This document shows positions 1-50,850 of a stretch of DNA of 50,850 nt, piece after piece. Location of the stretch: positions 1 to 50,850 of the IMG/VR virus record IMGVR_UViG_3300027733_000072; one strand, 5' to 3'. The notes below the pieces were generated by a model that ran no database searches, was not told where the DNA came from, and was given only the letters and a program-made list of their open reading frames with translations. Positions within the stretch are counted from its first letter, which is position 1; the number at the start of each line of letters is the position of its first letter. This stretch comes from a virus. Both the position numbers and the translations under genes were made by a program.

Positions 1-1
1 T

Positions 2-187
2 CCTGATCAACCAGGTATCATCTTCGTACCTTACTTAATGGCTCAGTCAATCAGTATCATCTCTGAAGCTACATTCGCTCCACGTATGTTGTTAAGATCT
101 AGATACGCAGTTGCTGAAGTGGGTTGGTATCCTCAAAAGCAGTATATGACAATTAAAGTGTCTGATACTCCTGGATTACTTAACTAA
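2..187 (+). CDS. Major capsid protein, C-terminal end (gp23-like), partial
   Basis: The gene enters from the left edge; only the last 61 codons are present. The visible sequence includes PGIIFVPYLMAQS, then FAPRMLLRSRYAV and a short tail. This is the layout of the C-terminal end of T4-type gp23 capsid proteins, where a PY-containing strand is followed by a conserved F-x-P and K/R-S-R-Y segment. The protein would build the hexamers of the head. Codon use is richer in G and C than most neighbours, as expected for the most highly expressed phage gene. A strong terminator follows directly. The family call is from motif memory, and the N-terminal part was not seen. Confidence 0.75.
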   Translation, partial: PDQPGIIFVPYLMAQSISIISEATFAPRMLLRSRYAVAEVGWYPQKQYMTIKVSDTPGLLN

Positions 188-201
188 TCTATAGTAATGA
201 T

Positions 202-240
202 AAAAAACAAACCCTCTCAATTGAGAGGGTTTGTTTTTTT
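202..240 (+). terminator. Rho-independent terminator after capsid gene
   Basis: A perfect inverted repeat (ACCCTCTCAA / TTGAGAGGGT, extended by AAAC/GTTT) is followed by eight T. It lies 15 bases after the capsid stop codon. Confidence 0.9.
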
Positions 241-276
241 TAAAAAAATCAAATAGTGAAGGAAATCACTTTTTTA

Positions 277-289
277 TTTTAATATATAA
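277..289 (+). promoter_or_regulatory. Putative late promoter, TTTTAATATATAA
   Basis: The element TTTTAATATATAA lies 19 nt before the start codon of the small structural gene. The same element at the same distance precedes the fibre gene at 45070, and close variants precede many other genes in the window. It is probably the counterpart of the T4 late promoter, but no start site is known. Confidence 0.55.
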
Positions 290-308
290 AAGAAAAATAT
301 TTAATATT

Positions 309-602
309 ATGTCAAGACCTTACATCCACATCACTTCGGCTACGTATTCAGCGAACGTATTAACTGTGAACTACCAAGCTTTTCACGTAAGAGGAGGAGG
401 ACCAGCTACACTTAGTGGACTTACTAATAGTGTGAATTTTACCATATTAGGAACTACATTAGATGGAACTGAGTCTGTTACTTTCTCAAGAACTGCTATT
501 GGCGGTACTCCATCTGGTGCTAAAAATTTAGTTATTAGTTTCCCAGAATTGGGTTATAATACCGGAATTTTCCCAGATAGTGGAGATTCAGTAACTTTCT
601 AA
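309..602 (+). CDS. Small probable structural protein downstream of capsid gene
   Basis: A 97-residue protein rich in Thr, Ser, Gly and Val, with alternating hydrophobic residues typical of a beta-sandwich. It starts MSRPYIHITSATY. No cysteines, signal peptide or membrane segment are seen. An upstream ATG at 231 would extend it, but that start lies inside the terminator of the capsid gene, so the ATG at 309 after the late-promoter-like element is preferred. Its place between the capsid gene and a terminator suggests a capsid decoration or other virion protein, which is inference. Family not recognised. Confidence 0.7.
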   Translation: MSRPYIHITSATYSANVLTVNYQAFHVRGGGPATLSGLTNSVNFTILGTTLDGTESVTFSRTAIGGTPSGAKNLVISFPELGYNTGIFPDSGDSVTF

Positions 603-610
603 ATTTAGAA

Positions 611-641
611 TAAAAGTCCTTATAATATAAGGACTTTTTTG
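611..641. terminator. Bidirectional terminator between convergent genes
   Basis: AAAAGTCCTTAT and ATAAGGACTTTT form a 12 bp stem with a very short loop. It is flanked by A on the left and T on the right, so it can stop transcription from both sides. Confidence 0.85.
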
Positions 642-643
642 TT

Positions 644-1474
644 TTAAACAGCTATTTCTAAATTAGAGTTTAACTTCTTAATACCATCTATGTTATGTAT
701 CTCGAAGTCATCTATTGTGAAATCGTAAAAGTTTTTATCAGATTTCAATGAAATATATGGTTGATTAGTTAGACCACGTCTATCTAATATTTCATTTAAT
801 GCCTCAAAATGTCTATCATAAACATGAAGATTTTGAACAAAATGACAGAATTTACCAATTTTATATCCTAAGTGGGATGCAAACATCATTTGTAATGCAA
901 CATATTGAATCTTATTGATATACCCAGCCATTATATAATCATTACTTCTTTGAATTAATGTTAAATCTAAATAGAAATCACTATCTATTTTTCTAACTGA
1001 CCAATGTGTCTCAAATGCGCAAGGATGTAATCCTTTTGTTTCTTCCATATCTGACTCTTGATACATATTAATAATATGTCTTCTTGAAAATGGATCTTCT
1101 TTTAATGAGGTTAGTCTTTTATTTACCAAGTCATATCTTTTAATTGTAGCACCATATCTTTGACCAATGGTTCCATCTCCAATATTCCACTCATCCCACC
1201 AATTAATACCCATTTCTCTGGCAACTTCTAATGAATTTGATTGTTTTTGATAAATCCAAAGTATTTCTTTAATTCCGGTTTTAATTGCAGTATTTCTCAA
1301 TGTAGTAATTGGAAACTCACCTTTTGATAAGTCATATTCCTCAAATACTTGAGTAATGAATCTTGAGTGAGCTGGGTTTCCATCAGACCATTTTGGTCTT
1401 GGATTTTCATCAAATGTTCCATCACTCATAATATTTACAAGATTCTGAATGTAGTATTTATCTGCTTTGATCAT
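644..1474 (-). CDS. thyA: Thymidylate synthase
   Basis: A 276-residue ThyA-type enzyme converting dUMP to dTMP with methylene-tetrahydrofolate, supplying dTTP for phage DNA. Visible hallmarks are the phosphate-binding arginines in PFSRRHI (R131, R132), the catalytic cysteine in LHPCAFE (C152), and QRSNDYIMAGYIN (R176, S177, D179, N187), which matches the family's QRS-x-D...N signature. The length is normal. The segment after D179 (IMAGYIN) is less hydrophobic than the common LGLPFN. The start overlaps the stop of the P-loop gene as ATGA, so the two are probably translated together. It works in the same pathway as the ribonucleotide reductase further right. Confidence 0.93.
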   Translation of the reverse strand: MIKADKYYIQNLVNIMSDGTFDENPRPKWSDGNPAHSRFITQVFEEYDLSKGEFPITTLRNTAIKTGIKEILWIYQKQSNSLEVAREMGINWWDEWNIGDGTIGQRYGATIKRYDLVNKRLTSLKEDPFSRRHIINMYQESDMEETKGLHPCAFETHWSVRKIDSDFYLDLTLIQRSNDYIMAGYINKIQYVALQMMFASHLGYKIGKFCHFVQNLHVYDRHFEALNEILDRRGLTNQPYISLKSDKNFYDFTIDDFEIHNIDGIKKLNSNLEIAV

Positions 1475-1959
1475 TTTAATAATATGTCTAATTTTTTCTC
1501 TCTTAAATAAGGTTTTAAGAAGCTATTATATTCTATATCAGGTAAGTGAAAAAGATTATAGTTTCCTTTTAATTTTACCATATTACAGCTTCTTTTTGGG
1601 TAATTTCTTTCTTCCAATATATCAACAGTGATAAATTTATCACAATTTAGTGATAATATATCATCCCAATTATCTAAGTAATCTATATCATCTATGAAAA
1701 GAATATCTAGTTTACCTGCTTTTATCTTTTCTTTTTTGAGGTCTAAAATGTAATTTCTATTTACAATATTATTTGGGTAAATATCATATGAAATTCCTCT
1801 TTCTAAATTCGGTAAACTCTCTGATGTTAGTGAATAAAAATCTATTTTATAACCACCTTTTCTATATAAATCATTGGCTAATCTTGTTATAAATTCAGTT
1901 TTACCCTCACCTCTATCACTATAAATAAAGTTATTTTCCACGTTTTTTCTTAATTTCAT
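1471..1959 (-). CDS. Small P-loop ATPase-like protein
   Basis: A 162-residue protein. SDRGEGKTE near residue 14 looks like a Walker A loop with Ser in place of the first Gly/Ala. KLDILFIDDIDYL near residue 85 is a good Walker B strand. It may therefore be a small ATPase of the helicase-loader or AAA type, but no sensor or arginine finger was identified. An upstream start at 2076 is possible but lies deep inside the glycosylase gene; the ATG at 1959 gives a natural 29 bp overlap. Downstream it is coupled to thyA by ATGA. Exact role unknown. Confidence 0.65.
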   Translation of the reverse strand: MKLRKNVENNFIYSDRGEGKTEFITRLANDLYRKGGYKIDFYSLTSESLPNLERGISYDIYPNNIVNRNYILDLKKEKIKAGKLDILFIDDIDYLDNWDDILSLNCDKFITVDILEERNYPKRSCNMVKLKGNYNLFHLPDIEYNSFLKPYLREKKLDILLK

Positions 1960-2725
1960 ATGGACAATAGTCCTTCCATTTCTCATCAAACCAGAATGTT
2001 CTACCGGTTTTATCGGTACAAGCCAATCCCTTTTGATAAAATACCCATTTTTTAAATTCAGTAGAGTCGGTATCAAATGGTGATTTCCAATCTTTGAGTT
2101 GCCCTCCGTTCAATTCATAAGATTTAAGAGGAACATCCTTACACAAATTAAGTACTTTATCGGAATTTTGTAATATAGTTCTTGCTTTTTCAAATGGATT
2201 TACATCAGCATAGAACATTATGGTACTTCTGATATAGTTACCAATTCCATTAAAATACTCTTGATTAAGTAAAGCTTCGCAGATAGGTTTATCAAAAGCT
2301 TTATTGTCTATATTTTTGTAGATATTTGACTTAAAATCATCAAACTCTTTAGTTGGATCTGGTCCTCTTTTAGTTCCTGTGAATGGTTTACCTACTGAAT
2401 ATTTTGGTCCCATAAACCCACCATATAATAATAGTGAATGTCCGGTTTCATCATCTAATCTAAGTCGAGTGAATTTAGTATCATTCCAATTTTCTGTTGA
2501 AATATATTTCCAATTACCACTCATTCCCATAAAAACATGAATAGGTAAATCATCAATGAATAGTAATAATTCCTTACCTCTTGAATCGGATTTTATAACA
2601 AATTCTTTATCAAGAAATTGTGTAGGAACATTTCCTTTTTCAACGTGAAAGGCTTTATTAAATTTGTTCTTGGAATTCTGATTAATAAAATCAGACATTA
2701 TTCTAACTTCCGAAATCTCTGGCAT
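1931..2725 (-). CDS. Formamidopyrimidine-DNA glycosylase / endonuclease VIII family
   Basis: A 264-residue protein starting MPEISEVR. In this family the Met is removed and Pro2 is the nucleophile, with Glu3 as helper, so this start was chosen over the ATG eight codons upstream. The helix-two-turn-helix is clear in LLNQEYFNGIGNYIRS (family: LLDQ...GIGNIYA). The C-terminus has GRTFWF but lacks four regularly spaced cysteines, so the usual zinc finger is degenerate or zincless. The expected role is excision of oxidised bases from phage DNA. It overlaps the P-loop gene by 29 bp. Confidence 0.85.
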   Translation of the reverse strand: MPEISEVRIMSDFINQNSKNKFNKAFHVEKGNVPTQFLDKEFVIKSDSRGKELLLFIDDLPIHVFMGMSGNWKYISTENWNDTKFTRLRLDDETGHSLLLYGGFMGPKYSVGKPFTGTKRGPDPTKEFDDFKSNIYKNIDNKAFDKPICEALLNQEYFNGIGNYIRSTIMFYADVNPFEKARTILQNSDKVLNLCKDVPLKSYELNGGQLKDWKSPFDTDSTEFKKWVFYQKGLACTDKTGRTFWFDEKWKDYCPYEIKKKRGK

Positions 2726-2734
2726 AGTCATGAT

Positions 2735-2768
2735 ATAAAAAGAGTTCAAGTTTGTTTACTTGAACTCT
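2735..2768 (-). terminator. Terminator after 2H phosphoesterase gene
   Basis: An 11 bp perfect stem (AGAGTTCAAGT / ACTTGAACTCT) is followed on the minus strand by a T run. It overlaps the last codons of the upstream gene and separates it from the glycosylase gene. Confidence 0.8.
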
Positions 2769-3277
2769 ATTATTTCATGCTCATTGAGTGGTCTACGAGG
2801 TTCGTTAGAAATTATCTCAAATCTCTTACATTGTTCGGTAATGTATTCAGAGTGAGCTATGTATTTTTCATTAGCGTGTCCTAATGTTAAGTGTAATCCA
2901 AAGTATGGATCTCTACTTAAACCCATAAGTTCTCTTATAGACTCTGCTTCTGGACAGTGAACTCTCAACCACCAATGCTCACCATTAGATCTTGGTTCGG
3001 TTTCTATGTAGAAATTTATTTCTTTACCATTAAAAAGAGGAGCAAATTGGTCAAATATACCTTTTTCAAATTTATCATTGATAAAAGTAACGTGAGTACC
3101 TCTAAGATTCTTATTTAATTCTAGATTGAATCTTTTCTTTAAAAACCAAGCATAGTATCGGTCTAAGTCACAATCAGTTTTGATGATAGCAACTCTTTTC
3201 CAAGAGGATTGATTTCTGTGTTTTCTGGTCACATCCTCTGGACTAAATTCTAATATGCCTCTTATCTTGATAACCAT
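2756..3277 (-). CDS. 2H phosphoesterase, possible anti-CBASS nuclease (Acb1-like)
   Basis: A 173-residue protein with two HxT motifs, HVT at residues 62-64 and HLT at 129-131. Each lies on a hydrophobic strand (THVTFIND and GLHLTLGHAN), the signature of 2H phosphoesterases that cut cyclic or 2'-5' phosphodiesters. In T4-type phages a single-domain 2H enzyme of similar size, Acb1 (gene 57B), degrades cyclic-nucleotide signals of CBASS defence; motif spacing and length here fit that type. Alternatives are a LigT/ThpR-like RNA enzyme or ADP-ribose phosphodiesterase. The gene has its own terminator and starts next to a divergent promoter region. 2H family: confident; Acb1 role: inference. Confidence 0.72.
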   Translation of the reverse strand: MVIKIRGILEFSPEDVTRKHRNQSSWKRVAIIKTDCDLDRYYAWFLKKRFNLELNKNLRGTHVTFINDKFEKGIFDQFAPLFNGKEINFYIETEPRSNGEHWWLRVHCPEAESIRELMGLSRDPYFGLHLTLGHANEKYIAHSEYITEQCKRFEIISNEPRRPLNEHEIIEFK

Positions 3278-3321
3278 ACTACAAATATATGGAAAATTTT
3301 TGGAATTTCCAAGGTTAAACT

Positions 3322-3332
3322 CTTAATATATA
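3322..3332 (+). promoter_or_regulatory. Late-promoter-like element
   Basis: CTTAATATATAC followed by TTTTACAAAAA lies about 25 nt before the small gene at 3357. It resembles the TTTAATATATA element found before other genes. Confidence 0.4.
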
Positions 3333-3356
3333 CTTTTACAAAAATAAAAAGTAAAT

Positions 3357-3551
3357 ATGCAAAGCGATAATGAAAAATTAATTAAATCAACTAACAATTT
3401 ATCAACTGATGATGTTAATATGTTGAGAGAGAAATTTATTTCCGAATATGCAAGAAAGAAAGGTTGGGATAAAACTAATTTAAGTCCTAATCAACTATTG
3501 GAGATTGTAGAACAAAAAGGATATAAAAATCCAGGTATTATTCTTAGTTAA
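3357..3551 (+). CDS. Small conserved-looking phage protein, function unknown
   Basis: A 64-residue charged protein, mostly helical, ending in NPGIILS. The only plus-strand gene between two minus-strand blocks, it has its own upstream AT-rich promoter-like element. Its stop overlaps the convergent HAD gene by 8 bp. The segment KGWDKTNLSPNQLLEIVEQ looks like a small helical DNA- or RNA-binding fold, but no family is recognised. Confidence 0.65.
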   Translation: MQSDNEKLIKSTNNLSTDDVNMLREKFISEYARKKGWDKTNLSPNQLLEIVEQKGYKNPGIILS

Positions 3552-4125
3552 TCTCTGATAGTATCAGATTGAGAGGCTTGTTTTTAAGTATTGCTTTAAC
3601 TCCAGAATTTAAGGCACCTTCATAATCAGATCTCTGACTATCCCCAATCATAAGTAATTGTTTAGGTTGTAAACCGCTATGTTTTATGACCATTTCAAAG
3701 GCTTCGGGTTGGGGTTTTCTGTATCCAATATCACAGGAAAAGAATATCTTATCAAAGTATTTATCAATACCTAAATTAAACACACACTCTTTATATGGAG
3801 TAGCAATATTTGATAATAGATAAAGTTTATACTTTTTAGATAGTGTCTCTAATACTTGAATAGTATCATCAAATAAGTGTGTTGACTCAATTTCTAATTT
3901 TATATCATGTTCTAATTGTGATGTATATACAAATTGGCCTGGTTTTATTTCTTCTACAATCTCTTGTAGATATGAATAATTTTTGGTCATGACTTTATCC
4001 GCCCAATAGTTCATTTCTTCTTTGGTTAGACCTATATTCTTAAATAAGTTTAGATAAGGTCTAGCTTTATACTCGGAGTATAATAAAGTACCATATAAGT
4101 CAAGTATAATAGATTTAGTTTGCAT
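3544..4125 (-). CDS. HAD-superfamily hydrolase
   Basis: A 193-residue HAD phosphatase/dehalogenase-type enzyme. Motif I is DLYGTLL (nucleophile D9, with Tyr at the usual second Asp, as in haloacid-dehalogenase-like members). Motif II is LLSNIA, motif III is the Lys in GYRKPQPEAF, and motif IV is MIGDSQRSDYEGA. The cap region lies between motifs I and II. Substrate cannot be read; phage HAD proteins often act on nucleotides or sugar phosphates. The start overlaps the end of the peptidase gene by 11 bp, indicating an operon. Confidence 0.85.
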   Translation of the reverse strand: MQTKSIILDLYGTLLYSEYKARPYLNLFKNIGLTKEEMNYWADKVMTKNYSYLQEIVEEIKPGQFVYTSQLEHDIKLEIESTHLFDDTIQVLETLSKKYKLYLLSNIATPYKECVFNLGIDKYFDKIFFSCDIGYRKPQPEAFEMVIKHSGLQPKQLLMIGDSQRSDYEGALNSGVKAILKNKPLNLILSEIN

Positions 4126-5209
4126 ACTCGGCGATTTTTGATAGTTTTGTATAGTCTTTACCTAATTTAACATTAGACTTCAAATGTGAATATGGTATAT
4201 ATTGTAGTTCGGGAATAAAATTTATTAAATCCTGTCTATTTCCTATAAAATCATATGACTCATGCTCTTGACAATAACAAGAAGTGCCATCCCAAATTAT
4301 TAACTTTGGTGTATATCCTTTTTGTAACAACATCTTGTTGATTAAGTCTTTTTCACACTCTATCCAAGTTTTAGATATATACATTTTTTTAGTAACACTA
4401 TCTTCTGAGATATATGTAAATACACTTTCTGTATATTCATCATCAAGAACTTCAACTTCATCTTCTTCCCAGATGCCACAATCATCATCACCTGGTTGTC
4501 TGAATATAGGAAGAGATTCCCAATCAATTTTAACAACGGCTCTACACAATCTAGATAAAAATTCAATATCTTGTATCTCATTGGTTGTGTGTTCATTCCA
4601 ATATCCAACTGATATGTTTGTACATTCATGAACTAAATCAACAAATTGTGCTGAATCCGTTAATATGCCAGTATCATCTGGTTCCATTTCTAATCCTAGA
4701 CCGGTTGAATTTAGTTCATCGGCTAATGCTTGAGCAAATTCATCTGAACAACATCTACCACAAAACTGTTCGGTAATAATTGATTTGGTGCCTCTTCGGT
4801 CAAATGAGACTACTTTTGTAATGTTCATCCAATCAAAAGTCATTGATAAGTTTGAGCTACCAATACACCCAACTTCCTCACCTATAAAAAAATAATATAG
4901 TCCTGGTACTTTTTTCTCAATCATATAGAGTAGAACGGTCATTCCGGCTTTATCATCAGCACCTAAGATGGTTGAGCCATCAGTCATTATCAGATTATCT
5001 GTTTGAACGTGTTTAACAGGCTTATCATATTTACAAGCCGTATCTAAGTGGCAAGTAAACATAGTGGTGAAATTATCACCAATTGTCATAAAATAGTTAC
5101 CATGTTGGTCTTTACTTATTCCTTTTGGTAGAAATTTTCTAATTTTAGATTCTGTTCCATATGGAACTGTCTGACTGGTCAATTGTAGGAACTTTCTTCT
5201 AACTCTCAT
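4115..5209 (-). CDS. Zinc peptidase of the M20/M28/M42 type (copy 1)
   Basis: A 364-residue co-catalytic metallopeptidase. The metal and catalytic residues are visible in order: TCHLDTA (H54, D56), GADDKAG (D85), GEE (E111, E112), SFDRR (D137) and NEHT (H207). Enzymes of this clan are aminopeptidases, di/tripeptidases or carboxypeptidases. An acidic linker (about residues 243-256) leads to a C-terminal region of about 110 residues not seen in copy 2. No signal peptide, so it acts in the cytoplasm or is packaged. A paralogue lies at 12637. Its phage role is unknown. Confidence 0.8.
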   Translation of the reverse strand: MRVRRKFLQLTSQTVPYGTESKIRKFLPKGISKDQHGNYFMTIGDNFTTMFTCHLDTACKYDKPVKHVQTDNLIMTDGSTILGADDKAGMTVLLYMIEKKVPGLYYFFIGEEVGCIGSSNLSMTFDWMNITKVVSFDRRGTKSIITEQFCGRCCSDEFAQALADELNSTGLGLEMEPDDTGILTDSAQFVDLVHECTNISVGYWNEHTTNEIQDIEFLSRLCRAVVKIDWESLPIFRQPGDDDCGIWEEDEVEVLDDEYTESVFTYISEDSVTKKMYISKTWIECEKDLINKMLLQKGYTPKLIIWDGTSCYCQEHESYDFIGNRQDLINFIPELQYIPYSHLKSNVKLGKDYTKLSKIAEYAN

Positions 5210-5253
5210 TTATAGAATTGTTATGTATATAAAACAAAGATAAGGATAATTTT

Positions 5254-5811
5254 TTAATCCTGGTCATTATCATCTAAAAAAATATCAATTTTCTTATCTC
5301 GTATATAAGATTTCTTATACTGACTCACTGTAAACTCTTCGTCGGTGTTGATATTTTTAATTAGATATTTATCTGATATTGAACCGAAATCAACAGATGC
5401 GATTGGATTTGAAAATCTTTTAAGATTTGATGTTAAGTAGTCTGGATTATCTTTAACCTCATAGAAGTTTCTAATGTAACTACCGGAGTTATCTAACAAA
5501 ATATCTGATTTGGATTTTGGCGTTACTATGAAAACTATAAGATTTAAACTTGTTAGAAAATTGAAAAAGTCAGTATAATTCTTTAATTTATAGTTAAGGT
5601 GAACTACTAACATTTCAACTCTAAAGAGATTCTTTTTAACTTGTTCTTTAAAGTTATCTTCTGTTGGTGATAATCCAAATTTATCTTTACCAAAAGAGAA
5701 AGTTAAAACTGTGTATTCTTCTGATAAAAAGTTAGTCAGACTGGATAAACATAGTTCAATTTGGTTATCATTTGATATAAATAAACTTAGTCCTTTGGAT
5801 AAATCAATCAT
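5254..5811 (-). CDS. Hypothetical protein
   Basis: A 185-residue protein beginning MIDLSKGLSLF; an upstream ATG seven codons earlier is equally possible. It has hydrophobic strands such as VEMLVVHL and LNLIVFIVTPKSKSD, suggesting an alpha/beta fold, and a strongly charged C-terminus. No catalytic motif or family recognised. It is the first gene of the minus-strand operon that continues through the peptidase and HAD genes. Confidence 0.65.
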   Translation of the reverse strand: MIDLSKGLSLFISNDNQIELCLSSLTNFLSEEYTVLTFSFGKDKFGLSPTEDNFKEQVKKNLFRVEMLVVHLNYKLKNYTDFFNFLTSLNLIVFIVTPKSKSDILLDNSGSYIRNFYEVKDNPDYLTSNLKRFSNPIASVDFGSISDKYLIKNINTDEEFTVSQYKKSYIRDKKIDIFLDDNDQD

Positions 5812-5880
5812 ATAATTATATATAAACAGCAAATATAGGTTATTTATTTGAATATATCAAACAAAATTCAAATATCATTA

Positions 5881-5895
5881 TATAAATAAAAAATA
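5881..5895 (+). promoter_or_regulatory. TATAAATAAAAAATA element (T4-late-like)
   Basis: This exact 15-mer starts 25 nt before the glycosyltransferase ATG. The same 15-mer starts 27 nt before the gene at 24679 and 26 nt before the helicase at 33721. Its first eight bases equal the T4 late promoter core TATAAATA. It may be a promoter or, as the A-rich part suggests, also a translation enhancer of Bacteroidetes type. Confidence 0.5.
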
Positions 5896-5905
5896 AAAAA
5901 ATTGC

Positions 5906-6649
5906 ATGCAAAATACTTATATCCCCAAGTTTACATATATAATTCCATTTAAGTATAGGCCTGATAGAATTATTTCTCTAAGAAGAGTAATTGATTGGCT
6001 TTCTGGCTTTCAAGGTGTGGATGTTATTGTTGTTGAACAGGATAAACATTCTAAAATTAAAAATTTAAATCTAAGAGCCTCTCATATTTTCATTGAGAGT
6101 GAAGTTCCATTTAATAAATCTTGGGCTTATAATGTTGGATTGAGAAGAGCGATGTCGCCGGTTGTTATATTTGGTGATGCTGATTTTATTATGAACCCAG
6201 ATGATTTAATTGCTTCATTACAATCTTTGGATAATTGTGATTGTGTTATTCCAACTACAAATATTATCAATTTAACTCCACAAGAATCTGTTATTGATAT
6301 AAATAATATCTTGAATATTAAGAGACCTGGGTTTAAGAATAGCATGGTTGATGGTATATCTCTTTTTAAAAAAGAATCTATATTTAAAATTGGTGGATGG
6401 AATGAAGATTTTATCGGAATTGGATATGAGAATAAATTTCAAGATATGAAAATAATGAAAATGTTAAACTACAAACAGATGGAGTTTAATGGGTATCACT
6501 TTGGTCATAGTAAGGAACCCTTAGATACTTCACTTGAAGAAAGAAATAAAAAAATTTATGATTTCTATCAAGATGGTGATGTCAATAAATTACAAGGTCA
6601 TATTAATATTATGGTTCCAAAAATTGGAATGATTAATAAATATCAATAA
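5906..6649 (+). CDS. Glycosyltransferase family 2 / galactosyltransferase-like
   Basis: A 247-residue GT-A fold enzyme. The N-terminal nucleotide-sugar region begins YIIPFKYRPDR. PFNKSWAYNVGLR (near 68-80) is the acceptor-side helix common in these enzymes. The metal-binding DxD is GDADF (D91, D93). GGWNEDFIGIGYEN near 168 is the typical C-terminal galactosyltransferase segment. It probably transfers a sugar to phage DNA, a virion protein or a host surface sugar; the target cannot be read. It stands alone on the plus strand between a T4-late-like element and a bidirectional terminator. Confidence 0.85.
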   Translation: MQNTYIPKFTYIIPFKYRPDRIISLRRVIDWLSGFQGVDVIVVEQDKHSKIKNLNLRASHIFIESEVPFNKSWAYNVGLRRAMSPVVIFGDADFIMNPDDLIASLQSLDNCDCVIPTTNIINLTPQESVIDINNILNIKRPGFKNSMVDGISLFKKESIFKIGGWNEDFIGIGYENKFQDMKIMKMLNYKQMEFNGYHFGHSKEPLDTSLEERNKKIYDFYQDGDVNKLQGHINIMVPKIGMINKYQ

Positions 6650-6652
6650 AAG

Positions 6653-6688
6653 AAAAAGAGAGTTAAATTAATTTAACTCTTTTTTTTA
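6653..6688. terminator. Bidirectional terminator
   Basis: AGTTAAAT and ATTTAACT form the stem, extended by AAGAG/CTCTT and followed by a run of eight T. It sits between the convergent glycosyltransferase and the hypothetical gene at 6686. Confidence 0.85.
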
Positions 6689-7261
6689 TTTACATTCTAC
6701 TCTTATTTTCTCATATTTTATAAGTAATTTAAACATTTTTTCATATTCTGATTCAATGTTAATTACTTGTCTTTGTATCCATTTATTATTATTAAAGAAC
6801 TCAACAACCATTCCGTTTTTTAGGTCTTCTTTTTTCTTTGGGAAAAAGTATCTTTTCTTTTCTACAAATGAAAAAGAAACACCGTTATATAGATAAGTTT
6901 TATTTTTTAAGTCGGAGTCATAAATGGCAACACTCATTGGTTTTTCTGTTCCGGTAGATTCTACTTTTGTTGCTATTTCATCGCCTTTATATTTAACTAT
7001 AACAGCATCTTGGTCAAATTTATCCATTAAATAAATCGCATCAAATCTTAGAGAATCATTATCATCATTAGAGCTTATTGCAATAAAAGATTTTTCATAT
7101 TTATTCTCATAATATCCGGTTACTGGTATTATGGTATAATCTTTAGAGTATAAAATACTACAAACCTTCTCACAATTTAAATTATTATCTGAAGGTAGAT
7201 TATCACTTTTTTCTGGTGATATGAGTAAGTAGGAAATATTTGGATCTGATAGGTTAAACAT
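6686..7261 (-). CDS. Hypothetical protein, possible DUF3293-like domain
   Basis: A 191-residue protein. The pattern GYYENKYEKSFIAI, then FDQDAVIVKYKGDE, resembles small phage and bacterial proteins in which a G-x-Y...E-x-SF strand is followed by a Q-D-x-V/I-L-Y/K strand (DUF3293-type). The C-terminal half adds another domain with PKKKEDLKNGMVVEFFN. No enzymatic motif identified. Convergent with the glycosyltransferase across a shared terminator. Confidence 0.6.
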   Translation of the reverse strand: MFNLSDPNISYLLISPEKSDNLPSDNNLNCEKVCSILYSKDYTIIPVTGYYENKYEKSFIAISSNDDNDSLRFDAIYLMDKFDQDAVIVKYKGDEIATKVESTGTEKPMSVAIYDSDLKNKTYLYNGVSFSFVEKKRYFFPKKKEDLKNGMVVEFFNNNKWIQRQVINIESEYEKMFKLLIKYEKIRVECK

Positions 7262-7274
7262 ATCAGGTATATAT

Positions 7275-7302
7275 TAAAAAAGATAACCTTATTTGGTTAT
7301 CT
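7275..7302 (-). terminator. Terminator after small minus-strand gene
   Basis: An 8 bp perfect stem (AGATAACC / GGTTATCT) is followed by T-rich sequence on the minus strand. The stop codon of the 56-codon gene lies in its loop. Confidence 0.75.
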
Positions 7303-7459
7303 CTTTAACGTCAAAAATATCTATGATATTTTTCTTAGTAAGTTTCTTTATTTTAGAAAAGATTATAATAGCTTCTTCGAGTGTTTCCGCTTGAACTCTA
7401 TTAATTATCTCAACAACTCTATCTCCTCTTTCTTTTGTGTATAACCCGTAGTTTTTCAT
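7289..7459 (-). CDS. Small hypothetical protein (56 residues)
   Basis: A short gene reading MKNYGLYTKERGDRVVEI and ending VKEITK. It fills the space between two clear genes, uses the same AGA/AAA-rich codons as neighbours, begins 4 bp after the stop of the polymerase-like gene and ends in its own hairpin terminator. It is helical and charged, with the segment RVQAETLEEAIIIFSKIK suggesting a small helix-hairpin protein. Function unknown. Confidence 0.65.
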   Translation of the reverse strand: MKNYGLYTKERGDRVVEIINRVQAETLEEAIIIFSKIKKLTKKNIIDIFDVKEITK

Positions 7460-7463
7460 TATA

Positions 7464-8687
7464 TTATATTATTTTTTGAAATTCTTTTTCTAAGTTTTTG
7501 TGGAAAATCTTTTCAACCACATCTCTATATTTTGTATTACAAATAATACTATCATGTATAGTTATTAAATTTACCTCAGGGTATATATACATGATCTCCT
7601 TTACAATTTTGTTAAAAATTAGATTGCTTTCTAAATTTTGAAGGTCATGTGCTAAAATTCTATAATCACCATGTTCTTTTTTGTAGATTTTGATAAATTC
7701 ATGTATTGTAGGAAATAATGATTTAAATAAATCATCACCTTTGCTTTTGAAGTTCTTACCAAAGAAAACCTTATAAATCATTTCTTTAACATTTTTTCTA
7801 TCTCTATACTTGGAATTATCCATTAAGTATTGATATAACTTACCATTATATGTCAAAAATTTGAAAAGTTCAAATTCATCAGTATTGACAATTATTAAAC
7901 CATCGGATTCTATTAACTTACAGAGAAATAATGGTTGACTATTTTTGATATCAATTTCACTGGTTTCTTCTCCATTAATAAGAAGACAATTTTTTCTAAT
8001 AAAAGATTTTAAAATAGTAAAATTTGTGTGCATTCTGCCATAGTTATCAAAGTGATAGAATATGTGTTTATCATTTATACATTCAACACTATACTTATTT
8101 CTATTATAGATATCTACATCTTGTAGAGTTGAATCTAAGAAAAATATAGCCTTATCAAATTGAATTTGAACATGAAATAAATCATCAACTAATTTTCTCT
8201 TTACATCTGGATTGATTGTATTACTGTCTATATCTTGTTTCTCAATTAAAGATACAGCATTCTTGTATTTCTTTAATAGGATTGAATCCTCATTTTTATA
8301 TCGAGTGATTTTACCATTAATAATCTTTTCATTTAATTTATAAATTCTGGCATTTTTACCTTTTTGGTGCTTTTTTACTAGTTTAAGAATGTCTTTAGAA
8401 ACAAGATAGTCCATATAATAGTTATATAGATAACCATATTTTTCTTTAAGAACTACTGATGATAGATTAAATAAGTTATCTTTCTTGAAGTAATATTTAA
8501 GTAATAAATTGTGTGTGATATCAATTAGATAAGCTGTTTTAAGCTTAGTTTCTTTGTATGTGAAGTTTTTATTAAGAGATTCTTGAATTAGAAGTTCGGG
8601 TAGAAATTGAACACTGTATCTTTTTGACTCTAACTTTTTTCTTATGTTGTATTTAGATTTCGGTTTATACTCTTTTACTTGGATCAT
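7464..8687 (-). CDS. Divergent polymerase of the family-A / single-subunit RNA polymerase superfamily
   Basis: A 407-residue protein with a palm-domain motif set at its C-terminal half. NYGRMHT (R218) matches the GR element before motif A. Motif A is EIDIKNSQPLFL (D246), comparable to DYSQIELR of Pol I. Motif B is RKNVKEMIYKVFFG with R297, K301, F309, G310: exactly the R-x3-K-x7-(Y/F)-G spacing of Pol I and T7 RNA polymerase. Motif C is ITIHDS (H378, D379), closest to the IHDS of T7-type RNA polymerases. Residues 1-200 are unlike known exonuclease or promoter domains. Template and product type (DNA or RNA) cannot be decided from sequence. Confidence 0.7.
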   Translation of the reverse strand: MIQVKEYKPKSKYNIRKKLESKRYSVQFLPELLIQESLNKNFTYKETKLKTAYLIDITHNLLLKYYFKKDNLFNLSSVVLKEKYGYLYNYYMDYLVSKDILKLVKKHQKGKNARIYKLNEKIINGKITRYKNEDSILLKKYKNAVSLIEKQDIDSNTINPDVKRKLVDDLFHVQIQFDKAIFFLDSTLQDVDIYNRNKYSVECINDKHIFYHFDNYGRMHTNFTILKSFIRKNCLLINGEETSEIDIKNSQPLFLCKLIESDGLIIVNTDEFELFKFLTYNGKLYQYLMDNSKYRDRKNVKEMIYKVFFGKNFKSKGDDLFKSLFPTIHEFIKIYKKEHGDYRILAHDLQNLESNLIFNKIVKEIMYIYPEVNLITIHDSIICNTKYRDVVEKIFHKNLEKEFQKII

Positions 8688-8814
8688 ACAATTATAATGT
8701 AATTTACCGAAATTGTTTTTAATATTTTATTTAAGATTTTAGTCAACTTTTCTCTTCTCTTATATTTCAATAAAATACTCCAATTATTTGGTTTTGATAT
8801 AAGAGCAGATGGCA

Positions 8815-8988
8815 TTAAATTTTAGATAATATTTTTTTAATTCGGTGTCTTCTAACTGTTAATAAAACAAGTAAACTCTCCAATCTTTGGACTAAATCAA
8901 TCCCGTGTTGTTTCTCTAAGTCTTCAATCATAGTTTTTGTTACAGTTGCATTTACTGTAAATAATTCGCCTATATTACTTTTTTTCAT
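8815..8988 (-). CDS. Small hypothetical protein (57 residues)
   Basis: Begins MKKSNIGELFTVNATVTK and overlaps the end of the upstream gene by 14 bp, typical of the tight packing here. It is basic at the C-terminus (TVRRHRIKKILSKI) and contains a predicted helix DLEKQHGIDLVQRLESLL. Possibly a small nucleic-acid binding protein; no family recognised. The 126 bp after its stop up to the polymerase-like gene hold nothing recognisable. Confidence 0.6.
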   Translation of the reverse strand: MKKSNIGELFTVNATVTKTMIEDLEKQHGIDLVQRLESLLVLLTVRRHRIKKILSKI

Positions 8989-10282
8989 ATTCTCCCTTTC
9001 CGCCTTTGTTACCTTTCTTCTTTTCTTCTTTACCTTTTTCTAATTCGGTATATACATCTGGGTAAACATTTTCTTCCGCATCCACATCATATTTAACATC
9101 AAACCATTGTGAGAAGTCAATTAGTCCACTTCTGGTTAATTCAATCTCACTTTTTTTGTTAAAGAATTCATCAATTTTTTCTTGTATCATTTGTACAAAA
9201 TTGTTAAATATGTTAATTGTTCCTTCTGTGAATACGCCAATTGGTTTCTTTCTCTTCTTATTGAAACTACCTAAAATTACTTTGAAAATATATTCAAACT
9301 TTTTATCCTCTGAAATGAATTGTTTAGTCATTTTATTTGGAATCAACTCTGTGTTAATTCTAAATTTATCTTTATCAAAGAATTCGGGTACAGTAAATTG
9401 AAAATTAGCAATATCATCTTTTACTTCCGATAAGTACATATTGAATAACTTACAAATTAAATAGATATAAACTTCATCTCTTTTATTTCCCTTTACTTTA
9501 ATTTGATTAAAGTCTATTGATTGACAGAAATTCAAGAAATTAACTAATATAAGTGTGTAAATTTCAACAAAGTCTGTTGAGTTTGTGTCCGATATTCTTT
9601 TATATAATGGATTCAAAATTTCAAATGATACATCTTTACCATCAATTCTTATTATTAACTTCTCAACATTTTTTTGAAAGTCTTCATTCATCAAAAATGA
9701 ATTTTGAGTTTGTGGACTTAATATTTTATAGAAGAAGTAAGAAAATGACTTCTCGCCAAATACATATTCTAAGTCTGACTCACTTGTGTTTAAGAAATAT
9801 TTAATTGCTTCTATAACTTTTTCATTTAGTTTGCCTTTGAAAATTACCGGAATTACATCAACATCAAGTAATCTAGCATATTCTTCTAATTCATCAATGG
9901 TATAATCAAATTTGTTACCTTTGCAGATAGAAGTTAAGACTAAATTATTTTTAGGAACTCTATTGTATTCAATATTTGCTGGTTGATTATCTGGGAAAAA
10001 TTCAAAACAAAACCACCATTTTTTATTAATCAATCCTTTAACTCTGTTATCAAGATTATTAAAAAAGCTAATAGCATTATTATAATAATTTTGCATAGCT
10101 AAATCAATCATATTGATAGGATCCGATGATAATGATTTTGATTTAATTGTAAAATTGGAACCATTCCAGTTTACATATATTTTACTACCTTGTATATCTT
10201 CAAATATTATTATCTCATTATTAAAGATATCATTTAATACAGACTCGTCTTGAATTTCGTTAAGTTTCATTAGTTTAGACAT
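8975..10282 (-). CDS. Ligase/nucleotidyltransferase-like protein, probably degenerate
   Basis: A 435-residue protein. The segments IYVNWNGSNFTIK (35-47) and WWFCFEFFPDNQPANIEYN (89-107) resemble motif I (K-x-D/N-G) and motif III of ATP-dependent RNA/DNA ligases found in large phages. The position of the nucleophilic lysine is N38, so adenylylation would not be possible if the alignment is right. The middle is helical and the C-terminus is a lysine/glutamate/glycine tail. It could be an inactive ligase-like scaffold or a different phage family. A 57-codon gene follows with overlap. Confidence 0.5.
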   Translation of the reverse strand: MSKLMKLNEIQDESVLNDIFNNEIIIFEDIQGSKIYVNWNGSNFTIKSKSLSSDPINMIDLAMQNYYNNAISFFNNLDNRVKGLINKKWWFCFEFFPDNQPANIEYNRVPKNNLVLTSICKGNKFDYTIDELEEYARLLDVDVIPVIFKGKLNEKVIEAIKYFLNTSESDLEYVFGEKSFSYFFYKILSPQTQNSFLMNEDFQKNVEKLIIRIDGKDVSFEILNPLYKRISDTNSTDFVEIYTLILVNFLNFCQSIDFNQIKVKGNKRDEVYIYLICKLFNMYLSEVKDDIANFQFTVPEFFDKDKFRINTELIPNKMTKQFISEDKKFEYIFKVILGSFNKKRKKPIGVFTEGTINIFNNFVQMIQEKIDEFFNKKSEIELTRSGLIDFSQWFDVKYDVDAEENVYPDVYTELEKGKEEKKKGNKGGKGEYEKK

Positions 10283-10339
10283 AAGCTTTATAGTTGAAAG
10301 TTAAATTTTTGTTTTTAAGTAACTTTTATTGTCCTTCAA

Positions 10340-10351
10340 TTTAATATATAT
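10340..10351 (+). promoter_or_regulatory. Late-promoter-like element TTTAATATATAT
   Basis: Lies 5 to 16 nt before the ATG at 10357 and opens the plus-strand cluster that runs to the tmRNA. Same core as the element at 277. Confidence 0.5.
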
Positions 10352-10356
10352 AAAAT

Positions 10357-10464
10357 ATGAAGAACGCCAAAATCAAAAAATTTACCGAGCTATCTAAAGA
10401 TATAGAACAAAATCTACTTGAAGTTGATATTGAAAGTTTAAAATCTGGAGAATTTGAAATATAA
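10357..10464 (+). CDS. 35-residue peptide gene with capsid-targeting-like N-terminus
   Basis: Reads MKNAKIKKFTELSKDIEQ and ends EFEI. A late-promoter-like element ends five bases before the ATG. The N-terminus fits the recurring basic-hydrophobic start found on many proteins here. Very short, so the coding call depends on the promoter, the start context and the tight spacing to the next gene. Confidence 0.45.
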   Translation: MKNAKIKKFTELSKDIEQNLLEVDIESLKSGEFEI

Positions 10465-10469
10465 CGGCC

Positions 10470-10586
10470 ATGATAAAAAAACCTGGCCATTCAATGACAT
10501 CGCCTGCAACACAAGCGGTGATAAAATTAAGAATAGTTGATATATATCAAGGGTTATCATATTTAAATAAAGTTATAAATAAATGA
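10470..10586 (+). CDS. 38-residue peptide gene coupled to NFACT-R gene
   Basis: Starts MIKKPGHSMTSPATQAVI five bases after the preceding stop and ends in ATGA overlap with the NFACT-R gene at 10583. Its main role may be to deliver ribosomes to that start codon (translational coupling). No family recognised. Confidence 0.45.
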   Translation: MIKKPGHSMTSPATQAVIKLRIVDIYQGLSYLNKVINK

Positions 10587-11656
10587 GGTATATAAAAGAA
10601 TATAATGAATATCACCCAAATGAAGATACGGTTAAGAGATGGTGTGACTATTTAGATAATAATTATCCAATCAAACATGATAGTGATAAATTTATAGTGA
10701 TAGATGATAAATCATATTTTTTAACTGGAATTTTATTTAATAAAGGTAGATTGGTCAATAAAATATTTTCGGATATATTCTATTCAGATAAAATGAGTGG
10801 TTCGAAAATAGATAGACCAAGTTTGAGAAAGGCTATTAAAAATTGGGTTGATATAAATAGTGATAAATCCGTAAATGAAAATTTAGATAAATTAAATTTT
10901 AAGCCTATTATAGAAAGTTTAAGTAATCAAAAAAAAGAATACTACTATCGAATATCAGCTCCTAAATATAATGAATCGGTTGAATATGATGAAAATCCAT
11001 ATAATATGTTAAATAAAATTCGCAATTTAATTTCACCGAGTAATCCAATTTATAAATCAGTAAATAACGATGATAATGTAATATCATTTACTGTTAATAA
11101 AAAGGTATTAGATGATTATCCTGATCGAATGCGTGGTGATGATTTAAGCATTAAGTTTATAAAGGATGAATATTTTAGAGTAAAATATATTAGTAGAAAT
11201 GCTTTTAACTTTAAGTACTTCGAGTGTGACCAATTTGAAGGTCTTATTCAGTTACTTAAAGATATGGGATTAAAATTAAATGAAAGAGTTATGGAATCTA
11301 AATTAGATAGACCAAATTATAAAAAATTGGATATTGATGGATTTATAGTATATCAAGGAAAAGACGCTAAATCAAACGATTATGTGACATTTGAATTATC
11401 AGATGATGAAGACTATTGGTTACATGCTCATAACTTCCCAGGATCACATTTATTAATAAAAATAAAAGATAAATTACCACAAATTGAAACTATTAAAAAA
11501 GTAGCTGAACTCGCTGCTAAAAACTCAAAAGCTCCTAATGGAGATGTTGTAGTAGTTTGGTGTAAAAAGAAATTTGTAAAAAAGGAAATATCAATGAATA
11601 TTGGTCAAGTAAAAGTTGATTACATTAATTCAAATAAAATAACTATTGTAAAATGA
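10583..11656 (+). CDS. NFACT-R (DUF814, RqcH-type) domain protein
   Basis: A 357-residue protein. Residues about 245-357 form an NFACT-R domain: GKDAKSND (259-266; family GRN/K-x-x-QND), YWLHAHNFPGSHLLI (278-292; family DLWLH...PGSH), AAKNSKAPNGDVVVVW and GQVKVDY near the end. In bacteria this domain is part of RqcH, which binds obstructed 50S subunits and recruits tRNA-Ala for C-terminal Ala tailing. The NFACT-N and coiled-coil parts of RqcH are absent; residues 1-240 are an unrecognised domain starting MRYIKEYNEY, which fits the head-targeting pattern. The last 20 codons are duplicated at the end of the next gene, the mark of a homing-endonuclease insertion. The tmRNA lies 3.2 kb downstream. 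Confidence 0.82.
   Translation: MRYIKEYNEYHPNEDTVKRWCDYLDNNYPIKHDSDKFIVIDDKSYFLTGILFNKGRLVNKIFSDIFYSDKMSGSKIDRPSLRKAIKNWVDINSDKSVNENLDKLNFKPIIESLSNQKKEYYYRISAPKYNESVEYDENPYNMLNKIRNLISPSNPIYKSVNNDDNVISFTVNKKVLDDYPDRMRGDDLSIKFIKDEYFRVKYISRNAFNFKYFECDQFEGLIQLLKDMGLKLNERVMESKLDRPNYKKLDIDGFIVYQGKDAKSNDYVTFELSDDEDYWLHAHNFPGSHLLIKIKDKLPQIETIKKVAELAAKNSKAPNGDVVVVWCKKKFVKKEISMNIGQVKVDYINSNKITIVK
11594..11656 (+). repeat. Recoded 3' end of NFACT-R gene, copy 1
   Basis: Encodes MNIGQVKVDYINSNKITIVK. The same peptide with substitutions is encoded at 12562-12627. Synonymous changes are frequent, so the DNA is more diverged than the protein. Confidence 0.7.
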
Positions 11657-12627
11657 ATTTTGTAGATTTTAAAATAGCATCGAATACTATATTTAATAAT
11701 AAATATGATTACACAAAGTCAATTTTCATTAATTTAAAGGTACCTATTATGATATCATGTCCAAAACATGGAGATTTTAAAAAAATGCCATATCAACATA
11801 TCAACAGAAAAAGTGGATGTAATTTATGTTATAAAGAAAATAGAAAAAATAATAAATCACATAGAATTTATTTTAAGGATATTTTAATAGAATTTAGAAA
11901 AGTGCATGGATATAAATATGAGTATAATGAATTATCATATATTAATACATTAACAAAAATTGAAATAACTTGTAAAAAACATGGTATATTCAAGCAGACC
12001 CCAAAACAACATAAAAATGGATATGGATGTCAGATATGTGGTGGTTCTAAAAAGTTATCCAATGATGATTTCATAAACAATAGTAAAAATATACATGGTG
12101 ATAAATATGATTATTCAATTACTAAATATGTAAATATTAACACAAAAGTAAAAATAATATGTAATAAACATGGTGAATTTTATAAAGTGCCAAAATTACA
12201 TTTGAGTGGAAGTGGTTGTCAAAAATGTAATATTAGTTCTGGTGAGAATTTAATATTAAATATTTTAGAAAAATATAAAATAGAGTATATCTATCAAAAA
12301 AAATTTGACAATTGTAAATTCATTAAAAGTTTATTTTTTGATTTCTATATACCTAAGTATAATATTTGTTTAGAGTTTGATGGTGAACAACATTTTAAGC
12401 CAATTGATCCGTGGGGTGGATATAAAAATTTAGATGTTATTAATAAAAGAGACAATATTAAAAACAATTGGTGTTTAGAAAACAATATAATTTTGTTTAG
12501 ATTTTCAGATAAGAAAACTTTAGAAGATGATATGATAGAAAAATTCATATTAAAAATAGGTATGAATCCTGGACAAGTTAAGGTTGATTATAACAATGCT
12601 TATGAAATAACCGTATCTAAAAAATAA
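11653..12627 (+). CDS. Homing endonuclease: DUF723-type zinc repeats plus EDxHD/Vsr-like nuclease
   Basis: A 324-residue protein. Three repeats of about 60-70 residues each have KYDY/KYEY, a C-x-K/P-K-H-G segment and a closing CxxC (C36/C56/C59, C107/C126/C129, C170/C189/C192), as in DUF723 DNA-binding ribbons. The nuclease domain has FDFYIP (D230) and LEFDGEQHF (E241, D243, H247), the pattern of Vsr-like EDxHD homing endonucleases such as I-Bth0305I. Residues 304-324 are not nuclease: they repeat the NFACT-R C-terminus. Start overlaps the upstream stop by ATGA. It uses the AT-richest codons of the area, a sign of mobility. The target is probably the intact NFACT-R gene at this spot. Confidence 0.85.
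   Translation: MNFVDFKIASNTIFNNKYDYTKSIFINLKVPIMISCPKHGDFKKMPYQHINRKSGCNLCYKENRKNNKSHRIYFKDILIEFRKVHGYKYEYNELSYINTLTKIEITCKKHGIFKQTPKQHKNGYGCQICGGSKKLSNDDFINNSKNIHGDKYDYSITKYVNINTKVKIICNKHGEFYKVPKLHLSGSGCQKCNISSGENLILNILEKYKIEYIYQKKFDNCKFIKSLFFDFYIPKYNICLEFDGEQHFKPIDPWGGYKNLDVINKRDNIKNNWCLENNIILFRFSDKKTLEDDMIEKFILKIGMNPGQVKVDYNNAYEITVSKK
12562..12627 (+). repeat. Original 3' end of NFACT-R gene fused to the endonuclease, copy 2
   Basis: Encodes MNPGQVKVDYNNAYEITVSK plus one Lys. It keeps the P-G-x-V typical of the NFACT-R family, so it is probably the ancestral end, displaced by insertion of the endonuclease gene. Confidence 0.7.
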
Positions 12628-12636
12628 TATATACAA

Positions 12637-14280
12637 GTGAAGGCAGTTTATTTGACTAAAGGAGCATTAGATATTTTTGATGAAATGGGATATTCACATT
12701 TCTTTAGAAAAATAATAAACGGTCTTCAAGCTTCAATGAATAGAAGTGATGTTCCTTCTTCACAAAGAGTGACTTTGGGAAAAGAAAATATGACTTCTGA
12801 TTTATTAAAGCAAGTTTTAGGAAATGATTATGTGAATGAAGATGATTTAGAAGCATTTGTACACATCTTCAATGAAAAGGCTAATAAAAAGGAAACAAAA
12901 AAAGAAATGGGATTTTACAAAAACCAACAAATAGAACAACAAAGTGGTCCAACTTTAATTAAGTTCACTGATGATTTCTGGCAAATGCTAGATAAGATAA
13001 GACCTGGTAGTGATATTGTTTGGGATTTATACTCTTTGGATTCTAACCCAGATATTAAAAATGTAATGGGTATTACAGAATTAGACATTTCGGATAAAGA
13101 ATGGTATTTTGATATTAAGACCGGATCTAAACCTGGTCAAATTAAAGTGGCTCAGTTTATTAGATACTTCTTCAAAGAAAAGTTTACACAAGACCAAATT
13201 TTTAAATTTACACAATCTTATAATAAAATTATTGGCAAAATATCGGGTAAAGAGTCTAAAGTTGGTAACCTAATTACACCAAGAGAGTTTAAGTACGAAC
13301 CAAGTAATGTTAGAGAAACATTTATTTCACTTGTTACCGAAACTTATCCGATGGGACATGAGGAAGAAGTTGTTCCTTTTATAACACCTGGATTAACAAG
13401 AGATAAATATGGTAATTATTACACAATAATTGGTAACTCCGATACCGCTTTTACTTGTCACCTAGATACTGCTTCTAGAACAAAAGATAAAGTTGGATTA
13501 GTTGGATATAAAAAAGATGGTCAAGATTTTATAATGACGGATGGTACTTCTATCTTAGGAGCTGATGATAAATCAGGAGTTGCTATTCTTATGTATATGA
13601 TTGATAAACAAATACCCGGTGTATATTGGTTCTTCTATGGTGAAGAAAGAGGTGGTGTTGGTTCTGGTAAAGTTGCAATGGACTATGATTCGTATGAATT
13701 TATGAAGGGTATTAAGAAAATGGTATCTTTTGATAGAAGAAATTACTATTCGGTAATCACATCACAGATGGGTATTCCTTGTTGTTCTAATGAATTTGCA
13801 GAGTCTCTTTGTAAAGAATTAAATAAAAGTGGATTGAAATTAAATTTAGATCCAACTGGTGTATTTACGGATTCTGCTAATTTTATTGATATGATTGGAG
13901 AGTGTACTAACGTATCGGTTGGTTATTTTAATGAACACACAGATGATGAATTGCAAAATATTACTTATTTAGAAAGATTGGCTCAAGCTTGTGTAGCAGC
14001 TAATTGGGATAAATTAGAGGTTAAAAGAAAGATCGGATTTGATGATGCAATTGCTAGAAAGTATAATAGATTAATCAAGCAATTTAAGAAATCAATTTTC
14101 TATAATGTTGATAGTATAAAAGGTGAGAATGGTAAATTAGTTATTGATTTAGAAATAAATGATAATGATATTAATCACTTCTATAAAGACTTAACACAAT
14201 TACAACAATTGTTTACTACATATAAATTAGATCCAGATATTAAATTCTACGATGATCATATAAAAATAGAACTTGAATAA
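12637..14280 (+). CDS. Zinc peptidase of the M20/M28/M42 type (copy 2) with two N-terminal phage modules
   Basis: A 547-residue protein starting at GTG. Residues about 220-460 are the peptidase: TCHLDTA (H275, D277), GADDKSG (D310), GEE (E336, E337), SFDRR (D366), NEHT (H434). All metal positions seen in copy 1 are kept and the two are clear paralogues. Residues 1-85 and 105-200 are two copies of a module also found at the N-terminus of the three large proteins at 18516, 22639 and 30966 (pattern: hydrophobic-T/S-x-x-F...LDKI, then DISD, then a helix with FTQDQIFKF). A C-terminal helical region follows. It overlaps the next gene by one base. Confidence 0.8.
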   Translation: MKAVYLTKGALDIFDEMGYSHFFRKIINGLQASMNRSDVPSSQRVTLGKENMTSDLLKQVLGNDYVNEDDLEAFVHIFNEKANKKETKKEMGFYKNQQIEQQSGPTLIKFTDDFWQMLDKIRPGSDIVWDLYSLDSNPDIKNVMGITELDISDKEWYFDIKTGSKPGQIKVAQFIRYFFKEKFTQDQIFKFTQSYNKIIGKISGKESKVGNLITPREFKYEPSNVRETFISLVTETYPMGHEEEVVPFITPGLTRDKYGNYYTIIGNSDTAFTCHLDTASRTKDKVGLVGYKKDGQDFIMTDGTSILGADDKSGVAILMYMIDKQIPGVYWFFYGEERGGVGSGKVAMDYDSYEFMKGIKKMVSFDRRNYYSVITSQMGIPCCSNEFAESLCKELNKSGLKLNLDPTGVFTDSANFIDMIGECTNVSVGYFNEHTDDELQNITYLERLAQACVAANWDKLEVKRKIGFDDAIARKYNRLIKQFKKSIFYNVDSIKGENGKLVIDLEINDNDINHFYKDLTQLQQLFTTYKLDPDIKFYDDHIKIELE

Positions 14281-14789
14281 TGAAACTAAAAAACTATAAA
14301 GAACTTCTAAATGAAGAACGCGGAGAAGAGGATGAATTTGATAATACATCAGATAGCTCTGATTTTGGTGATAGTGAATACTATGGTGGGGAAGATGAAG
14401 AGTCTATGTATGATGATGAGAATGATTATGATGACGAAGATGAAGAAGACTACGCTCGTAGAGACAATGATCCAACATCCGATGATGTTTTAGAACATTT
14501 AGCTTCTTTAATTAGGCAAATGATTAAGTTGGCTAATATTGAGAACTATTATGTTACTACTGATGGATATGATTTAAGTATTCAGTTTGTTTTGAACAAA
14601 ACTGAGAGATTTAATAAATTAATGAAAATTATGGGTTTATTGAAGAAGTTAACAACTGATACACTTATTCAATATGAATCCGAAATGGATTTATGGGAAA
14701 CTAAAGAAGGTCATCCATTATTAACTGTTGATTTTTACTATGATAGTAAAAAGAGTGGTTCATTTAAGAAAGATGATGTTCCATTTTAA
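14280..14789 (+). CDS. Acidic hypothetical protein with head-targeting-like N-terminus
   Basis: A 169-residue protein. MKLKNYKELLNEE fits the N-terminal pattern of T4 internal head proteins, with E at the expected cleavage place. Residues 14-65 are an extreme run of Asp, Glu, Ser and Tyr. Residues 70-169 form a compact alpha/beta domain (IRQMIKLANIENYYVTTDG). Such an acidic stretch could mimic DNA or keep the protein unfolded. Starts on the last base of the peptidase stop codon (TAATG). Confidence 0.65.
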   Translation: MKLKNYKELLNEERGEEDEFDNTSDSSDFGDSEYYGGEDEESMYDDENDYDDEDEEDYARRDNDPTSDDVLEHLASLIRQMIKLANIENYYVTTDGYDLSIQFVLNKTERFNKLMKIMGLLKKLTTDTLIQYESEMDLWETKEGHPLLTVDFYYDSKKSGSFKKDDVPF

Positions 14790-14810
14790 TTTTTAAAAAA
14801 TTAAACTTTT

Positions 14811-14841
14811 TTTGATTTTTAGGATATTATATATATCTTTG
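14811..14841 (+). promoter_or_regulatory. Bacteroidetes-type promoter of the tmRNA
   Basis: TTTG at 14811-14814, then 19 bp, then TATCTTTG at 14834-14841: an exact match to the Bacteroidetes primary sigma consensus (TTTG, about 19-20 bp, TAnnTTTG). The tmRNA 5' end follows 17 bases later, leaving room for a short leader removed by RNase P. Confidence 0.8.
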
Positions 14842-14857
14842 TAAAAGTAATTAACAC

Positions 14858-15210
14858 GGGGGTGATTAGTATTGATTCGTAGGGTAAGGTTAATTATGCA
14901 GGCATCGGATGATATCTAACCGATTAAATCACGGTATCAAACGCTTTAAACGGCAAAACAACTGAAGTAGCAGGCAAAGAAGATTTAGTATTTGCTCTAC
15001 GCAACAACATCTTAAAGGCAAACGAAGTAGCTGTATTAGCTTAATAGGTTTCCAACAGTAAGAACTCTGTAAAAGTTCCGAGAAAGTTTAGGTTTGAAAC
15101 TCGTAAAAATAAAAATTTATATTTTGAAGAATTTAGAAAAATTCTCTAAGCCTGTGAATGAATAATTTGCGTTAACTAAGGAAGACTCGGTTTCGTCACC
15201 GACACCTCCA
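14858..15210 (+). ncRNA. ssrA: tmRNA (SsrA RNA), phage-encoded
   Basis: The 5' GGGGGTG pairs with 3' CACCTCC (15203-15209) as a 7 bp acceptor stem. The third pair is G-U, the identity element for alanyl-tRNA synthetase. GATTCGTAGGG follows the 5' strand, as in known tmRNAs (GATTCGACGGG). Long-range helix P2 pairs AATTAT GCAGGC (14892-14903) with GCCTGT and ATAATT (15150-15167). The T-arm is TCGGT/ACCGA around TTCGTC, a six-base loop, one shorter than usual. CCA is not encoded (ACAA follows the stem). It rescues stalled ribosomes by adding a tag and releasing the mRNA. Own promoter and terminator flank it. Confidence 0.88.
14952..15044 (+). other. tmRNA tag reading frame, unusually long
   Basis: If translation resumes at GGC (14952), directly after TTAAAC, the tag is 30 residues: begins GKTTEVAGKEDLVF, ends ILKANEVAVLA, then TAATAG. 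A GCT resume codon at 14943 would give 33 residues. Usual tags have 8-15 residues and end in ALAA; here the end is AVLA, still small and hydrophobic. Which codon is used cannot be decided by reading. Confidence 0.65.
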
Positions 15211-15216
15211 CAAATC

Positions 15217-15247
15217 AAACCCACTTAAAAATTAAGTGGGTTTTTTA
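15217..15247 (+). terminator. Terminator of the tmRNA
   Basis: AAACCCACTTAA and TTAAGTGGGTTT form a 12 bp stem followed by T residues, seven bases after the tmRNA acceptor stem. Confidence 0.9.
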
Positions 15248-15287
15248 ATACATTATGAAAAAATATATCTACAATAAGGAATTGAAG

Positions 15288-15312
15288 TTTTGTTAGTAAA
15301 AAACTAACAAAA
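15288..15312 (+). promoter_or_regulatory. Hairpin just before a start codon, possible translational operator
   Basis: TTTTGTTAGT and ACTAACAAAA form a perfect 10 bp stem with an AAAAA loop. It ends 4 nt before the ATG at 15317, so it would cover the ribosome landing site. It lacks a T run after it, so it is not a normal terminator. Confidence 0.5.
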
Positions 15313-15316
15313 CATA

Positions 15317-16000
15317 ATGAAAAAGAGAAATAAACAATTTCTTAAAGAGAAGGAATACCTTCGCCTTAAAAAAGAGTTGCGCGAAAATAGAAACGCACAA
15401 CGTAACCTTGGATGGATAGAACTTCCAGAACCAGAGTTTATTGGTTATATTGCCAAACTTGAACCACGTCAAGATATCCAAAACCGTCAAGATGATTGGG
15501 TTTTTTGGACTATCTGTGATAACTTTAGTACTACTACATTTGCTCGTAGAATTGAGTTATTTGACTGGGATAAAAAGAAGACTTTTTCAATTTATCACAA
15601 GCCACACATTTCAAGTATCAGTCAATATGCTTATGATTTACTTCCTTCTCAAGTACAAAAACACTTCAAGGAAGACCCATACACCCGTAGATGGGGTATT
15701 TGGTACTATTGTACTGTTCCTAGCTTTTATTGGGATATTACCTATATCAAAGAATATAGAACTAAAGTTAAGTTAATTGATGAAATTCTTCAACAAGAAG
15801 AATCTGAATTAGAATCTAAGCTTCTTCATAATTTTTATGATGAGAAAAGAAATTATCACAATGCTCCTAAACACTTTAGAAAAACTTTGAATCGTTCTCA
15901 AAGAGCAAAATCAAAACAAACTTTACATAACATCATTTATAAGAATAAAGATGTAGAATTTGTAGATAATTACAAGAGTGCAAATTGGCTTTGGTGGTAA
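15317..16000 (+). CDS. Hypothetical protein with atypical codon use
   Basis: A 227-residue basic protein rich in Trp and Tyr, starting MKKRNKQFLKEKEYLRL and ending NYKSANWLWW. Compared with neighbours it uses CGT/CGC arginine codons and more GC-rich synonymous codons, suggesting recent acquisition or high expression. A perfect hairpin abuts its start codon. No domain recognised. Confidence 0.7.
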   Translation: MKKRNKQFLKEKEYLRLKKELRENRNAQRNLGWIELPEPEFIGYIAKLEPRQDIQNRQDDWVFWTICDNFSTTTFARRIELFDWDKKKTFSIYHKPHISSISQYAYDLLPSQVQKHFKEDPYTRRWGIWYYCTVPSFYWDITYIKEYRTKVKLIDEILQQEESELESKLLHNFYDEKRNYHNAPKHFRKTLNRSQRAKSKQTLHNIIYKNKDVEFVDNYKSANWLWW

Positions 16001-16053
16001 CTATATGTTACAAAAAATTAATCTATAATCTATAATTAAAAAATATTTATAAT

Positions 16054-17037
16054 ATGTCGGTTATTTCATACTTTGGAGGCAAATCCTCAAATGTTTTCAT
16101 AGAGTTTATTAACTCAAAAATACCAAAAGATGGTAGTATTAAAACTTATTTAGAACCATTCTCTGGTTCAATGGGAACGTATATGGACGATGATAATCTT
16201 AAATTTGATACAGTTATCTATAATGATAAAAATCGTCACCAGGTGAATCTATACAAGTGTTGTTCTGAACCTGAAAAGTTTTTGTTATATCTGGAAAAAT
16301 TTAAAATGAGTGTATTAAAAACGGATGAAACCGATCCAATAAAAAAGTGGAATTTCTATAAAGAAATCTATTCAAAATATACCAAAAATGATTTCTTAGA
16401 TAATATGGATTTTGAAATTGGTGACTTTAAAAAAGCATGCATGTATGCTTTTCTAATAACATCTTCCTTTTCAAGCGTGTATCCAAAAAGTGGTGGTTTC
16501 ACAGGGTATAAAAAGGATAAAGACCGCCTAAAATTAGAAGTTCTTATTTCTAAATTAAAGAAAAATACTTATACTCAAAAGTTACAGTCAATCACTGAGT
16601 TTTATAATATTGATTTTGAAGATTTAATTGCTAAATATGATTCAGAAGATACTTATTTGTACTTAGATCCACCATATGCTCGATTTGATGAGACTAAAGG
16701 TGAAGATGATGCTAAGAGATTATTTTGGTATGGTGCTGATAAAGATGGTGTATTTGGACCAGCTTCTCACAGAAGATTGTTGGAGTTGTTAAAAACAACT
16801 AAGTGTCGTTGGTCACTTTCTTACTATTATTTTCCTTTATTGGAAGAGTTGTTACCAAGAGACCAATATGTTTGGACTGAGAAAGAAGTATTTAGAAGTT
16901 CAGCACAAGGTGGTAATAATGCTGATACAAAGAAAGAACAAGCAAAAGGTCTTGAGATGTTAATTCTAAATTACGATCCAACTACTGGTAAAAAATTAAC
17001 TAATAACGATGTATCCACTACCGAAGCAAGTTTATAA
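16054..17037 (+). CDS. DNA adenine methyltransferase, D12 (Dam) class
   Basis: A 327-residue N6-adenine methylase. Motif X is SYFGGKS (5-11), motif I is YLEPFSGSMGTY with F-x-G-x, and catalytic motif IV is YLDPPYARF near 205-213. The order X-I-IV is the alpha/D12 class. It transfers methyl groups from S-adenosylmethionine to adenine, likely to protect phage DNA or control its packaging. Recognition sequence unknown. No restriction partner next to it. A second methylase of another class lies at 42765. Confidence 0.88.
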   Translation: MSVISYFGGKSSNVFIEFINSKIPKDGSIKTYLEPFSGSMGTYMDDDNLKFDTVIYNDKNRHQVNLYKCCSEPEKFLLYLEKFKMSVLKTDETDPIKKWNFYKEIYSKYTKNDFLDNMDFEIGDFKKACMYAFLITSSFSSVYPKSGGFTGYKKDKDRLKLEVLISKLKKNTYTQKLQSITEFYNIDFEDLIAKYDSEDTYLYLDPPYARFDETKGEDDAKRLFWYGADKDGVFGPASHRRLLELLKTTKCRWSLSYYYFPLLEELLPRDQYVWTEKEVFRSSAQGGNNADTKKEQAKGLEMLILNYDPTTGKKLTNNDVSTTEASL

Positions 17038-17215
17038 ACATTACAAAGGAGGTACCTATGAAATAATTTCAATGGCGGTACACACAGAGACACAAGAAAG
17101 ATTGGTTGTGTATAAATCATTGAACTTTGGTTCAGTGTATGTGAGACCATATGAGATTTGGAATTCCGAATCAGAAGATGGCGAAAAAAGATTTACTTTA
17201 ATAGATGCAAATTAA
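17009..17215 (+). CDS. DUF1653 family protein
   Basis: A 68-residue protein matching the DUF1653 layout: YKHYKGGTYEI, then AVHTETQERLVVYK, then VRPYEIWNSE and KRF. This is a small SH3-like fold of unknown function found in bacteria and phages. The start lies 29 bp inside the methylase gene and the end overlaps the next gene by 11 bp. Confidence 0.75.
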   Translation: MYPLPKQVYKHYKGGTYEIISMAVHTETQERLVVYKSLNFGSVYVRPYEIWNSESEDGEKRFTLIDAN

Positions 17216-17900
17216 TTCAGAATTATTAAAATTAGGAGTGTTGGATAAAAGACTCCCGGTATCACAGAAAATACAAGTATCTATGTCTATCACTAGAGAT
17301 GAAATGGTATCACTTCAAAACGCATTTAATCTAAAATTAGATATTGATGCGAAATATAATTCTTTATTGTTACAAGAATTGTCTCAATCATTTCATAAAG
17401 AAATATTTAAGGAAATGAATTCCACAGAAGAATTCTTAGATGTTATGAATTTATCTGAATCAGATGGTGTGAATGTACTTTATCATTATTTAACAGAAAA
17501 TAACTTTGATTTTATCATTTGTTCATCTCAAATTGGAATGTTTGCTCAAGAATCTGTTTTATTCCACAATGAATCTATAAATAAGGTAAGTAATAGTAAT
17601 ACTTTTTATAAATTAGGTGAAATTGAAGGTATATCTGTTTATATAGATGCTTTCAAGCGATGGGATGATAAGACAATCATTTGTGGTAAAGAAGACTCAT
17701 TTAATTATAATTATGATATTGATGAACCGGTGGCTTCAAATATTACCACTACTTCGTTGAGTGGGCCGAAATTTATATCACAATTAAATTATCAAATTGT
17801 TTTAGATAAAAATAACTTTATTAATCTTCATTATGTGAATGAATTTAATGCTAAATATGTTCAAATTAATAGAGATAGAAAATTAGATGAATTATTATGA
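17205..17900 (+). CDS. Hypothetical protein, possible capsid-fold domain
   Basis: A 231-residue protein. The segment FDFIICSSQIGMFAQES (about 99-115) followed by GEIEGISVYIDAFKRWDD and TIICGKEDSFNYNY resembles the part of phage capsid proteins in which an S-x-x-I/L segment is followed by a GxxVYVDP-like strand and an ICG strand. That would suggest a minor head protein, but the link is only a pattern seen by eye. Its stop overlaps rpiB by ATGA, an odd partner for a structural gene. Confidence 0.6.
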   Translation: MQINSELLKLGVLDKRLPVSQKIQVSMSITRDEMVSLQNAFNLKLDIDAKYNSLLLQELSQSFHKEIFKEMNSTEEFLDVMNLSESDGVNVLYHYLTENNFDFIICSSQIGMFAQESVLFHNESINKVSNSNTFYKLGEIEGISVYIDAFKRWDDKTIICGKEDSFNYNYDIDEPVASNITTTSLSGPKFISQLNYQIVLDKNNFINLHYVNEFNAKYVQINRDRKLDELL

Positions 17901-18334
17901 TTGCAATTGGATCTGACCATGCTGGTTATGAAATGAAAGAAGCCTTAATTAATTGGATTTCCGAACAAGGAATCCCTGTAATTGATTTTGGACCGGAATC
18001 TACTGAAAGTGTAGATTATCCAGATTATGCACACGCTGTTACTGCCTCAATTTTGGATGAAGAATCTGTTATTGGTATTCTAATCTGTGGCACTGGAAAT
18101 GGTATTTGTATGACTGCGAATAAATGGAGAGATATTAGAGCTGCTCTTTGTTGGAATAGTGAAATTGCTTCACTGGCTAGACAACATAATAATGCTAATG
18201 TTTTGTGTTTACCTGCTAGATTTATTTCAATTGAAGAAGCAATTGGAATAGTAGAGGTATTTTTAGACACTGAATTTGAGGGTGGTAGGCATGAAAAAAG
18301 AGTTGATAAAATCAACCCTTCTATATCTATTTAA
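17897..18334 (+). CDS. rpiB: Ribose-5-phosphate isomerase B
   Basis: A 145-residue RpiB/LacAB-type isomerase, normal length. Seen: IGSDHAGYEMK (D7, H8), ILICGTGNGICM (catalytic C64), RQHNNANVLCLPAR (H97) and FEGGRHEKRVDKI. It interconverts ribulose-5-phosphate and ribose-5-phosphate, feeding ribose for nucleotide synthesis, which fits the phage's own thyA and nrdA. Rare in phages. Coupled to the previous gene by ATGA overlap. Confidence 0.93.
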   Translation: MIAIGSDHAGYEMKEALINWISEQGIPVIDFGPESTESVDYPDYAHAVTASILDEESVIGILICGTGNGICMTANKWRDIRAALCWNSEIASLARQHNNANVLCLPARFISIEEAIGIVEVFLDTEFEGGRHEKRVDKINPSISI

Positions 18335-18510
18335 GATTTGTATTTTCCACCATTTCTTTTTCTTTTACAAAATTGTTTTTGAGAAAAGCCTTTGGGGTTT
18401 GAACAGTTGATGGTCTTCTTATATTTAGTTGACCATCTTCTTTTCATACCCTTTCTTGGTTTATTATAACTCTCGGTTATAAAGTCTTCATATGTTAAAA
18501 TATTTTCCAT
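18331..18510 (-). CDS. Small basic phage protein (59 residues)
   Basis: Reads MENILTYEDFITESYNKPRK, then KKTINCSNPKGFSQKQFCKR and a basic tail ending KYKS. The CSNPKGFSQK segment is a recurrent piece of small basic proteins in T4-type phages. Its N-terminus (ILTYEDFITE) also fits the head-targeting pattern, suggesting a DNA-binding protein packaged in the head. Its stop overlaps the stop of rpiB by three bases. Start at 18510 is six bases from the neighbouring minus-strand gene. Confidence 0.75.
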   Translation of the reverse strand: MENILTYEDFITESYNKPRKGMKRRWSTKYKKTINCSNPKGFSQKQFCKRKRNGGKYKS

Positions 18511-18515
18511 AGTTA

Positions 18516-20099
18516 TTAACTACATTCTGGACAATCTACTCTACCTGATCCGTCACAATTATTACATTCTTCTCTACAATTTCCTCCGCAATTATCACAG
18601 TTATTTCTACCGTTACCACCACACTCATCACATTCTTTCTTACCTTCACCATCACAAGATGTGCATTCAATTTTACCTTTACCATCACAGTCTGAGCAAT
18701 CATCATCACCATCTTTTCCGGTGCCATCACAAGATGAACATTCTTCTTCTCCTTCACCATCACAACTTGAACAATCTACTTTACCATGTCCATCACATTC
18801 ACCACATTCAATATCTCCATCACCATCACATTCTGAACATGGGAAATCACCATCACCTTCACAATCTGGACAATCTACTCGATTATCCCCACCACAATAG
18901 TCACACTCATCACTATTAGAATAACCACCACCGGTGTCTTCTAATAAATAGTAATCACCCATTGATTCGGTAGATAATGTTCCACTATCTGGATTATAAT
19001 ATTTAAGAGTATCTAAATAAGGATATTTACGATACCCACCTTTACCAACTTTAACCACTAATGTTCCCATTCTAACAACTGAACCATCTGGTGAAACCAT
19101 ATCATTACTAGTCATGTGATTGTTATTTGGCTTATAGTACCAACCTTTAGACTTAGCGTATAATCTAAACAACTCAACATCAGACTCATTGTGTGTGTAG
19201 ATTCTATCCATATAAGTAATTCCTTCAGGTGATTTTAATTTCCAAACTAAAGCTCTACCTTTTATCTTTTGACCATCTTCTGTTTTGAGTATTAATAATT
19301 CGCAAGAATCTTGATTACTTGTATAAATCTCAAAGAAACTTGATGATACACCAGACATACAAGATCCACTTAAAGTGCCTTTATTTCTCCCTAATTCATA
19401 ATTATTATAGTTATACCAATGAGCAATATCATCACCTTTTACTAATTCAAAATATCTAAAAACATCATTCATTTTTTCAATTTCAGCTTTGAAAAGGTTA
19501 ACAAATTTTTCTATATCACTATCTGTAAAAGTAGCACCACCGGCTGTTAAGAGACCTTTAATTCCTCTACCAATTCTTATTTTCTGACGACCTTGTGTAA
19601 ATGGTAATTTACTTACATCTTCATATTTAATTTTTTCCTGGTTGATAACTGATATACCATCTGGAAATTGTATTTTAAGATATGTTTTTCCAGATGATGG
19701 TCCAACTGCTTTCGATAAAACCTCACCTTTTGTTCCTACTTCTGGTCTGTACATTCTATCACCAGTTGGTTGATAGTCTAATAAGTTGAATATTGCTGCA
19801 TTCGATGGACCGTGTGTTAATATACCACCATCGCCATTATAAATAGCAAACTTTTCTAAATTTTCAGGACTTAATATTTGTTGAGCTCTTCTATCTGGTA
19901 TAAAAGAAATTTGTTCTTTATCATCAGATACATCAATATAGTTATTAGCTACAGTTAAGTCTTTACTTTCAATATCTTGTAAAGCTTTAGCTATTGGAGA
20001 ATCTATTTCTTTGAGTAAATTCTTAAATTTATCAGAATAAATCAAAGTAGATTCTAATAATAACGATTCAAATAAAAAGTCTTTGTATTTCTTTAGCAT
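18516..20099 (-). CDS. Large phage protein of the GTL-x-SCM family with long DnaJ-like cysteine array
   Basis: A 527-residue protein. MLKKYKDFLFESLLLES is a head-targeting-like start. Residues about 14-200 contain the module shared with the proteins at 12637, 22639 and 30966. Next comes the family core VKGDDIAHWYNYNNY, GTLSGSCMSG, FEIYTSNQD, RALVWKL and YMDRIYTHNESD. The C-terminus holds twelve CxxC motifs, mostly in the C-x-x-C-x-G-x-G form of the DnaJ zinc finger, which normally has four. The core may be enzymatic (conserved W-Y, S-C-M, R-A-L-x-W, D-R-I-Y) but no known fold is recognised. Probably a packaged, zinc-binding protein. Confidence 0.75.
   Translation of the reverse strand: MLKKYKDFLFESLLLESTLIYSDKFKNLLKEIDSPIAKALQDIESKDLTVANNYIDVSDDKEQISFIPDRRAQQILSPENLEKFAIYNGDGGILTHGPSNAAIFNLLDYQPTGDRMYRPEVGTKGEVLSKAVGPSSGKTYLKIQFPDGISVINQEKIKYEDVSKLPFTQGRQKIRIGRGIKGLLTAGGATFTDSDIEKFVNLFKAEIEKMNDVFRYFELVKGDDIAHWYNYNNYELGRNKGTLSGSCMSGVSSSFFEIYTSNQDSCELLILKTEDGQKIKGRALVWKLKSPEGITYMDRIYTHNESDVELFRLYAKSKGWYYKPNNNHMTSNDMVSPDGSVVRMGTLVVKVGKGGYRKYPYLDTLKYYNPDSGTLSTESMGDYYLLEDTGGGYSNSDECDYCGGDNRVDCPDCEGDGDFPCSECDGDGDIECGECDGHGKVDCSSCDGEGEEECSSCDGTGKDGDDDCSDCDGKGKIECTSCDGEGKKECDECGGNGRNNCDNCGGNCREECNNCDGSGRVDCPECS
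18525..18905 (-). repeat. Tandem coding repeats for CxxCxGxG units
   Basis: Near-periodic DNA of about 24-39 bp units (CATCACA, GTCCATCACA and similar on the plus strand), each encoding one C-x-x-C-x-G-x-G unit of the gene at 18516. Expanded by local duplication; coding, not CRISPR. Confidence 0.75.
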
Positions 20100-20101
20100 T
20101 T

Positions 20102-21085
20102 TTAAATTTCACTTTTTAACCAGTCGTAAACTTGGTTTATATCTTCTTTTGCAGCAGCCATATGGTCTTCAGCCCAATCATGTCCATTTTCTAATAATTC
20201 ATCTATCACATCTCTATCCATTTCCAACATTTCTTCACAACACTTAGAAATGTTTTTAAGATTAGCAAAGAACATATAATTGTTACCACCACCGTGCTCT
20301 ACACCACTAACATCTAAATGTTCATTTAACCCTTTATTCATTAAAAAGTTATAAACATGACTAACTAATTCTTTAGTTACTGATATATGGTCTTCAGCCC
20401 AATTATGACCCTCATTTAATAGACTATTTACTTGTTCTTCTGGATACTTTGATAATTCACAAGACAATCTATGAACTGTTTGTAGATTACCAAAAAACAT
20501 ATATGATTTAACATCTTCATTATTTTCATAACTAACCATTTCATCACTATAATCAACATCAGATGAACAAGTACAATCTTCGCATCCACAAGGACATCCC
20601 ATGTCACCAGTACAATCATCACAACATCCACACCCACCTTCAATTTCATCTTCCATTGGTGTATCAACTTCCATATTTTTATTTAATTGTGGAATTTGTG
20701 GATTATCAACAAAACCAGCTCCGAAAGCTTCAAATGATTTGATTATCTTTGATTCTTTAACTTCTGTGTTGTTTTGAAATTTATGATTAGGATTTACTTC
20801 ATCATCGGCAATTTTAAATTTATGAGATGGTTCTTTAACATCACCTAGTGAGTCAATTTTATCATTTACCTCATCTTTAGATAAGGTGTCCATTTTATGT
20901 GTAACTTTATTATACTTCATCTTAGTTAAATTTGGTAAATTATGGACATTATCCTCATTATCCATAAATGAACGTTTAACATCACCTAACTCTTTCTTTT
21001 CAGCACCAGCATTTGCGGTGAAATCACTAAAATGTTGTATTCTAATGTTTGGAGTTTGATAGTTTTGTGTATTGTCTTTTCTCAT
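20102..21085 (-). CDS. Phage protein with cysteine cluster and duplicated YMFF...GH-W-A-x-DH domain
   Basis: A 327-residue protein. Residues 1-150 are polar and low in complexity. Then a dense cysteine cluster (GGCGCCDDCTGDMGCPCGCE, followed by DCTC) suggests metal binding. The C-terminal half has two repeats of about 60 residues, each beginning YMFFGNL/YMFFANL and containing LLNEGHNWAEDH or LLENGHDWAEDH and a closing VYNFL/VYDWL. This repeat occurs singly in small proteins of T4-type phages, function unknown. It ends two bases before the start of the 527-residue gene, so they form an operon. Confidence 0.75.
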   Translation of the reverse strand: MRKDNTQNYQTPNIRIQHFSDFTANAGAEKKELGDVKRSFMDNEDNVHNLPNLTKMKYNKVTHKMDTLSKDEVNDKIDSLGDVKEPSHKFKIADDEVNPNHKFQNNTEVKESKIIKSFEAFGAGFVDNPQIPQLNKNMEVDTPMEDEIEGGCGCCDDCTGDMGCPCGCEDCTCSSDVDYSDEMVSYENNEDVKSYMFFGNLQTVHRLSCELSKYPEEQVNSLLNEGHNWAEDHISVTKELVSHVYNFLMNKGLNEHLDVSGVEHGGGNNYMFFANLKNISKCCEEMLEMDRDVIDELLENGHDWAEDHMAAAKEDINQVYDWLKSEI

Positions 21086-21124
21086 AGTTATTGAGTTATT
21101 TTATATATGTATATATTATTTTTA

Positions 21125-21817
21125 TTATTTCAACTTTTCATCTAATATTTTGGCAATATTACTACCAATGATAAAGTGTATATTATTTAATGTATCATTT
21201 GTAACAGTTTTATATTCATCTAAGAATCTAAATTGAAATTTATAAGTATCAATATCATCATCATTTTTTCTTTCTATTTTAGAAATAGATAACTGAATAT
21301 TATAGTTATTATTAATATTGATATCAAAATCAAATGTGGTTTTATCACAAGGTTGAGTTTTGAATTTAGGATCATAAATAACATCAAAAATACTGTAATC
21401 TGTAATCTTAGCTCTTTTCATATAGTAATTCAAGAACATAGCCGGTGCTTCGATAAAATCGGAAAGAATTTGAATATCTTCACCAAAATCATTAGATTTA
21501 ATAATATCTTCAATTTTATTTTTTAAGTCTATTACATTTTTGAACTCAACTTTATGGTATATACAATTGATATCATATAAATAAATAAAAGAATCATCAA
21601 TGATATTTTGTTTTTTTAAATCAGTCTTAAAAATAAATTTGGTGTGTATAATTAAAGTATCTTCAATAGAAAGATTATGTATTGATATTACTAATTTATA
21701 AAAGTCTTCATTTTCCGACATTTCATAAACAGTTTCAATAGAGCTAACTTTACCCTCTTCTTCTTCAAAAGTGAGTTTGAAGGTTTCTTCAATTTCTTTT
21801 ATCTTAATATTTGACAT
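21125..21817 (-). CDS. Hypothetical protein
   Basis: A 230-residue acidic protein starting MSNIKIKEIEETFKLTF. Beta-rich first half, helices near KIEDIIKSNDF, and a repeated strand pattern with many Asp and Asn. No motif, signal or membrane segment. Two bases from the nucleotidyltransferase gene, so likely cotranscribed with it. Confidence 0.65.
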   Translation of the reverse strand: MSNIKIKEIEETFKLTFEEEEGKVSSIETVYEMSENEDFYKLVISIHNLSIEDTLIIHTKFIFKTDLKKQNIIDDSFIYLYDINCIYHKVEFKNVIDLKNKIEDIIKSNDFGEDIQILSDFIEAPAMFLNYYMKRAKITDYSIFDVIYDPKFKTQPCDKTTFDFDININNNYNIQLSISKIERKNDDDIDTYKFQFRFLDEYKTVTNDTLNNIHFIIGSNIAKILDEKLK

Positions 21818-21819
21818 AA

Positions 21820-22584
21820 TTATTTAAATTGTTTATCATATGCTTTTCTTCTTACATCCATAATTCTTTGGATATATCCATTTCTTCTCAATAACTTGAA
21901 AACTAAATTCTCAATTGAGTATTCTCCTTCTCTATCTAAACCAGCTTGTCTACCATCTTTAACTTTTTTCCAAACTTTTTTAAGTTTTTTCATCAATTCA
22001 TCATATTCAACACCTGATTCATAATCCTCTTCTAATTCTTTAACCGTAGTCATAATATCAGAAGCTTTCTTTCTAATTAAATCTTCATCTGGTGTAAAAT
22101 CTTCTTTGCTTGGTTTCTTAATCCACTCATCATTTAATAATGAGTAAACACCACCCATTCTACCACCTTCAATAGCACCGTGTAGATCTTCCTCATCTTG
22201 AACAGCAATTTCCACATCAAATCCTTTGATTATAATATCATGTTGTTCATTCCAAACTTTCTTTGCGTAATCTACCATTTTTTCAACTAATTCGTGGTCT
22301 TCATTGATATCATCAAATTTAACAATGATGTGTAAATCAACATCACTATATTCTGACCAATTGTAGTTACATAACGAACCACAGAAAGCAATATCTACAA
22401 TTTTAGCAGATAGTTCTAATCCTTCATAAAAGTCTTCACCAATTCTAATTAGTTGTTCTCTAATCTCTTCATTCAATTTATCATTATCATCCCAAACATC
22501 ACGGTTTAAGTCATCTTTAAGATAAAAAGATTTAATTGGTTCAAATTGTGCTTGAACAAAATATTCATTGAACTTTTTAAGCAT
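21820..22584 (-). CDS. Nucleotidyltransferase (Pol beta superfamily) with head-targeting-like N-terminus
   Basis: A 254-residue protein. CGSLCNYNWSEYSDVDLHII has G69, S70, D81 and D83, the GS-x(10)-D-x-D signature of Pol-beta-type nucleotidyltransferases; FDVEIAV (D123/E125) can supply the third acid. Such enzymes add nucleotides to RNA, antibiotics or proteins. The start MLKKFNEYF fits the head-targeting pattern, so it may be injected with DNA. The C-terminal helical region is rich in Lys and Arg. The gene is read from a palindromic promoter region shared with the gene at 22639. Confidence 0.8.
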   Translation of the reverse strand: MLKKFNEYFVQAQFEPIKSFYLKDDLNRDVWDDNDKLNEEIREQLIRIGEDFYEGLELSAKIVDIAFCGSLCNYNWSEYSDVDLHIIVKFDDINEDHELVEKMVDYAKKVWNEQHDIIIKGFDVEIAVQDEEDLHGAIEGGRMGGVYSLLNDEWIKKPSKEDFTPDEDLIRKKASDIMTTVKELEEDYESGVEYDELMKKLKKVWKKVKDGRQAGLDREGEYSIENLVFKLLRRNGYIQRIMDVRRKAYDKQFK

Positions 22585-22600
22585 AGTTTCTCGGTGGATA

Positions 22601-22622
22601 ATTTTAATATATATATTAAAAT
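22601..22622. promoter_or_regulatory. Palindromic, bidirectional late-promoter-like element
   Basis: A perfect 22 bp palindrome: ATTTTAATATA followed by its reverse complement. It presents the TTTTAATATATA element on both strands between two divergent genes (starts at 22584 and 22639). Confidence 0.6.
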
Positions 22623-22638
22623 CAATACACTTAAAATT

Positions 22639-24651
22639 GTGATTAAAGGTTATTATCAGTTTTTATTGGAATCTGTTCTATTTACTTCTGGATATTTCGA
22701 AGAAATATTGAAGAAAATTGACGATAAAATCGCCCAAGATTTTTTAGAGTTAGTTAATAAAGACATTAAAACTCAGTATAATGCCATAGACCTATCAGAT
22801 ACTAATGATAGATTACATTTTGTATCAGATAATCAATTTCAAAATAAAATAAAATCTGGTATTAATCCTTTAGATTTATTCTCGGATAAAAATAATAAAA
22901 CTAATATATCCAGAATTATTAGACAGATTCTCAAAGATAATGGTAAAGAATACACTGATGCCGAATTAAGTAAGTTTGTTGATAAATTCAAAGCTGCTTA
23001 TAATACACTTAAAGCTAAAAAGGAAAAGAAAGACCCAATCAGATTGGTTAAAGGTGAGGATATTAGATTTTGGTATTTAGGTGATAATTATTGTGAAAAA
23101 ACATCAAGTGGATATGGCACACTCGGTAAGTCTTGTATGAGATATGAAGAGTGTCAAAAATACTTAGATATTTATGTTGAAAATCCTAGTGTTTGTAATC
23201 TTTTAATATTAACTAAATTTGAAGATGGTGAAGAAAAACTTGTGTCAAGAGCTTTACTTTGGCAAACTGATAAAGGACCATATTTAGATAGAATTTATTA
23301 TACCGATTCTTCTGAAGAAGAAATGATGTTGAATTGGGTTAAGGAAAAAAATTGTGAATTATCCTTTAAGAAATATTCTGGTAGACTTATAGTGCAGTTA
23401 GAGAGTGATACTAAAGAATATAAATATTATCCGTATATGGATACTATGCCTTATTATTATACAGTGAATAAAAAGCTGTATAATTATGAGCCGAGTGTTG
23501 ATGTTAAAAGAGAACTTTTATACTGTCAAGATACTGGTGGTGGTTTTGATAGGCAGAATCTAGTTTATTGTGAGTGGATAGATGAATCTTATCCAGAAGA
23601 AGAAGTAATTTGGTCAGAGTATCATCAGTCTCACTTACCTATGAATAATTGTTGTTGGAGTGAATATCATAATTCAGAAATATGTGATGGAGATAGTGTT
23701 TATTCTGAAACTTTATCAGATAACTTACCAAAAGATGACTCTGTTGAAGTTTATATAAGTTCAAGAGATACAGATTGGTTTCCAAAAGATCATGATTTAA
23801 TTGCTGAAGATGAAATGGATGGTAGTTGGTACTTGAAATCACTTATGAAAGAAATAAATGGTAGATGGTATCATAAAGACTATGTGAAATGTGTTTATGA
23901 GGTTAAAAAATCTGATATATCAAGATATAAAGAAATATTCTCAATTGATGATGATGTTGAAAATGAAGATTGTATAGCTACTTCTGATCTTATTAAGTTC
24001 TATCAATTAAGTATAAAAGATGATTCTACTCAATTTATTTTAATAGATGATTATTATAAAAAAGTTTATATGAACGTGCATTATGTTGAAATGTTAAAAT
24101 CATTAGAAGAAAAAGAAAGTTCTGATGATGTTATAGAAGAATTGGAATCTGCAAACTTTAGACTAAAAGATAGTCAAAATTTCTATTCTAATAATAATAC
24201 AATAATTGATAATGGTGGATTTAGTAATGCACTAAAAATATTTAATGACTCTTTGGATATTAAAGTAAAAGGCAATAACACTATATTTGATTTGGCATTT
24301 TTATCAGCTGAGAATATTTATAGAAATCATGTTCAATCAAATTTACTAAAAGTACAAATTAAAAAAATATTTGAGAATTCACTAATTGAATTTTGTGAAG
24401 GTGTTAGTGAGTATAATACAAAATATCCAAGTTTTGATAAAGATAGATTATCAAAATTCATTAAGATGTTTGAGATAGTATTTCCAGAATATAATGATGA
24501 AGATGAAATCAATTATTATCTACAGATGACTTCTGCTACCTTAGAATATTCCTTTAGATTAATCTATAATGAAATAAAAGGTAAAGAATTTTCAATTATT
24601 CAGGCACTTAGATATTTTACTAAAAATCCAAACAAACTACCAGTAGAATAA
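22639..24651 (+). CDS. Large phage protein of the GTL-x-SCM family
   Basis: A 670-residue protein, GTG start chosen because it follows the promoter element and yields MIKGYYQFLLES, matching the other family members. Shared N-terminal module (FTSGYFEEILKKID, AIDLSDTND, YTDAELSKFVDKFK) and core (VKGEDIRFWYLGDNY, GTLGKSCMRYEE, IYVENPSVCNLLIL, RALLWQT, YLDRIYYTD). The middle contains beta-hairpin repeats with SEYHQSHLP, SEYHNSEI and similar. The last 200 residues are helical. No known enzyme family recognised. Expressed from a late-type promoter with a head-targeting start, so probably a packaged protein. Confidence 0.75.
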   Translation: MIKGYYQFLLESVLFTSGYFEEILKKIDDKIAQDFLELVNKDIKTQYNAIDLSDTNDRLHFVSDNQFQNKIKSGINPLDLFSDKNNKTNISRIIRQILKDNGKEYTDAELSKFVDKFKAAYNTLKAKKEKKDPIRLVKGEDIRFWYLGDNYCEKTSSGYGTLGKSCMRYEECQKYLDIYVENPSVCNLLILTKFEDGEEKLVSRALLWQTDKGPYLDRIYYTDSSEEEMMLNWVKEKNCELSFKKYSGRLIVQLESDTKEYKYYPYMDTMPYYYTVNKKLYNYEPSVDVKRELLYCQDTGGGFDRQNLVYCEWIDESYPEEEVIWSEYHQSHLPMNNCCWSEYHNSEICDGDSVYSETLSDNLPKDDSVEVYISSRDTDWFPKDHDLIAEDEMDGSWYLKSLMKEINGRWYHKDYVKCVYEVKKSDISRYKEIFSIDDDVENEDCIATSDLIKFYQLSIKDDSTQFILIDDYYKKVYMNVHYVEMLKSLEEKESSDDVIEELESANFRLKDSQNFYSNNNTIIDNGGFSNALKIFNDSLDIKVKGNNTIFDLAFLSAENIYRNHVQSNLLKVQIKKIFENSLIEFCEGVSEYNTKYPSFDKDRLSKFIKMFEIVFPEYNDEDEINYYLQMTSATLEYSFRLIYNEIKGKEFSIIQALRYFTKNPNKLPVE

Positions 24652-24666
24652 TATAAATAAAAAATA
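24652..24666 (+). promoter_or_regulatory. TATAAATAAAAAATA element
   Basis: The 15-mer starts 27 nt before the ATG at 24679. It overlaps the end of the previous gene's stop region. Same element as at 5881 and 33695. Confidence 0.5.
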
Positions 24667-24678
24667 TTATTTTATAAA

Positions 24679-25203
24679 ATGAATAAACCTGGAGTTTTTA
24701 ATCCCTTTCCGGATAGAAAAGAAATTCAACAAAATTATGTTAATAGCTTAGTTGAACAAGCTAAGTCAATTGATTTAGATAAAGTTGATTATAGTGGTGT
24801 TGATTTTAAACCAAGAAATGAAATAGTAGAGGCTCAGAAAGTTTACTTTTGGATTAGAGTATATCTAAATGAGGAAGTAGATATTAAACCAGATACAAAT
24901 GTCAATATTAAATATGTTGTTTCTGGTGAAACATTAGAAACCAAATTTATTTGTTATGCTAAGAAAGGAGCAGAGAAAGACATGGATGAAAATGTTATCA
25001 ACTATAACCCAGAAGATGATAGAAGAGTGCTTTGTCTAATGATTGACTCTGAAAGAATTGATAAAAATAGTGATGATATTCCTTTTATTAGAAGCTTATT
25101 CCGTGTTGGTAAATATTATGAGGCACAGATTCTAAGAAACTCTGATTTAATGGTCACTGACTCAAGTGGTAATAAGTTAGATTTTTTCGATATTGATTTC
25201 TAA
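24679..25203 (+). CDS. Hypothetical protein
   Basis: A 174-residue protein starting MNKPGVFNPFPDRKEIQQ. The middle has beta strands (VYFWIRVYLNEEVDIKP, NIKYVVSGETLETKFICYAKKG) suggesting an OB-like or SH3-like barrel; the end is acidic (NKLDFFDIDF), a feature of single-strand-binding and clamp-interacting proteins. Next to the DNA polymerase gene, so a replication role is possible but unproven. Followed by a clear terminator. Confidence 0.65.
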   Translation: MNKPGVFNPFPDRKEIQQNYVNSLVEQAKSIDLDKVDYSGVDFKPRNEIVEAQKVYFWIRVYLNEEVDIKPDTNVNIKYVVSGETLETKFICYAKKGAEKDMDENVINYNPEDDRRVLCLMIDSERIDKNSDDIPFIRSLFRVGKYYEAQILRNSDLMVTDSSGNKLDFFDIDF

Positions 25204-25206
25204 AAC

Positions 25207-25237
25207 TCAAACCCTCTCTAAAAAAGAGGGTTTTTTA
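25207..25237 (+). terminator. Rho-independent terminator
   Basis: AAACCCTCT and AGAGGGTTT form the stem around a short A-rich loop, followed by T residues, just after the stop at 25203. Confidence 0.85.
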
Positions 25238-25297
25238 TTTTAAAACATGAACAATATGCAGATTTCATGATATAAAAACAAAAGTAAAAATAAATTA

Positions 25298-26791
25298 ATG
25301 TTAGTAGATACTCAATATTTAGGCAATAGTAAGCGATTAGTAGTAAGTTATGTTGATAAAACCGGCGATATAAAACTAAAATATTACGAATGGGAGAATC
25401 CCAAAAAATATATTGTTTGTGATGATGATGATAAAGACCGTCATCCAACATTCAAATCTTGGGATGGTAAGAATGTTAAACACGAGGAAGTGAATACTCC
25501 AGATAGATATGCTATCTATGAGTTCTTAGATTCTCTTCCAGAAAAGGAAAAAGAAGAGATATTTGAGTATAATCTTCCAAATATCTACTTTGTCGATATT
25601 GAGACTGAGATTGTTGATGGTTTTCCTGATGCTGAGACAGCTCCCACAAAAGTTCTATCTATTTCAATTGTATATGATGATAAAATCATTCTACTTGGAT
25701 TAAAAGATATGCCAGAAGATATGCAACAGCGTATTAAAGATAATACTAATAAGTACTTTGCTAAGTTTGGTTCTAATTATAAACTAAAATATATCAAATA
25801 TGAAGATGAATTTGATATGATGTATGCTTTCTTTTATAAGATGATTCCAAAAATGCCACTCATCACTGGTTGGAACTTTATTAACTATGACTGGGTTTAT
25901 TTGGTAAACCGTGCTAGAAAACTTAAAAAGTATGTAAATGGTAGAGAGTATGATATTAATCCAGCAGTTGCTTCTTTAACAAAAAGATTAAATAAGGTTT
26001 GGATGTCAAATGAAGAAATGCCAGCTCATAGAATGATTTTTGACTATATGCAGTTGTATGAAATCTGTGACACATCAATTAAAGTAAAAGAATCATCTTC
26101 ATTGGATTTCGTGTCTAGTAAGTTAGTTGGGGTTGAAAAGATTAAATATACAGGTTCACTACAAAGATTGTATGAGGATGACTTTGAAACATTTATGTAC
26201 TATAACGCGGTTGACTCCGTGTTAGTACAAAAGATACATGAATCCAGAAACTATATCTCAATTATTTATGCGATTTCATCACTTGCGCAAATAAAGATTG
26301 TGGATGTTATCTCACAGATGAATAATGCACTTGGTTCTTTAGCTATTACAGAGGGTGTTCTCAGAAATAGATTTCGTGAACAAGAAAATATAGTTTTATT
26401 TAGAGGTGATAAAGAGCCTGGTGAAAATGTTGGTATTGCTGGTGGTTGGGTAAAAGACCCGGTGACTGGTATGAATCAGTGGGTAGTTTGTTATGACTTC
26501 GCTTCTCTATATCCTACAACACAAAGACAATTCTTTATAGCTCCGGAGACATTTGTTGGAATACAAAATCCAAATAATAAAGAATATTGTGATAATGGTA
26601 TTCAAATTGATAAATCAAAACACGTTGTTTGTGTTAATGGTGTTGTATTTGAAAAGAGAAATTCACCAACTCTTAAAATGTTGGAAGATGTTTATGCTGA
26701 TAGAAAGAAGAATAAGAAGATTATGATGAAGAAAAAGGATGAGTTGAAACTTGTTCTAGATGAGATTAAAATGTTAGAAGCTGAGTTATAA
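25298..26791 (+). CDS. DNA polymerase, family B (gp43-like), N-terminal half
   Basis: A 497-residue protein with a complete 3'-5' exonuclease: Exo I FVDIETE (D100, E102), Exo II GWNFINYDW (D198) and Exo III YYNAVDSV (D306). Motif A is CYDFASLYPTTQRQF (D400). The protein then ends after a helical, lysine-rich segment at the fingers; motif B (K-x3-NS-x-YG) and motif C (DTDS) are absent and no frameshifted remnant follows, because the convergent HAD gene begins at the next base. The other half must lie elsewhere, as in T4-type Aeromonas phages with split gp43. No catalytic activity expected without that partner, except exonuclease. Confidence 0.88.
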   Translation: MLVDTQYLGNSKRLVVSYVDKTGDIKLKYYEWENPKKYIVCDDDDKDRHPTFKSWDGKNVKHEEVNTPDRYAIYEFLDSLPEKEKEEIFEYNLPNIYFVDIETEIVDGFPDAETAPTKVLSISIVYDDKIILLGLKDMPEDMQQRIKDNTNKYFAKFGSNYKLKYIKYEDEFDMMYAFFYKMIPKMPLITGWNFINYDWVYLVNRARKLKKYVNGREYDINPAVASLTKRLNKVWMSNEEMPAHRMIFDYMQLYEICDTSIKVKESSSLDFVSSKLVGVEKIKYTGSLQRLYEDDFETFMYYNAVDSVLVQKIHESRNYISIIYAISSLAQIKIVDVISQMNNALGSLAITEGVLRNRFREQENIVLFRGDKEPGENVGIAGGWVKDPVTGMNQWVVCYDFASLYPTTQRQFFIAPETFVGIQNPNNKEYCDNGIQIDKSKHVVCVNGVVFEKRNSPTLKMLEDVYADRKKNKKIMMKKKDELKLVLDEIKMLEAEL

Positions 26792-27460
26792 TTATTTAAC
26801 TTTAATTCCCTCAAATTCAACCTCTGGTAGTTCTTTTTTAACAATCTCAACAACTTTGTTGACCCATTTAGAGTTATCATCATAAAATTTAACTTTTGTA
26901 AAACCGGTATCTTTAATTAACTTAACAATAGTTTTTCCTTTCCAAATAGCAACCTTATCACCAGATTCATCACCTAATGGGTAACAAAAAAGTCCGTGAT
27001 TTGGTTGTTCTAATCCAAAGTCATCTAAGACTTTTTCAATTTTAGATTTCATTATTTTCATTCTACCAGTTACAATAGCTTTGTTTTCAACTTGATTGTA
27101 AAACTCAGATAGTTTACTTGGAGATTTTGGAAGACTTAAATCGCTAAAATAGAACTTATTTGGTGCTACTAAGTAAACACGTTTTTTCTTTCTAACCCAG
27201 TTTCCCTTTATAGGGATTTTTTCATCTGGATCATTTACATATAGTCGACCATTTTCAATTTTCAAATCTCTAAATGTGACATTAATTTGATTGACTGATT
27301 TTTGTAGTAAATTTCCAATTGTTTCATTTTCTTTAAGATATTCAATTGCTAATTCTTCAAATCTTGGGCTATCAACAATGGTATCATCAAAATCAAAGAC
27401 GTATAAGGTTTCGTCTTTTCTATTTTTACCAAAATCTTCAAACATTTGTAGATATTTCAT
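26792..27460 (-). CDS. HAD-type hydrolase with head-targeting-like N-terminus
   Basis: A 222-residue protein. MKYLQMFEDFGKN is the targeting-like start, followed at once by the HAD motif I VFDFDDTI (D23, D25, T27), IVTGR as motif II and VKFYDDNSKW as motif IV. It resembles small phage HAD phosphatases. The ATG at 27460 follows TTAATATATAC by a few bases and is preferred over the upstream ATG at 27541, which would add a hydrophobic stretch and overlap the divergent helicase start. Convergent with the polymerase gene with zero spacing. Confidence 0.8.
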   Translation of the reverse strand: MKYLQMFEDFGKNRKDETLYVFDFDDTIVDSPRFEELAIEYLKENETIGNLLQKSVNQINVTFRDLKIENGRLYVNDPDEKIPIKGNWVRKKKRVYLVAPNKFYFSDLSLPKSPSKLSEFYNQVENKAIVTGRMKIMKSKIEKVLDDFGLEQPNHGLFCYPLGDESGDKVAIWKGKTIVKLIKDTGFTKVKFYDDNSKWVNKVVEIVKKELPEVEFEGIKVK

Positions 27461-27509
27461 ATTTGTATATATTAATAAAACTAATTCAAATACTTTCCAT
27501 ATAAGATTT

Positions 27510-29174
27510 ATGTCGTTAAAATCAGATATCAATAGATACACACCCCGTCAAGAACAAACTGATGCTCTTAATTTCATAGTCAAAACTAAGACTGAGAAAC
27601 CAGATACTAAATTTTTTCTTCTTAATATGCCCGTTGGTATTGGTAAGTCACATTTGTCTATGATGATATCAGATTGGTACACATCAAAGGTTGATGTTGG
27701 TTCAAAAGTTGATATTATCACTGCTGGTAAAATTCTACAAGACCAATATGATGATACTTATGAGTCTATCAATAATCTAAAGGGTAAAGAAAACTATGAG
27801 TGTGCTCAATATGCTTGTTCTTGTGCAAATGGTAAAGAGTTCAATAGATTAAATAAGACTAGTTGTGATTTTTGTCCATATGATGATGCTAAAGGTGGAT
27901 ATATTGGTGGTAGAGTTAGTTTAACTAATTTCTATTTATATTTGATATATGCTCTCTATAATAATGGAGTTATGGATCAAAGAAGCTCTAATGTACTTAT
28001 TGTAGATGAAGCACATGACTTTGATGATGTGATGAGTGATTTCGTTTCTATTAAAATAACAGAAACTACTGTTAAAAAATTGAAGTTTACCAATGAGGAT
28101 GATATCTTAAAGAAACTTAAAAAAGTTGGAACTATTACTCAGTATATTACTTTCTTAGAGTATCTAAAAGGTGAAGTTATTCAAACCATTGATGATGTTG
28201 ATAAGTCTATGCAGGGTGGTAGAAATATTAAACAAGATAAAAGAGATTTAAGAATATCTAAGATAACTGGTGTTGGTGGAAATAGTGATGTTAAGTTAAT
28301 GCAGGTTATAAGTGACTTAAAACAATATCAATTAAAAATTGACCTTTTTCTAAAAGAATACAAAGAGAATCCACACAATTGGGTACTTGAAACTTATTTT
28401 AATGAAAAAACAGACCAAAAAGAATTATCATTAGAGCCAATTTGGGCTTATGATTACTTAGATAAGTATGTTTGGAGTAAGTATGATATGGTTATCTTAA
28501 TGTCCGGTACTATTTTAGATAAAAGATTATTTTCGGAATTGAATGGTTTAGATGAAGAAAAAACAGCTTATTATTCTGTTCCTTCTCCTTTCCCAGTTGA
28601 AAATAGACCTATTTACTATATGCCATTGGGTAAAATGTCTTATGCTAAAAAAGAAGAAACATTTAAGAACTATGTTACTTATTTACATAAGCTATTGAAA
28701 AAGTATGAAGGTAAAAAAGGAATCATTCACACCAATTCTTTTGAGTTATCAAATTGGATTCAAAGAGGTGTAGAGAATCCAAGATTAGTATTTCATGAAT
28801 CCAGTAATAAAGATGAAATGTTGAGAAAGCATTTTGAAACAGAGGATCCAACAGTTTTTGTTAGCCCATCTGTTGGAACTGGAGTTTCATTTGACCATGA
28901 TAGAAGTAGATTTCAAATTATAGCTAAAATTCCGTATCCTAGCCTCGGTTCACAAAAAAACAAAATGCGACAGAAAAATAATCCAGAGTGGTATGCCTGG
29001 AAAACTGTTTGTGGTTTACTACAAATGACTGGTCGTTCGGTGAGAAGCAAAACCGATTTTGCAGATACGATTATTATAGATGGATCCTTTTCTGATATCT
29101 TAAAGTATAGTTCACACTTAATACCGGGATGGGTACAAGTAGCAATTAAACGGGTAGATGTTAAAGTTGGGTAA
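27510..29174 (+). CDS. SF2 helicase of the XPD/DinG type with iron-sulfur cysteines
   Basis: A 554-residue helicase. Walker A is NMPVGIGKSHLS (K46), and DEAH is at VLIVDEAHD (166-169). Between them lie cysteines C98, C103/C105, C119 and C122 (YECAQYACSC, SCDFCPY), spaced as for the 4Fe-4S cluster of XPD/DinG 5'-3' DNA helicases. C-terminal motifs include SPSVGTGVSFDHD (V) and QMTGRSVRS (VI, the arginine finger motif). Likely used in phage replication or repair. The start at 27510 was chosen because the region upstream is the reverse strand of the HAD gene. Confidence 0.88.
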   Translation: MSLKSDINRYTPRQEQTDALNFIVKTKTEKPDTKFFLLNMPVGIGKSHLSMMISDWYTSKVDVGSKVDIITAGKILQDQYDDTYESINNLKGKENYECAQYACSCANGKEFNRLNKTSCDFCPYDDAKGGYIGGRVSLTNFYLYLIYALYNNGVMDQRSSNVLIVDEAHDFDDVMSDFVSIKITETTVKKLKFTNEDDILKKLKKVGTITQYITFLEYLKGEVIQTIDDVDKSMQGGRNIKQDKRDLRISKITGVGGNSDVKLMQVISDLKQYQLKIDLFLKEYKENPHNWVLETYFNEKTDQKELSLEPIWAYDYLDKYVWSKYDMVILMSGTILDKRLFSELNGLDEEKTAYYSVPSPFPVENRPIYYMPLGKMSYAKKEETFKNYVTYLHKLLKKYEGKKGIIHTNSFELSNWIQRGVENPRLVFHESSNKDEMLRKHFETEDPTVFVSPSVGTGVSFDHDRSRFQIIAKIPYPSLGSQKNKMRQKNNPEWYAWKTVCGLLQMTGRSVRSKTDFADTIIIDGSFSDILKYSSHLIPGWVQVAIKRVDVKVG

Positions 29175-29175
29175 T

Positions 29176-29206
29176 AAAAAAACCACTCATATGAGTGGTT
29201 TTTTTT
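29176..29206. terminator. Bidirectional terminator
   Basis: AACCACTCATATGAGTGGTT is a perfect palindrome flanked by A on the left and T on the right, between the convergent helicase and the gene at 29205. Confidence 0.85.
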
Positions 29207-29468
29207 ATTTTGTTATTGGATCTTTTTTATCTGGTGTATAATCTTGTTTATATGGCTCCCTTTTGAAACTAACACCGTGTTTTTGTTTTGTCTTACAGGA
29301 TTTACATCCACAATCACATTCTTCTACAACACAATTACATTCTGTACAAGGAACACCAATTCCTATAGTATTAGCTGCATCAGAGTCTTCACCAAATTGG
29401 TCTAAGAAGTCTTTAGTTTCATCTTCGGTTGACTTAGAAAAACTCTCAAAAGTTCTTAGATGTTTCAT
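29205..29468 (-). CDS. Small cysteine-rich protein with head-targeting-like N-terminus
   Basis: An 87-residue protein. MKHLRTFESFSKS is the targeting-like start. Cysteines cluster in VPCTECNCVVEECDCGCKSC, probably binding zinc. The tail is basic and polar. Its start shares a base with the stop of the next minus-strand gene, which has the same start type, so the two form a unit of small packaged proteins. Confidence 0.65.
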   Translation of the reverse strand: MKHLRTFESFSKSTEDETKDFLDQFGEDSDAANTIGIGVPCTECNCVVEECDCGCKSCKTKQKHGVSFKREPYKQDYTPDKKDPITK

Positions 29469-29761
29469 TACTTTTTCTTTCTAGCTTCAATTGCTTTTCT
29501 CAATCCTTCTGGAAGTTTCTTTTGAGCTGCGGTTAATTTGGCAGGCTTTTCTGACTTACTATCTTTCTTTTTGTCAGCAGCTGCTTTTTTCATAGACTCT
29601 TTCTTATTACCGTCTTTATCTAAGTCTAAGAAATCTGGCTTAGCCTTTTTAGCTTCATTTGCTTTTTCAGCTTCGTCACATTTACATTCAGATAGTTTGC
29701 AATCACATTCTTTGCACAATTCTTCTTGTTTGTAGTCTTCAAATAACTTTAAGTATTTCAT
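29468..29761 (-). CDS. Small basic protein with head-targeting-like N-terminus
   Basis: A 97-residue protein. MKYLKLFEDYKQEE is the targeting-like start with E at the cleavage place; CKECDCKLSECKC follows, and the rest is rich in Lys and Ala (SMKKAAADKKKDSKSEKPAK), resembling a histone-like or T4 internal-protein-like DNA-condensing tail. TTTTTAATATATA lies upstream on the same strand. Confidence 0.7.
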   Translation of the reverse strand: MKYLKLFEDYKQEELCKECDCKLSECKCDEAEKANEAKKAKPDFLDLDKDGNKKESMKKAAADKKKDSKSEKPAKLTAAQKKLPEGLRKAIEARKKK

Positions 29762-29803
29762 GTTTTTTTACTTGTTTTTTATATAACTATATATATTAAA
29801 AAT

Positions 29804-29995
29804 TTAATTCAATATTCTATCACAAGATGGACAATACACAACTGGTTTGCCATCTTTTAAGAAAAACTTTCTTTCGCATTGACCAATACATCTTTTAATG
29901 TCCTTTTTTTCAGGTCTTGCTTTTCTCTCAGGTCTTTCTTTTGGTTTTTCCGAATCACTATCCGGAAAGTTTTCAAATAATTTAATACGTTTCAT
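29804..29995 (-). CDS. Small zinc-ribbon protein with head-targeting-like N-terminus
   Basis: A 63-residue protein starting MKRIKLFENFPDSDSE. A basic linker (ERPERKARPEKK) leads to a zinc ribbon with CIGQCERKF and VVYCPSCDRIL (four cysteines in two CxxC-like pairs). The ATG at 29995 lies directly after TTAATATATATT on the minus strand, which is why it was chosen over the upstream start at 30040. Confidence 0.7.
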   Translation of the reverse strand: MKRIKLFENFPDSDSEKPKERPERKARPEKKDIKRCIGQCERKFFLKDGKPVVYCPSCDRILN

Positions 29996-30073
29996 TTTAA
30001 TATATATTAATAACAAAATGCACATTTTTATTAAAGTCAAAAATTAAAATGTGATAATTAATATATACTCAAT

Positions 30074-30964
30074 ATGTCTAAAATATTAAAATATAATCAG
30101 CACAAAGAGTCACTAAAAATGGCTGAAGAACTTATTGAAATGATTATTAATCCTAAGCTAAATGAGTCTGTTGATGATTCACATATTCAGAATATTCTTA
30201 AATCCTTATCAAGAGATTTGAAATTTAACTATAGTTTAGTTTTTACATTTGGTGCTGGAATTAGAGCAATGTATCCAGTTGTTGAAAATCTTATTAAAAA
30301 TGGTAATCTTAAAGTAGATTTGAATCCAGAGAATATAGTTTTATTAACTATTGCCGCTCTTGCAATTACTTATTTAGAAGAAAAGAATAATAAAGCTGGA
30401 GATGATATTGTAGAATGTCCAGACTGTAGTGGGTTAGGTTACATCGGTGAGGAAGAAGACGGAAGTGAAGAAGAATGTAAATCTTGCAGTGGTTCTGGAA
30501 CATTTAAGAGTGAAGTAACTAAGTCAGATGCGAGAACTATATTAGAAGAACTAAAATTAAGAGGATTTGGAAATGGAATTGTTAAAAAGTTAGTTTCTTG
30601 TTTCAAATCAATTGGTAATTTATTTAAGACTATTTTTAAGAATACTCCGTATATAATAAGTGGATTTTTAGATATGTTTGCTTATACAACTATTTTAATA
30701 CCATCAATGAATGCAATTAGTTGGATGATTGATAAGTATGACTTTAATATTGAAACACTTCCAATGAATTTTCTTTCTATTGGTGTTGGTGTTGGTACAT
30801 TTTTAGCAAAAAATGGGTTTAACTATTTAGTTACAAAACTAAAAGATAAACTACACATTAAAGTCAATAAAGATTTAGATAAACCTACTTTTGCTAGACC
30901 ATATGATATTAAAGATGGTGAGGGTGGAGACTTAGGTAAAAATACCCTAATAAAAGAACAGTAA
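30074..30964 (+). CDS. Membrane-associated protein with DnaJ-type zinc finger
   Basis: A 296-residue protein. The start MSKILKYNQHKES fits the targeting pattern. Hydrophobic segments lie near residues 53-70, 87-100, 190-215 and 230-250, so it is likely membrane-associated. Between them sit two DnaJ-like knuckles, CPDCSGLG (C115, C118) and CKSCSGSG (C135, C138). No J domain is present. TTAATATATAC precedes the start. If packaged, it could insert in the host envelope after injection; that is inference. The next gene follows after one base. Confidence 0.6.
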   Translation: MSKILKYNQHKESLKMAEELIEMIINPKLNESVDDSHIQNILKSLSRDLKFNYSLVFTFGAGIRAMYPVVENLIKNGNLKVDLNPENIVLLTIAALAITYLEEKNNKAGDDIVECPDCSGLGYIGEEEDGSEEECKSCSGSGTFKSEVTKSDARTILEELKLRGFGNGIVKKLVSCFKSIGNLFKTIFKNTPYIISGFLDMFAYTTILIPSMNAISWMIDKYDFNIETLPMNFLSIGVGVGTFLAKNGFNYLVTKLKDKLHIKVNKDLDKPTFARPYDIKDGEGGDLGKNTLIKEQ

Positions 30965-30965
30965 T

Positions 30966-33218
30966 ATGAAATTAGCGCGTAAATATAGTGATTATTTAGT
31001 ATATCAGTTGTTGGAATCTGTTATGGTTACATCAAGAGAATTTAAGAGCATTATACATGATATGCCAAATGGTGATAAGATAGCTGATATTTTATACAAT
31101 ATTATTGATGATAAAACTGATATTAAAACTAATTACAACCTAATTGATGTTGATAAAGAAAAGAATGATGAGGTTTCATTTTTACCAGATAATCAATATC
31201 AAAGGTTTATAGCTAAAGGTGATGATGTTACCACCAAAACTAAAGGTAATGCTAAAATTGGTAGAATGATTAATCAGATTCTTAAAGATAATGGACATAC
31301 TCAATTTAAAGATACTGATGTTGAAAAATTCATCAATAATTTCAAATCTACTTGGAATAAAAAACACGGTATTGTAAATCGTAAAACTGAAGTTGTTAAA
31401 GGTAAAGATATTTTAAAATGGTATGATGTGAGTAATTATAACTCTACCAATGGAACTTTAGGTAGTTCTTGTATGAGATATGAAAAGGTTAATCACTTTA
31501 TGAATATTTATGCTGAAAATCCAGATAAAATATCAATGGTAATTATCACAGATGAGGGTAAATTAGTAGCTAGAGCACTATTTTGGGTATTGGATGAAAC
31601 ATCACAAGGTAATAAAAAGTTTTACTTAGATAGAATCTATACAGAACAAGACTCTGATTTTCAATTCTTATTTGATTGGGTTGTTGATAACTTATGTAAT
31701 AAAGATCCAAAGATATTAGCATCACATAAAAATTCGGAAAATCAATATGAGATGAAAGTTTTCTTAAATAAAGTTAATTTTGAACATTATCCATATGCTG
31801 ATAGTTTCAATTATTTATATGAAAAGATTGATAAAGAAGGAAAAATTTTAGGTAATGGATATGTTTCCAATTTTAATCATTATGATGATAAAGATATCAC
31901 AAGAAACTATTCTGTATCTGAAATTAGAAATCATAATGAGGGATTACCAAGTAGATTAAGTCATGTATTCTCAGAAAAGCTAAATATATTTATTCGTAAA
32001 AGAGAAGCCATAAGAGACAGTGAAGCTGGGTGGATTCCAAAATCTATGTGTAAAAAATGTGAATTTTTGGATGAGTGGATATATCAAGATAATGCAGTTT
32101 GGTCAGAATCAATGCAAGATTGGATTGATAAAAGACAAGCGGTAGATACTAAAGAATTTGGATTAATACATAGAGATGCAATAATTAAAGTTGCAACTAA
32201 ATATATTGGTGATTATTTACATCCAATTGACTTTATGTCGAAATTAGAAAGTGGTGTTAATCTATTTGAAATAGAAACAAAGTTGAAGTCTAATGATTGG
32301 AAGAGACCAGAGTATAGACTTGGTGGTGAAAGATATTACAGTGATGATTTAGTGGTAAAGGATATTTGGAATGAATGGCAAATTAAACAAGGATGTTTTG
32401 AACTTTTTGATTGTGGTCAATATGATGATGTTATGCCAAAAGTTGGCAACTTCACTGGATTGGTAAAAGAAAAAAACGGCAAAGCATATCTTCTTAAAGA
32501 AGATGCTGTTTTATTTGGATTGACTCCTGGTAATAGTGATAAATGGATTAGTGTAGTTGATCTTAAATCATTTTATGAAACTTTAAACTATACGGAGTTT
32601 ATGAAATTTGTAGATGCTTCGGATATTGACCAATCTACTAAAGATTCAATTATTGAGACTAAAACAAAGTTTCATGAGTATTGGTTAGAAAATTCATCTG
32701 GTTATACAAGAAGATTTGAAATTTATAGTAAGATGAGTGGTGTAGATGGTACTGATTTATATTTGAAGCTTTTTGATTTAGTTTGGAAAAAATTTATGAC
32801 AATTGATGAATCTATTAATCTTGAAATCCTTTCAAGATTTGAAAATTACAATTTAACCGATGGCCAAGTACAACTAGTGTATGAAATATTATCTGGATTA
32901 ACATTAGCTTTTATAATTTATGATGATACTAGTGACTCAAGAGGTATGGTTAATGATTGGTTGAAATCAGAAAAGGCTACCAATTTCAGAGATAGAATTA
33001 GTAATATACGTGACCGTGATGGTGATATATCAGGCATCTACTTTTCAGATTTTACTGAAATTTGTAGAAAGATATTTAGAAATTATATTGATGATTTACG
33101 TGGAGATATTAGAGTTGTTTCAGATGAAATGGCTAGAGAGTATAACATAAGTAGAGACGGATTTATGTCATTTATTAGTAATTCAATTTCACTTAGAGAT
33201 TTAAATCCTTACATATGA
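30966..33218 (+). CDS. Large phage protein of the GTL-x-SCM family
   Basis: A 750-residue protein, largest of three paralogues. MKLARKYSDYLVYQLLES is the targeting-like start. Shared module: VTSREFKSIIHDMP, LIDVDKEKNDEVSF, FKDTDVEKFINNFK. Core: VKGKDILKWYDVSNY, GTLGSSCMRYEKV, IYAENPDKISMVII, RALFWVL, YLDRIYTEQDSDF. The C-terminal half differs from the paralogues and contains CKKCEFLDEWIY and repeated WIPK/WSES hairpins. Function unknown. The stop overlaps the next start as ATGA. Confidence 0.75.
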   Translation: MKLARKYSDYLVYQLLESVMVTSREFKSIIHDMPNGDKIADILYNIIDDKTDIKTNYNLIDVDKEKNDEVSFLPDNQYQRFIAKGDDVTTKTKGNAKIGRMINQILKDNGHTQFKDTDVEKFINNFKSTWNKKHGIVNRKTEVVKGKDILKWYDVSNYNSTNGTLGSSCMRYEKVNHFMNIYAENPDKISMVIITDEGKLVARALFWVLDETSQGNKKFYLDRIYTEQDSDFQFLFDWVVDNLCNKDPKILASHKNSENQYEMKVFLNKVNFEHYPYADSFNYLYEKIDKEGKILGNGYVSNFNHYDDKDITRNYSVSEIRNHNEGLPSRLSHVFSEKLNIFIRKREAIRDSEAGWIPKSMCKKCEFLDEWIYQDNAVWSESMQDWIDKRQAVDTKEFGLIHRDAIIKVATKYIGDYLHPIDFMSKLESGVNLFEIETKLKSNDWKRPEYRLGGERYYSDDLVVKDIWNEWQIKQGCFELFDCGQYDDVMPKVGNFTGLVKEKNGKAYLLKEDAVLFGLTPGNSDKWISVVDLKSFYETLNYTEFMKFVDASDIDQSTKDSIIETKTKFHEYWLENSSGYTRRFEIYSKMSGVDGTDLYLKLFDLVWKKFMTIDESINLEILSRFENYNLTDGQVQLVYEILSGLTLAFIIYDDTSDSRGMVNDWLKSEKATNFRDRISNIRDRDGDISGIYFSDFTEICRKIFRNYIDDLRGDIRVVSDEMAREYNISRDGFMSFISNSISLRDLNPYI

Positions 33219-33589
33219 TATTAGAATTTAATAAATTTAACTTAATGACTCAGATATCAAATGAGTTATCTCCATATTTTCCACATATTAAAGTCACTAA
33301 AAACTTTTTATGGGCCTCAACGGAATTAGACAAACTCAACAGGCCACAAGTTTCTTTGATTTCAAAAGATTCTATTCTTGGACTCTTACTTAAATTTCAT
33401 GAAGATGCTATAGAAATCAAATCTATAGTTAATTCTACTAATCAAAAGGGTATTGCTACAAAAGTTGTAGAAGTGATTTTACAAAATCTTAAAGATGGTG
33501 ACACTATTATTGTTGATAATGATGTTAGTGGTGGATATTGGTCACATATTACAAAAAAATATCCAAATTTTAATTGGATATTTTCTTAA
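33215..33589 (+). CDS. Possible GNAT-type acetyltransferase
   Basis: A 124-residue protein starting MILEFNKFNLMTQ. The segment IKSIVNSTNQKGIATKVVEVIL resembles GNAT motif A, where a beta strand leads to a Q/R-x-x-G-x-A pyrophosphate loop, and DTIIVDNDVSGGYWSHI could be motif B. The protein is somewhat short for the family. Coupled to the large upstream gene by ATGA, so it might modify that protein. Confidence 0.5.
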   Translation: MILEFNKFNLMTQISNELSPYFPHIKVTKNFLWASTELDKLNRPQVSLISKDSILGLLLKFHEDAIEIKSIVNSTNQKGIATKVVEVILQNLKDGDTIIVDNDVSGGYWSHITKKYPNFNWIFS

Positions 33590-33694
33590 TTTTTTATTAT
33601 AATATAAACTGGTAAAATTTACAAATTAATAAAATTGGCAAATGAGAATTAATTTCATGAACAATATGTATTAAACTTAGACTATCCCAGCAAC

Positions 33695-33709
33695 TATAAA
33701 TAAAAAATA
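33695..33709 (+). promoter_or_regulatory. TATAAATAAAAAATA element before helicase
   Basis: Starts 26 nt before the helicase ATG. Same 15-mer as at 5881 and 24652. The 13-mer CATGAACAATATG at 33656-33668 upstream is also found at 25245 before the polymerase gene. Confidence 0.5.
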
Positions 33710-33720
33710 ATTAATATTGA

Positions 33721-35052
33721 ATGACAATATCTTTAGAAAAGGTATTTTTTGCGTATATTATCAAGAATAAGAGATATTTTGATATTGTTGAACCATTCTT
33801 CTTTAAGAATGTTGAGATTCAATTTGTTTACACAATTCTCCGAAATTACATGATGAAAAATTCGGATGCAGAAGTTCCACATCCGAAGCAAATTTTAGAA
33901 ATGGTTTCTTTGGAAGACCGCGATGGTCTTATTACTAAAGAAATTTTGAAGGCTATGTTAACTGTTAATCTTATTGAATATGATGAGATTAACTTTATTG
34001 TTCCAAGATTCAATGCTTGGATTCTTTCCAATAGATTGAAAAGTGGTACTGTTGATATAATTGATGAAACAAGAAACTTAGATACTGTCAATGACTTTGA
34101 ATCAGCTGTTATTGCAGCAAATAAGATTAAAAGTATTGTTGACCAAATGTCTAAAACCGATTTTGTTAATGATGATGATATGGGTTCTGACTTCGATGAT
34201 CCAGAAAATCACGTACAAGATTCCGCTAAATTTAAAATCCGTTCAGGATTTGAAACCATTGACCATATGCTTGGTGGTGGTTGGGATATTTCAACACTAA
34301 ATGTTATTATGGCTGAAACAAACAATGGTAAGTCATTGTGGATGCAAAACTTTGCGGTTAAATCAGCTGATATGGGTTACAATGTGCTTTACATTACACT
34401 TGAAATGAGTGAGAGAAAAGTAATGAAACGTGTTGGCGCTATGAGATTAAGAATCCCTATCAATGACTATGATACTGTAAGTAAAGACACCGAAGCAATT
34501 AAGAAAAGAATACAAAGCCTTAAAAATAATAACAGTGGTGATTTGTTCGAGAAAAAAGTTGGTAAGATTATTACTAAGTTCTGGGCGGCTGGAACGGCTA
34601 CTGTGAATGATTTTGATAATTATGTTCAAAAGTTAAAAGAGAAAAAAGGAATTAAAATTGATTTAATTATTGTTGATTATATCACATTAGTAGCGGCTGT
34701 TAAAGGAATCGCTGGTGATAACCTTTACACAAAAGGTAAATCATTAGCCGAAGGTTTGAGAGCAATTGGTGCTAAATTTAAAATACCAATCATCACTGGT
34801 GTGCAGGTATCAAAGGATGCTTGGAATGCAAATGATATTACTTTAGAACAAGTTCCAGAATCTAAGGCAATTGCGGAAACAGCAGACACATTTTTTGCTA
34901 TAATAAGAACAGAAGAAATGAAGAGACAAAATATCTATCGTTTCAAACTATTAAAACAAAGAGATGGTGACTTCCTAAAGTCACAAGTTAGATTGAATCT
35001 GAACTCCACCTACCTAACATTGGAGAATGATGTATTCTTAGATTCTATCTAA
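33721..35052 (+). CDS. Replicative DNA helicase, DnaB/gp41-like
   Basis: A 443-residue RecA-fold helicase. Walker A is AETNNGKSLW (K204, S205), the second acidic strand is YITLEMSERKV, Walker B is IDLIIVDYI (D319) and VQVSKDAW-like sensor sequence is at about 355-366. The N-terminal helical domain (1-150) is gp41-like rather than full DnaB. It unwinds DNA 5'-3' at the fork. The acidic gene after it, spaced 19 bp, may encode a helicase partner. Confidence 0.88.
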   Translation: MTISLEKVFFAYIIKNKRYFDIVEPFFFKNVEIQFVYTILRNYMMKNSDAEVPHPKQILEMVSLEDRDGLITKEILKAMLTVNLIEYDEINFIVPRFNAWILSNRLKSGTVDIIDETRNLDTVNDFESAVIAANKIKSIVDQMSKTDFVNDDDMGSDFDDPENHVQDSAKFKIRSGFETIDHMLGGGWDISTLNVIMAETNNGKSLWMQNFAVKSADMGYNVLYITLEMSERKVMKRVGAMRLRIPINDYDTVSKDTEAIKKRIQSLKNNNSGDLFEKKVGKIITKFWAAGTATVNDFDNYVQKLKEKKGIKIDLIIVDYITLVAAVKGIAGDNLYTKGKSLAEGLRAIGAKFKIPIITGVQVSKDAWNANDITLEQVPESKAIAETADTFFAIIRTEEMKRQNIYRFKLLKQRDGDFLKSQVRLNLNSTYLTLENDVFLDSI

Positions 35053-35071
35053 TAAAAAATAAACAAAACAA

Positions 35072-36025
35072 ATGAGTAAAAAGAAAAAAGATGTAGATCT
35101 AGATTTAGAAGACGACTTTAATGAAGAAAGTGAGGATTCAACCGAATCAACACCCGTTGAAGAAGAATCTACTTCAGATGCGGAAGTAGAATCTGAATCA
35201 ATTGATATTGAAGATGATGATGAACATCTAAATGATGTTATTGAGATTGATGAAGATGATCTAGATTTTGATTTGAAACCAGAGGCACCTGCAGATGATG
35301 TTGTTTTATCAAAACATACCATTCAAGGAAAGCATAGCTTAAAATATGATTCTATTTTTAAAGGTAAAAAGGAAGACCCTTTAACCGAAGATTCTCTCGA
35401 AATTACTGGTACTAGCTTCAATGATAGTTTTGAAGTAGATAAATCTTCTCATTATTGGTTTGAATCAGTAGATAATGAGAACTATATTAAAGAAAAGAGA
35501 ATTAAAGAAAAAGTATATGAAGTATTATCAAAACATACAGATATTAACTTTCTAAATAACAGAAGAAAACCATCTCGTGTTGACTTTAATCAATATTATT
35601 TTTTGTTAAAAACTAATCTTCAAAAAGAAAGTTTTACAAATATAGAATTGTTTAATGAATTAGCGGTTTATTTCTCAGATAATTTATTTAATATGTTCAA
35701 GTTATTGGATAACAAGTGGAGAAATTTAATAATAAGTGAATTACAAGACCATATAGGCAAACAAAATTATTCTAAAGAAGTTTCTAATAGAAATATCTAT
35801 GAGGGAACTGAGATTGAATTTTTAGGAGAAGATCCATCTGGTATGGTGACTGAGCTAATACATATTACAGGTGTTGTTATAGAAGCTGATTATGGAACAT
35901 CTACTTTTAGAGTAAACTCATATGAAAAAATCTATGAAATAGATATTAAAAATATTACAAAGATTTTAAATAACACCAAATTCAAGTATAATCTAAATAA
36001 ATTAAATCACATAGATTTTCTATAA
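35072..36025 (+). CDS. Acidic hypothetical protein next to helicase
   Basis: A 317-residue protein. After MSKKKKDV, residues 9-70 are almost entirely Asp, Glu and Ser. The ordered part (about 110-317) is helical with a beta-rich end (GTEIEFLGEDPSGMVTELIH, GVVIEADYGTSTFRVNS). It may be a helicase loader or single-strand-binding partner by position, but shows no known motif. The 102 bp after it, up to nrdA, are AT-rich and contain TCGATATATATCAATAC, possibly a promoter. Confidence 0.6.
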   Translation: MSKKKKDVDLDLEDDFNEESEDSTESTPVEEESTSDAEVESESIDIEDDDEHLNDVIEIDEDDLDFDLKPEAPADDVVLSKHTIQGKHSLKYDSIFKGKKEDPLTEDSLEITGTSFNDSFEVDKSSHYWFESVDNENYIKEKRIKEKVYEVLSKHTDINFLNNRRKPSRVDFNQYYFLLKTNLQKESFTNIELFNELAVYFSDNLFNMFKLLDNKWRNLIISELQDHIGKQNYSKEVSNRNIYEGTEIEFLGEDPSGMVTELIHITGVVIEADYGTSTFRVNSYEKIYEIDIKNITKILNNTKFKYNLNKLNHIDFL

Positions 36026-36127
36026 AAAATATTTTTTAAGGTAATACAAAAAATTGAAAAAAACAAACATAAGATTAAACTATTAAAAAATAGATCGATA
36101 TATATCAATACAAAAAAATAAATTAAC

Positions 36128-38698
36128 ATGATTAATATAAAAGTCACAAAAAGAAACGGCAAAAAAGAGCCAGTAATGCTTGATAAAGTTCTGGATAGAA
36201 TCAATCAGCAAACTTATGGATTAGATCCGAAATGGATTCAACCATTCGAGATTGCTCAAAAAGTTATTGAAGGAATTACTCCAGATATTGAAACAAGAGT
36301 ATTGGATCAATTAGCTATGGAAACTGCTGCTGCTCTTACTACTAAGCACCCAGATTATGCAACATTAGCAGCAAGAATTGCAATTACTTCTTTACACAAG
36401 GAGACTAAAAAGAGTTTCAGTGAAACAGTTAAAGATTTATATAACTACACGGATCCAAATACAAGAAAACACTCACCAGTTGTTTCACAATCTTTCTATA
36501 ACATTGTTATGAAACATGCTGATGAATTGGATTCGGCTATTGTTCATTCTAGAGACCACAATTTTGACTATTTTGGATTCAAAGTCTTGGAAAGAAGTTA
36601 CCTATTGAAGTTGAATGGTAAAGTTGCTGAGCGTCCTCAATATATGTATATGAGAACTGCATTACAAGTGTGGGGTGAGAACCTTGTTAAAGTAATTGAA
36701 ACTTATAATTTACTTTCTGAGGGTTACTATACACACGCAACTCCAACCCTTTTTAACTCTGGTACAACAAGACCACAATTATCATCTTGTTTCTTATTAG
36801 ATATGGAAGATGATTCTATTGAAGGTATTTTCAATACTCTTAAAGAATCAGCTCAAATTTCTAAGAATGCTGGTGGTATTGGAATTGCTTTCAACAAAAT
36901 CAGAGCTAAAGGTACTTATATTGCTGGTACTAACGGAACATCAAATGGTATTATCCCATTCTTGAAAATCTTTAATGAAACAGCAAGAGCGGTTGACCAA
37001 GGGGGTGGAAAACGTAAAGGATCGATGGCCATCTACCTAGAGCCTTGGCACTCTGATATCTTTGACTTTTTGGATTTGAGAAAGAATCAAGGTAAAGAAG
37101 AATTGCGTGCTCGTGACCTTTTCTTAGCACTTTGGACAAATGACATCTTTATGGAAAGAGTTGACTTAGATGAAGATTGGACTTTAATGTGTCCTCACGA
37201 ATGTCCCGGTTTAACTGAGACTTATGGTGAAGATTTCAGAAAAATTTACTTGGATTATGAATCTAAAGGTTATGGTAAGAAAGTAGTTAAGGCTAGAGAT
37301 TTATGGAATAAAGTTCTCGAATCACAAGTTGAAACCGGCACACCATATATTCTTTACAAAGATTCAATTAATGAGAAATCCAATCAAGCTAACATTGGTG
37401 TGATTAAAAGTTCTAATTTATGCTCGGAAATCGTTGAATGTACAGGAATTACTAAAGTACAGAAAGAAATTCTTCAAAATAAAGAATTACTCGAATCGGT
37501 TGGATTAGGTGAATTCTGGGGTGAAGAGTCAGTAAATGAAACAGCTGTTTGTAACTTGGCTTCAATCTCATTAACTAAGTTTGTTAATAAGAACAAAACA
37601 TACAACTATAACAAATTGTATGATGTAGCTTATCAAGCAACTATCAATTTGAATAATGTTATTGATGTTAATTACTATCCATCAAAAGCAGCAAAATTCT
37701 CTAACTTGTTACATAGACCAATTGGTTTGGGTGTTCAAGGATTAGCTGATGTGTTCTTCTTAATGGGAACAGCTTATGATTCTCAAGAGGCTAGAGGTGT
37801 AAATAAACAAATTTTTGAAACTATCTATTATGCAGCAATGAGAGCATCTTGTGATCTAGCTAAAGAATCAGGACATTATGCAACATACAAAGGTTCACCT
37901 ATTTCAGAAGGTAAATTCCAATTTGACTTGTGGGGATCAACCACAACTGATAGATGGGATTGGAAGAAATTAAGAGAAGATATTCTTAAATGTGGTGTTA
38001 GAAATTCTTTAACAACTTGTATTATGCCAACGGCTTCTACCGCATCTATCTTAGGAAATGAGGCATCTTGTGAAGCACAAACTTCAAATCTTTATTTAAG
38101 AAGAGTTATCTCCGGTGAATTTATTATGGTAAATAAATACTTAGTAAAAGAATTAGTAAAACTTGGTATTTGGAATGATTCTGTTAAGAATAAGATTATT
38201 CAACAAAATGGTTCTGTTCAAAATGTACCAGAAGTACCAACTAACTTAAAAGAGATTTTCAAAACAGTTTGGGAAATCAAACAAAAAGATGTTATTGATA
38301 TGGCGGCTGATAGGGGAGCATTTATCGACCAAACACAATCTATGAATGTGTTTATGGAAAATGTAAACTTTGGTAAGTTAACAGCAATGCACTTCTATGG
38401 TTGGGGAAGACGTTCTTTCTTAAATGATTCTAATGGTCAACCAATTATTCCGGTAAATGATCCTAATTGTCAAGTGGTTTATGATAAAGATGGTAATCCT
38501 AAATTTTACCGTGAGACAAAGAGTAATTTGAAGACTGGTATGTATTACTTGAGAACTAAGTCAGCGGCTGACGCTGTTAAGTTCACTGTTCAAGAATCAA
38601 AAGCTCCAGAAGCAATTGTTCAAAAAACAGTTGAAGAACAAATGGCTGAAATAAGTTGTTCCTTAGATGGTGATGATTGTATTGTATGTGGATCTTAA
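36128..38698 (+). CDS. nrdA: Class Ia ribonucleoside-diphosphate reductase, large subunit
   Basis: An 856-residue enzyme reducing ribonucleotides to deoxyribonucleotides. Residues 1-90 are an ATP cone (KRNGKKEPVMLDKVLDRI). Active site: C221 (RPQLSSCFLL) and C475 (TAVCNLAS) as the redox pair, N430, C432 and E434 (NLCSEIVE). The C-terminal shuttle pair is CIVCGS at the very end. The small subunit (NrdB) is not in the window. Normal length. It stands before a strong terminator and provides dNTPs with thyA and rpiB. Confidence 0.93.
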   Translation: MINIKVTKRNGKKEPVMLDKVLDRINQQTYGLDPKWIQPFEIAQKVIEGITPDIETRVLDQLAMETAAALTTKHPDYATLAARIAITSLHKETKKSFSETVKDLYNYTDPNTRKHSPVVSQSFYNIVMKHADELDSAIVHSRDHNFDYFGFKVLERSYLLKLNGKVAERPQYMYMRTALQVWGENLVKVIETYNLLSEGYYTHATPTLFNSGTTRPQLSSCFLLDMEDDSIEGIFNTLKESAQISKNAGGIGIAFNKIRAKGTYIAGTNGTSNGIIPFLKIFNETARAVDQGGGKRKGSMAIYLEPWHSDIFDFLDLRKNQGKEELRARDLFLALWTNDIFMERVDLDEDWTLMCPHECPGLTETYGEDFRKIYLDYESKGYGKKVVKARDLWNKVLESQVETGTPYILYKDSINEKSNQANIGVIKSSNLCSEIVECTGITKVQKEILQNKELLESVGLGEFWGEESVNETAVCNLASISLTKFVNKNKTYNYNKLYDVAYQATINLNNVIDVNYYPSKAAKFSNLLHRPIGLGVQGLADVFFLMGTAYDSQEARGVNKQIFETIYYAAMRASCDLAKESGHYATYKGSPISEGKFQFDLWGSTTTDRWDWKKLREDILKCGVRNSLTTCIMPTASTASILGNEASCEAQTSNLYLRRVISGEFIMVNKYLVKELVKLGIWNDSVKNKIIQQNGSVQNVPEVPTNLKEIFKTVWEIKQKDVIDMAADRGAFIDQTQSMNVFMENVNFGKLTAMHFYGWGRRSFLNDSNGQPIIPVNDPNCQVVYDKDGNPKFYRETKSNLKTGMYYLRTKSAADAVKFTVQESKAPEAIVQKTVEEQMAEISCSLDGDDCIVCGS

Positions 38699-38731
38699 TA
38701 AAAAACCTCTCAAAAATTGAGAGGTTTTTTT
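38699..38731. terminator. Bidirectional terminator
   Basis: CCTCTCAA and TTGAGAGG form the stem, with A on the left and T on the right, between convergent nrdA and lysozyme genes. Confidence 0.85.
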
Positions 38732-38734
38732 ATT

Positions 38735-39523
38735 TTATAAAGAAGCTAAAAACATTTCGCTTTCTTTTTCTCTTCTGGTTTCTAATCCTGGGAATTTTTT
38801 ATTTAAGTTGTAATCTCTTATTGAGTCACCGGCTAACTTCAATTCACCTTTTTTGATTTGTTGTATTAGTTCTGATTGTCTTAAACTACCAACACCAGAG
38901 TTAAAAGCTAATGATACTAAAGCATCAAACATACTTTGTGATATTTTCACGTCTATTCCTCTTTCATCCCACTCTTGGAATATTCTTCTTACACCATCGG
39001 CTGCTTCTTTTAAATCTTCCTTTAAGTATTTATCAGCCTGAGTTTGTGTTATTTTTTGACCTTTTCTTAATTTAGTTTTACCGATATCTTCAGCATGTCC
39101 ATATCCAACAGTGACTTTTCCATCACCAATTGTATAAGCTTTTAATACACACTTTTCTTCACTTTTGATATGATTCCAACCTGCCTCGGAAAGTCTAAAT
39201 TCATATCCAGGTTTGAAAACCTCTTCTTTGTTGACTTTTTCTTCAGCCATTTCTATTGCAATTTCCTTATCTTCTGGTGATGCGTTAGATGTATTAATTA
39301 TTTGAATAACATTCGTTATGGTATTGAAAACTAAGAGTGTTCCGACAGCATATTTAATCAACTTTTTTCTACCATCTGCAGAAAGACCTTTTAGTTTACT
39401 TACAATGTTATCCCAAATAGATTTGTTATCTGATGACTCATTAATAGATAAATTGATATAGTCAATAGTTTGTTGAATTATTAATTCTTCATTGAATTGT
39501 TTATAGTTTGATAAATGTCTCAT
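38735..39523 (-). CDS. Lysozyme (GH24) with membrane segment and head-targeting-like N-terminus
   Basis: A 262-residue protein. MRHLSNYKQFNEE is the targeting-like start (ATG at 39523 preferred over 39544). A hydrophobic segment (YAVGTLLVFNTITNVIQII, about 58-76) could anchor it in a membrane. Residues 106-262 are a GH24 muramidase: E123 in SEEKCVLKAY and T138 in VTVGYGH are at family positions. The middle catalytic residue (D or C, nine after the Glu) is I132; D134 may replace it. It cuts peptidoglycan. Such a layout suggests a virion or signal-arrest lysin rather than a free cytoplasmic endolysin. No holin was found beside it. Confidence 0.82.
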   Translation of the reverse strand: MRHLSNYKQFNEELIIQQTIDYINLSINESSDNKSIWDNIVSKLKGLSADGRKKLIKYAVGTLLVFNTITNVIQIINTSNASPEDKEIAIEMAEEKVNKEEVFKPGYEFRLSEAGWNHIKSEEKCVLKAYTIGDGKVTVGYGHAEDIGKTKLRKGQKITQTQADKYLKEDLKEAADGVRRIFQEWDERGIDVKISQSMFDALVSLAFNSGVGSLRQSELIQQIKKGELKLAGDSIRDYNLNKKFPGLETRREKESEMFLASL

Positions 39524-39659
39524 AAATGTATATATTATTTTCACTTTTCACTTTTTATAAAAGTAATCTATAAAAAATCCACCCTTGAAAAAATACAAAT
39601 TTTAGTGTTCATATATATCATTACAAAAAAATAATTAAAAAATTAAAACTTTTTTAATT

Positions 39660-40145
39660 GTTAGTATATAAAAATTCTCAGTTCGGTGTGGAAGAGAAAT
39701 TTAGAAAATAATTTTAGAGATTATCTAAACTTTTTAGAAACACAGAATAAAAGAAAACACTCCAGTAGTGAATAAGTGAGTTACTTCGAGGCTATGAAAA
39801 AACACTCATTTATAGATTACTCTGGTCGATTATATAATGTTTGAGGACATGGTCATAGGATGAGATACTTCGTAATACAATTATCAATAACTATGAAAAA
39901 AAAACAGAATAGCTAGTCAAGCTTGATGTGTCCCACTGAAAAGTGGTTAAAAAGACTGGTTCATTGACAACAATGGTTCTACCAGAAAGAACTAAACTAT
40001 ATGGGGTTGAAACTAAAGACCATAAAAAAGTTGGGTGGAGAAAAACATCCTAATAAAAATTTCGACAAACTTTCAAAGTTAGATACGCTCTAATAGAAGG
40101 CTCTTGTGACAGCTCAACTAGCTTTTCCTGTCTCTCAAATTTATT
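39660..40145 (+). ncRNA. Structured non-coding RNA upstream of Ro60 gene, candidate Y-RNA-like partner
   Basis: No gene fits this space. Clear helices include ATAAGTGAG/CTCATTTAT inside a CCAG...CTGG hairpin (39762-39826), CCACT-GAAA-AGTGG (GNRA loop, near 39940), CTGGT/ACCAG enclosing CATTG-ACAA-CAATG (39953-39984), TATGG/CCATA, GGGTG/CATCC and GACAG/CTGTC. A strong terminator ends it. Bacterial Y RNAs are usually encoded next to the Ro60 gene, so this RNA is a candidate partner, although at about 490 nt it is larger than known Y RNAs. The 5' end is uncertain. It does not match RNase P, SRP or tmRNA. Confidence 0.65.
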
Positions 40146-40187
40146 AAAGACCAGATTTACCAAAAGTGAATCTGGTCTTTTACTTTT
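40146..40187 (+). terminator. Terminator of the ncRNA
   Basis: AAAGACCAGATT and AATCTGGTCTTT form a perfect 12 bp stem with an 11-base loop, followed by TACTTTT. It lies 28 bases before the Ro60 start codon, so the RNA is made as a separate unit. Confidence 0.88.
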
Positions 40188-40214
40188 AAATAGATAAAAT
40201 AAAAATATAAAACT

Positions 40215-50850: not shown

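Follow-up and report, generated by a model that had tools for sequence, protein, structure and literature searches.

The polymerase gene and its conserved motifs

The window analysed here is the whole stretch of 50,850 nucleotides of the virus record IMGVR_UViG_3300027733_000072 (IMG/VR). Its minus strand carries the gene of what is, judging from its sequence, a conserved, intact-looking minimal family-A polymerase (Table 1). The sequence-only reading of this DNA had listed a GR element, the motif A aspartate D246, the spacing of motif B and a motif C of the form IHDS with D379, all of which are present: when re-read from the DNA, the motifs are Y216-G217-R218-M-H-T-N-F-T, E244-I-D246-I-K-N-S-Q-P and T376-I-H378-D379-S380. 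An additional motif that was absent from that list, Q350-N-L-E353-S, lies at a position which we take to match the Q849 helix of Pol I.

Table 1. Features of the polymerase gene, its product and its neighbours (positions are those of the window unless another record is named).
Feature	Position	Strand	Remarks
Minimal family-A polymerase (P0001), 407 aa	7464..8687	(-)	ORF, ATG start
N-terminal winged-helix-like domain (predicted), residues 51-118	8334..8537	(-)	Element order H51-68 E73-76 H77-84 H88-97 E101-105 E113-118
GR element, beta-hairpin with template-strand Arg, YGR218MHTNFT	8010..8057	(-)	R218 in 64/64 covering rows
Motif A, D246, EIDIKNSQP; Q251 at the steric-gate position	7932..7970	(-)	D246, S250 and Q251 invariant (n=65)
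Motif B, R297-x3-K301-x7-F309-G310	7758..7799	(-)	K301 invariant (n=65); F309-G310 invariant in 40 phage rows
Q350-x2-E353-S helix, common to TV-Pols	7626..7640	(-)	Q350 and E353 invariant; LLQxxE in both full-length TV-Pols
Motif C, T-I-H-D379-S	7548..7562	(-)	D379 invariant (n=65); next residue S/A/G/C
Upstream neighbour, 435 aa, RNA-ligase-like	8975..10282	(-)	Conserved in 72 loci, always on the same strand
Downstream neighbour, 191 aa, S-adenosylmethionine-lyase-like	6686..7261	(-)	Same cluster in 77/81 loci
Compact family-A DNA polymerase (PolA), 428 aa	LR756511 (L056) 10933-12219		Overlaps the minimal polymerase gene by 4 bases

Relatives of the protein were found in 53 IMG/VR stretches by a single-sequence search and in 143 by a profile search; one of the contigs (L003, 107 kb) carries a copy that is 99.5% identical, and public phage records gave six matches. 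Conservation was read from an alignment of 65 proteins, 40 from phages and 25 from bacterial contigs, whose most distant rows are about 20% identical. D246, S250, Q251, Y285, K301, P326, Q350, E353 and D379 are the same in all 65 sequences, and R218 is kept in each of the 64 rows that cover this position. This spread and conservation exceed by a wide margin what chance would give. Position 297 holds R (40 rows) or K (23 rows), with V or Y in the remaining two, and it is directly preceded by D296 in many rows, not in all. Residue 380, which follows D379, is S in 40 of 40 phage rows and S, A, G or C in the bacterial ones, while residue 309 is F in the phage rows and F or Y (C in one case) in the bacterial rows. 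Scans of the protein against Pfam, NCBIfam and PHROG assign it to no family (PF00476 included), and sequence searches of the PDB likewise returned none.

Predicted fold and N-terminal domain

The AlphaFold2 model computed from the family alignment has a mean pLDDT of 92.8 and a pTM of 0.87. The structure prediction that had been proposed as a check yields a palm, with matches to Pol I and to the mitochondrial RNA polymerase, and not a fold lacking one. According to VIA-align, the model matches Taq Pol I with a Z of 14.7 (259 residues, 3.8 A), Pol theta with a Z of 14.4 and the yeast mitochondrial RNA polymerase (mtRNAP) with a Z of 14.2; since these scores are tied, the fold says that the protein is of family A and says nothing about the sugar of its substrate. 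The first match of Foldseek in BFVD, at 45% identity, is an "uncultured marine phage Putative DNA polymerase I", and a "DNA polymerase" of the Rheinheimera phage Barba31A comes lower down.

In the model, about 260 residues make up the core, which comprises a palm, fingers and a thumb of short length but no exonuclease. The palm and fingers fold carries motifs A, B and C in this order, as in the family-A superfamily. The proposal of a minimal polymerase of the Pol I/T7 RNAP superfamily is thus borne out, with a palm, motifs in register and a phage that has another polymerase. The N-terminus, which had been described as unrecognised, is not featureless: in the model, residues 51-118 follow the alpha-beta-alpha-alpha-beta-beta order of the winged-helix layout. 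Foldseek gives weak matches of this domain to RepL and to a Methanosarcina regulator, none of them significant. From the order of the elements and these weak matches we infer a winged-helix-like domain at the N-terminus.

Relation to divPolA2, TV-Pols and T7-like enzymes

Two groups of small family-A polymerases are described in the literature. The first, divPolA2, is a divergent PolA with a globular N-terminal domain, found in barbaviruses beside a regular PolB, for which a function in repair or as an RNA polymerase has been proposed (Yutin et al. 2024, PMC11348598). The second, the TV-Pols, was described from the same bacterial phyla as those in which relatives of our family occur (Iyer, Abhiman and Aravind 2008, PMC2579912).

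In a comparison by hhalign, the family profile matches that of divPolA2 (the representative AUR84708 of Yutin et al. and its relatives) with an E of 2.4e-10, the GR element, motif A, the Q-helix and motif C being in register. AUR84708 belongs to PHROG 4756 (E 2e-91), and hmmscan gives matches to PHROG 4756, up to 2e-5, for four members of the family; the protein of the window (P0001) gives none by itself in the PHROG scan. In the tree, the eight rows of divPolA2 group together (SH-aLRT 99), apart from the family of huge-phage and bacterial polymerases, which makes the family a sister group of divPolA2 and not a member of it.

The link to the TV-Pols is weaker. The profile used consists of three sequences: MAP_030 of Ma-LMM01, a protein of a Polaromonas plasmid and a partial protein from Calothrix. 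MAP_030 is, in our assignment, which relies on its transposase neighbours, one of the TV-Pols listed in the 2008 paper. The family matches this three-sequence profile over 298 columns, including the N-terminal part, with an E of 3e-5 and a probability of 73%. MAP_030 taken without relatives gives an E of 0.011, and unrelated control proteins give 0.27 and 0.42; these E-values come from pairwise comparisons, not from a database search. Of the hallmarks of the TV-Pols, the hairpin Arg (R218), the two catalytic Asp (D246 and D379) and the RxxxK of the fingers (K301, with R or K at position 297 in 63 of 65 rows) are present; for a further one, a conserved aspartate of the fingers, D296 may be a candidate. 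Taken together, the sequence comparisons suggest that the family is a sister group of divPolA2 among TV-Pol-like minimal polymerases, its membership in the TV-Pols being likely, not proven. The idea of a new branch of the superfamily is therefore given up, since the profiles tie the family to divPolA2 and more weakly to the TV-Pols, both already published.

The match of T7 RNAP to the family profile (hhalign) is confined to 27 residues around HDS, with an E of 0.18 versus 0.27 for a control, and that of a single T7 DNA polymerase sequence is not significant. A T7-like enzyme of transcription was considered and rejected: the sequence link is not significant and the protein leaves little room for promoter parts.

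Residues at the sugar-selecting positions

The serine of HDS had been taken as a hint at RNA synthesis. This hint is lost, as the residue that follows the catalytic aspartate is variable (S, A, G or C in the family; E, S or A in divPolA2), and so does not follow the sugar. Two other positions are more relevant to this question. The fifth residue after the motif A aspartate is a glutamate, the steric gate, in family-A DNA polymerases and a glycine in T7 RNAP; in the family it is Q251, which is aligned without gaps to Glu261 of divPolA2. In T7 RNAP, Tyr639 selects ribose, and its replacement by Phe relaxes this selection; the position of Tyr639 is presumably occupied by F309. The sequence signals for the sugar that Q251 and F309 may give are thus mixed.

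Gene neighbourhood in the phages

The genes of the main clade are arranged in the order 435-aa protein, polymerase, 191-aa protein and glycosyltransferase-like gene. Each of the two neighbours is on the strand of the polymerase in 72 of 72 loci, with gaps from 3 bases upward. This locus is not a replication operon.

The model of the 435-aa protein, a modest one (pLDDT 70), matches T4 RNA ligase 2 over 182 residues (Z 11.3). According to our reading of motif I, an Asp replaces the nucleotide-accepting Lys in 40 of 40 sequences, and it is possible that this RNA-ligase-like protein is a pseudoenzyme. The 191-aa protein resembles PF23780 with an E of 2.8e-6, 0.3 bits below the cut-off; this S-adenosylmethionine-lyase-like protein may possibly have an anti-restriction role.

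Elsewhere in the window, the genes at 4115-5209 and 12637-14280, which flank the polymerase region, both match the PHROG peptidase family 4191, and the gene at 40215-41666 codes for a protein that is TROVE/Ro60-like and contains a von Willebrand factor A domain.

Other replication genes of the same phages

A DnaB helicase is encoded in 13 of 13 records and a family-B polymerase (PF00136) in 11 of 12. The Pfam models DNAG_N and Zn_ribbon_DnaG found no primase above the cut-off in these phages, and a Prim-Pol test also pointed to none, results which had suggested that the minimal polymerase could be the sole primase. This reading was ruled out by the detection of the PHROG 47 primase, which is of the Toprim type, in each of the five complete genomes, with E-values of at most 6e-20. 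That the protein is the main replicase was rejected on the basis of the PolB found in most of the records. Since these phages encode their own primase, DnaB and PolB, the minimal polymerase is neither their sole primase nor their main replicase.

The statement that the phage also encodes a family-B replicase stands in part: there is a family-B gene in the window (25298-26791), but it covers only an exonuclease plus the beginning of the polymerase domain (positions 24-151 of PF00136). In complete relatives, the remaining part of PolB is encoded by a different gene, at a distance of more than 100 kb. It seems that PolB is split in the window, in LR756502, in LR745206 and in others, one gene product (about 500 aa) carrying the exonuclease and the N-terminal part and the other (about 476-487 aa) the C-terminal part. 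In LR756511, a phage of 595 kb, no match to PF00136 was found; this genome has the compact PolA of Table 1.

Huge phages and bacterial mobile elements

The public records that bear the polymerase include LR745206 (634,780 bases), LR756504 (636,363), LR756502 (642,428) and LR756501 (735,411); we infer that these are the four complete phage genomes of greatest length in Al-Shayeb et al. 2020 (PMC7162821), which lie in the Mahaphage clade. In that study, Bacteroidetes are the predicted hosts of phages of that size (PMC7162821). A profile search detected the family in 16 of 395 Bacteroidota genomes (about 4%), two of the 16 having contributed to the profile.

The bacterial relatives have phage-type integrases nearby. 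In the two cases that were checked, the polymerase lies directly behind a small excisionase-like ORF (HTH_17), which in one of them overlaps the start of the polymerase. The plasmids with TV-Pols carry a recombinase, and in one of them the polymerase gene is 11 bases before repA. A role of the polymerase as the only replication protein of such plasmids was discarded, the three plasmids examined also encoding a Rep. One of the TV-Pol-like proteins, that of the Polaromonas plasmid NZ_MG869621.1 (6095-7600), carries the name "Clp protease N-terminal domain-containing protein", a label that seems misleading. Among the neighbours recognised beside the polymerase gene of the phages there is no integrase and no D5-type helicase, two of the gene kinds expected near TV-Pols.

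In the tree, the proteins of the huge phages are united in a single clade (SH-aLRT 95), which also includes one MAG contig. The LR756511 protein is placed, with moderate support only, among the bacterial rows, which suggests a second capture.

Proposed function

We propose that the protein is an accessory primase-polymerase with a winged-helix-like N-terminus, acquired from the mobile elements of the hosts, a reading to which we give a probability of about one half. In this mechanism, D246 and D379 would hold two metals and nucleotides would be joined 5' to 3' on a DNA template, with K301 gripping the incoming triphosphate and R218 contacting the template. The N-terminal domain would grip DNA and bring the small core to single-stranded DNA or to a particular site, and there the core could start or extend short strands before the main polymerase takes over. 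For the huge phages it would be an accessory enzyme, imported from the mobile elements of their hosts, and not the main primase or replicase.

This proposal is supported by the catalytic residues, which are invariant across 65 divergent proteins, by the predicted fold, by the profile matches to divPolA2 and to the TV-Pols, by the primase, DnaB and PolB encoded elsewhere in these phages, and by the coupling to the compact PolA in LR756511, through the 4-base overlap, in a genome with no PolB match. It is also favoured, by analogy, by the context of mobile elements and by the precedent of CCPol, an enzyme that needs its partner MP to start strands (PMC7581432). On the other side, a Toprim-type primase is present in all five complete genomes, so that priming is not obviously needed, and the main-clade gene lies outside a replication operon, between the RNA-ligase-like and the SAM-lyase-like genes. 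As for the parts of the proposal, the comparison of folds does not separate DNA from RNA polymerases, and the winged helix is predicted from the order of elements and weak matches.

The main rival of the primase-polymerase is a DNA polymerase of repair or damage tolerance, which would fill gaps or pass lesions and never start strands. The phages have a primase, a helicase and a main polymerase of their own, the main-clade gene is not in a replication operon, the best structural matches include a repair polymerase, Pol theta (Z 14.4), and Yutin et al. 2024 propose repair or an RNA polymerase for the relative divPolA2 (PMC11348598). This gap-repair polymerase is a serious candidate which we nevertheless consider rather unlikely: the relatives on integrative elements and plasmids have integrases, excisionase-like ORFs or Rep for neighbours, and not recognised repair genes, and the translational coupling with the compact PolA of LR756511 fits replication better.

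A more ambitious version of our proposal is that the family is a third kind of primase, neither DnaG nor AEP: a stand-alone winged-helix primase-polymerase, present throughout the clade of the largest phages, which would start strands at specific sites beside the DnaG-type primase, possibly with NTPs or dNTPs (considering the Gln gate and Phe309) and possibly with the RNA-ligase-like pseudoenzyme. We regard this version as speculative and doubtful.

It is unlikely that the protein is an RNA polymerase, a small and DNA-dependent one whose task would be to transcribe phage genes or to make RNA primers. Its motif C (IHDS) and its R-x3-K-x7-[FY]-G motif are as in T7 RNAP, mtRNAP is tied with Pol I in the comparison of folds, and the usual Glu of the gate is replaced by Gln; however, T7 RNAP is about twice as large, no parts for promoter recognition were identified in the protein, the residue after the catalytic Asp is variable, and Phe309 stands in place of the Tyr639 that is established as selecting ribose in T7 RNAP. 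Last, a catalytically dead or regulatory polymerase-like DNA-binding protein, acting as replication initiator or regulator, is very improbable: the fusion of a winged-helix-like domain to the polymerase domain and the neighbouring RNA-ligase-like protein, which lacks the usual active-site lysine, would fit it, but both aspartates, K301 and R218 are invariant down to about 20% identity, which is unexpected for a dead enzyme.

The family is of a kind (TV-Pol/divPolA2) that is already known and little studied, and whose otherwise-known home is the mobile elements of bacteria; in the literature on divPolA2 and TV-Pols we found no assay of an enzyme of the divPolA2 kind. The largest known phages thus maintain, as a second polymerase, an enzyme type that is in circulation among the mobile elements of the phylum predicted as their host, the Bacteroidota. 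With about 400 residues, close to the minimal core that has been proposed for Pol I and T7 RNAP, the family is a compact and strongly conserved object of study, which could reveal how priming, the synthesis of DNA and that of RNA are distinguished.

Comparison with known systems

Like divPolA2, which has about 430 aa, the protein has minimal palm and fingers with no exonuclease and an N-terminal globular domain instead of the usual thumb, and it is additional to a regular polymerase. The two are only about 20% identical, and divPolA2 forms a separate, supported clade. They also differ in motif A, D-x4-[EHW] in divPolA2 versus D-[IL]-x-[NS]-S-Q in the family, in motif C, FDE, YDE, HDS or HDA versus mostly HDS, and in their carriers: those of divPolA2 are phages of Gammaproteobacteria with genomes of 80-140 kb (Rheinheimera barbaviruses, Vibrio ICP1, Aeromonas phages), those of the family are huge phages.

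With the TV-Pols, the family shares a minimal family-A domain, the Arg of the hairpin, the two Asp, RxxxK and Q-x2-E, and, with a subset of them, an N-terminal domain; the occurrence of TV-Pols in elements with an integrase or a resolvase in Bacteroidetes, Planctomycetes and Verrucomicrobia is a further likeness, to the bacterial relatives. The N-terminal domain of the TV-Pols is described as all-helical (PMC2579912), whereas that of the family is predicted to be winged-helix-like.

CCPol, from SCCmec, the polymerase of a PolA-SSB primase, was placed among the TV-Pols by Iyer et al. and is reported as the only TV-Pol to have been characterised biochemically (PMC7581432, PMC10061031); it acts as a polymerase by itself and, together with its partner MP, makes DNA primers (PMC7581432). 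Like our protein, it is a family-A polymerase of the kind carried by mobile elements and has no exonuclease activity, but it is close to DNA Pol I, with a recognisable PolA domain, and it requires an OB-fold partner for priming. Of the two conserved neighbours of our protein, one is RNA-ligase-like and the other SAM-lyase-like, so that neither was identified as a partner of this kind. Regarding the large enzymes, the fold and the order of the motifs are those of Taq and Klenow Pol I and of the T7 and mitochondrial RNA polymerases. Unlike DNA polymerase I, the protein gives no match to PF00476, is about 10% identical and has no exonuclease domains, and it has Gln at the steric gate and HDS, not HDE, in motif C.

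Follow-up and report, generated by a model that had tools for sequence, protein, structure and literature searches.

This locus raises the question of whether an NFACT-R protein, a peptidase, an acidic protein and a tmRNA that lie close together on one strand of a viral genome form a ribosome-rescue unit, and what such a unit would do for a phage. The original prediction, made on the 50.9-kb viral record analyzed here (50,850 nucleotides; the window), described the four genes as a rescue island. Pfam, PHROG and Rfam matches, together with 29 tmRNA homologues, confirmed that this island exists. The same-strand order NFACT-R, peptidase, acidic protein, tmRNA is repeated in dozens of phage contigs, among them two complete Mahaphages of about 640 kb; the two closest complete genomes are Mahaphages of 634 and 642 kb. 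Co-occurrence in related phages had been proposed as a check, and we found NFACT-R, peptidase and tmRNA, as well as the acidic protein, to be syntenic in most loci holding the region. This synteny and the presence of SmpB in complete relatives agree with the claim of a conserved ribosome-rescue cluster and not a chance neighborhood. The further suggestions of the original prediction, that the phage blocks host quality control or answers tRNA-cleaving defense, are hypothetical. Our preferred reading, which we regard as probable, is that a trans-translation system run by the phage, with a tag of its own, has its tmRNA-bearing end at this locus, and that NFACT-R joined the system in one sub-clade.

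The tmRNA and its transcription unit

The tmRNA gene (ssrA) occupies positions 14858 to 15210 on the plus strand, from the 5' acceptor strand to the discriminator A73; CAA follows A73, so CCA is not encoded. A permissive search of this stretch with RF00023 gave an end-to-end match (model positions 1 to 374; 14858 to 15213; 36.7 bits; E value of 5.5e-13), which lies under the Rfam gathering cutoff of 47 bits, and an Rfam search of the window at that cutoff returned no tmRNA. ARAGORN called no tmRNA in the window, even with a lowered score threshold, none of the 29 family members and none in the 640 kb of LR756502. The same ARAGORN recovered Escherichia coli ssrA as a positive control, and the negative calls by ARAGORN and Rfam thus reflect a limit of sensitivity. 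By comparison of 29 distinct homologues, which share a conserved frame and covarying stems, the assignment of 14858 to 15210 as a tmRNA is certain.

Across the acceptor, the first stem of pseudoknot 1 (PK1) and the T-stem, 99.7% of positions were paired and 8 of 17 pairs had changed on both sides; none of 500 shuffles matched the covariation of the tmRNA stems. Compensatory changes were present in the acceptor at pairs 5 and 6, and the T-stem beside it covaried at five of five pairs (98.8% paired). The alanine identity pair G3.U70 and A73 were found in 29/29 family members. In the window, the T-arm UCGGU-UUCGUC-ACCGA, with a 6-nt loop, and the 3' acceptor strand CACCUCC, with G3.U70, span positions 15187 to 15209 (plus strand). 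Comparative analysis thus shows a covarying, alanine-type tRNA-like domain in the phage tmRNA. The T-loop is not of the canonical UUCRA type: most members have a GCAG core, and the window group has a 6-nt UUCGUC or UUCGAU. We treated this departure as variation and did not take a canonical T-loop as defining a tmRNA. The altered T-loops and the lack of an encoded CCA imply that binding of EF-Tu or SmpB could be altered. Whereas the window group shows a clear second PK1 stem, this stem is uncertain in several other family members. An mRNA-like domain is present, consisting of a pseudoknot followed by an open tag frame with a stop under coding selection.

Comparison within the family also shows that the tmRNA has its own Bacteroidetes-type promoter and terminator. 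The promoter (positions 14811 to 14841, plus strand) consists of TTTG (14811 to 14814), 19 nt and a TAnnTTTG element (TATCTTTG, 14834 to 14841); TAnnTTTG was found upstream of 22 of 28 family tmRNAs, compared with 6% in shuffles. The intrinsic terminator (15217 to 15247, plus strand) combines a perfect inverted repeat with a T run on its 3' side, and a terminator-like site lies 3' of 23/28 family tmRNAs. The huge-phage survey (PMC7162821) predicts Bacteroidetes hosts for Mahaphages larger than 634 kb, which agrees with the promoter type. Downstream on the same strand lie a conserved gene with no assigned function (15317 to 16000), which follows the tmRNA in several relatives, and a D12-class adenine DNA methyltransferase gene (16054 to 17037; PF02086, 7.6e-15), a neighbor conserved by synteny.

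When viral contigs were scanned with a protein pattern made from the NFACT-R of the window alone, nothing matched; RNA patterns then found the relatives. A scan of bacterial and archaeal genomes for the RNA core returned at least 119 stretches with no full family member among the matches listed, and a recent host origin is thus not seen among those matches.

The tag and its possible readers

The tag frame (positions 14946 to 15044, plus strand; first codon inferred) encodes LNGKTTEVAGKEDLVFALRNNILKANEVAVLA and ends in a stop codon, which is followed by a second stop, TAG. Throughout the family the tag is placed after PK1 and is 29 to 32 codons long. Synonymous codon changes made up 33% of changes in the tag frame versus 7% and 2% in the other frames; by this measure the tag is under protein-level selection and is conserved across divergent phages. 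Its endings include ATV, ELV, SLV, AVA, VLA and others, with LAA in no family member. An LAA-like ClpX degron is usual for tags; we did not take it as defining a tmRNA. No convincing match to the tag as a copy of a phage protein was found in the genome W01 or in the window. A literature search for Bacteroidetes tags yielded nothing useful, and the contrast with a host LAA ending draws on the E. coli control.

Evidence on SmpB and Clp was taken from large relatives, as the window is a record of only 50.9 kb, which accounts for its own SmpB and Clp genes not being seen. SmpB was found in both complete genomes, in the 436- and 476-kb contigs and in two more Mahaphages, with E values of 1e-49 to 1e-55 and scores above the NCBIfam cutoffs. 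These findings bear on the idea that the RNA is no working tmRNA but interferes with host trans-translation as an inhibitor or a decoy, titrating SmpB or EF-Tu. The altered elbow of the phage RNA would fit, and there is a precedent in mycobacteriophage DS6A, whose tmRNA consists of the tRNA-like domain only; inhibition of tmRNA has been described for a molecule of similar kind (PMC4131195). A tag would be superfluous in a decoy, but here the 29- to 32-codon tag and its stop are kept under coding selection, and the phages carry SmpB; we consider a decoy improbable.

ClpP genes were present in five of the six large records, and the search found none in the 735-kb genome; a ClpC-like ATPase with a UVR motif and a VGF loop is encoded by one complete genome. 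Lon was rejected as a reader of the tag, since a Lon_C search found none in the six large phage records. The suggested link between Clp and the tag comes from genome content only.

Under the preferred reading of a phage-run system, the phage tmRNA would carry alanine and associate with SmpB of the phage (or of the host) during infection. It would then enter ribosomes stalled on broken mRNA, swap in its own message and extend the stalled chain by a phage-specific tag some 31 residues long. Because the last residue of the tag is V or A, and the ending is never LAA, chains that carry it probably go to another reader, most likely a phage or host Clp protease of different preference; the peptidase encoded in the locus may then finish off the peptides that result.

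NFACT-R and the other proteins of the locus

The NFACT-R protein (357 amino acids; positions 10583 to 11656, plus strand) matches PF05670 (NFACT-R_1) with an E value of 1.8e-11, the domain covering residues 251 to 344 (about 11333 to 11614). In the window isolate, an extra domain of ~226 amino acids separates it from the N-terminal peptide; most family copies are about 130 amino acids long, and the sister contig G015 carries a plain form of about 131 amino acids. The proteins share the D-x-W-x-H...G-S-H and GxVxVDxxN motifs with RqcH, and the family profile matched solved RqcH chains with an E value of about 1e-24, over RqcH residues 379 to 550 only. RqcH models matched the phage protein far below cutoff (only over residues 448 to 546 for the EfbA model and 453 to 521 for archaeal RqcH), and a domain-model search gave no match to NFACT-N, HhH or coiled-coil domains. 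Thus, of the predicted RqcH-type protein, the NFACT-R domain stands, and identity with RqcH was rejected on domain content. Poly-alanine tailing by a protein with the NFACT-R domain only is not expected. This bears directly on a two-pathway explanation, in which NFACT-R would restore RqcH-like alanine tailing beside the tmRNA. The closeness of the NFACT-R sequence to that of RqcH favors it; RqcH contacts tRNA through NFACT-N and HhH (PMC8012679), however, and these are missing here, as is the coiled coil, from copies of mostly about 130 amino acids. Domain content largely refutes this explanation, which we regard as very unlikely.

The prediction also coupled NFACT-R to the tmRNA. Of 31 checked records that have a family tmRNA, 30 show the linkage (29/30, then 1/1), with NFACT-R upstream on the same strand and 2.0 to 3.7 kb away wherever both positions are known. 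It does not extend to the Mahaphages LR756504 (SmpB and tmRNA) and LR756501 (SmpB and a tmRNA candidate), which have no NFACT-R; NFACT-R is thus an add-on of one sub-clade, and the core function does not depend on it.

In most relatives, head protease and capsid genes lie upstream of NFACT-R, with the major capsid gene directly preceding it. Most NFACT-R proteins start with a lysine/aromatic peptide ending in E that resembles the T4 capsid targeting sequence (CTS). A CTS-like N-terminal motif, built from the acidic-protein family, occurred 77 times in W01 against 8.7 expected genome-wide (~9-fold enrichment). Such a peptide could place the NFACT-R protein in the virion. These observations, along with the two Mahaphages that have no NFACT-R, favor a rival explanation: the tmRNA would simply be host ssrA in a phage-supplied copy, giving extra rescue capacity once host mRNAs have been destroyed; the tag would be neutral drift; and NFACT-R would be a mere head-operon neighbor, e.g., an internal head protein that binds DNA or RNA. 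Against this, the tag is conserved at the protein level in divergent phages, and NFACT-R and the tmRNA remain together in the lineage of the window, in which they have no capsid gene beside them. We hold this explanation to be possible, though less probable than a phage-run system with its own tag, in which the NFACT-R protein would most likely assist by binding ribosomes or tRNA in the same stalled complexes. A bolder version, which we consider rather unlikely, is virus-private tagging, in which phage tmRNA and SmpB would mark the chains, phage ClpCP and not host ClpXP would read the tag, and virion-borne NFACT-R would meet host ribosomes as infection starts and steer stalled complexes to the phage pathway.

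A free-standing homing endonuclease gene of the treble-clef/HNH type (positions 11653 to 12627, plus strand; phrog_559 HNH endonuclease, 4e-65; phrog_9084 homing endonuclease), which was not listed in the original prediction, sits between NFACT-R and the peptidase. It is absent from G015, which is >99% identical to the window on both flanks of a replaced or inserted segment (10381 to 12557, plus strand; BLASTN of L176 versus the window) holding the divergent NFACT-R copy and the endonuclease. The last 22 residues of the endonuclease correspond to the original C terminus of the native NFACT-R gene, as judged against L176 and G015.

The peptidase (positions 12637 to 14280, plus strand; 547 amino acids, GTG start) is an M28/M20-like metallopeptidase (phrog_4191 "peptidase," 1e-67). 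Peptidase_M28 (PF04389) was matched weakly by 8 of 15 family members (best, 4e-4), and the family profile matched the peptidase T family in the PDB with an E value of 3e-10. Invariant motifs are HLDTA, ADDKSG, GEERGG, FDRR and EH(T), with invariant residues in the metal-ligand motifs at H275, D277, D310-D311, E336-E337, D366 and H434. The protein resembles M28/PepT-type exopeptidases, and its relatives occur in many phages outside this group; the suggestion that it processes tags found no support.

The acidic protein (positions 14280 to 14789, plus strand; 169 amino acids) has a conserved C-terminal domain and, by alignment, a T4-CTS-like N-terminal peptide; its W01 orthologue ranked 3rd of 812 proteins for the N-terminal motif, which was built from its own family. 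Neither Pfam nor PHROG assigns it to a family and the PDB offers no convincing relative; a role as a known adaptor was rejected on these grounds.

Comparison with known systems

Phage tmRNA and SmpB are already known. The huge-phage survey of Al-Shayeb et al. (2020; PMC7162821), which gives the 634- and 642-kb genome sizes, likewise reported both, calling tmRNAs with ARAGORN, which finds 0 of the 29 members here. No description of the tag, the T-loop, the NFACT-R operon or the Clp genes was found in the text of that survey, and this tmRNA family, its tag and its operon appear to be new variations on what is known. An ARAGORN-based count found tmRNA in 402 of 18,146 phage genomes (PMC9004378); as the largest phages keep a rescue RNA that is invisible to the usual tools, published counts are lower bounds.

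Like the bacterial one-piece tmRNA (RF00023), the phage RNA has a G3.U70 acceptor, pseudoknot 1, a tag frame with a stop and a 3' tRNA-like half; it differs in its noncanonical T-loops, its unencoded CCA and a score under the Rfam cutoff. Its tag is three times the length of the E. coli tag and lacks LAA, and whether viruses mark proteins for a fate other than that chosen by their hosts thereby becomes testable. The Mesoplasma florum tag is likewise long and is read by Lon, a switch of protease. It too lacks a canonical ClpX ending and shows that a tag can move to another protease, whereas no Lon was found in the six large phage records, with ClpP and a ClpC-like ATPase among them instead; Mesoplasma elements have been used elsewhere (PMC9097571). 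The phage NFACT-R proteins have the domain and motifs of RqcH and differ from it in being virus-borne, mostly stand-alone and adjoined to a tmRNA, with the other RqcH domains missing. Their N-terminal peptide, like that of the acidic protein, resembles the capsid targeting sequence found on internal proteins of T4 (PMC9026906), packaging and cleavage being putative in these phages. The NFACT-R-tmRNA linkage unites in one locus parts of both bacterial systems that tag stalled chains C terminally, and it offers a handle on the role of the lone NFACT-R domain.

A cryptic tmRNA family in Mahaphages and other viral contigs

No tmRNA was found in the window by ARAGORN, nor by Rfam at its cut-off. 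When 901 bases were searched under permissive Rfam settings, the tmRNA model RF00023 matched from its first to its last position at 14858-15213 (36.7 bits; E, 5.5e-13). The original prediction, made from the sequence alone, that a tmRNA lies here was therefore correct where the tools had failed. The RNA is on the plus strand; it is preceded, after the acidic protein gene, by a Bacteroidetes-type promoter on the same strand (TTTG, 19 nt, TATCTTTG), and its terminator ends at 15247. Two complete Mahaphage genomes, LR756502 (642 kb) and LR745206 (634 kb), have the same protein genes as this region of the window, followed by a gap of approximately 570 to 610 bases. Rfam reported no tmRNA in these gaps; an equivalent RNA was recognized by eye in each. 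Further viral contigs with the tmRNA were retrieved using two short RNA patterns, bringing the set to 41 loci and 29 distinct full sequences. A profile search then added more loci, which in most cases were truncated at a contig or locus end.

Across the acceptor, the first stem of pseudoknot 1 (PK1) and the T-stem, pairing was 99.7%, and 8 of the 17 pairs were changed on both sides. The observed covariation was matched by none of 500 shuffles, and slid versions fell to 29 to 53% paired. The G3.U70 pair, which is the alanine identity pair of tRNA-Ala, is invariant. The T-loop is noncanonical, with a GCAG core (GGGCAGUAC) in most members and 6 nt (UUCGUC or UUCGAU) in the window group; this is the likely reason that ARAGORN detected none of the 29 sequences. 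The program detected Escherichia coli ssrA as a positive control and, in 640 kb of LR756502, listed 46 tRNAs and no tmRNA. We have very little doubt that these RNAs are a tmRNA family.

Another Mahaphage, LR756504 (636 kb), encodes a separate tmRNA that scores above the Rfam cut-off, has an encoded CCA and, judged by eye, a tag ending in AVAA. A weaker match in LR756501 (735 kb; 21 bits), ending in LVLA, is a tmRNA candidate only.

Tag peptide, SmpB and Clp proteins

The window tag frame 3' of PK1 reads LNGKTTEVAGKEDLVFALRNNILKANEVAVLA, followed by a stop. Across the family, the tag is roughly VNGKTNEVGTREDLVAALQNNM..., with 29 to 32 codons up to the stop, its first codon being placed, presumptively, as in E. 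coli. Over codons 1 to 17, synonymous changes make up 33% of the codon changes in frame, compared with 7% and 2% when the other frames are read, and the tag peptide is thus under selection. Family tags end in V or A, and none ends in LAA.

SmpB, scoring above NCBIfam cut-offs, is encoded by LR756502, LR745206, LR756501, LR756504, a 436-kb contig and a 476-kb contig, and also by one 174-kb contig whose tmRNA is of the window type. It is mostly absent from smaller fragments, as would be expected of fragments. It is highly probable that the tmRNA family works with SmpB in trans-translation.

ClpP was present in five of the six large records, and no Lon was found in any of the six. LR756502 has three ClpP proteins, two of them near full-length bacterial ClpP with a Ser-His-Asp triad; one diverged copy sits 2.6 kb from smpB. 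It also encodes a double-AAA ATPase of 707 amino acids, in which a UVR motif and a VGF loop are present. We read this protein as ClpC-like, lacking the N-domain, although its top-ranked NCBIfam model is ClpB, below cut-off. These ClpP paralogues and the ATPase lie at LR756502.1 58607-59281, 112095-112817, 364437-365003 and 440544-442667. Whether the tag leads to Clp proteolysis is, in our judgment, evenly balanced.

The NFACT-R operon

In the window, the NFACT-R protein (10583-11656), a homing endonuclease (11653-12627), a metallopeptidase (12637-14280) and the acidic protein (14280-14789) are all encoded on the plus strand. Of 30 records with a family tmRNA, 29 contained NFACT-R, as did one more checked later. 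In every case in which the two genes could be placed, NFACT-R is upstream of the tmRNA on the same strand, at a distance of 2.0 to 3.7 kb. In the typical arrangement, a head protease gene is followed by those for major capsid protein, NFACT-R, peptidase, acidic protein, tmRNA and DNA methyltransferase; the window lineage keeps the block from NFACT-R to tmRNA but has no capsid gene next to it. LR756501 and LR756504 carry SmpB and a tmRNA (LR756504) or candidate (LR756501) but no NFACT-R, so the core system does not need this protein.

That the window protein is RqcH is excluded by its domain content. In RqcH, NFACT-R lies near the 50S A-site finger, and NFACT-N and HhH hold the tRNA (PMC8012679); by analogy, our best guess is therefore that the lone phage domain would bind the ribosome or tRNA. 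We suggest only tentatively that it shares a pathway with the tmRNA by acting on ribosomes.

The sister contig (G015) is 99.4 to 99.6% identical to the window on both flanks and has a plain NFACT-R of approximately 131 amino acids directly joined to the peptidase. In window 10381-12557, by contrast, the NFACT-R copy is divergent, its domain being 76% identical at the DNA level, and is accompanied by the endonuclease. The 22 C-terminal residues of the endonuclease are the displaced end of the native NFACT-R. It would appear that the endonuclease is mobile and supplies its own replacement for the NFACT-R target gene that it disrupts.

A second peptidase paralogue lies at 4115-5209, both being within 50 kb; Mahaphages have paralogues at four to eight places each. 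Proteins akin to the C-terminal portion of the major capsid protein (phrog_28442) are encoded 3' of the tmRNA block at window 17205-17900 and, in locus L001, at 24835-25620. The window also encodes a TROVE/Ro60 protein with a VWA-like part (40215-41666; PF05731, 1.2e-19) and a 497-amino-acid family B DNA polymerase open reading frame (25298-26791) that spans only part of the family. The remainder is absent from the neighboring genes, and this is perhaps a split gene.

Possible virion packaging and relation to known phage systems

Most NFACT-R and acidic proteins begin with M..KK[YF]xx[FY]xE, which resembles the T4 capsid targeting sequence (CTS) (PMC9026906). With a matrix built from the acidic proteins, the motif was found at 77 of 812 LR756502 N termini, compared with an expectation of 8.7 based on internal stretches. 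Scores exceed 12 for the starts of several NFACT-R proteins; the start of LR756502 NFACT-R gave no score with this matrix, and some others are uncertain. Packaging of NFACT-R in the virion is plausible, at slightly less than an even chance. About 70 LR756502 proteins with a CTS-like N-terminal peptide form a candidate list of packaged proteins, and the window lysozyme (38735-39544) also has such a peptide. At two loci (L001, 15690-17789; L002, 16012-18135), the head protease is fused to a long scaffold-like region with about a dozen YSEYIAENLDKNI repeats, similar to the CTS motif.

Both tmRNA and SmpB are already known from phages (PMC7162821, PMC4131195 and PMC9004378). The window system is therefore a variant of a known thing, though a striking one.

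Follow-up and report, generated by a model that had tools for sequence, protein, structure and literature searches.

Bacteriophage T4 packs its internal proteins by means of a targeting sequence of 10-20 residues that is removed by gp21, and one of these proteins is injected and inhibits a host enzyme (PMC3012670, PMC5694885). The NFACT-R domain is known chiefly for binding RNA and associating with ribosomes, and algal viruses have NFACT-R proteins too (PMC11467894). Within partial coverage of the literature, we found no report that connects NFACT with huge phages, or NFACT-R with a phage or with an internal head protein.

Here we describe an NFACT-R gene in a window of 50,850 nucleotides. The window is the entire virus record IMGVR_UViG_3300027733_000072 and is therefore probably a piece of a larger genome. 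We propose, with moderate confidence, that the gene belongs to a T4-like huge phage with LR745206 and LR756502 as relatives, and that its product is a late, head-packaged internal protein from which a protease would free a basic, nucleic-acid-binding NFACT-R domain. The features of the locus are as follows (a slash marks a putative cut).

10574..10581, + strand: TATAAATA, late-promoter-like box, 9 nt 5' of the ATG (from the sequence)
10583..11656, + strand: NFACT-R gene, 357 aa, ATG start, read as encoding a capsid-targeted polyprotein (ORF and Pfam)
10583..10609, + strand: capsid-targeting-like start MRYIKEYNE, residues 1-9, with a possible cut after E9 (alignment to family starts)
10610..10915, + strand: orphan unit A, residues 10-111, ending IIE/S (no homologue found)
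10916..11296, + strand: unit B ("CDQ module"), residues 112-238, ending VME/S (module relatives in L058 and L125-L128)
11297..11653, + strand: predicted mature NFACT-R, residues 239-357, 119 aa (Pfam match, E238, charge and model)
11653..12627, + strand: homing-nuclease-like ORF, inserted; its final ~22 codons are a repeat of the 3' end of an NFACT-R gene
12637..14280, + strand: M28/M20-like metallopeptidase, whose position downstream of NFACT-R is fixed in the clade (synteny)
14280..14789, + strand: acidic protein with the capsid-targeting-like start MKLKNYKELLNE, the next conserved neighbour (synteny)

Identity of the NFACT-R domain

A Pfam search of the window protein placed NFACT-R_1 (PF05670) on residues 251-344 (E=1.8e-11; 45 bits, curated cut-off 29.8 bits), and a phmmer search of PDB sequences matched the NFACT-R part of B. 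subtilis RqcH (E=3e-9). A profile built from the phage family matched RqcH (2e-21) and human CCDC25 (2e-10). In an AlphaFold2 model the domain had a pLDDT of ~92-98 and its Foldseek partners were RqcH, FbpS and CCDC25; algal-virus NFACT-R proteins were also among the structural neighbours. These searches and the model agree that the protein carries a true NFACT-R domain, which a preliminary description made from the sequence had placed at residues 245-357. The nucleic-acid-domain motifs G[KR]DA.SND and W.H....PGSH are kept in the phage family, and the predicted mature form of 119 residues has a pI of 9.2, a charge of +4.7 and a model pLDDT of 84-98. Phage NFACT-R sequences formed their own monophyletic clade in a tree (support 0.79). 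The tree did not tie the phage domain to a particular bacterial group, the sister of its clade being a long-branch guess.

NFACT-N (PF05833) was found by Pfam search neither in the window protein nor in ten related phage records that include the 635- and 642-kb genomes, and at thresholds up to E=10 residues 1-240 had no Pfam match. The model of residues 1-240, which was of fair confidence in unit B only and poor in unit A, had no Foldseek match to a solved fold at E<=0.001. The HhH, coiled coil and M domain of RqcH were likewise not found before NFACT-R, where the 238 residues consist of an orphan unit and the CDQ module. An NFACT-N-like identity for the first ~240 residues was rejected on the Pfam, related-record and fold searches, and the earlier suggestions that NFACT-R stands here without NFACT-N, and that the preceding part does not look like NFACT-N, were both supported. 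Because NFACT-N is absent, the protein is not an NFACT/RqcH protein.

The window also encodes a Fpg/Nei-like DNA glycosylase (1931-2749). We considered this H2TH gene as a source of NFACT-N in trans and rejected it, as LR745206 and LR756502 have NFACT-R and no H2TH match; H2TH matches were also obtained in the L022 and L053 records. Elsewhere in the window are genes for a TROVE/Ro60-like protein with a vWA domain (40215-41666; E=1e-19) and ribose-5-phosphate isomerase B (RpiB/LacAB; 17897-18334; E=7e-59).

Distribution and gene order in huge phages

Using tblastn against a phage collection, we identified homologues in two genomes, LR756502 of 642 kb and LR745206 of 635 kb, each with a single NFACT-R copy. 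When the full-length window protein alone was searched against IMG/VR, nothing was returned; an alignment search gave 56 loci at 46-66% identity. The usual family member is 127-138 aa long and consists of a targeting-like start, [SG]KK and NFACT-R. The genes recur in the order protease/scaffold, major capsid protein, NFACT-R, peptidase and acidic targeted protein, often followed by NADAR-like and Dam genes. The peptidase gene lies 3' of NFACT-R in all 56 IMG/VR relatives and the capsid gene 5' of it in 54, the exceptions being L011, where the contig ends, and L058. In Pfam searches the major capsid protein of the relatives matched Gp23 (E=3.7e-28), and their protease was S77-like at E=5e-4, below the Pfam cut-off. 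Both are known from the relatives and not from this 51-kb fragment, in which no capsid gene was found. The window retains the downstream part of this arrangement, except that a nuclease gene has been inserted behind NFACT-R.

This homing-nuclease-like ORF (11653-12627) directly follows NFACT-R, and the NFACT-R end that it repeats, GMNPGQVKVDYNNAYEITVSKK, resembles the tail of the L058 gene about as closely as the window's own tail. The arrangement looks as if the nuclease had inserted near the 3' end of NFACT-R and the target gene had kept or regained its end.

The window peptidase (12637-14280) had no Pfam match of its own, and a paralogue at 4115-5209 gave a weak match to Peptidase_M28 (E=0.002). 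When the search was started from the peptidase, NFACT-R was present in 78 of 80 loci, the other two having too little upstream flank to tell, so that NFACT-R is universal in the clade (78/78 testable peptidase loci). NFACT-R is a core gene in phages that are among the largest known. Al-Shayeb et al. assign all of their genomes above 634 kb to the Mahaphage clade, for which Bacteroidetes hosts are predicted (PMC7162821), and we infer that LR745206 and LR756502 belong to this clade.

These hosts bear on the earlier proposal that the protein may compete with RqcH. An injected or late decoy could compete with RqcH on the 50S-peptidyl-tRNA complex and block alanine tailing of stalled chains; its domain is identical in kind to the NFACT-R of RqcH and, with NFACT-N absent, it could be a dominant-negative fragment. 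However, in RqcH itself the tRNA is contacted by NFACT-N and HhH and the 50S subunit by the coiled coil and M domain, while NFACT-R lies near the A-site finger and has poor resolution there (PMC8012679). In a published survey, rqcH was detected in 404 of 1,956 FCB-group genomes, only about one fifth (PMC11633108), yet the phage gene is universal in its clade. The 635- and 642-kb genomes gave no S4/RqcP-like match, and a Bacteroides control genome matched neither NFACT-R nor NFACT-N. The role is possible and unsupported: the gene looks late, and no observation links the protein with RqcH or the 50S subunit. We consider a decoy very unlikely.

The N-terminal region

Residues 1-240 had been described as a new N-terminal domain. 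The region is indeed foreign to NFACT proteins, but it is not a single domain: the targeting-like start is followed by unit A and then by unit B, a module. For unit A (residues 10-111), no homologue was found in Pfam, the PDB, phages or IMG/VR; invertase-like matches to residues 59-104 were short and weak (E about 0.01-1) and were judged to be chance. Unit B matches a module that is repeated five times in an 886-aa protein of L058 (1705-4365), encoded ~1.6 kb upstream of the L058 NFACT-R gene, and a module profile detected it in L125-L128 as well. The profile scored the window region at 2e-30, with the window sequence itself part of the profile; in pairwise comparisons with shuffled sequences, z was about 6 to 9 for five of seven members and 2 to 3 for the remaining pair. 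We read nine module proteins, every one of which has a targeting-like start; among the proteins read the module is confined to those with such a start. The 886-aa protein, with its five CDQ modules and several Phi-x-E/S sites, looks like a larger head polyprotein.

L058 is the nearest relative of the window sequence, and the two are sisters in the tree. Its NFACT-R protein has the short form, MKYLKTYNE/SKK followed by NFACT-R, whereas the window protein reads MRYIKEYNE, ~230 residues, VME/SKLDRP and NFACT-R. Judging from this alignment, the N-terminal part of the window protein was inserted behind the targeting start and ahead of NFACT-R; it is optional, absent from most family members and probably cut off. 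We suggest that the window gene arose by fusion of three capsid-targeted genes with their protease sites retained. Other extensions are ~150 aa long in L006-L008 and ~100 aa in L001, L009, L022, L032, L033 and L059; in all of the latter except L001, an internal ATG may be the real start.

Targeting-like starts and putative cleavage sites

Alignment of the relatives revealed a common start pattern, M..[YF]..F.E/[SG]KK, examples of which are MKYLKTYNE/SKK, MIKKYKLFKE/GKK and MKYLKYFE. The head-targeting-like start noted earlier in the window protein is therefore real and a family-wide pattern; by sequence pattern only, it qualifies as a short N-terminal capsid-targeting peptide. The first predicted site in the window protein is YNE/Y, in place of the usual E/S or E/G. 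Both unit junctions have the form Phi-x-E/S (IIE/S at 111 and VME/S at 238), and a third such triplet, YNE/S at 131, lies inside unit B. E238 is nearly invariant in the family and stays aligned behind three kinds of N-terminal extension. We regard these Phi-x-E sites as putative prohead-protease cleavage sites. Outside the NFACT-R domain, nothing in the family is as constant as the targeting-like start and the protease-like site.

This constancy stands against a cytoplasmic tRNA- or ribosome-binding factor that would be made late for phage tRNAs or stalled ribosomes and whose start merely resembles a targeting signal, as does the association of unit B with the same kind of start. Such a factor would suit an RNA-binding family that also occurs in algal DNA viruses, and huge phages have many translation genes (PMC7162821); even so, we think this explanation highly improbable. 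A prohead structural or morphogenesis factor, that is, a core or scaffold helper built on the NFACT-R fold and without function in the next host, would account for the head-type start, the universal presence in the clade and the fixed position beside the capsid gene in relatives. Conservation of both nucleic-acid-domain motifs and the basic character of the domain speak against it, and we judge it rather unlikely.

Targeting-like starts were also frequent elsewhere. In 300 kb (half) of the LR745206 genome, 55 of 365 ORFs had one, compared with about 15-16 expected from internal segments. This count (positions 1-300000; L062-L076) suggests a large head-packaged proteome. A loose motif test on the window alone was weak (8 of 48 ORFs vs 2.7 expected). 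Further window ORFs with targeting-like starts are 18516-20099, which has Cys-rich CxxCxG repeats, 38735-39544, a phage lysozyme, and 22546-24651, 29468-29761, 30966-33218 and 44063-45007.

Upstream promoter motif

The T4 late promoter is TATAAATA, and the motif upstream of NFACT-R resembles it, with TATAAATA at -9 of the ATG in the window. TATATA occurs 8-14 nt 5' of the NFACT-R start in 27/27 related genes examined, and between the capsid gene and most of these boxes lies a terminator-like hairpin. From this motif, the NFACT-R gene looks to be expressed late.

In LR745206, a AATATATA box within 45 nt upstream of the ORF was associated with the targeting-like start (29 of 55 vs 64 of 310; odds ratio 4.3, P=2.6e-6). 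The gap between this late-type box and the ATG (LR745206 1-300000; NFACT-R genes of L002-L058) was bimodal: either about 4-6 nt, the class favoured by targeted genes, or about 20 nt. The short-gap class would give nearly leaderless mRNAs.

Proposed role in the phage head

Our proposals for the packaging, cleavage, ejection and ligand of NFACT-R are drawn from these sequence features. Late in infection, the NFACT-R polyprotein would be made from its own promoter and carried into the prohead by its N-terminal start. The prohead protease would then cut after Phi-x-E at E9, E111 and E238, which would shed the targeting peptide, release units A and B and leave a free, basic NFACT-R of 119 residues. 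Free NFACT-R would bind nucleic acid, which in the virion would most likely be the packaged DNA; once ejected along with it, the domain might bind tRNA, rRNA or DNA in the new host. CCDC25, a structural relative of the domain, has been solved with dsDNA; a DNA-bound phage NFACT-R is nevertheless a guess, because the domain is best known for binding RNA and associating with ribosomes.

By analogy with T4, mature NFACT-R is probably ejected with the DNA. Injection, which had been raised for this protein before, is plausible given the start, the protease-like sites, the adjacency to the capsid gene in relatives and the late-type box. Against the packaged reading, the capsid gene is not adjacent to NFACT-R in either the window or L058.

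A broader proposal, which we put forward tentatively, is that the largest known phages pack an RQC-type NFACT-R as a core, protease-released head protein, which would enter the host together with the genome to act on tRNA, ribosomes or incoming DNA, and that in some lineages it is made as a multi-unit polyprotein. If true, a domain of ribosome quality control would be a core component of the megaphage head, and NFACT-R alone would appear to have a useful nucleic-acid-binding function outside RQC. For huge uncultured phages, the combination of targeting start, inter-unit protease-like sites and late box would make it possible to predict which proteins are packaged or injected using only the sequence.

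Comparison with known systems

RqcH, Rqc2 and NEMF share with the phage protein an NFACT-R domain with the W.H....PGSH core, but the phage protein lacks NFACT-N, HhH, coiled coil and M domain and has a predicted mature part of only 119 aa. In stand-alone NFACT-R proteins (CCDC25, the bacterial proteins of ~130 aa as in L077, and those of algal viruses), NFACT-R is likewise the sole recognised domain. The bacterial forms, found in a few bacteria, differ in that they coexist with RqcH-sized proteins and have no targeting start, and the phage sequences fall in a clade of their own. The T4 internal proteins (IPI, IPII, IPIII and Alt) have no sequence likeness to phage NFACT-R in their mature parts, and the window form differs further in its extra units with their own sites. 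Their short N-terminal targeting peptide, prohead-protease-type Phi-x-E site, basic mature domain and Gp23 head have counterparts here in the targeting-like start, the putative Phi-x-E sites, the predicted basic mature domain and, in relatives, a T4-like Gp23 head. By its signals, the phage NFACT-R protein thus looks like a T4-type internal protein.

Follow-up and report, generated by a model that had tools for sequence, protein, structure and literature searches.

The window, a stretch of 50,850 nucleotides comprising positions 1 to 50,850 of IMG/VR virus record IMGVR_UViG_3300027733_000072, carries a tmRNA gene preceded by a promoter and followed by an intrinsic terminator (Table 1). A first-pass annotation made from the letters alone had proposed a phage-encoded tmRNA with a G3-U acceptor stem, a P2 helix, a TAA TAG double stop and a terminator, and each of these elements was located. 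The Bacteroidetes-type promoter described there is also present; its exact spacing occurs only four times in the window with both strands counted, and the layout (spacing 17-21) precedes 26 of 39 homologous tmRNAs. Gene order around the tmRNA is conserved in the clade to which the window belongs, running from a gene for a protein with an NFACT-R domain through a peptidase-T-like gene and ORF169 to the tmRNA and a DNA methyltransferase gene. Neither this conserved NFACT-R/peptidase neighbourhood nor the membership of the tag in a conserved peptide family had been noticed in the first-pass annotation.

Table 1. Features of the tmRNA locus and its upstream genes (window coordinates)
Feature	Position	Strand	Evidence or remark
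Protein with C-terminal NFACT-R domain (RqcH/Rqc2-type RNA-binding)	10583..11656	+	PF05670, E 1.8e-11
Metallopeptidase resembling peptidase T	12637..14280	+	PHROG 4191 peptidase, E 1e-67
ORF169, 169 aa, acidic N-terminus and predicted alpha-beta-beta-alpha-beta-beta domain	14280..14789	+	
Bacteroidetes-type promoter, TTTG-N19-TATCTTTG	14811..14841	+	TTTG at 14811, TATCTTTG at 14834-14841
tmRNA (ssrA), 356 nt as modelled, encoded 3' ACAA included	14858..15213	+	RF00023 match
Acceptor stem 5' strand GGGGGUG, G3-U pair	14858..14864	+	7 bp with 15203-15209
Helix P2 5' strand	14892..14903	+	Pairs with 15150-15167
Pseudoknot PK1	14904..14938	+	
PK1 stem 1, AUCGG/CCGAU	14904-14908 with 14920-14924		
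PK1 stem 2, GAUAUC/GGUAUC	14911-14916 with 14933-14938		
Tag frame, 30 codons from resume codon GGC: GKTTEVAGKEDLVFALRNNILKANEVAVLA	14952..15041	+	
Double stop TAA TAG ending the tag frame	15042..15047	+	
Helix P2 3' strand	15150..15167	+	Comparative pairing
T-arm UCGGU-UUCGUC-ACCGA, 6-nt non-canonical loop	15187..15202	+	
Acceptor 3' strand CACCUCC, discriminator A, then CAA; CCA unencoded	15203..15213	+	
Intrinsic terminator AAACCCACTT...AAGTGGGTTTTTT	15217..15246	+	

The Rfam tmRNA model RF00023 matched this RNA over its full length (model positions 1-374, E 4e-13, 36.7 bits), with the match beginning and ending exactly at the acceptor ends. The score lies under the 47-bit gathering cut-off, which is a search threshold and not a biological feature, and neither a default Rfam scan nor ARAGORN reported a tmRNA in the window. 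The Infernal search that had been suggested as a check was thus positive as a full-length match and empty at the default setting, and since the model does match, an absent Infernal hit counts against the assignment only at the default cut-off. Agreement with one-piece tmRNAs of RF00023 extends to length, element order, the G3-U acceptor, placement of PK1 upstream of the resume codon, P2 and the tag frame with its stop, the differences being the sub-threshold score and the T-loop. The window T-loop has six bases compared with seven in the canonical TTCRANY, and this is probably why the Rfam score is low and ARAGORN misses the gene. Most relatives have a GGCAGUA-type T-loop on a six-pair stem and canonical TTCRAAT loops were present only in L008, L016, L044, L060 and L121; some relatives with a canonical T-loop are detected by ARAGORN, and one also clears the Rfam cut-off (65.3 bits).

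Structural evidence for the window tmRNA is comparative and does not come from single-sequence folding, which was not significant (z -0.9). Across the 39 genes, P2 and PK1 stem 1 carry changes on both sides yet remain paired in 97-100% of cells, compared with 2-50% for slid controls; within PK1, stem 1 was paired in 100% and stem 2 in 74% of cells, both above the slid controls. Acceptor stems differ among homologues yet stay paired (GGGGAUG/CAUCUCC, GUGGGUG/CACCUAC, GGGGGCG/CGCCUCC), this pairing having been judged per sequence because a MAFFT alignment misplaced the acceptor ends. The 7-bp acceptor with a G3-U70 alanine identity pair was found in the window and in homologues with both ends resolved, although the end-choosing script favoured G3-U. 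The 3' CCA is mostly unencoded among the homologous tmRNAs. This, together with the departure of most clade members from the canonical T-loop, is what would be expected of a decaying or inhibitory tmRNA mimic in which trans-translation has been lost, and in phage DS6A a tag-less tmRNA-like RNA inhibits the host tmRNA (PMC4131195, PMC11915505). Such a mimic is the least probable of the explanations considered here, since many phages preserve the frame, its stop, the acceptor, PK1 and P2, and their genomes also retain SmpB. We are nearly certain that the locus encodes a real tmRNA carrying a 30-residue tag.

The tag had been put at either 30 or 33 codons in the first-pass annotation. The resume context, UUUAAAC immediately before GGC, fits a tag of 30 codons and not 33, and in relatives with a canonical T-loop ARAGORN reads a 29-residue tag, GNTNEVGSVEDLVFALRNNILKANRLAVA, with this GGC as its first codon, which fixes the resume codon independently. 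Mapping of this codon to position 14952 retains the long tag, disposing of the earlier concern that a different resume codon might shorten it. A degenerate tag pattern matched 51 viral stretches in IMG/VR, all 51 of which encode the tag peptide. These stretches and other finds, reduced to distinct genes and including the window, gave 39 homologous genes with both RNA ends resolved and tags of 27-30 residues; L030 and L061 were dropped because their ends had been wrongly chosen, and pattern matches L018, L019, L022 and L032 had no resolvable RNA ends. Searches with neighbouring genes, in which the tag was not used, recovered diverged contigs with a tmRNA at the same locus, all keeping the tag motif. 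Relatives of the window include the phage genomes LR745206.1 (634 kb) and LR756502.1 (642 kb). When the tag was searched against all phage records only the tmRNAs of two relatives matched, indicating that there is no second copy of the peptide, and a shorter tag pattern gave nine matches in 84,980 bacterial and archaeal genomes, none of them in a tmRNA. A tag-independent RNA pattern representing the P2 3' strand yielded 30 contigs, 28 of which have long tags (about 23 residues or more): 14 belong to the class of the window (EDLV), 13 to a second class (FEDAM, 23-25 residues) and one (L133) has a tag of about 32 residues, the remaining two being short.

Tags of tmRNAs are usually short. Bacteroidota host tmRNAs had tags of 9-10 residues in 32 of 32 cases, all ending AA, which bears out the earlier claim that the phage tag is unusually long; the commonest length in a 2025 tmRNA database is 10 residues, compared with 30 in the window (PMC11915505). 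Host tmRNAs (e.g. tag GENNYALAA) likewise resume at a Gly codon whose context is similar to that in the window, whereas the phage tag adds a conserved stretch and has a different end. As also noted in the first-pass annotation, the window tag lacks the ALAA-like C-terminal end of the ssrA degron and terminates in AVLA; tags in its clade end mostly in ATV, MTV or AVA. Prevotella phage Lak-B1 (L097, L106), another huge phage of Bacteroidetes, also has tmRNA, SmpB and ClpP, but its tag, DDEIEFRMAA, has 10 residues and it encodes its own full-length ClpX (537 bits). The core tag sequences and the tag family were undescribed in the literature searched, a body of work that excluded subscription journals and tmRNA database entries. 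The first-pass statement that few phages carry tmRNA agrees with an ARAGORN count of 402 in 18,146 phage genomes (PMC9004378), although counts of this kind miss most of the clade. According to a study of huge phages, some predicted to infect Bacteroidetes carry tmRNA and SmpB, with tmRNAs called by ARAGORN (PMC7162821), a program that misses the clade tmRNA in LR745206.1 and in the window. As ARAGORN and the Rfam cut-offs both miss most of the clade, phage tmRNA is undercounted.

Selection on the tag was assessed from substitutions. Among 13 genes selected independently, or almost independently, of the tag, pS was 0.32 and pN 0.15 over codons 4-19; in each of the other two frames the ratio was close to 1. 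Six non-overlapping EDLV pairs contained 20 amino-acid changes compared with the 30.6 that their nucleotide substitutions would be expected to cause (0 of 5000 simulations), a pooled result that rests mostly on two pairs and includes one pair holding a tag-found locus; two FEDAM pairs from the tag-independent scan had 14 changes compared with 22.3 expected (0.0002). The middle of the tag is its most conserved part in both classes. Were the region kept for RNA folding instead of for its peptide, conservation of the tag nucleotides, which is also seen, would be explained, as would the weaker constraint in a larger pattern-selected set (pN/pS only 0.64); the frame-specific avoidance of amino-acid changes makes this reading very improbable. 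The tag is, in our view, very probably conserved as a peptide, and its conservation by many related viruses suggests a working signal and not an accident. Stated most safely, the locus encodes a phage tmRNA whose long tag is selected as a peptide. An amphipathic helix was considered for the conserved middle and was not supported, the hydrophobic moment being no better than that of shuffled sequences.

The FEDAM class, found in a wider phage set, has tags of 23-26 residues with a core, FEDAMxFV, that resembles the core of the window clade, and host-like ends such as YAVAA/YALAA. A FEDAM-core pattern matched at least 120 stretches, at least 100 of which pass a tmRNA-context filter, and it matched one of 395 Bacteroidota genomes. 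In many of the FEDAM-class matches listed ARAGORN reads tags such as DVELSTMTFEDAMAFVGADYAVAA, and in some it proposes other, probably wrong, frames. A common origin of the EDLV and FEDAM tags is possible, with direct homology unsupported by profile comparison and by shuffled pairwise scores. One tmRNA (L199, positions 4623-4948; tag GNSNVPFTFEDAMSLVESNEASLVEVAA) has the sole intermediate tag, one aligning well with both classes. A weak tmRNA match with a putative 33-residue tag was also observed, tentatively, in the 735-kb phage LR756501.1 (L105, positions 718288-718831), and the sequence EDMMSIPTS is common to this tag and that of L133.

Genes for potential partners of the tmRNA were sought in the larger relatives. 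SmpB is encoded in all six window-clade records of at least 227 kb, and also in LR756501.1 and Lak-B1, while neither SmpB nor ClpP was found within the 50.8-kb window fragment. ClpP is present in four of the six window-clade records of at least 227 kb, in one to three copies, and absent from the other two (385 and 227 kb) and from the 735-kb LR756501.1, so a private ClpCP cannot be general. LR745206.1 encodes an unfoldase for which the best PDB relative is ClpC (E 3e-231) and for which NCBIfam lists ClpB first, below its cut-off; a VGF motif in this protein is located where ClpC has its ClpP-binding loop. Other clade records gave weaker AAA+ matches of similar length. Only one of 11 FEDAM contigs has SmpB, and most FEDAM phages would thus use host SmpB.

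Products of the conserved neighbourhood were considered as further partners. NFACT-R is the RNA-binding domain of RqcH, and a solo NFACT-R protein from a relative matches RqcH structures (3e-14). In most loci of the clade the gene precedes the tmRNA, the domain standing alone in relatives and at the C-terminus in the window protein; the NFACT-N, HhH and coiled-coil domains of RqcH were not found, and the phage protein therefore lacks the four-domain composition of RqcH in bacterial RQC. A general role as partner of long tags was rejected for NFACT-R given its absence from eight FEDAM contigs, the L133 contig, LR756501.1, Lak-B1 and G004, and the link to the tmRNA may be one of synteny only, the domain being missing from several long-tag phages and the other RqcH domains not having been found. 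The metallopeptidase, conserved upstream of the tmRNA, resembled peptidase T only weakly in PDB searches (lowest E 8e-5). ORF169 is conserved beside the tmRNA and its structural model is confident at approximately residues 67-154; as a candidate SspB-like adaptor it was rejected, there being no PDB fold match below E 0.001.

The data are best explained by trans-translation through a phage tmRNA whose tag has been enlarged under selection and has gained a recognition element, one that probably bears on the choice of adaptor or protease; we give this model roughly even chances. Alanine-charged phage tmRNA, with SmpB that is phage-encoded in the large relatives, would enter ribosomes stalled on broken mRNA during infection, translation would resume at the GGC and the broken product would gain the 30-residue tag. 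Three parts make up the tag, namely a host-like start at the Gly resume codon, the conserved E-V-x-x-x-E-D-L-V-x-A-L-x-N-N middle and, in place of the host LAA/MAA, a small hydrophobic end. The middle, absent from host tags, would most likely send tagged products to an adaptor or protease other than those of the ordinary host Clp route; the ClpC-type unfoldase and ClpP encoded by some relatives are plausible candidates. That the middle is a recognition element changing adaptor or protease use is, in itself, about as probable as the opposite. By analogy its reader would most likely be an adaptor or unfoldase: in E. coli, upstream tag residues serve SspB (PMC8138137, PMC9382460), and the Mesoplasma florum ssrA tag, lengthened like the phage tag, goes with a change of protease, being read by Lon (PMC9382460, PMC8138137). 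In Mycoplasma species a long tag accompanies the absence of active ClpXP, and Lon would be at most a hypothetical reader of the phage tag. The suggestion in the first-pass annotation that a long tag might alter protease choice is plausible given the Mesoplasma florum precedent (PMC9382460) and the SmpB, ClpP and one confirmed ClpC-type unfoldase of relatives, and its interpretation overall is partly supported. Against the recognition model stand the scarcity of SmpB in the 23-26 residue class, which keeps host-like AVAA/ALAA ends, the lack of measurable amphipathicity in the middle, the non-canonical T-loop, which could weaken tmRNA function, and the absence of SmpB and ClpP from the window fragment and of ClpP from two clade records and the 735-kb phage.

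The same scarcity of SmpB, and the nearness of YAVAA/YALAA to host tag ends, would be expected if the long tag were passive, the hydrophobic end alone serving as a degron for host ClpXP and the middle as a spacer. This is rather unlikely, since a spacer should not keep its residues, whereas the middle is under purifying selection, and since the ends in the window clade are mostly not LAA. Loss of the host-like LAA end in this clade, and the lack of resemblance of the conserved middle to any bacterial tag examined (32 Bacteroidota tmRNAs), could alternatively indicate a targeting or stabilising label, not a degron, that sorts truncated products to a compartment or the virion or shields them from host proteases. 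Most large relatives carry ClpP, however, and some clade tags, ending AVA, LVA or VAA, resemble known ssrA degron variants, leaving a label of this kind improbable. A more far-reaching reading, to which we give somewhat less than an even chance, is that many large phages possess a specialised trans-translation system with a conserved tag of 23-30 residues containing a recognition module unknown in bacterial tags, to which the window clade adds SmpB and often Clp parts, so that rescue and disposal would be partly separate from those of the host. A tag three times the host length, conserved as a peptide in many large phages, points to a rewriting by phages of a host quality-control label. The question of why tmRNA is carried by large phages at all is thereby opened to direct testing, and long-tag tmRNAs offer new peptide tags for which the reader may be new as well.

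Several other genes in the window were observed. An HNH/homing-endonuclease-like ORF (11653-12627; PHROG 559, E 4e-65) immediately follows the NFACT-R gene. It ends in a repeat of the tail of that gene (58 bp at 74% identity) and is missing from the close relatives L004 and L009, so that it looks like a recent insertion bringing a replacement 3' end. The window contains two related peptidase-like genes, at 4115-5209 (-) and 12637-14280 (+), and in L009 the two copies are approximately 47% identical over 250 residues. On the minus strand, positions 18516-20099 encode many CxxC zinc-type repeats that resemble, by eye only, the cysteine-rich region of DnaJ. A TROVE-domain (Ro60-like) protein is encoded at 40215-41666 (PF05731, E 1.2e-19); bacterial Ro60 works with Y RNAs.

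Follow-up and report, generated by a model that had tools for sequence, protein, structure and literature searches.

A predicted GNAT-like protein family of mega-phages, with capsid-targeting-like peptides and peptidase-paired relatives in ordinary phages

The window analysed here, a 50,850-nucleotide stretch of viral DNA (IMG/VR record IMGVR_UViG_3300027733_000072), encodes three large paralogous proteins, designated A, B and C. We give about an even chance to the reading that they belong to a GNAT-like superfamily, are most likely group transferases acting on a host protein or peptide, have a peptidase as partner and, in mega-phages, are packaged and ejected in their tagged copies. The superfamily, which we name SCM, appears from its sequences to have SCM, RA(L/x)W, (D)RxY and PYxD as signature motifs. 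Homology, invariant residues, a predicted fold, the lack of a canonical CoA loop and a recurrent pairing with a PepT-like peptidase were computed; the reaction and the target we infer. The capsid tag on family members and the peptidase-paired relatives in ordinary phages go beyond the preliminary description of this DNA.

Three paralogues and their family

All three ORFs are present in the window: A (527 aa, 18516-20099, minus strand), B (670 aa, 22639-24651, plus strand, GTG start) and C (750 aa, 30966-33218, plus strand). With A as query against the window, C is retrieved at an E-value of 3.5e-23 and B at 7.1e-21, values (1e-21 to 1e-23) that rule out a chance likeness. The alignment confirms that the motifs first described (VKGxDIxxWY..NY, GTLxxSCM, IYxxN, RALxW and (M/L)DRIY) are common to the three proteins in the same order, and adds a further one, YPYxD. 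In A (minus strand) these comprise the invariant S246-C247 followed by M248 (19356-19364), R282-A-L-V-W286 with invariant R and W (19242-19256), D298-R299-I-Y301 with invariant R and Y (19197-19208) and P360-Y-L-D363 with invariant P and D (19011-19022). The conserved core of B runs from KGEDIRFWY to PYMD (23050-23442, plus strand), with SCM at 23131-23139, RALLW at 23248-23262 and DRIY at 23287-23298. The core of C (residues 136-307, 31371-31886, plus strand) has SCM at 31467-31475, RALFW at 31572-31586, DRIY at 31629-31640 and PYAD at 31791-31802.

The C-termini are indeed unlike one another. A ends in a DnaJ-type CxxCxGxG cysteine array (residues 399-526, 18522-18905, minus strand) with a weak BSD2_CRD match below the cut-off, B carries WSEY/SEYH repeats (23563-23754, plus strand) whose sequence suggests beta-hairpins, and C has a mixed tail. 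Repeats resembling those of B occur in phi38:1 gp037, L123, KP34 gp10 and Nobby gp10. All three paralogues also share an N-terminal domain, previously unremarked, and A contains an SH3-like insert (residues 81-161, 19617-19859, minus strand; structural match with Z ~6 over 57 residues, rmsd 2.4). The longest frame of B opens at TTG 22546; since the in-frame GTG at 22639 begins the peptide MIKGYYQFLLE and is preceded, about 30 nt upstream, by an AT-rich promoter-like stretch, we prefer the GTG, as first proposed.

The family was called undescribed, and its core has no match in Pfam, PHROG or NCBIfam. It was also said to exist in three copies: A, B and C are paralogous, but the count is too low, as the genomes of related, uncultured mega-phages (634-735 kb) hold 7-18 family matches each. 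A search of IMG/VR returned 240 matching stretches, and a minimal member is encoded at 7073-8011 of L075. Among 64 sequences of less than 50% identity, the Tyr, Ser-Cys, Arg, Trp, Arg-x-Tyr, Pro and Asp are unchanged throughout, and Y153, S168, C169, R203, W207, R223, Y225, P276 and D279 (numbering of C) are invariant across 85 divergent sequences. No cellular relative was matched among 84,980 species scanned twice with poor peptide patterns, and a profile search of the PDB returned only chance matches to antibody light chains. The toxic Gp10 of Klebsiella phage fHe-Kpn01, considered as a relative, was excluded, being a 69-residue protein (PMC7291057).

A PepT-like peptidase as recurrent partner

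Phages of Klebsiella, Pectobacterium, Vibrio, Thermus (TSP4) and Cellulophaga, and crAss-like phages of the gut, encode relatives with the SCM, RA, RxY and PYxD motifs, there adjoining a gene for a PepT-like peptidase; the adjacency was seen in TSP4, Callevirus, L242, gut crAss-like contigs, KP34, Nobby, YMC11 and VP9. Hundreds of ordinary phages have such a distant relative, listed without function, next to their peptidase gene, and the SCM and peptidase families have almost the same host tallies (Klebsiella 231/230, Pectobacterium 51/51, Vibrio 42/42). In Thermus phage P23-45 the peptidase is present and no SCM neighbour was seen. The part that we found of the proteome paper on Cellulophaga phage phi38:1 holds no gp037 data.

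The podovirus branch (PHROG 6980 and 13313, including KP34 gp10 and Nobby gp10) resembles A, B and C in its SCM, R, RxY and PYxD motifs, its WSEY-like hairpin tails and its adjoining phrog_4191 peptidase; it differs in its N-terminal regions, its lack of a tag and a very low identity. Profile support for this putative kinship is modest (hhalign 68.5%, E-value = 4.6e-5), and it is backed independently by the peptidase neighbour and by fold matches: a structural search of BFVD with the window model retrieved proteins of Nobby (572 aa) and YMC11 (612 aa), the sizes of the peptidase-neighbour proteins.

The window itself carries two PepT-like (M20/M28/M42-type) peptidases. The first (364 aa, 4115-5209, minus strand) belongs to the family of the recurrent partner (phrog_4191, E-value = 8e-73) and matches TIGR01883 at 5e-11, under the equivalog cut-off. 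The second (547 aa, 12637-14280, plus strand; TIGR01883 E-value = 2e-8) is weakly related, in its N-terminal region, to the N-terminal domain of A, B and C (profile E-value = 1.5e-3); its orthologue in the related mega-phage W01 (202934-204289) matches the same profile at 2.5e-5. In C this domain spans residues 21-135 (31026-31370, plus strand), and some PepT-like peptidases contain a region akin to it. The partner peptidases share with the PepT-like group (phrog_4191/TIGR01883) the metal-site motifs HxD (HxDT), GxDD (GADDK) and EE, together with the profile match; the phage versions do not reach the TIGRFAM cut-off, and accessory domains specific to phages are present in some. The different C-termini of A, B and C may, as first proposed, have different targets; accessory modules of the family recur on some partner peptidases, which fits a shared targeting. 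In mega-phages the two kinds of genes are mostly non-adjacent (within three genes in 1/5, 2/5 and 0/7 cases), and adjacency there reaches significance, marginally, in W02 alone (p 0.04).

Capsid-targeting-like peptides and the phage head

In T4, capsid targeting and cleavage are governed by positions 4, 7, 8 and 10 of the N-terminal peptide (PMC9026906). The T4-type tag has an aromatic residue at 4 and 7, an aliphatic one at 8 and Glu at 10 (numbering of T4 IPIII, whose N-terminus in the T4 record reads MKTYQEFIAEA). Capsid-targeting-like peptides open all three paralogues, that of C only approximately. A begins with MLKKYKDFLFE/SLLLE/S (residues 1-16, 20052-20099, minus strand; slashes mark putative cleavage sites), a segment of low pLDDT resembling IPIII, and B with MIKGYYQFLLE/S (22639-22671, plus strand); both fit the tag pattern. 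The peptide of C, MKLARKYSDYLVYQLLE/S (30966-31016, plus strand), has a cleavage-like site and lacks the strict tag. The tag [YF]xx[FY][ILVM]xE precedes the fold in 60 of 103 members, against 0.13% of control windows, and the predicted cleavage motif [LIM]xE[SAGNK] in 73 of the 103, against 5.9%. Genome-wide, three genomes hold 25, 53 and 19 tagged ORFs, compared with 1.5, 2.0 and 1.7 after shuffling. Dozens of other mega-phage proteins carry the tag as well. The strict tag is found in 4 of 8 family members in W01, 8 of 18 in W02 and 1 of 15 in W04. Some paralogues in tagged genomes are tag-free, as are the Callevirus, Thermus and podovirus relatives.

Four mega-phages related to the window, which is itself a fragment, have capsid genes of the gp23 family (E-values of 1e-22 to 1e-28), with a gp21-like protease gene directly upstream; the protease matches are below the Pfam cut-off and the gp21-like assignment rests on synteny. 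The N-terminus of the capsid protein reads ...INE/NAY or NVG at the place of ...LTE/AEI in T4 gp23. The sequence MLKKYKDFLFESLLLES is a candidate substrate peptide for the gp21-type protease. The T4 late promoter TATAAATA was not found upstream of tagged genes; an AT-rich element, TTTA[AT]TATATA, is enriched there and not specific.

The tag and the head genes together support, at the level of sequence, the packaging of family members in the head and their injection, since a tag for head loading probably leads to injection into the host. The earlier suggestion of injected effectors thus holds in part: the T4-type tag speaks for it, as do head genes of gp21/gp23 type in related phages, but not as a general rule, since some paralogues and the small-phage relatives are untagged. 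T4 IPI-IPIII and Alt offer the closest likeness, with an N-terminal propeptide of the same determinants, the L/I-x-E motif and several cargo proteins per phage. Their mature domains are unrelated to the present proteins, which are putative cargo and comprise 7-18 paralogues of one fold.

It is rather unlikely, in our view, that the proteins are ordinary intracellular enzymes, never injected, whose N-terminal peptide is another signal (e.g. one directing them to a replication compartment) or a shared leader aiding translation. Small-phage relatives act untagged and have their genes in the early region (PMC6115819), the tagged proteins include ORFs that by eye look DHH-like, Nudix-like and radical-SAM-like, and the AT-rich element is found upstream of certain non-virion genes too, that of a DnaB-like helicase among them. 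Yet the peptide fits the four T4 targeting and cleavage positions, ends in a protease motif and precedes a folded domain; it occurs in phages with gp21/gp23-type heads and not in phi38:1, and the replication enzymes of the window (DNA polymerase at 25298, helicase at 33721) are untagged.

Predicted fold, chemistry and implications

An AlphaFold2 model of the C core (pLDDT 90, pTM 0.82) was searched against the PDB, and the chains listed are GNAT-fold acyltransferases and their relatives, the best with Z 10.2 over 106 residues. The corresponding region of A (residues 213-344, 19068-19463, minus strand) is recovered as GNAT-like in the full-length model as well (pLDDT 82), at lower Z. The models of C and A both follow the GNAT order beta1-alpha1-alpha2-beta2-beta3-beta4-alpha3-beta5. 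For the ADP-ribosyltransferase or protease folds once considered for the core, the same search gave GNAT-type chains instead, and absence from such lists does not exclude other folds. The full invariance in divergent members and the confident GNAT-like prediction back the earlier proposal that the conserved polar and aromatic residues are a putative active site, and these residues probably form a single one.

The pyrophosphate loop of GNATs (motif A, Q/RxxGxG/A, beta4-alpha3) is missing: one regular-expression match was found in 119 sequences, situated after the loop. The family loop at this position reads DRIYTxxDSD, and the DRIY of A lies in the strand preceding the helix that follows the CoA loop in GNATs. 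Profile searches gave no curated GNAT model among the matches listed, including the Pfam families listed for 85 members. Because Q/RxxGxG/A is absent we speak of a "GNAT-like transferase of unknown donor", and the missing CoA motif leaves the transferase reaction itself less than assured. A well-known annotated fold had been named as grounds against a new family; this applies in part, for the class of fold is a known one, yet the family itself is unannotated and the motif that working GNATs typically have is absent from it. Its likeness to the GNAT superfamily (e.g. 5u08, 7n1l, 3dsb) lies in the order and shape of beta1-beta5 and alpha1-alpha3 (Z ~10 over 106 residues), whereas the loop and any listed Pfam GNAT match are absent, the invariant residues are others, the C-terminal half is altered and an N-terminal domain is added.

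FemX/FemA non-ribosomal aminoacyl transferases and MprF are GNAT-fold enzymes that use aminoacyl-tRNA. They are low-rank, weak structural matches to the present family; no sequence relation was found and membership is not claimed. The donor of the present family would not be acetyl-CoA bound in the usual way, and may be an acyl-CoA bound otherwise or, as in FemX and other GNAT-fold enzymes, one of the aminoacyl or acyl-carrier kind. GNAT domains of polyvalent proteins and phiKMV Rac (PMC5512222, PMC7824862) are likewise GNAT-fold domains of phages for which a role in modifying host proteins has been proposed, and some are injected; they are described as RimI-like or acetylating, whereas the present family lacks the CoA motif and accompanies a PepT-like peptidase.

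The loss of the CoA loop in all members might also mean that these are catalytically dead GNAT-like binders, inhibitors or decoys built on the fold as a scaffold, whose tails confer specificity and whose invariant residues are of structural importance; a binding role has a precedent in the restriction inhibitor IPI of T4 (PMC5512222). We regard this as distinctly unlikely: the residues Cys, Arg, Arg, Asp and Tyr are invariant even below 50% identity, and mostly also across phage families, as would be unusual for a scaffold that changes under pressure from the host, and the accompanying peptidase has apparently intact metal-site motifs. Other chemistry on the same frame, such as a hydrolase or ligase with the Cys as nucleophile, is quite improbable, for although S-C-M is the most conserved motif, its Cys is never replaced and the motif A loop is absent, no invariant histidine accompanies that Cys, and the known cases found in this fold class carry out group transfer.

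Under the preferred reading of a group transferase with a peptidase partner, both enzymes would share a substrate, from which the peptidase would remove the group or on which it would uncover the amine to be modified. In small phages, with both genes in the early/replication region, the products would act in the cell after synthesis. In mega-phages, where the family is expanded and many copies carry the T4-type peptide, tagged copies synthesised during head assembly would enter the prohead core, be clipped after L/I-x-E by the gp21-type protease and be ejected with the DNA, to act on arrival. The target would probably be chosen by the variable C-terminal modules, such as the cysteine array and the WSEY hairpins. 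A wider conjecture, unlikely in its entirety, is a phage-wide pair that reversibly tags host proteins or peptides: a GNAT-like transferase without CoA motif, whose donor is unusual (possibly aminoacyl-tRNA), and, on the same substrate, a PepT-like peptidase, the mega-phage heads being delivery shells for many variants among dozens of tagged proteins.

If the preferred reading is true, a protein listed as hypothetical in more than 300 sequenced phage records would have a likely fold, and would be linked to a peptidase that has been annotated for years without a role. There would also be a sequence rule predicting the proteins carried in mega-phage heads, and unannotated genomes could yield lists of predicted injected proteins.

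Three paralogues and their relatives

The window, an IMG/VR virus record of 50,850 bases, encodes three paralogues, A (18516-20099, minus strand, 527 residues), B (22639-24651, plus strand, 670 residues) and C (30966-33218, plus strand, 750 residues). A search with A against the window matched C with an E-value of 3.5e-23 and B with 7.1e-21. The preliminary description had proposed an undescribed family sharing VKGxDIxxWY..NY, GTLxxSCM, IYxxN, RALxW and (M/L)DRIY. Alignment confirms that these motifs are common to all three proteins in that order, and the core is covered by no Pfam, PHROG or NCBIfam family. The start of B should be placed at GTG 22639 (giving MIKGYYQFLLE) rather than at TTG 22546.

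A tblastn search detected relatives in three Cellulophaga phages (phi38:1, phi40:1 and Calle) and in five records of uncultured mega-phages of 634-735 kb; Thermus phage TSP4 gave a weak match. Four mega-phages yielded 9, 18, 7 and 15 profile matches, a few of these being partial or weak, with as many as four family genes lying in tandem. IMG/VR yielded 240 matching stretches, from which 79 loci were retained. The window also exhibits a B-family DNA polymerase-like ORF (25298-26791, plus strand) of only 497 residues, stopping shortly past the first catalytic motif. Its orthologue in the mega-phage genome LR745206 (W01) is similarly short (513 aa); the polymerase may therefore be split.

Conserved residues and predicted fold

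Residues Y153, S168, C169, R203, W207, R223, Y225, P276 and D279 (C numbering) are invariant, with the same result over 64 members sharing less than 50% identity and over 85 aligned members. The AlphaFold2 model of the C core, built on the 85-sequence alignment (pLDDT 90, pTM 0.82), matches GNAT chains at residues 136-307 (best Foldseek E-value = 2.3e-4), and VIA-align superposes this region on such chains with a best Z of 10.2 (106 residues, 3.2 A). The core region of the full-length A model also matches GNAT chains, its Z being lower (about 6) because chain length depresses the score; the same model predicts an SH3-like insert at residues 81-161. The N-terminal domain (about 21-135), searched only as part of a longer model, exhibited no structural match. 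These models make a GNAT-like fold very probable. The CoA pyrophosphate loop Q/RxxGxG/A is absent in a regular-expression search of 119 sequences, the single match sitting downstream of the loop, and family members read DRIYTxxDSD at the loop position. We therefore class the family as GNAT-like, not as GNAT acetyltransferases. Enzymatic activity of some kind is likely, and C169, R203, R223, Y225 and D279 would together build one active site.

Capsid-targeting-like peptides and head genes

The N-terminus of the T4 protein IPIII is MKTYQEFIAEA, in which positions 4 and 7 steer the protein into the capsid and positions 8 and 10 control cleavage, gp21 cleaving after L/I-x-E (PMC9026906). We refer to a similar N-terminal peptide ending in this motif as a tag. 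A, B and C begin with MLKKYKDFLFESLLLES, MIKGYYQFLLES and MKLARKYSDYLVYQLLES, respectively. Among 103 members of less than 70% identity, picked by similarity to the window proteins and thus no census, [YF]xx[FY][ILVM]xE occurs upstream of the fold in 60 (versus 0.13% of control windows from the same proteins) and [LIM]xE[SAGNK] in 73 (versus 5.9%). Under a strict rule, the tag is present on 4/8 family members in W01, 8/18 in LR756501 (W02) and 1/15 in LR756504 (W04). Genome-wide, 25, 53 and 19 ORFs are tagged, respectively, against residue-shuffled means of 1.5, 2.0 and 1.7 (maxima in 200 shuffles: 6, 5 and 7), and the aligned tags have the consensus [YF]xx[FY][IL][NK]E[SA]. The same count found no tag in phi38:1. 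Tagged copies are rather probably packaged in the capsid, and the tagged ORFs constitute a predicted capsid cargo list. Dozens of these ORFs are unrelated and, by eye, include DHH-like, Nudix-like and radical-SAM-like proteins.

All four mega-phages possess a gp23-type capsid gene (E-value = 1e-22 to 1e-28) and, immediately upstream, a gp21-like S77 protease gene (1e-4 to 4e-6, under Pfam's cut-off), the same protease-then-capsid order as in T4. The capsid N-termini read INE|NAY or similar where the cleavage region of T4 gp23 is LTE|AEI; the cleavage rule therefore appears to be the same. No S77 protease match was found in phi38:1 or TSP4. An AT-rich element, TTTA[AT]TATATA, is commoner before tagged than other genes (15/25 versus 234/893 in W01, 25/53 versus 209/931 in W02, 15/19 versus 187/877 in W04). 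It is not specific to tagged genes, and similar stretches also precede the W01 capsid and protease genes. In the three genomes this promoter-like element lies roughly 13 or 30 nt ahead of the start codon, and it also occurs 5' of B.

Other window genes exhibit comparable N-termini. An NFACT-R RNA-binding domain protein (10583-11656, plus strand; Pfam E-value = 1.8e-11) begins with the tag-like MRYIKEYNEY, and its W01 orthologue (202508-202894), directly 3' of the capsid gene, with MIKKYKLFKEG. Immediately 5' of C, a 296-residue protein (30074-30964, plus strand) exhibits the tag-like MSKILKYNQHKES, a CxxCxGxG stretch resembling the cysteine array of A, and hydrophobic helices. A nucleotidyltransferase-like protein (21820-22584, minus strand; phrog_36119, E-value = 1.8e-40; weak MTPAP and SidM_N matches), encoded divergently from B, has the near-tag MLKKFNEYFVQAQFE.

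Pairing with a PepT-like peptidase

PepT-like peptidases (phrog_4191 / TIGR01883-type) adjoin family members or divergent relatives in phi38:1 (gp038), TSP4 (annotated "metal-dependent hydrolase") and the gut contig L123. The window encodes such peptidases at 4115-5209 and 12637-14280; the latter has a W01 orthologue, located shortly downstream of the capsid gene, that includes the N-terminal domain of the family (E-value = 2.5e-5). Each mega-phage has 4-8 peptidase copies, mostly non-adjacent to family genes. One W04 copy has a cysteine array resembling that of A, one W02 copy hairpins resembling those of B, and one W04 copy a tag-like N-terminus.

A peptidase query matched 382 phage records. 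The gene directly before the peptidase encodes 572 residues in Pectobacterium phage Nobby and 612 in Pseudomonas phage YMC11. The weak hits from the structural search with the window model had included proteins of exactly these lengths from the two phages (E-value = 5.7e-3 and 9.9e-3). The proteins encoded beside the peptidase in Nobby and YMC11, like KP34 gp10 and the corresponding protein of Vibrio VP9, have SCM, R[AG], RxY and PYxD in common with A, B and C, which together form a putative wider superfamily that we name SCM. Profile comparison with the A/B/C family gave 100% for Callevirus, 99.8% for TSP4, 95% for gut contigs and 68.5% for podoviruses. Records with SCM/peptidase genes, tallies weighted toward few heavily sampled genera, number 231/230 for Klebsiella, 51/51 Pectobacterium, 42/42 Vibrio, 10/10 Escherichia, 7/7 Cellulophaga, 5/5 uncultured and 4/4 Shigella; by lineage, the pair occurs in about seven, plus the mega-phages. 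In PhiM1-like phages, both genes are part of the conserved set of early genes (PMC6115819). Thermus phage P23-45 (EU100883, 30704-31588) has a PepT-like peptidase gene with no recognisable SCM neighbour.

Neither the fold class nor the principle of the tag is new. A literature search covering few subscription papers found no description of the family, its peptidase pairing, its spread over unrelated phages or its capsid-tagged mega-phage expansion. Our proposal is based on computed results: homology, the predicted fold, the residues that do not vary, the statistics of the tag and co-occurrence. The SCM protein would transfer a group onto a host protein or peptide, the PepT-like peptidase would work on the same substrate, and tagged copies would be packaged, then ejected. 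We give even chances to the combined scheme, in which one active site modifies a host protein or peptide that the peptidase also processes, with tagged copies delivered from the capsid.
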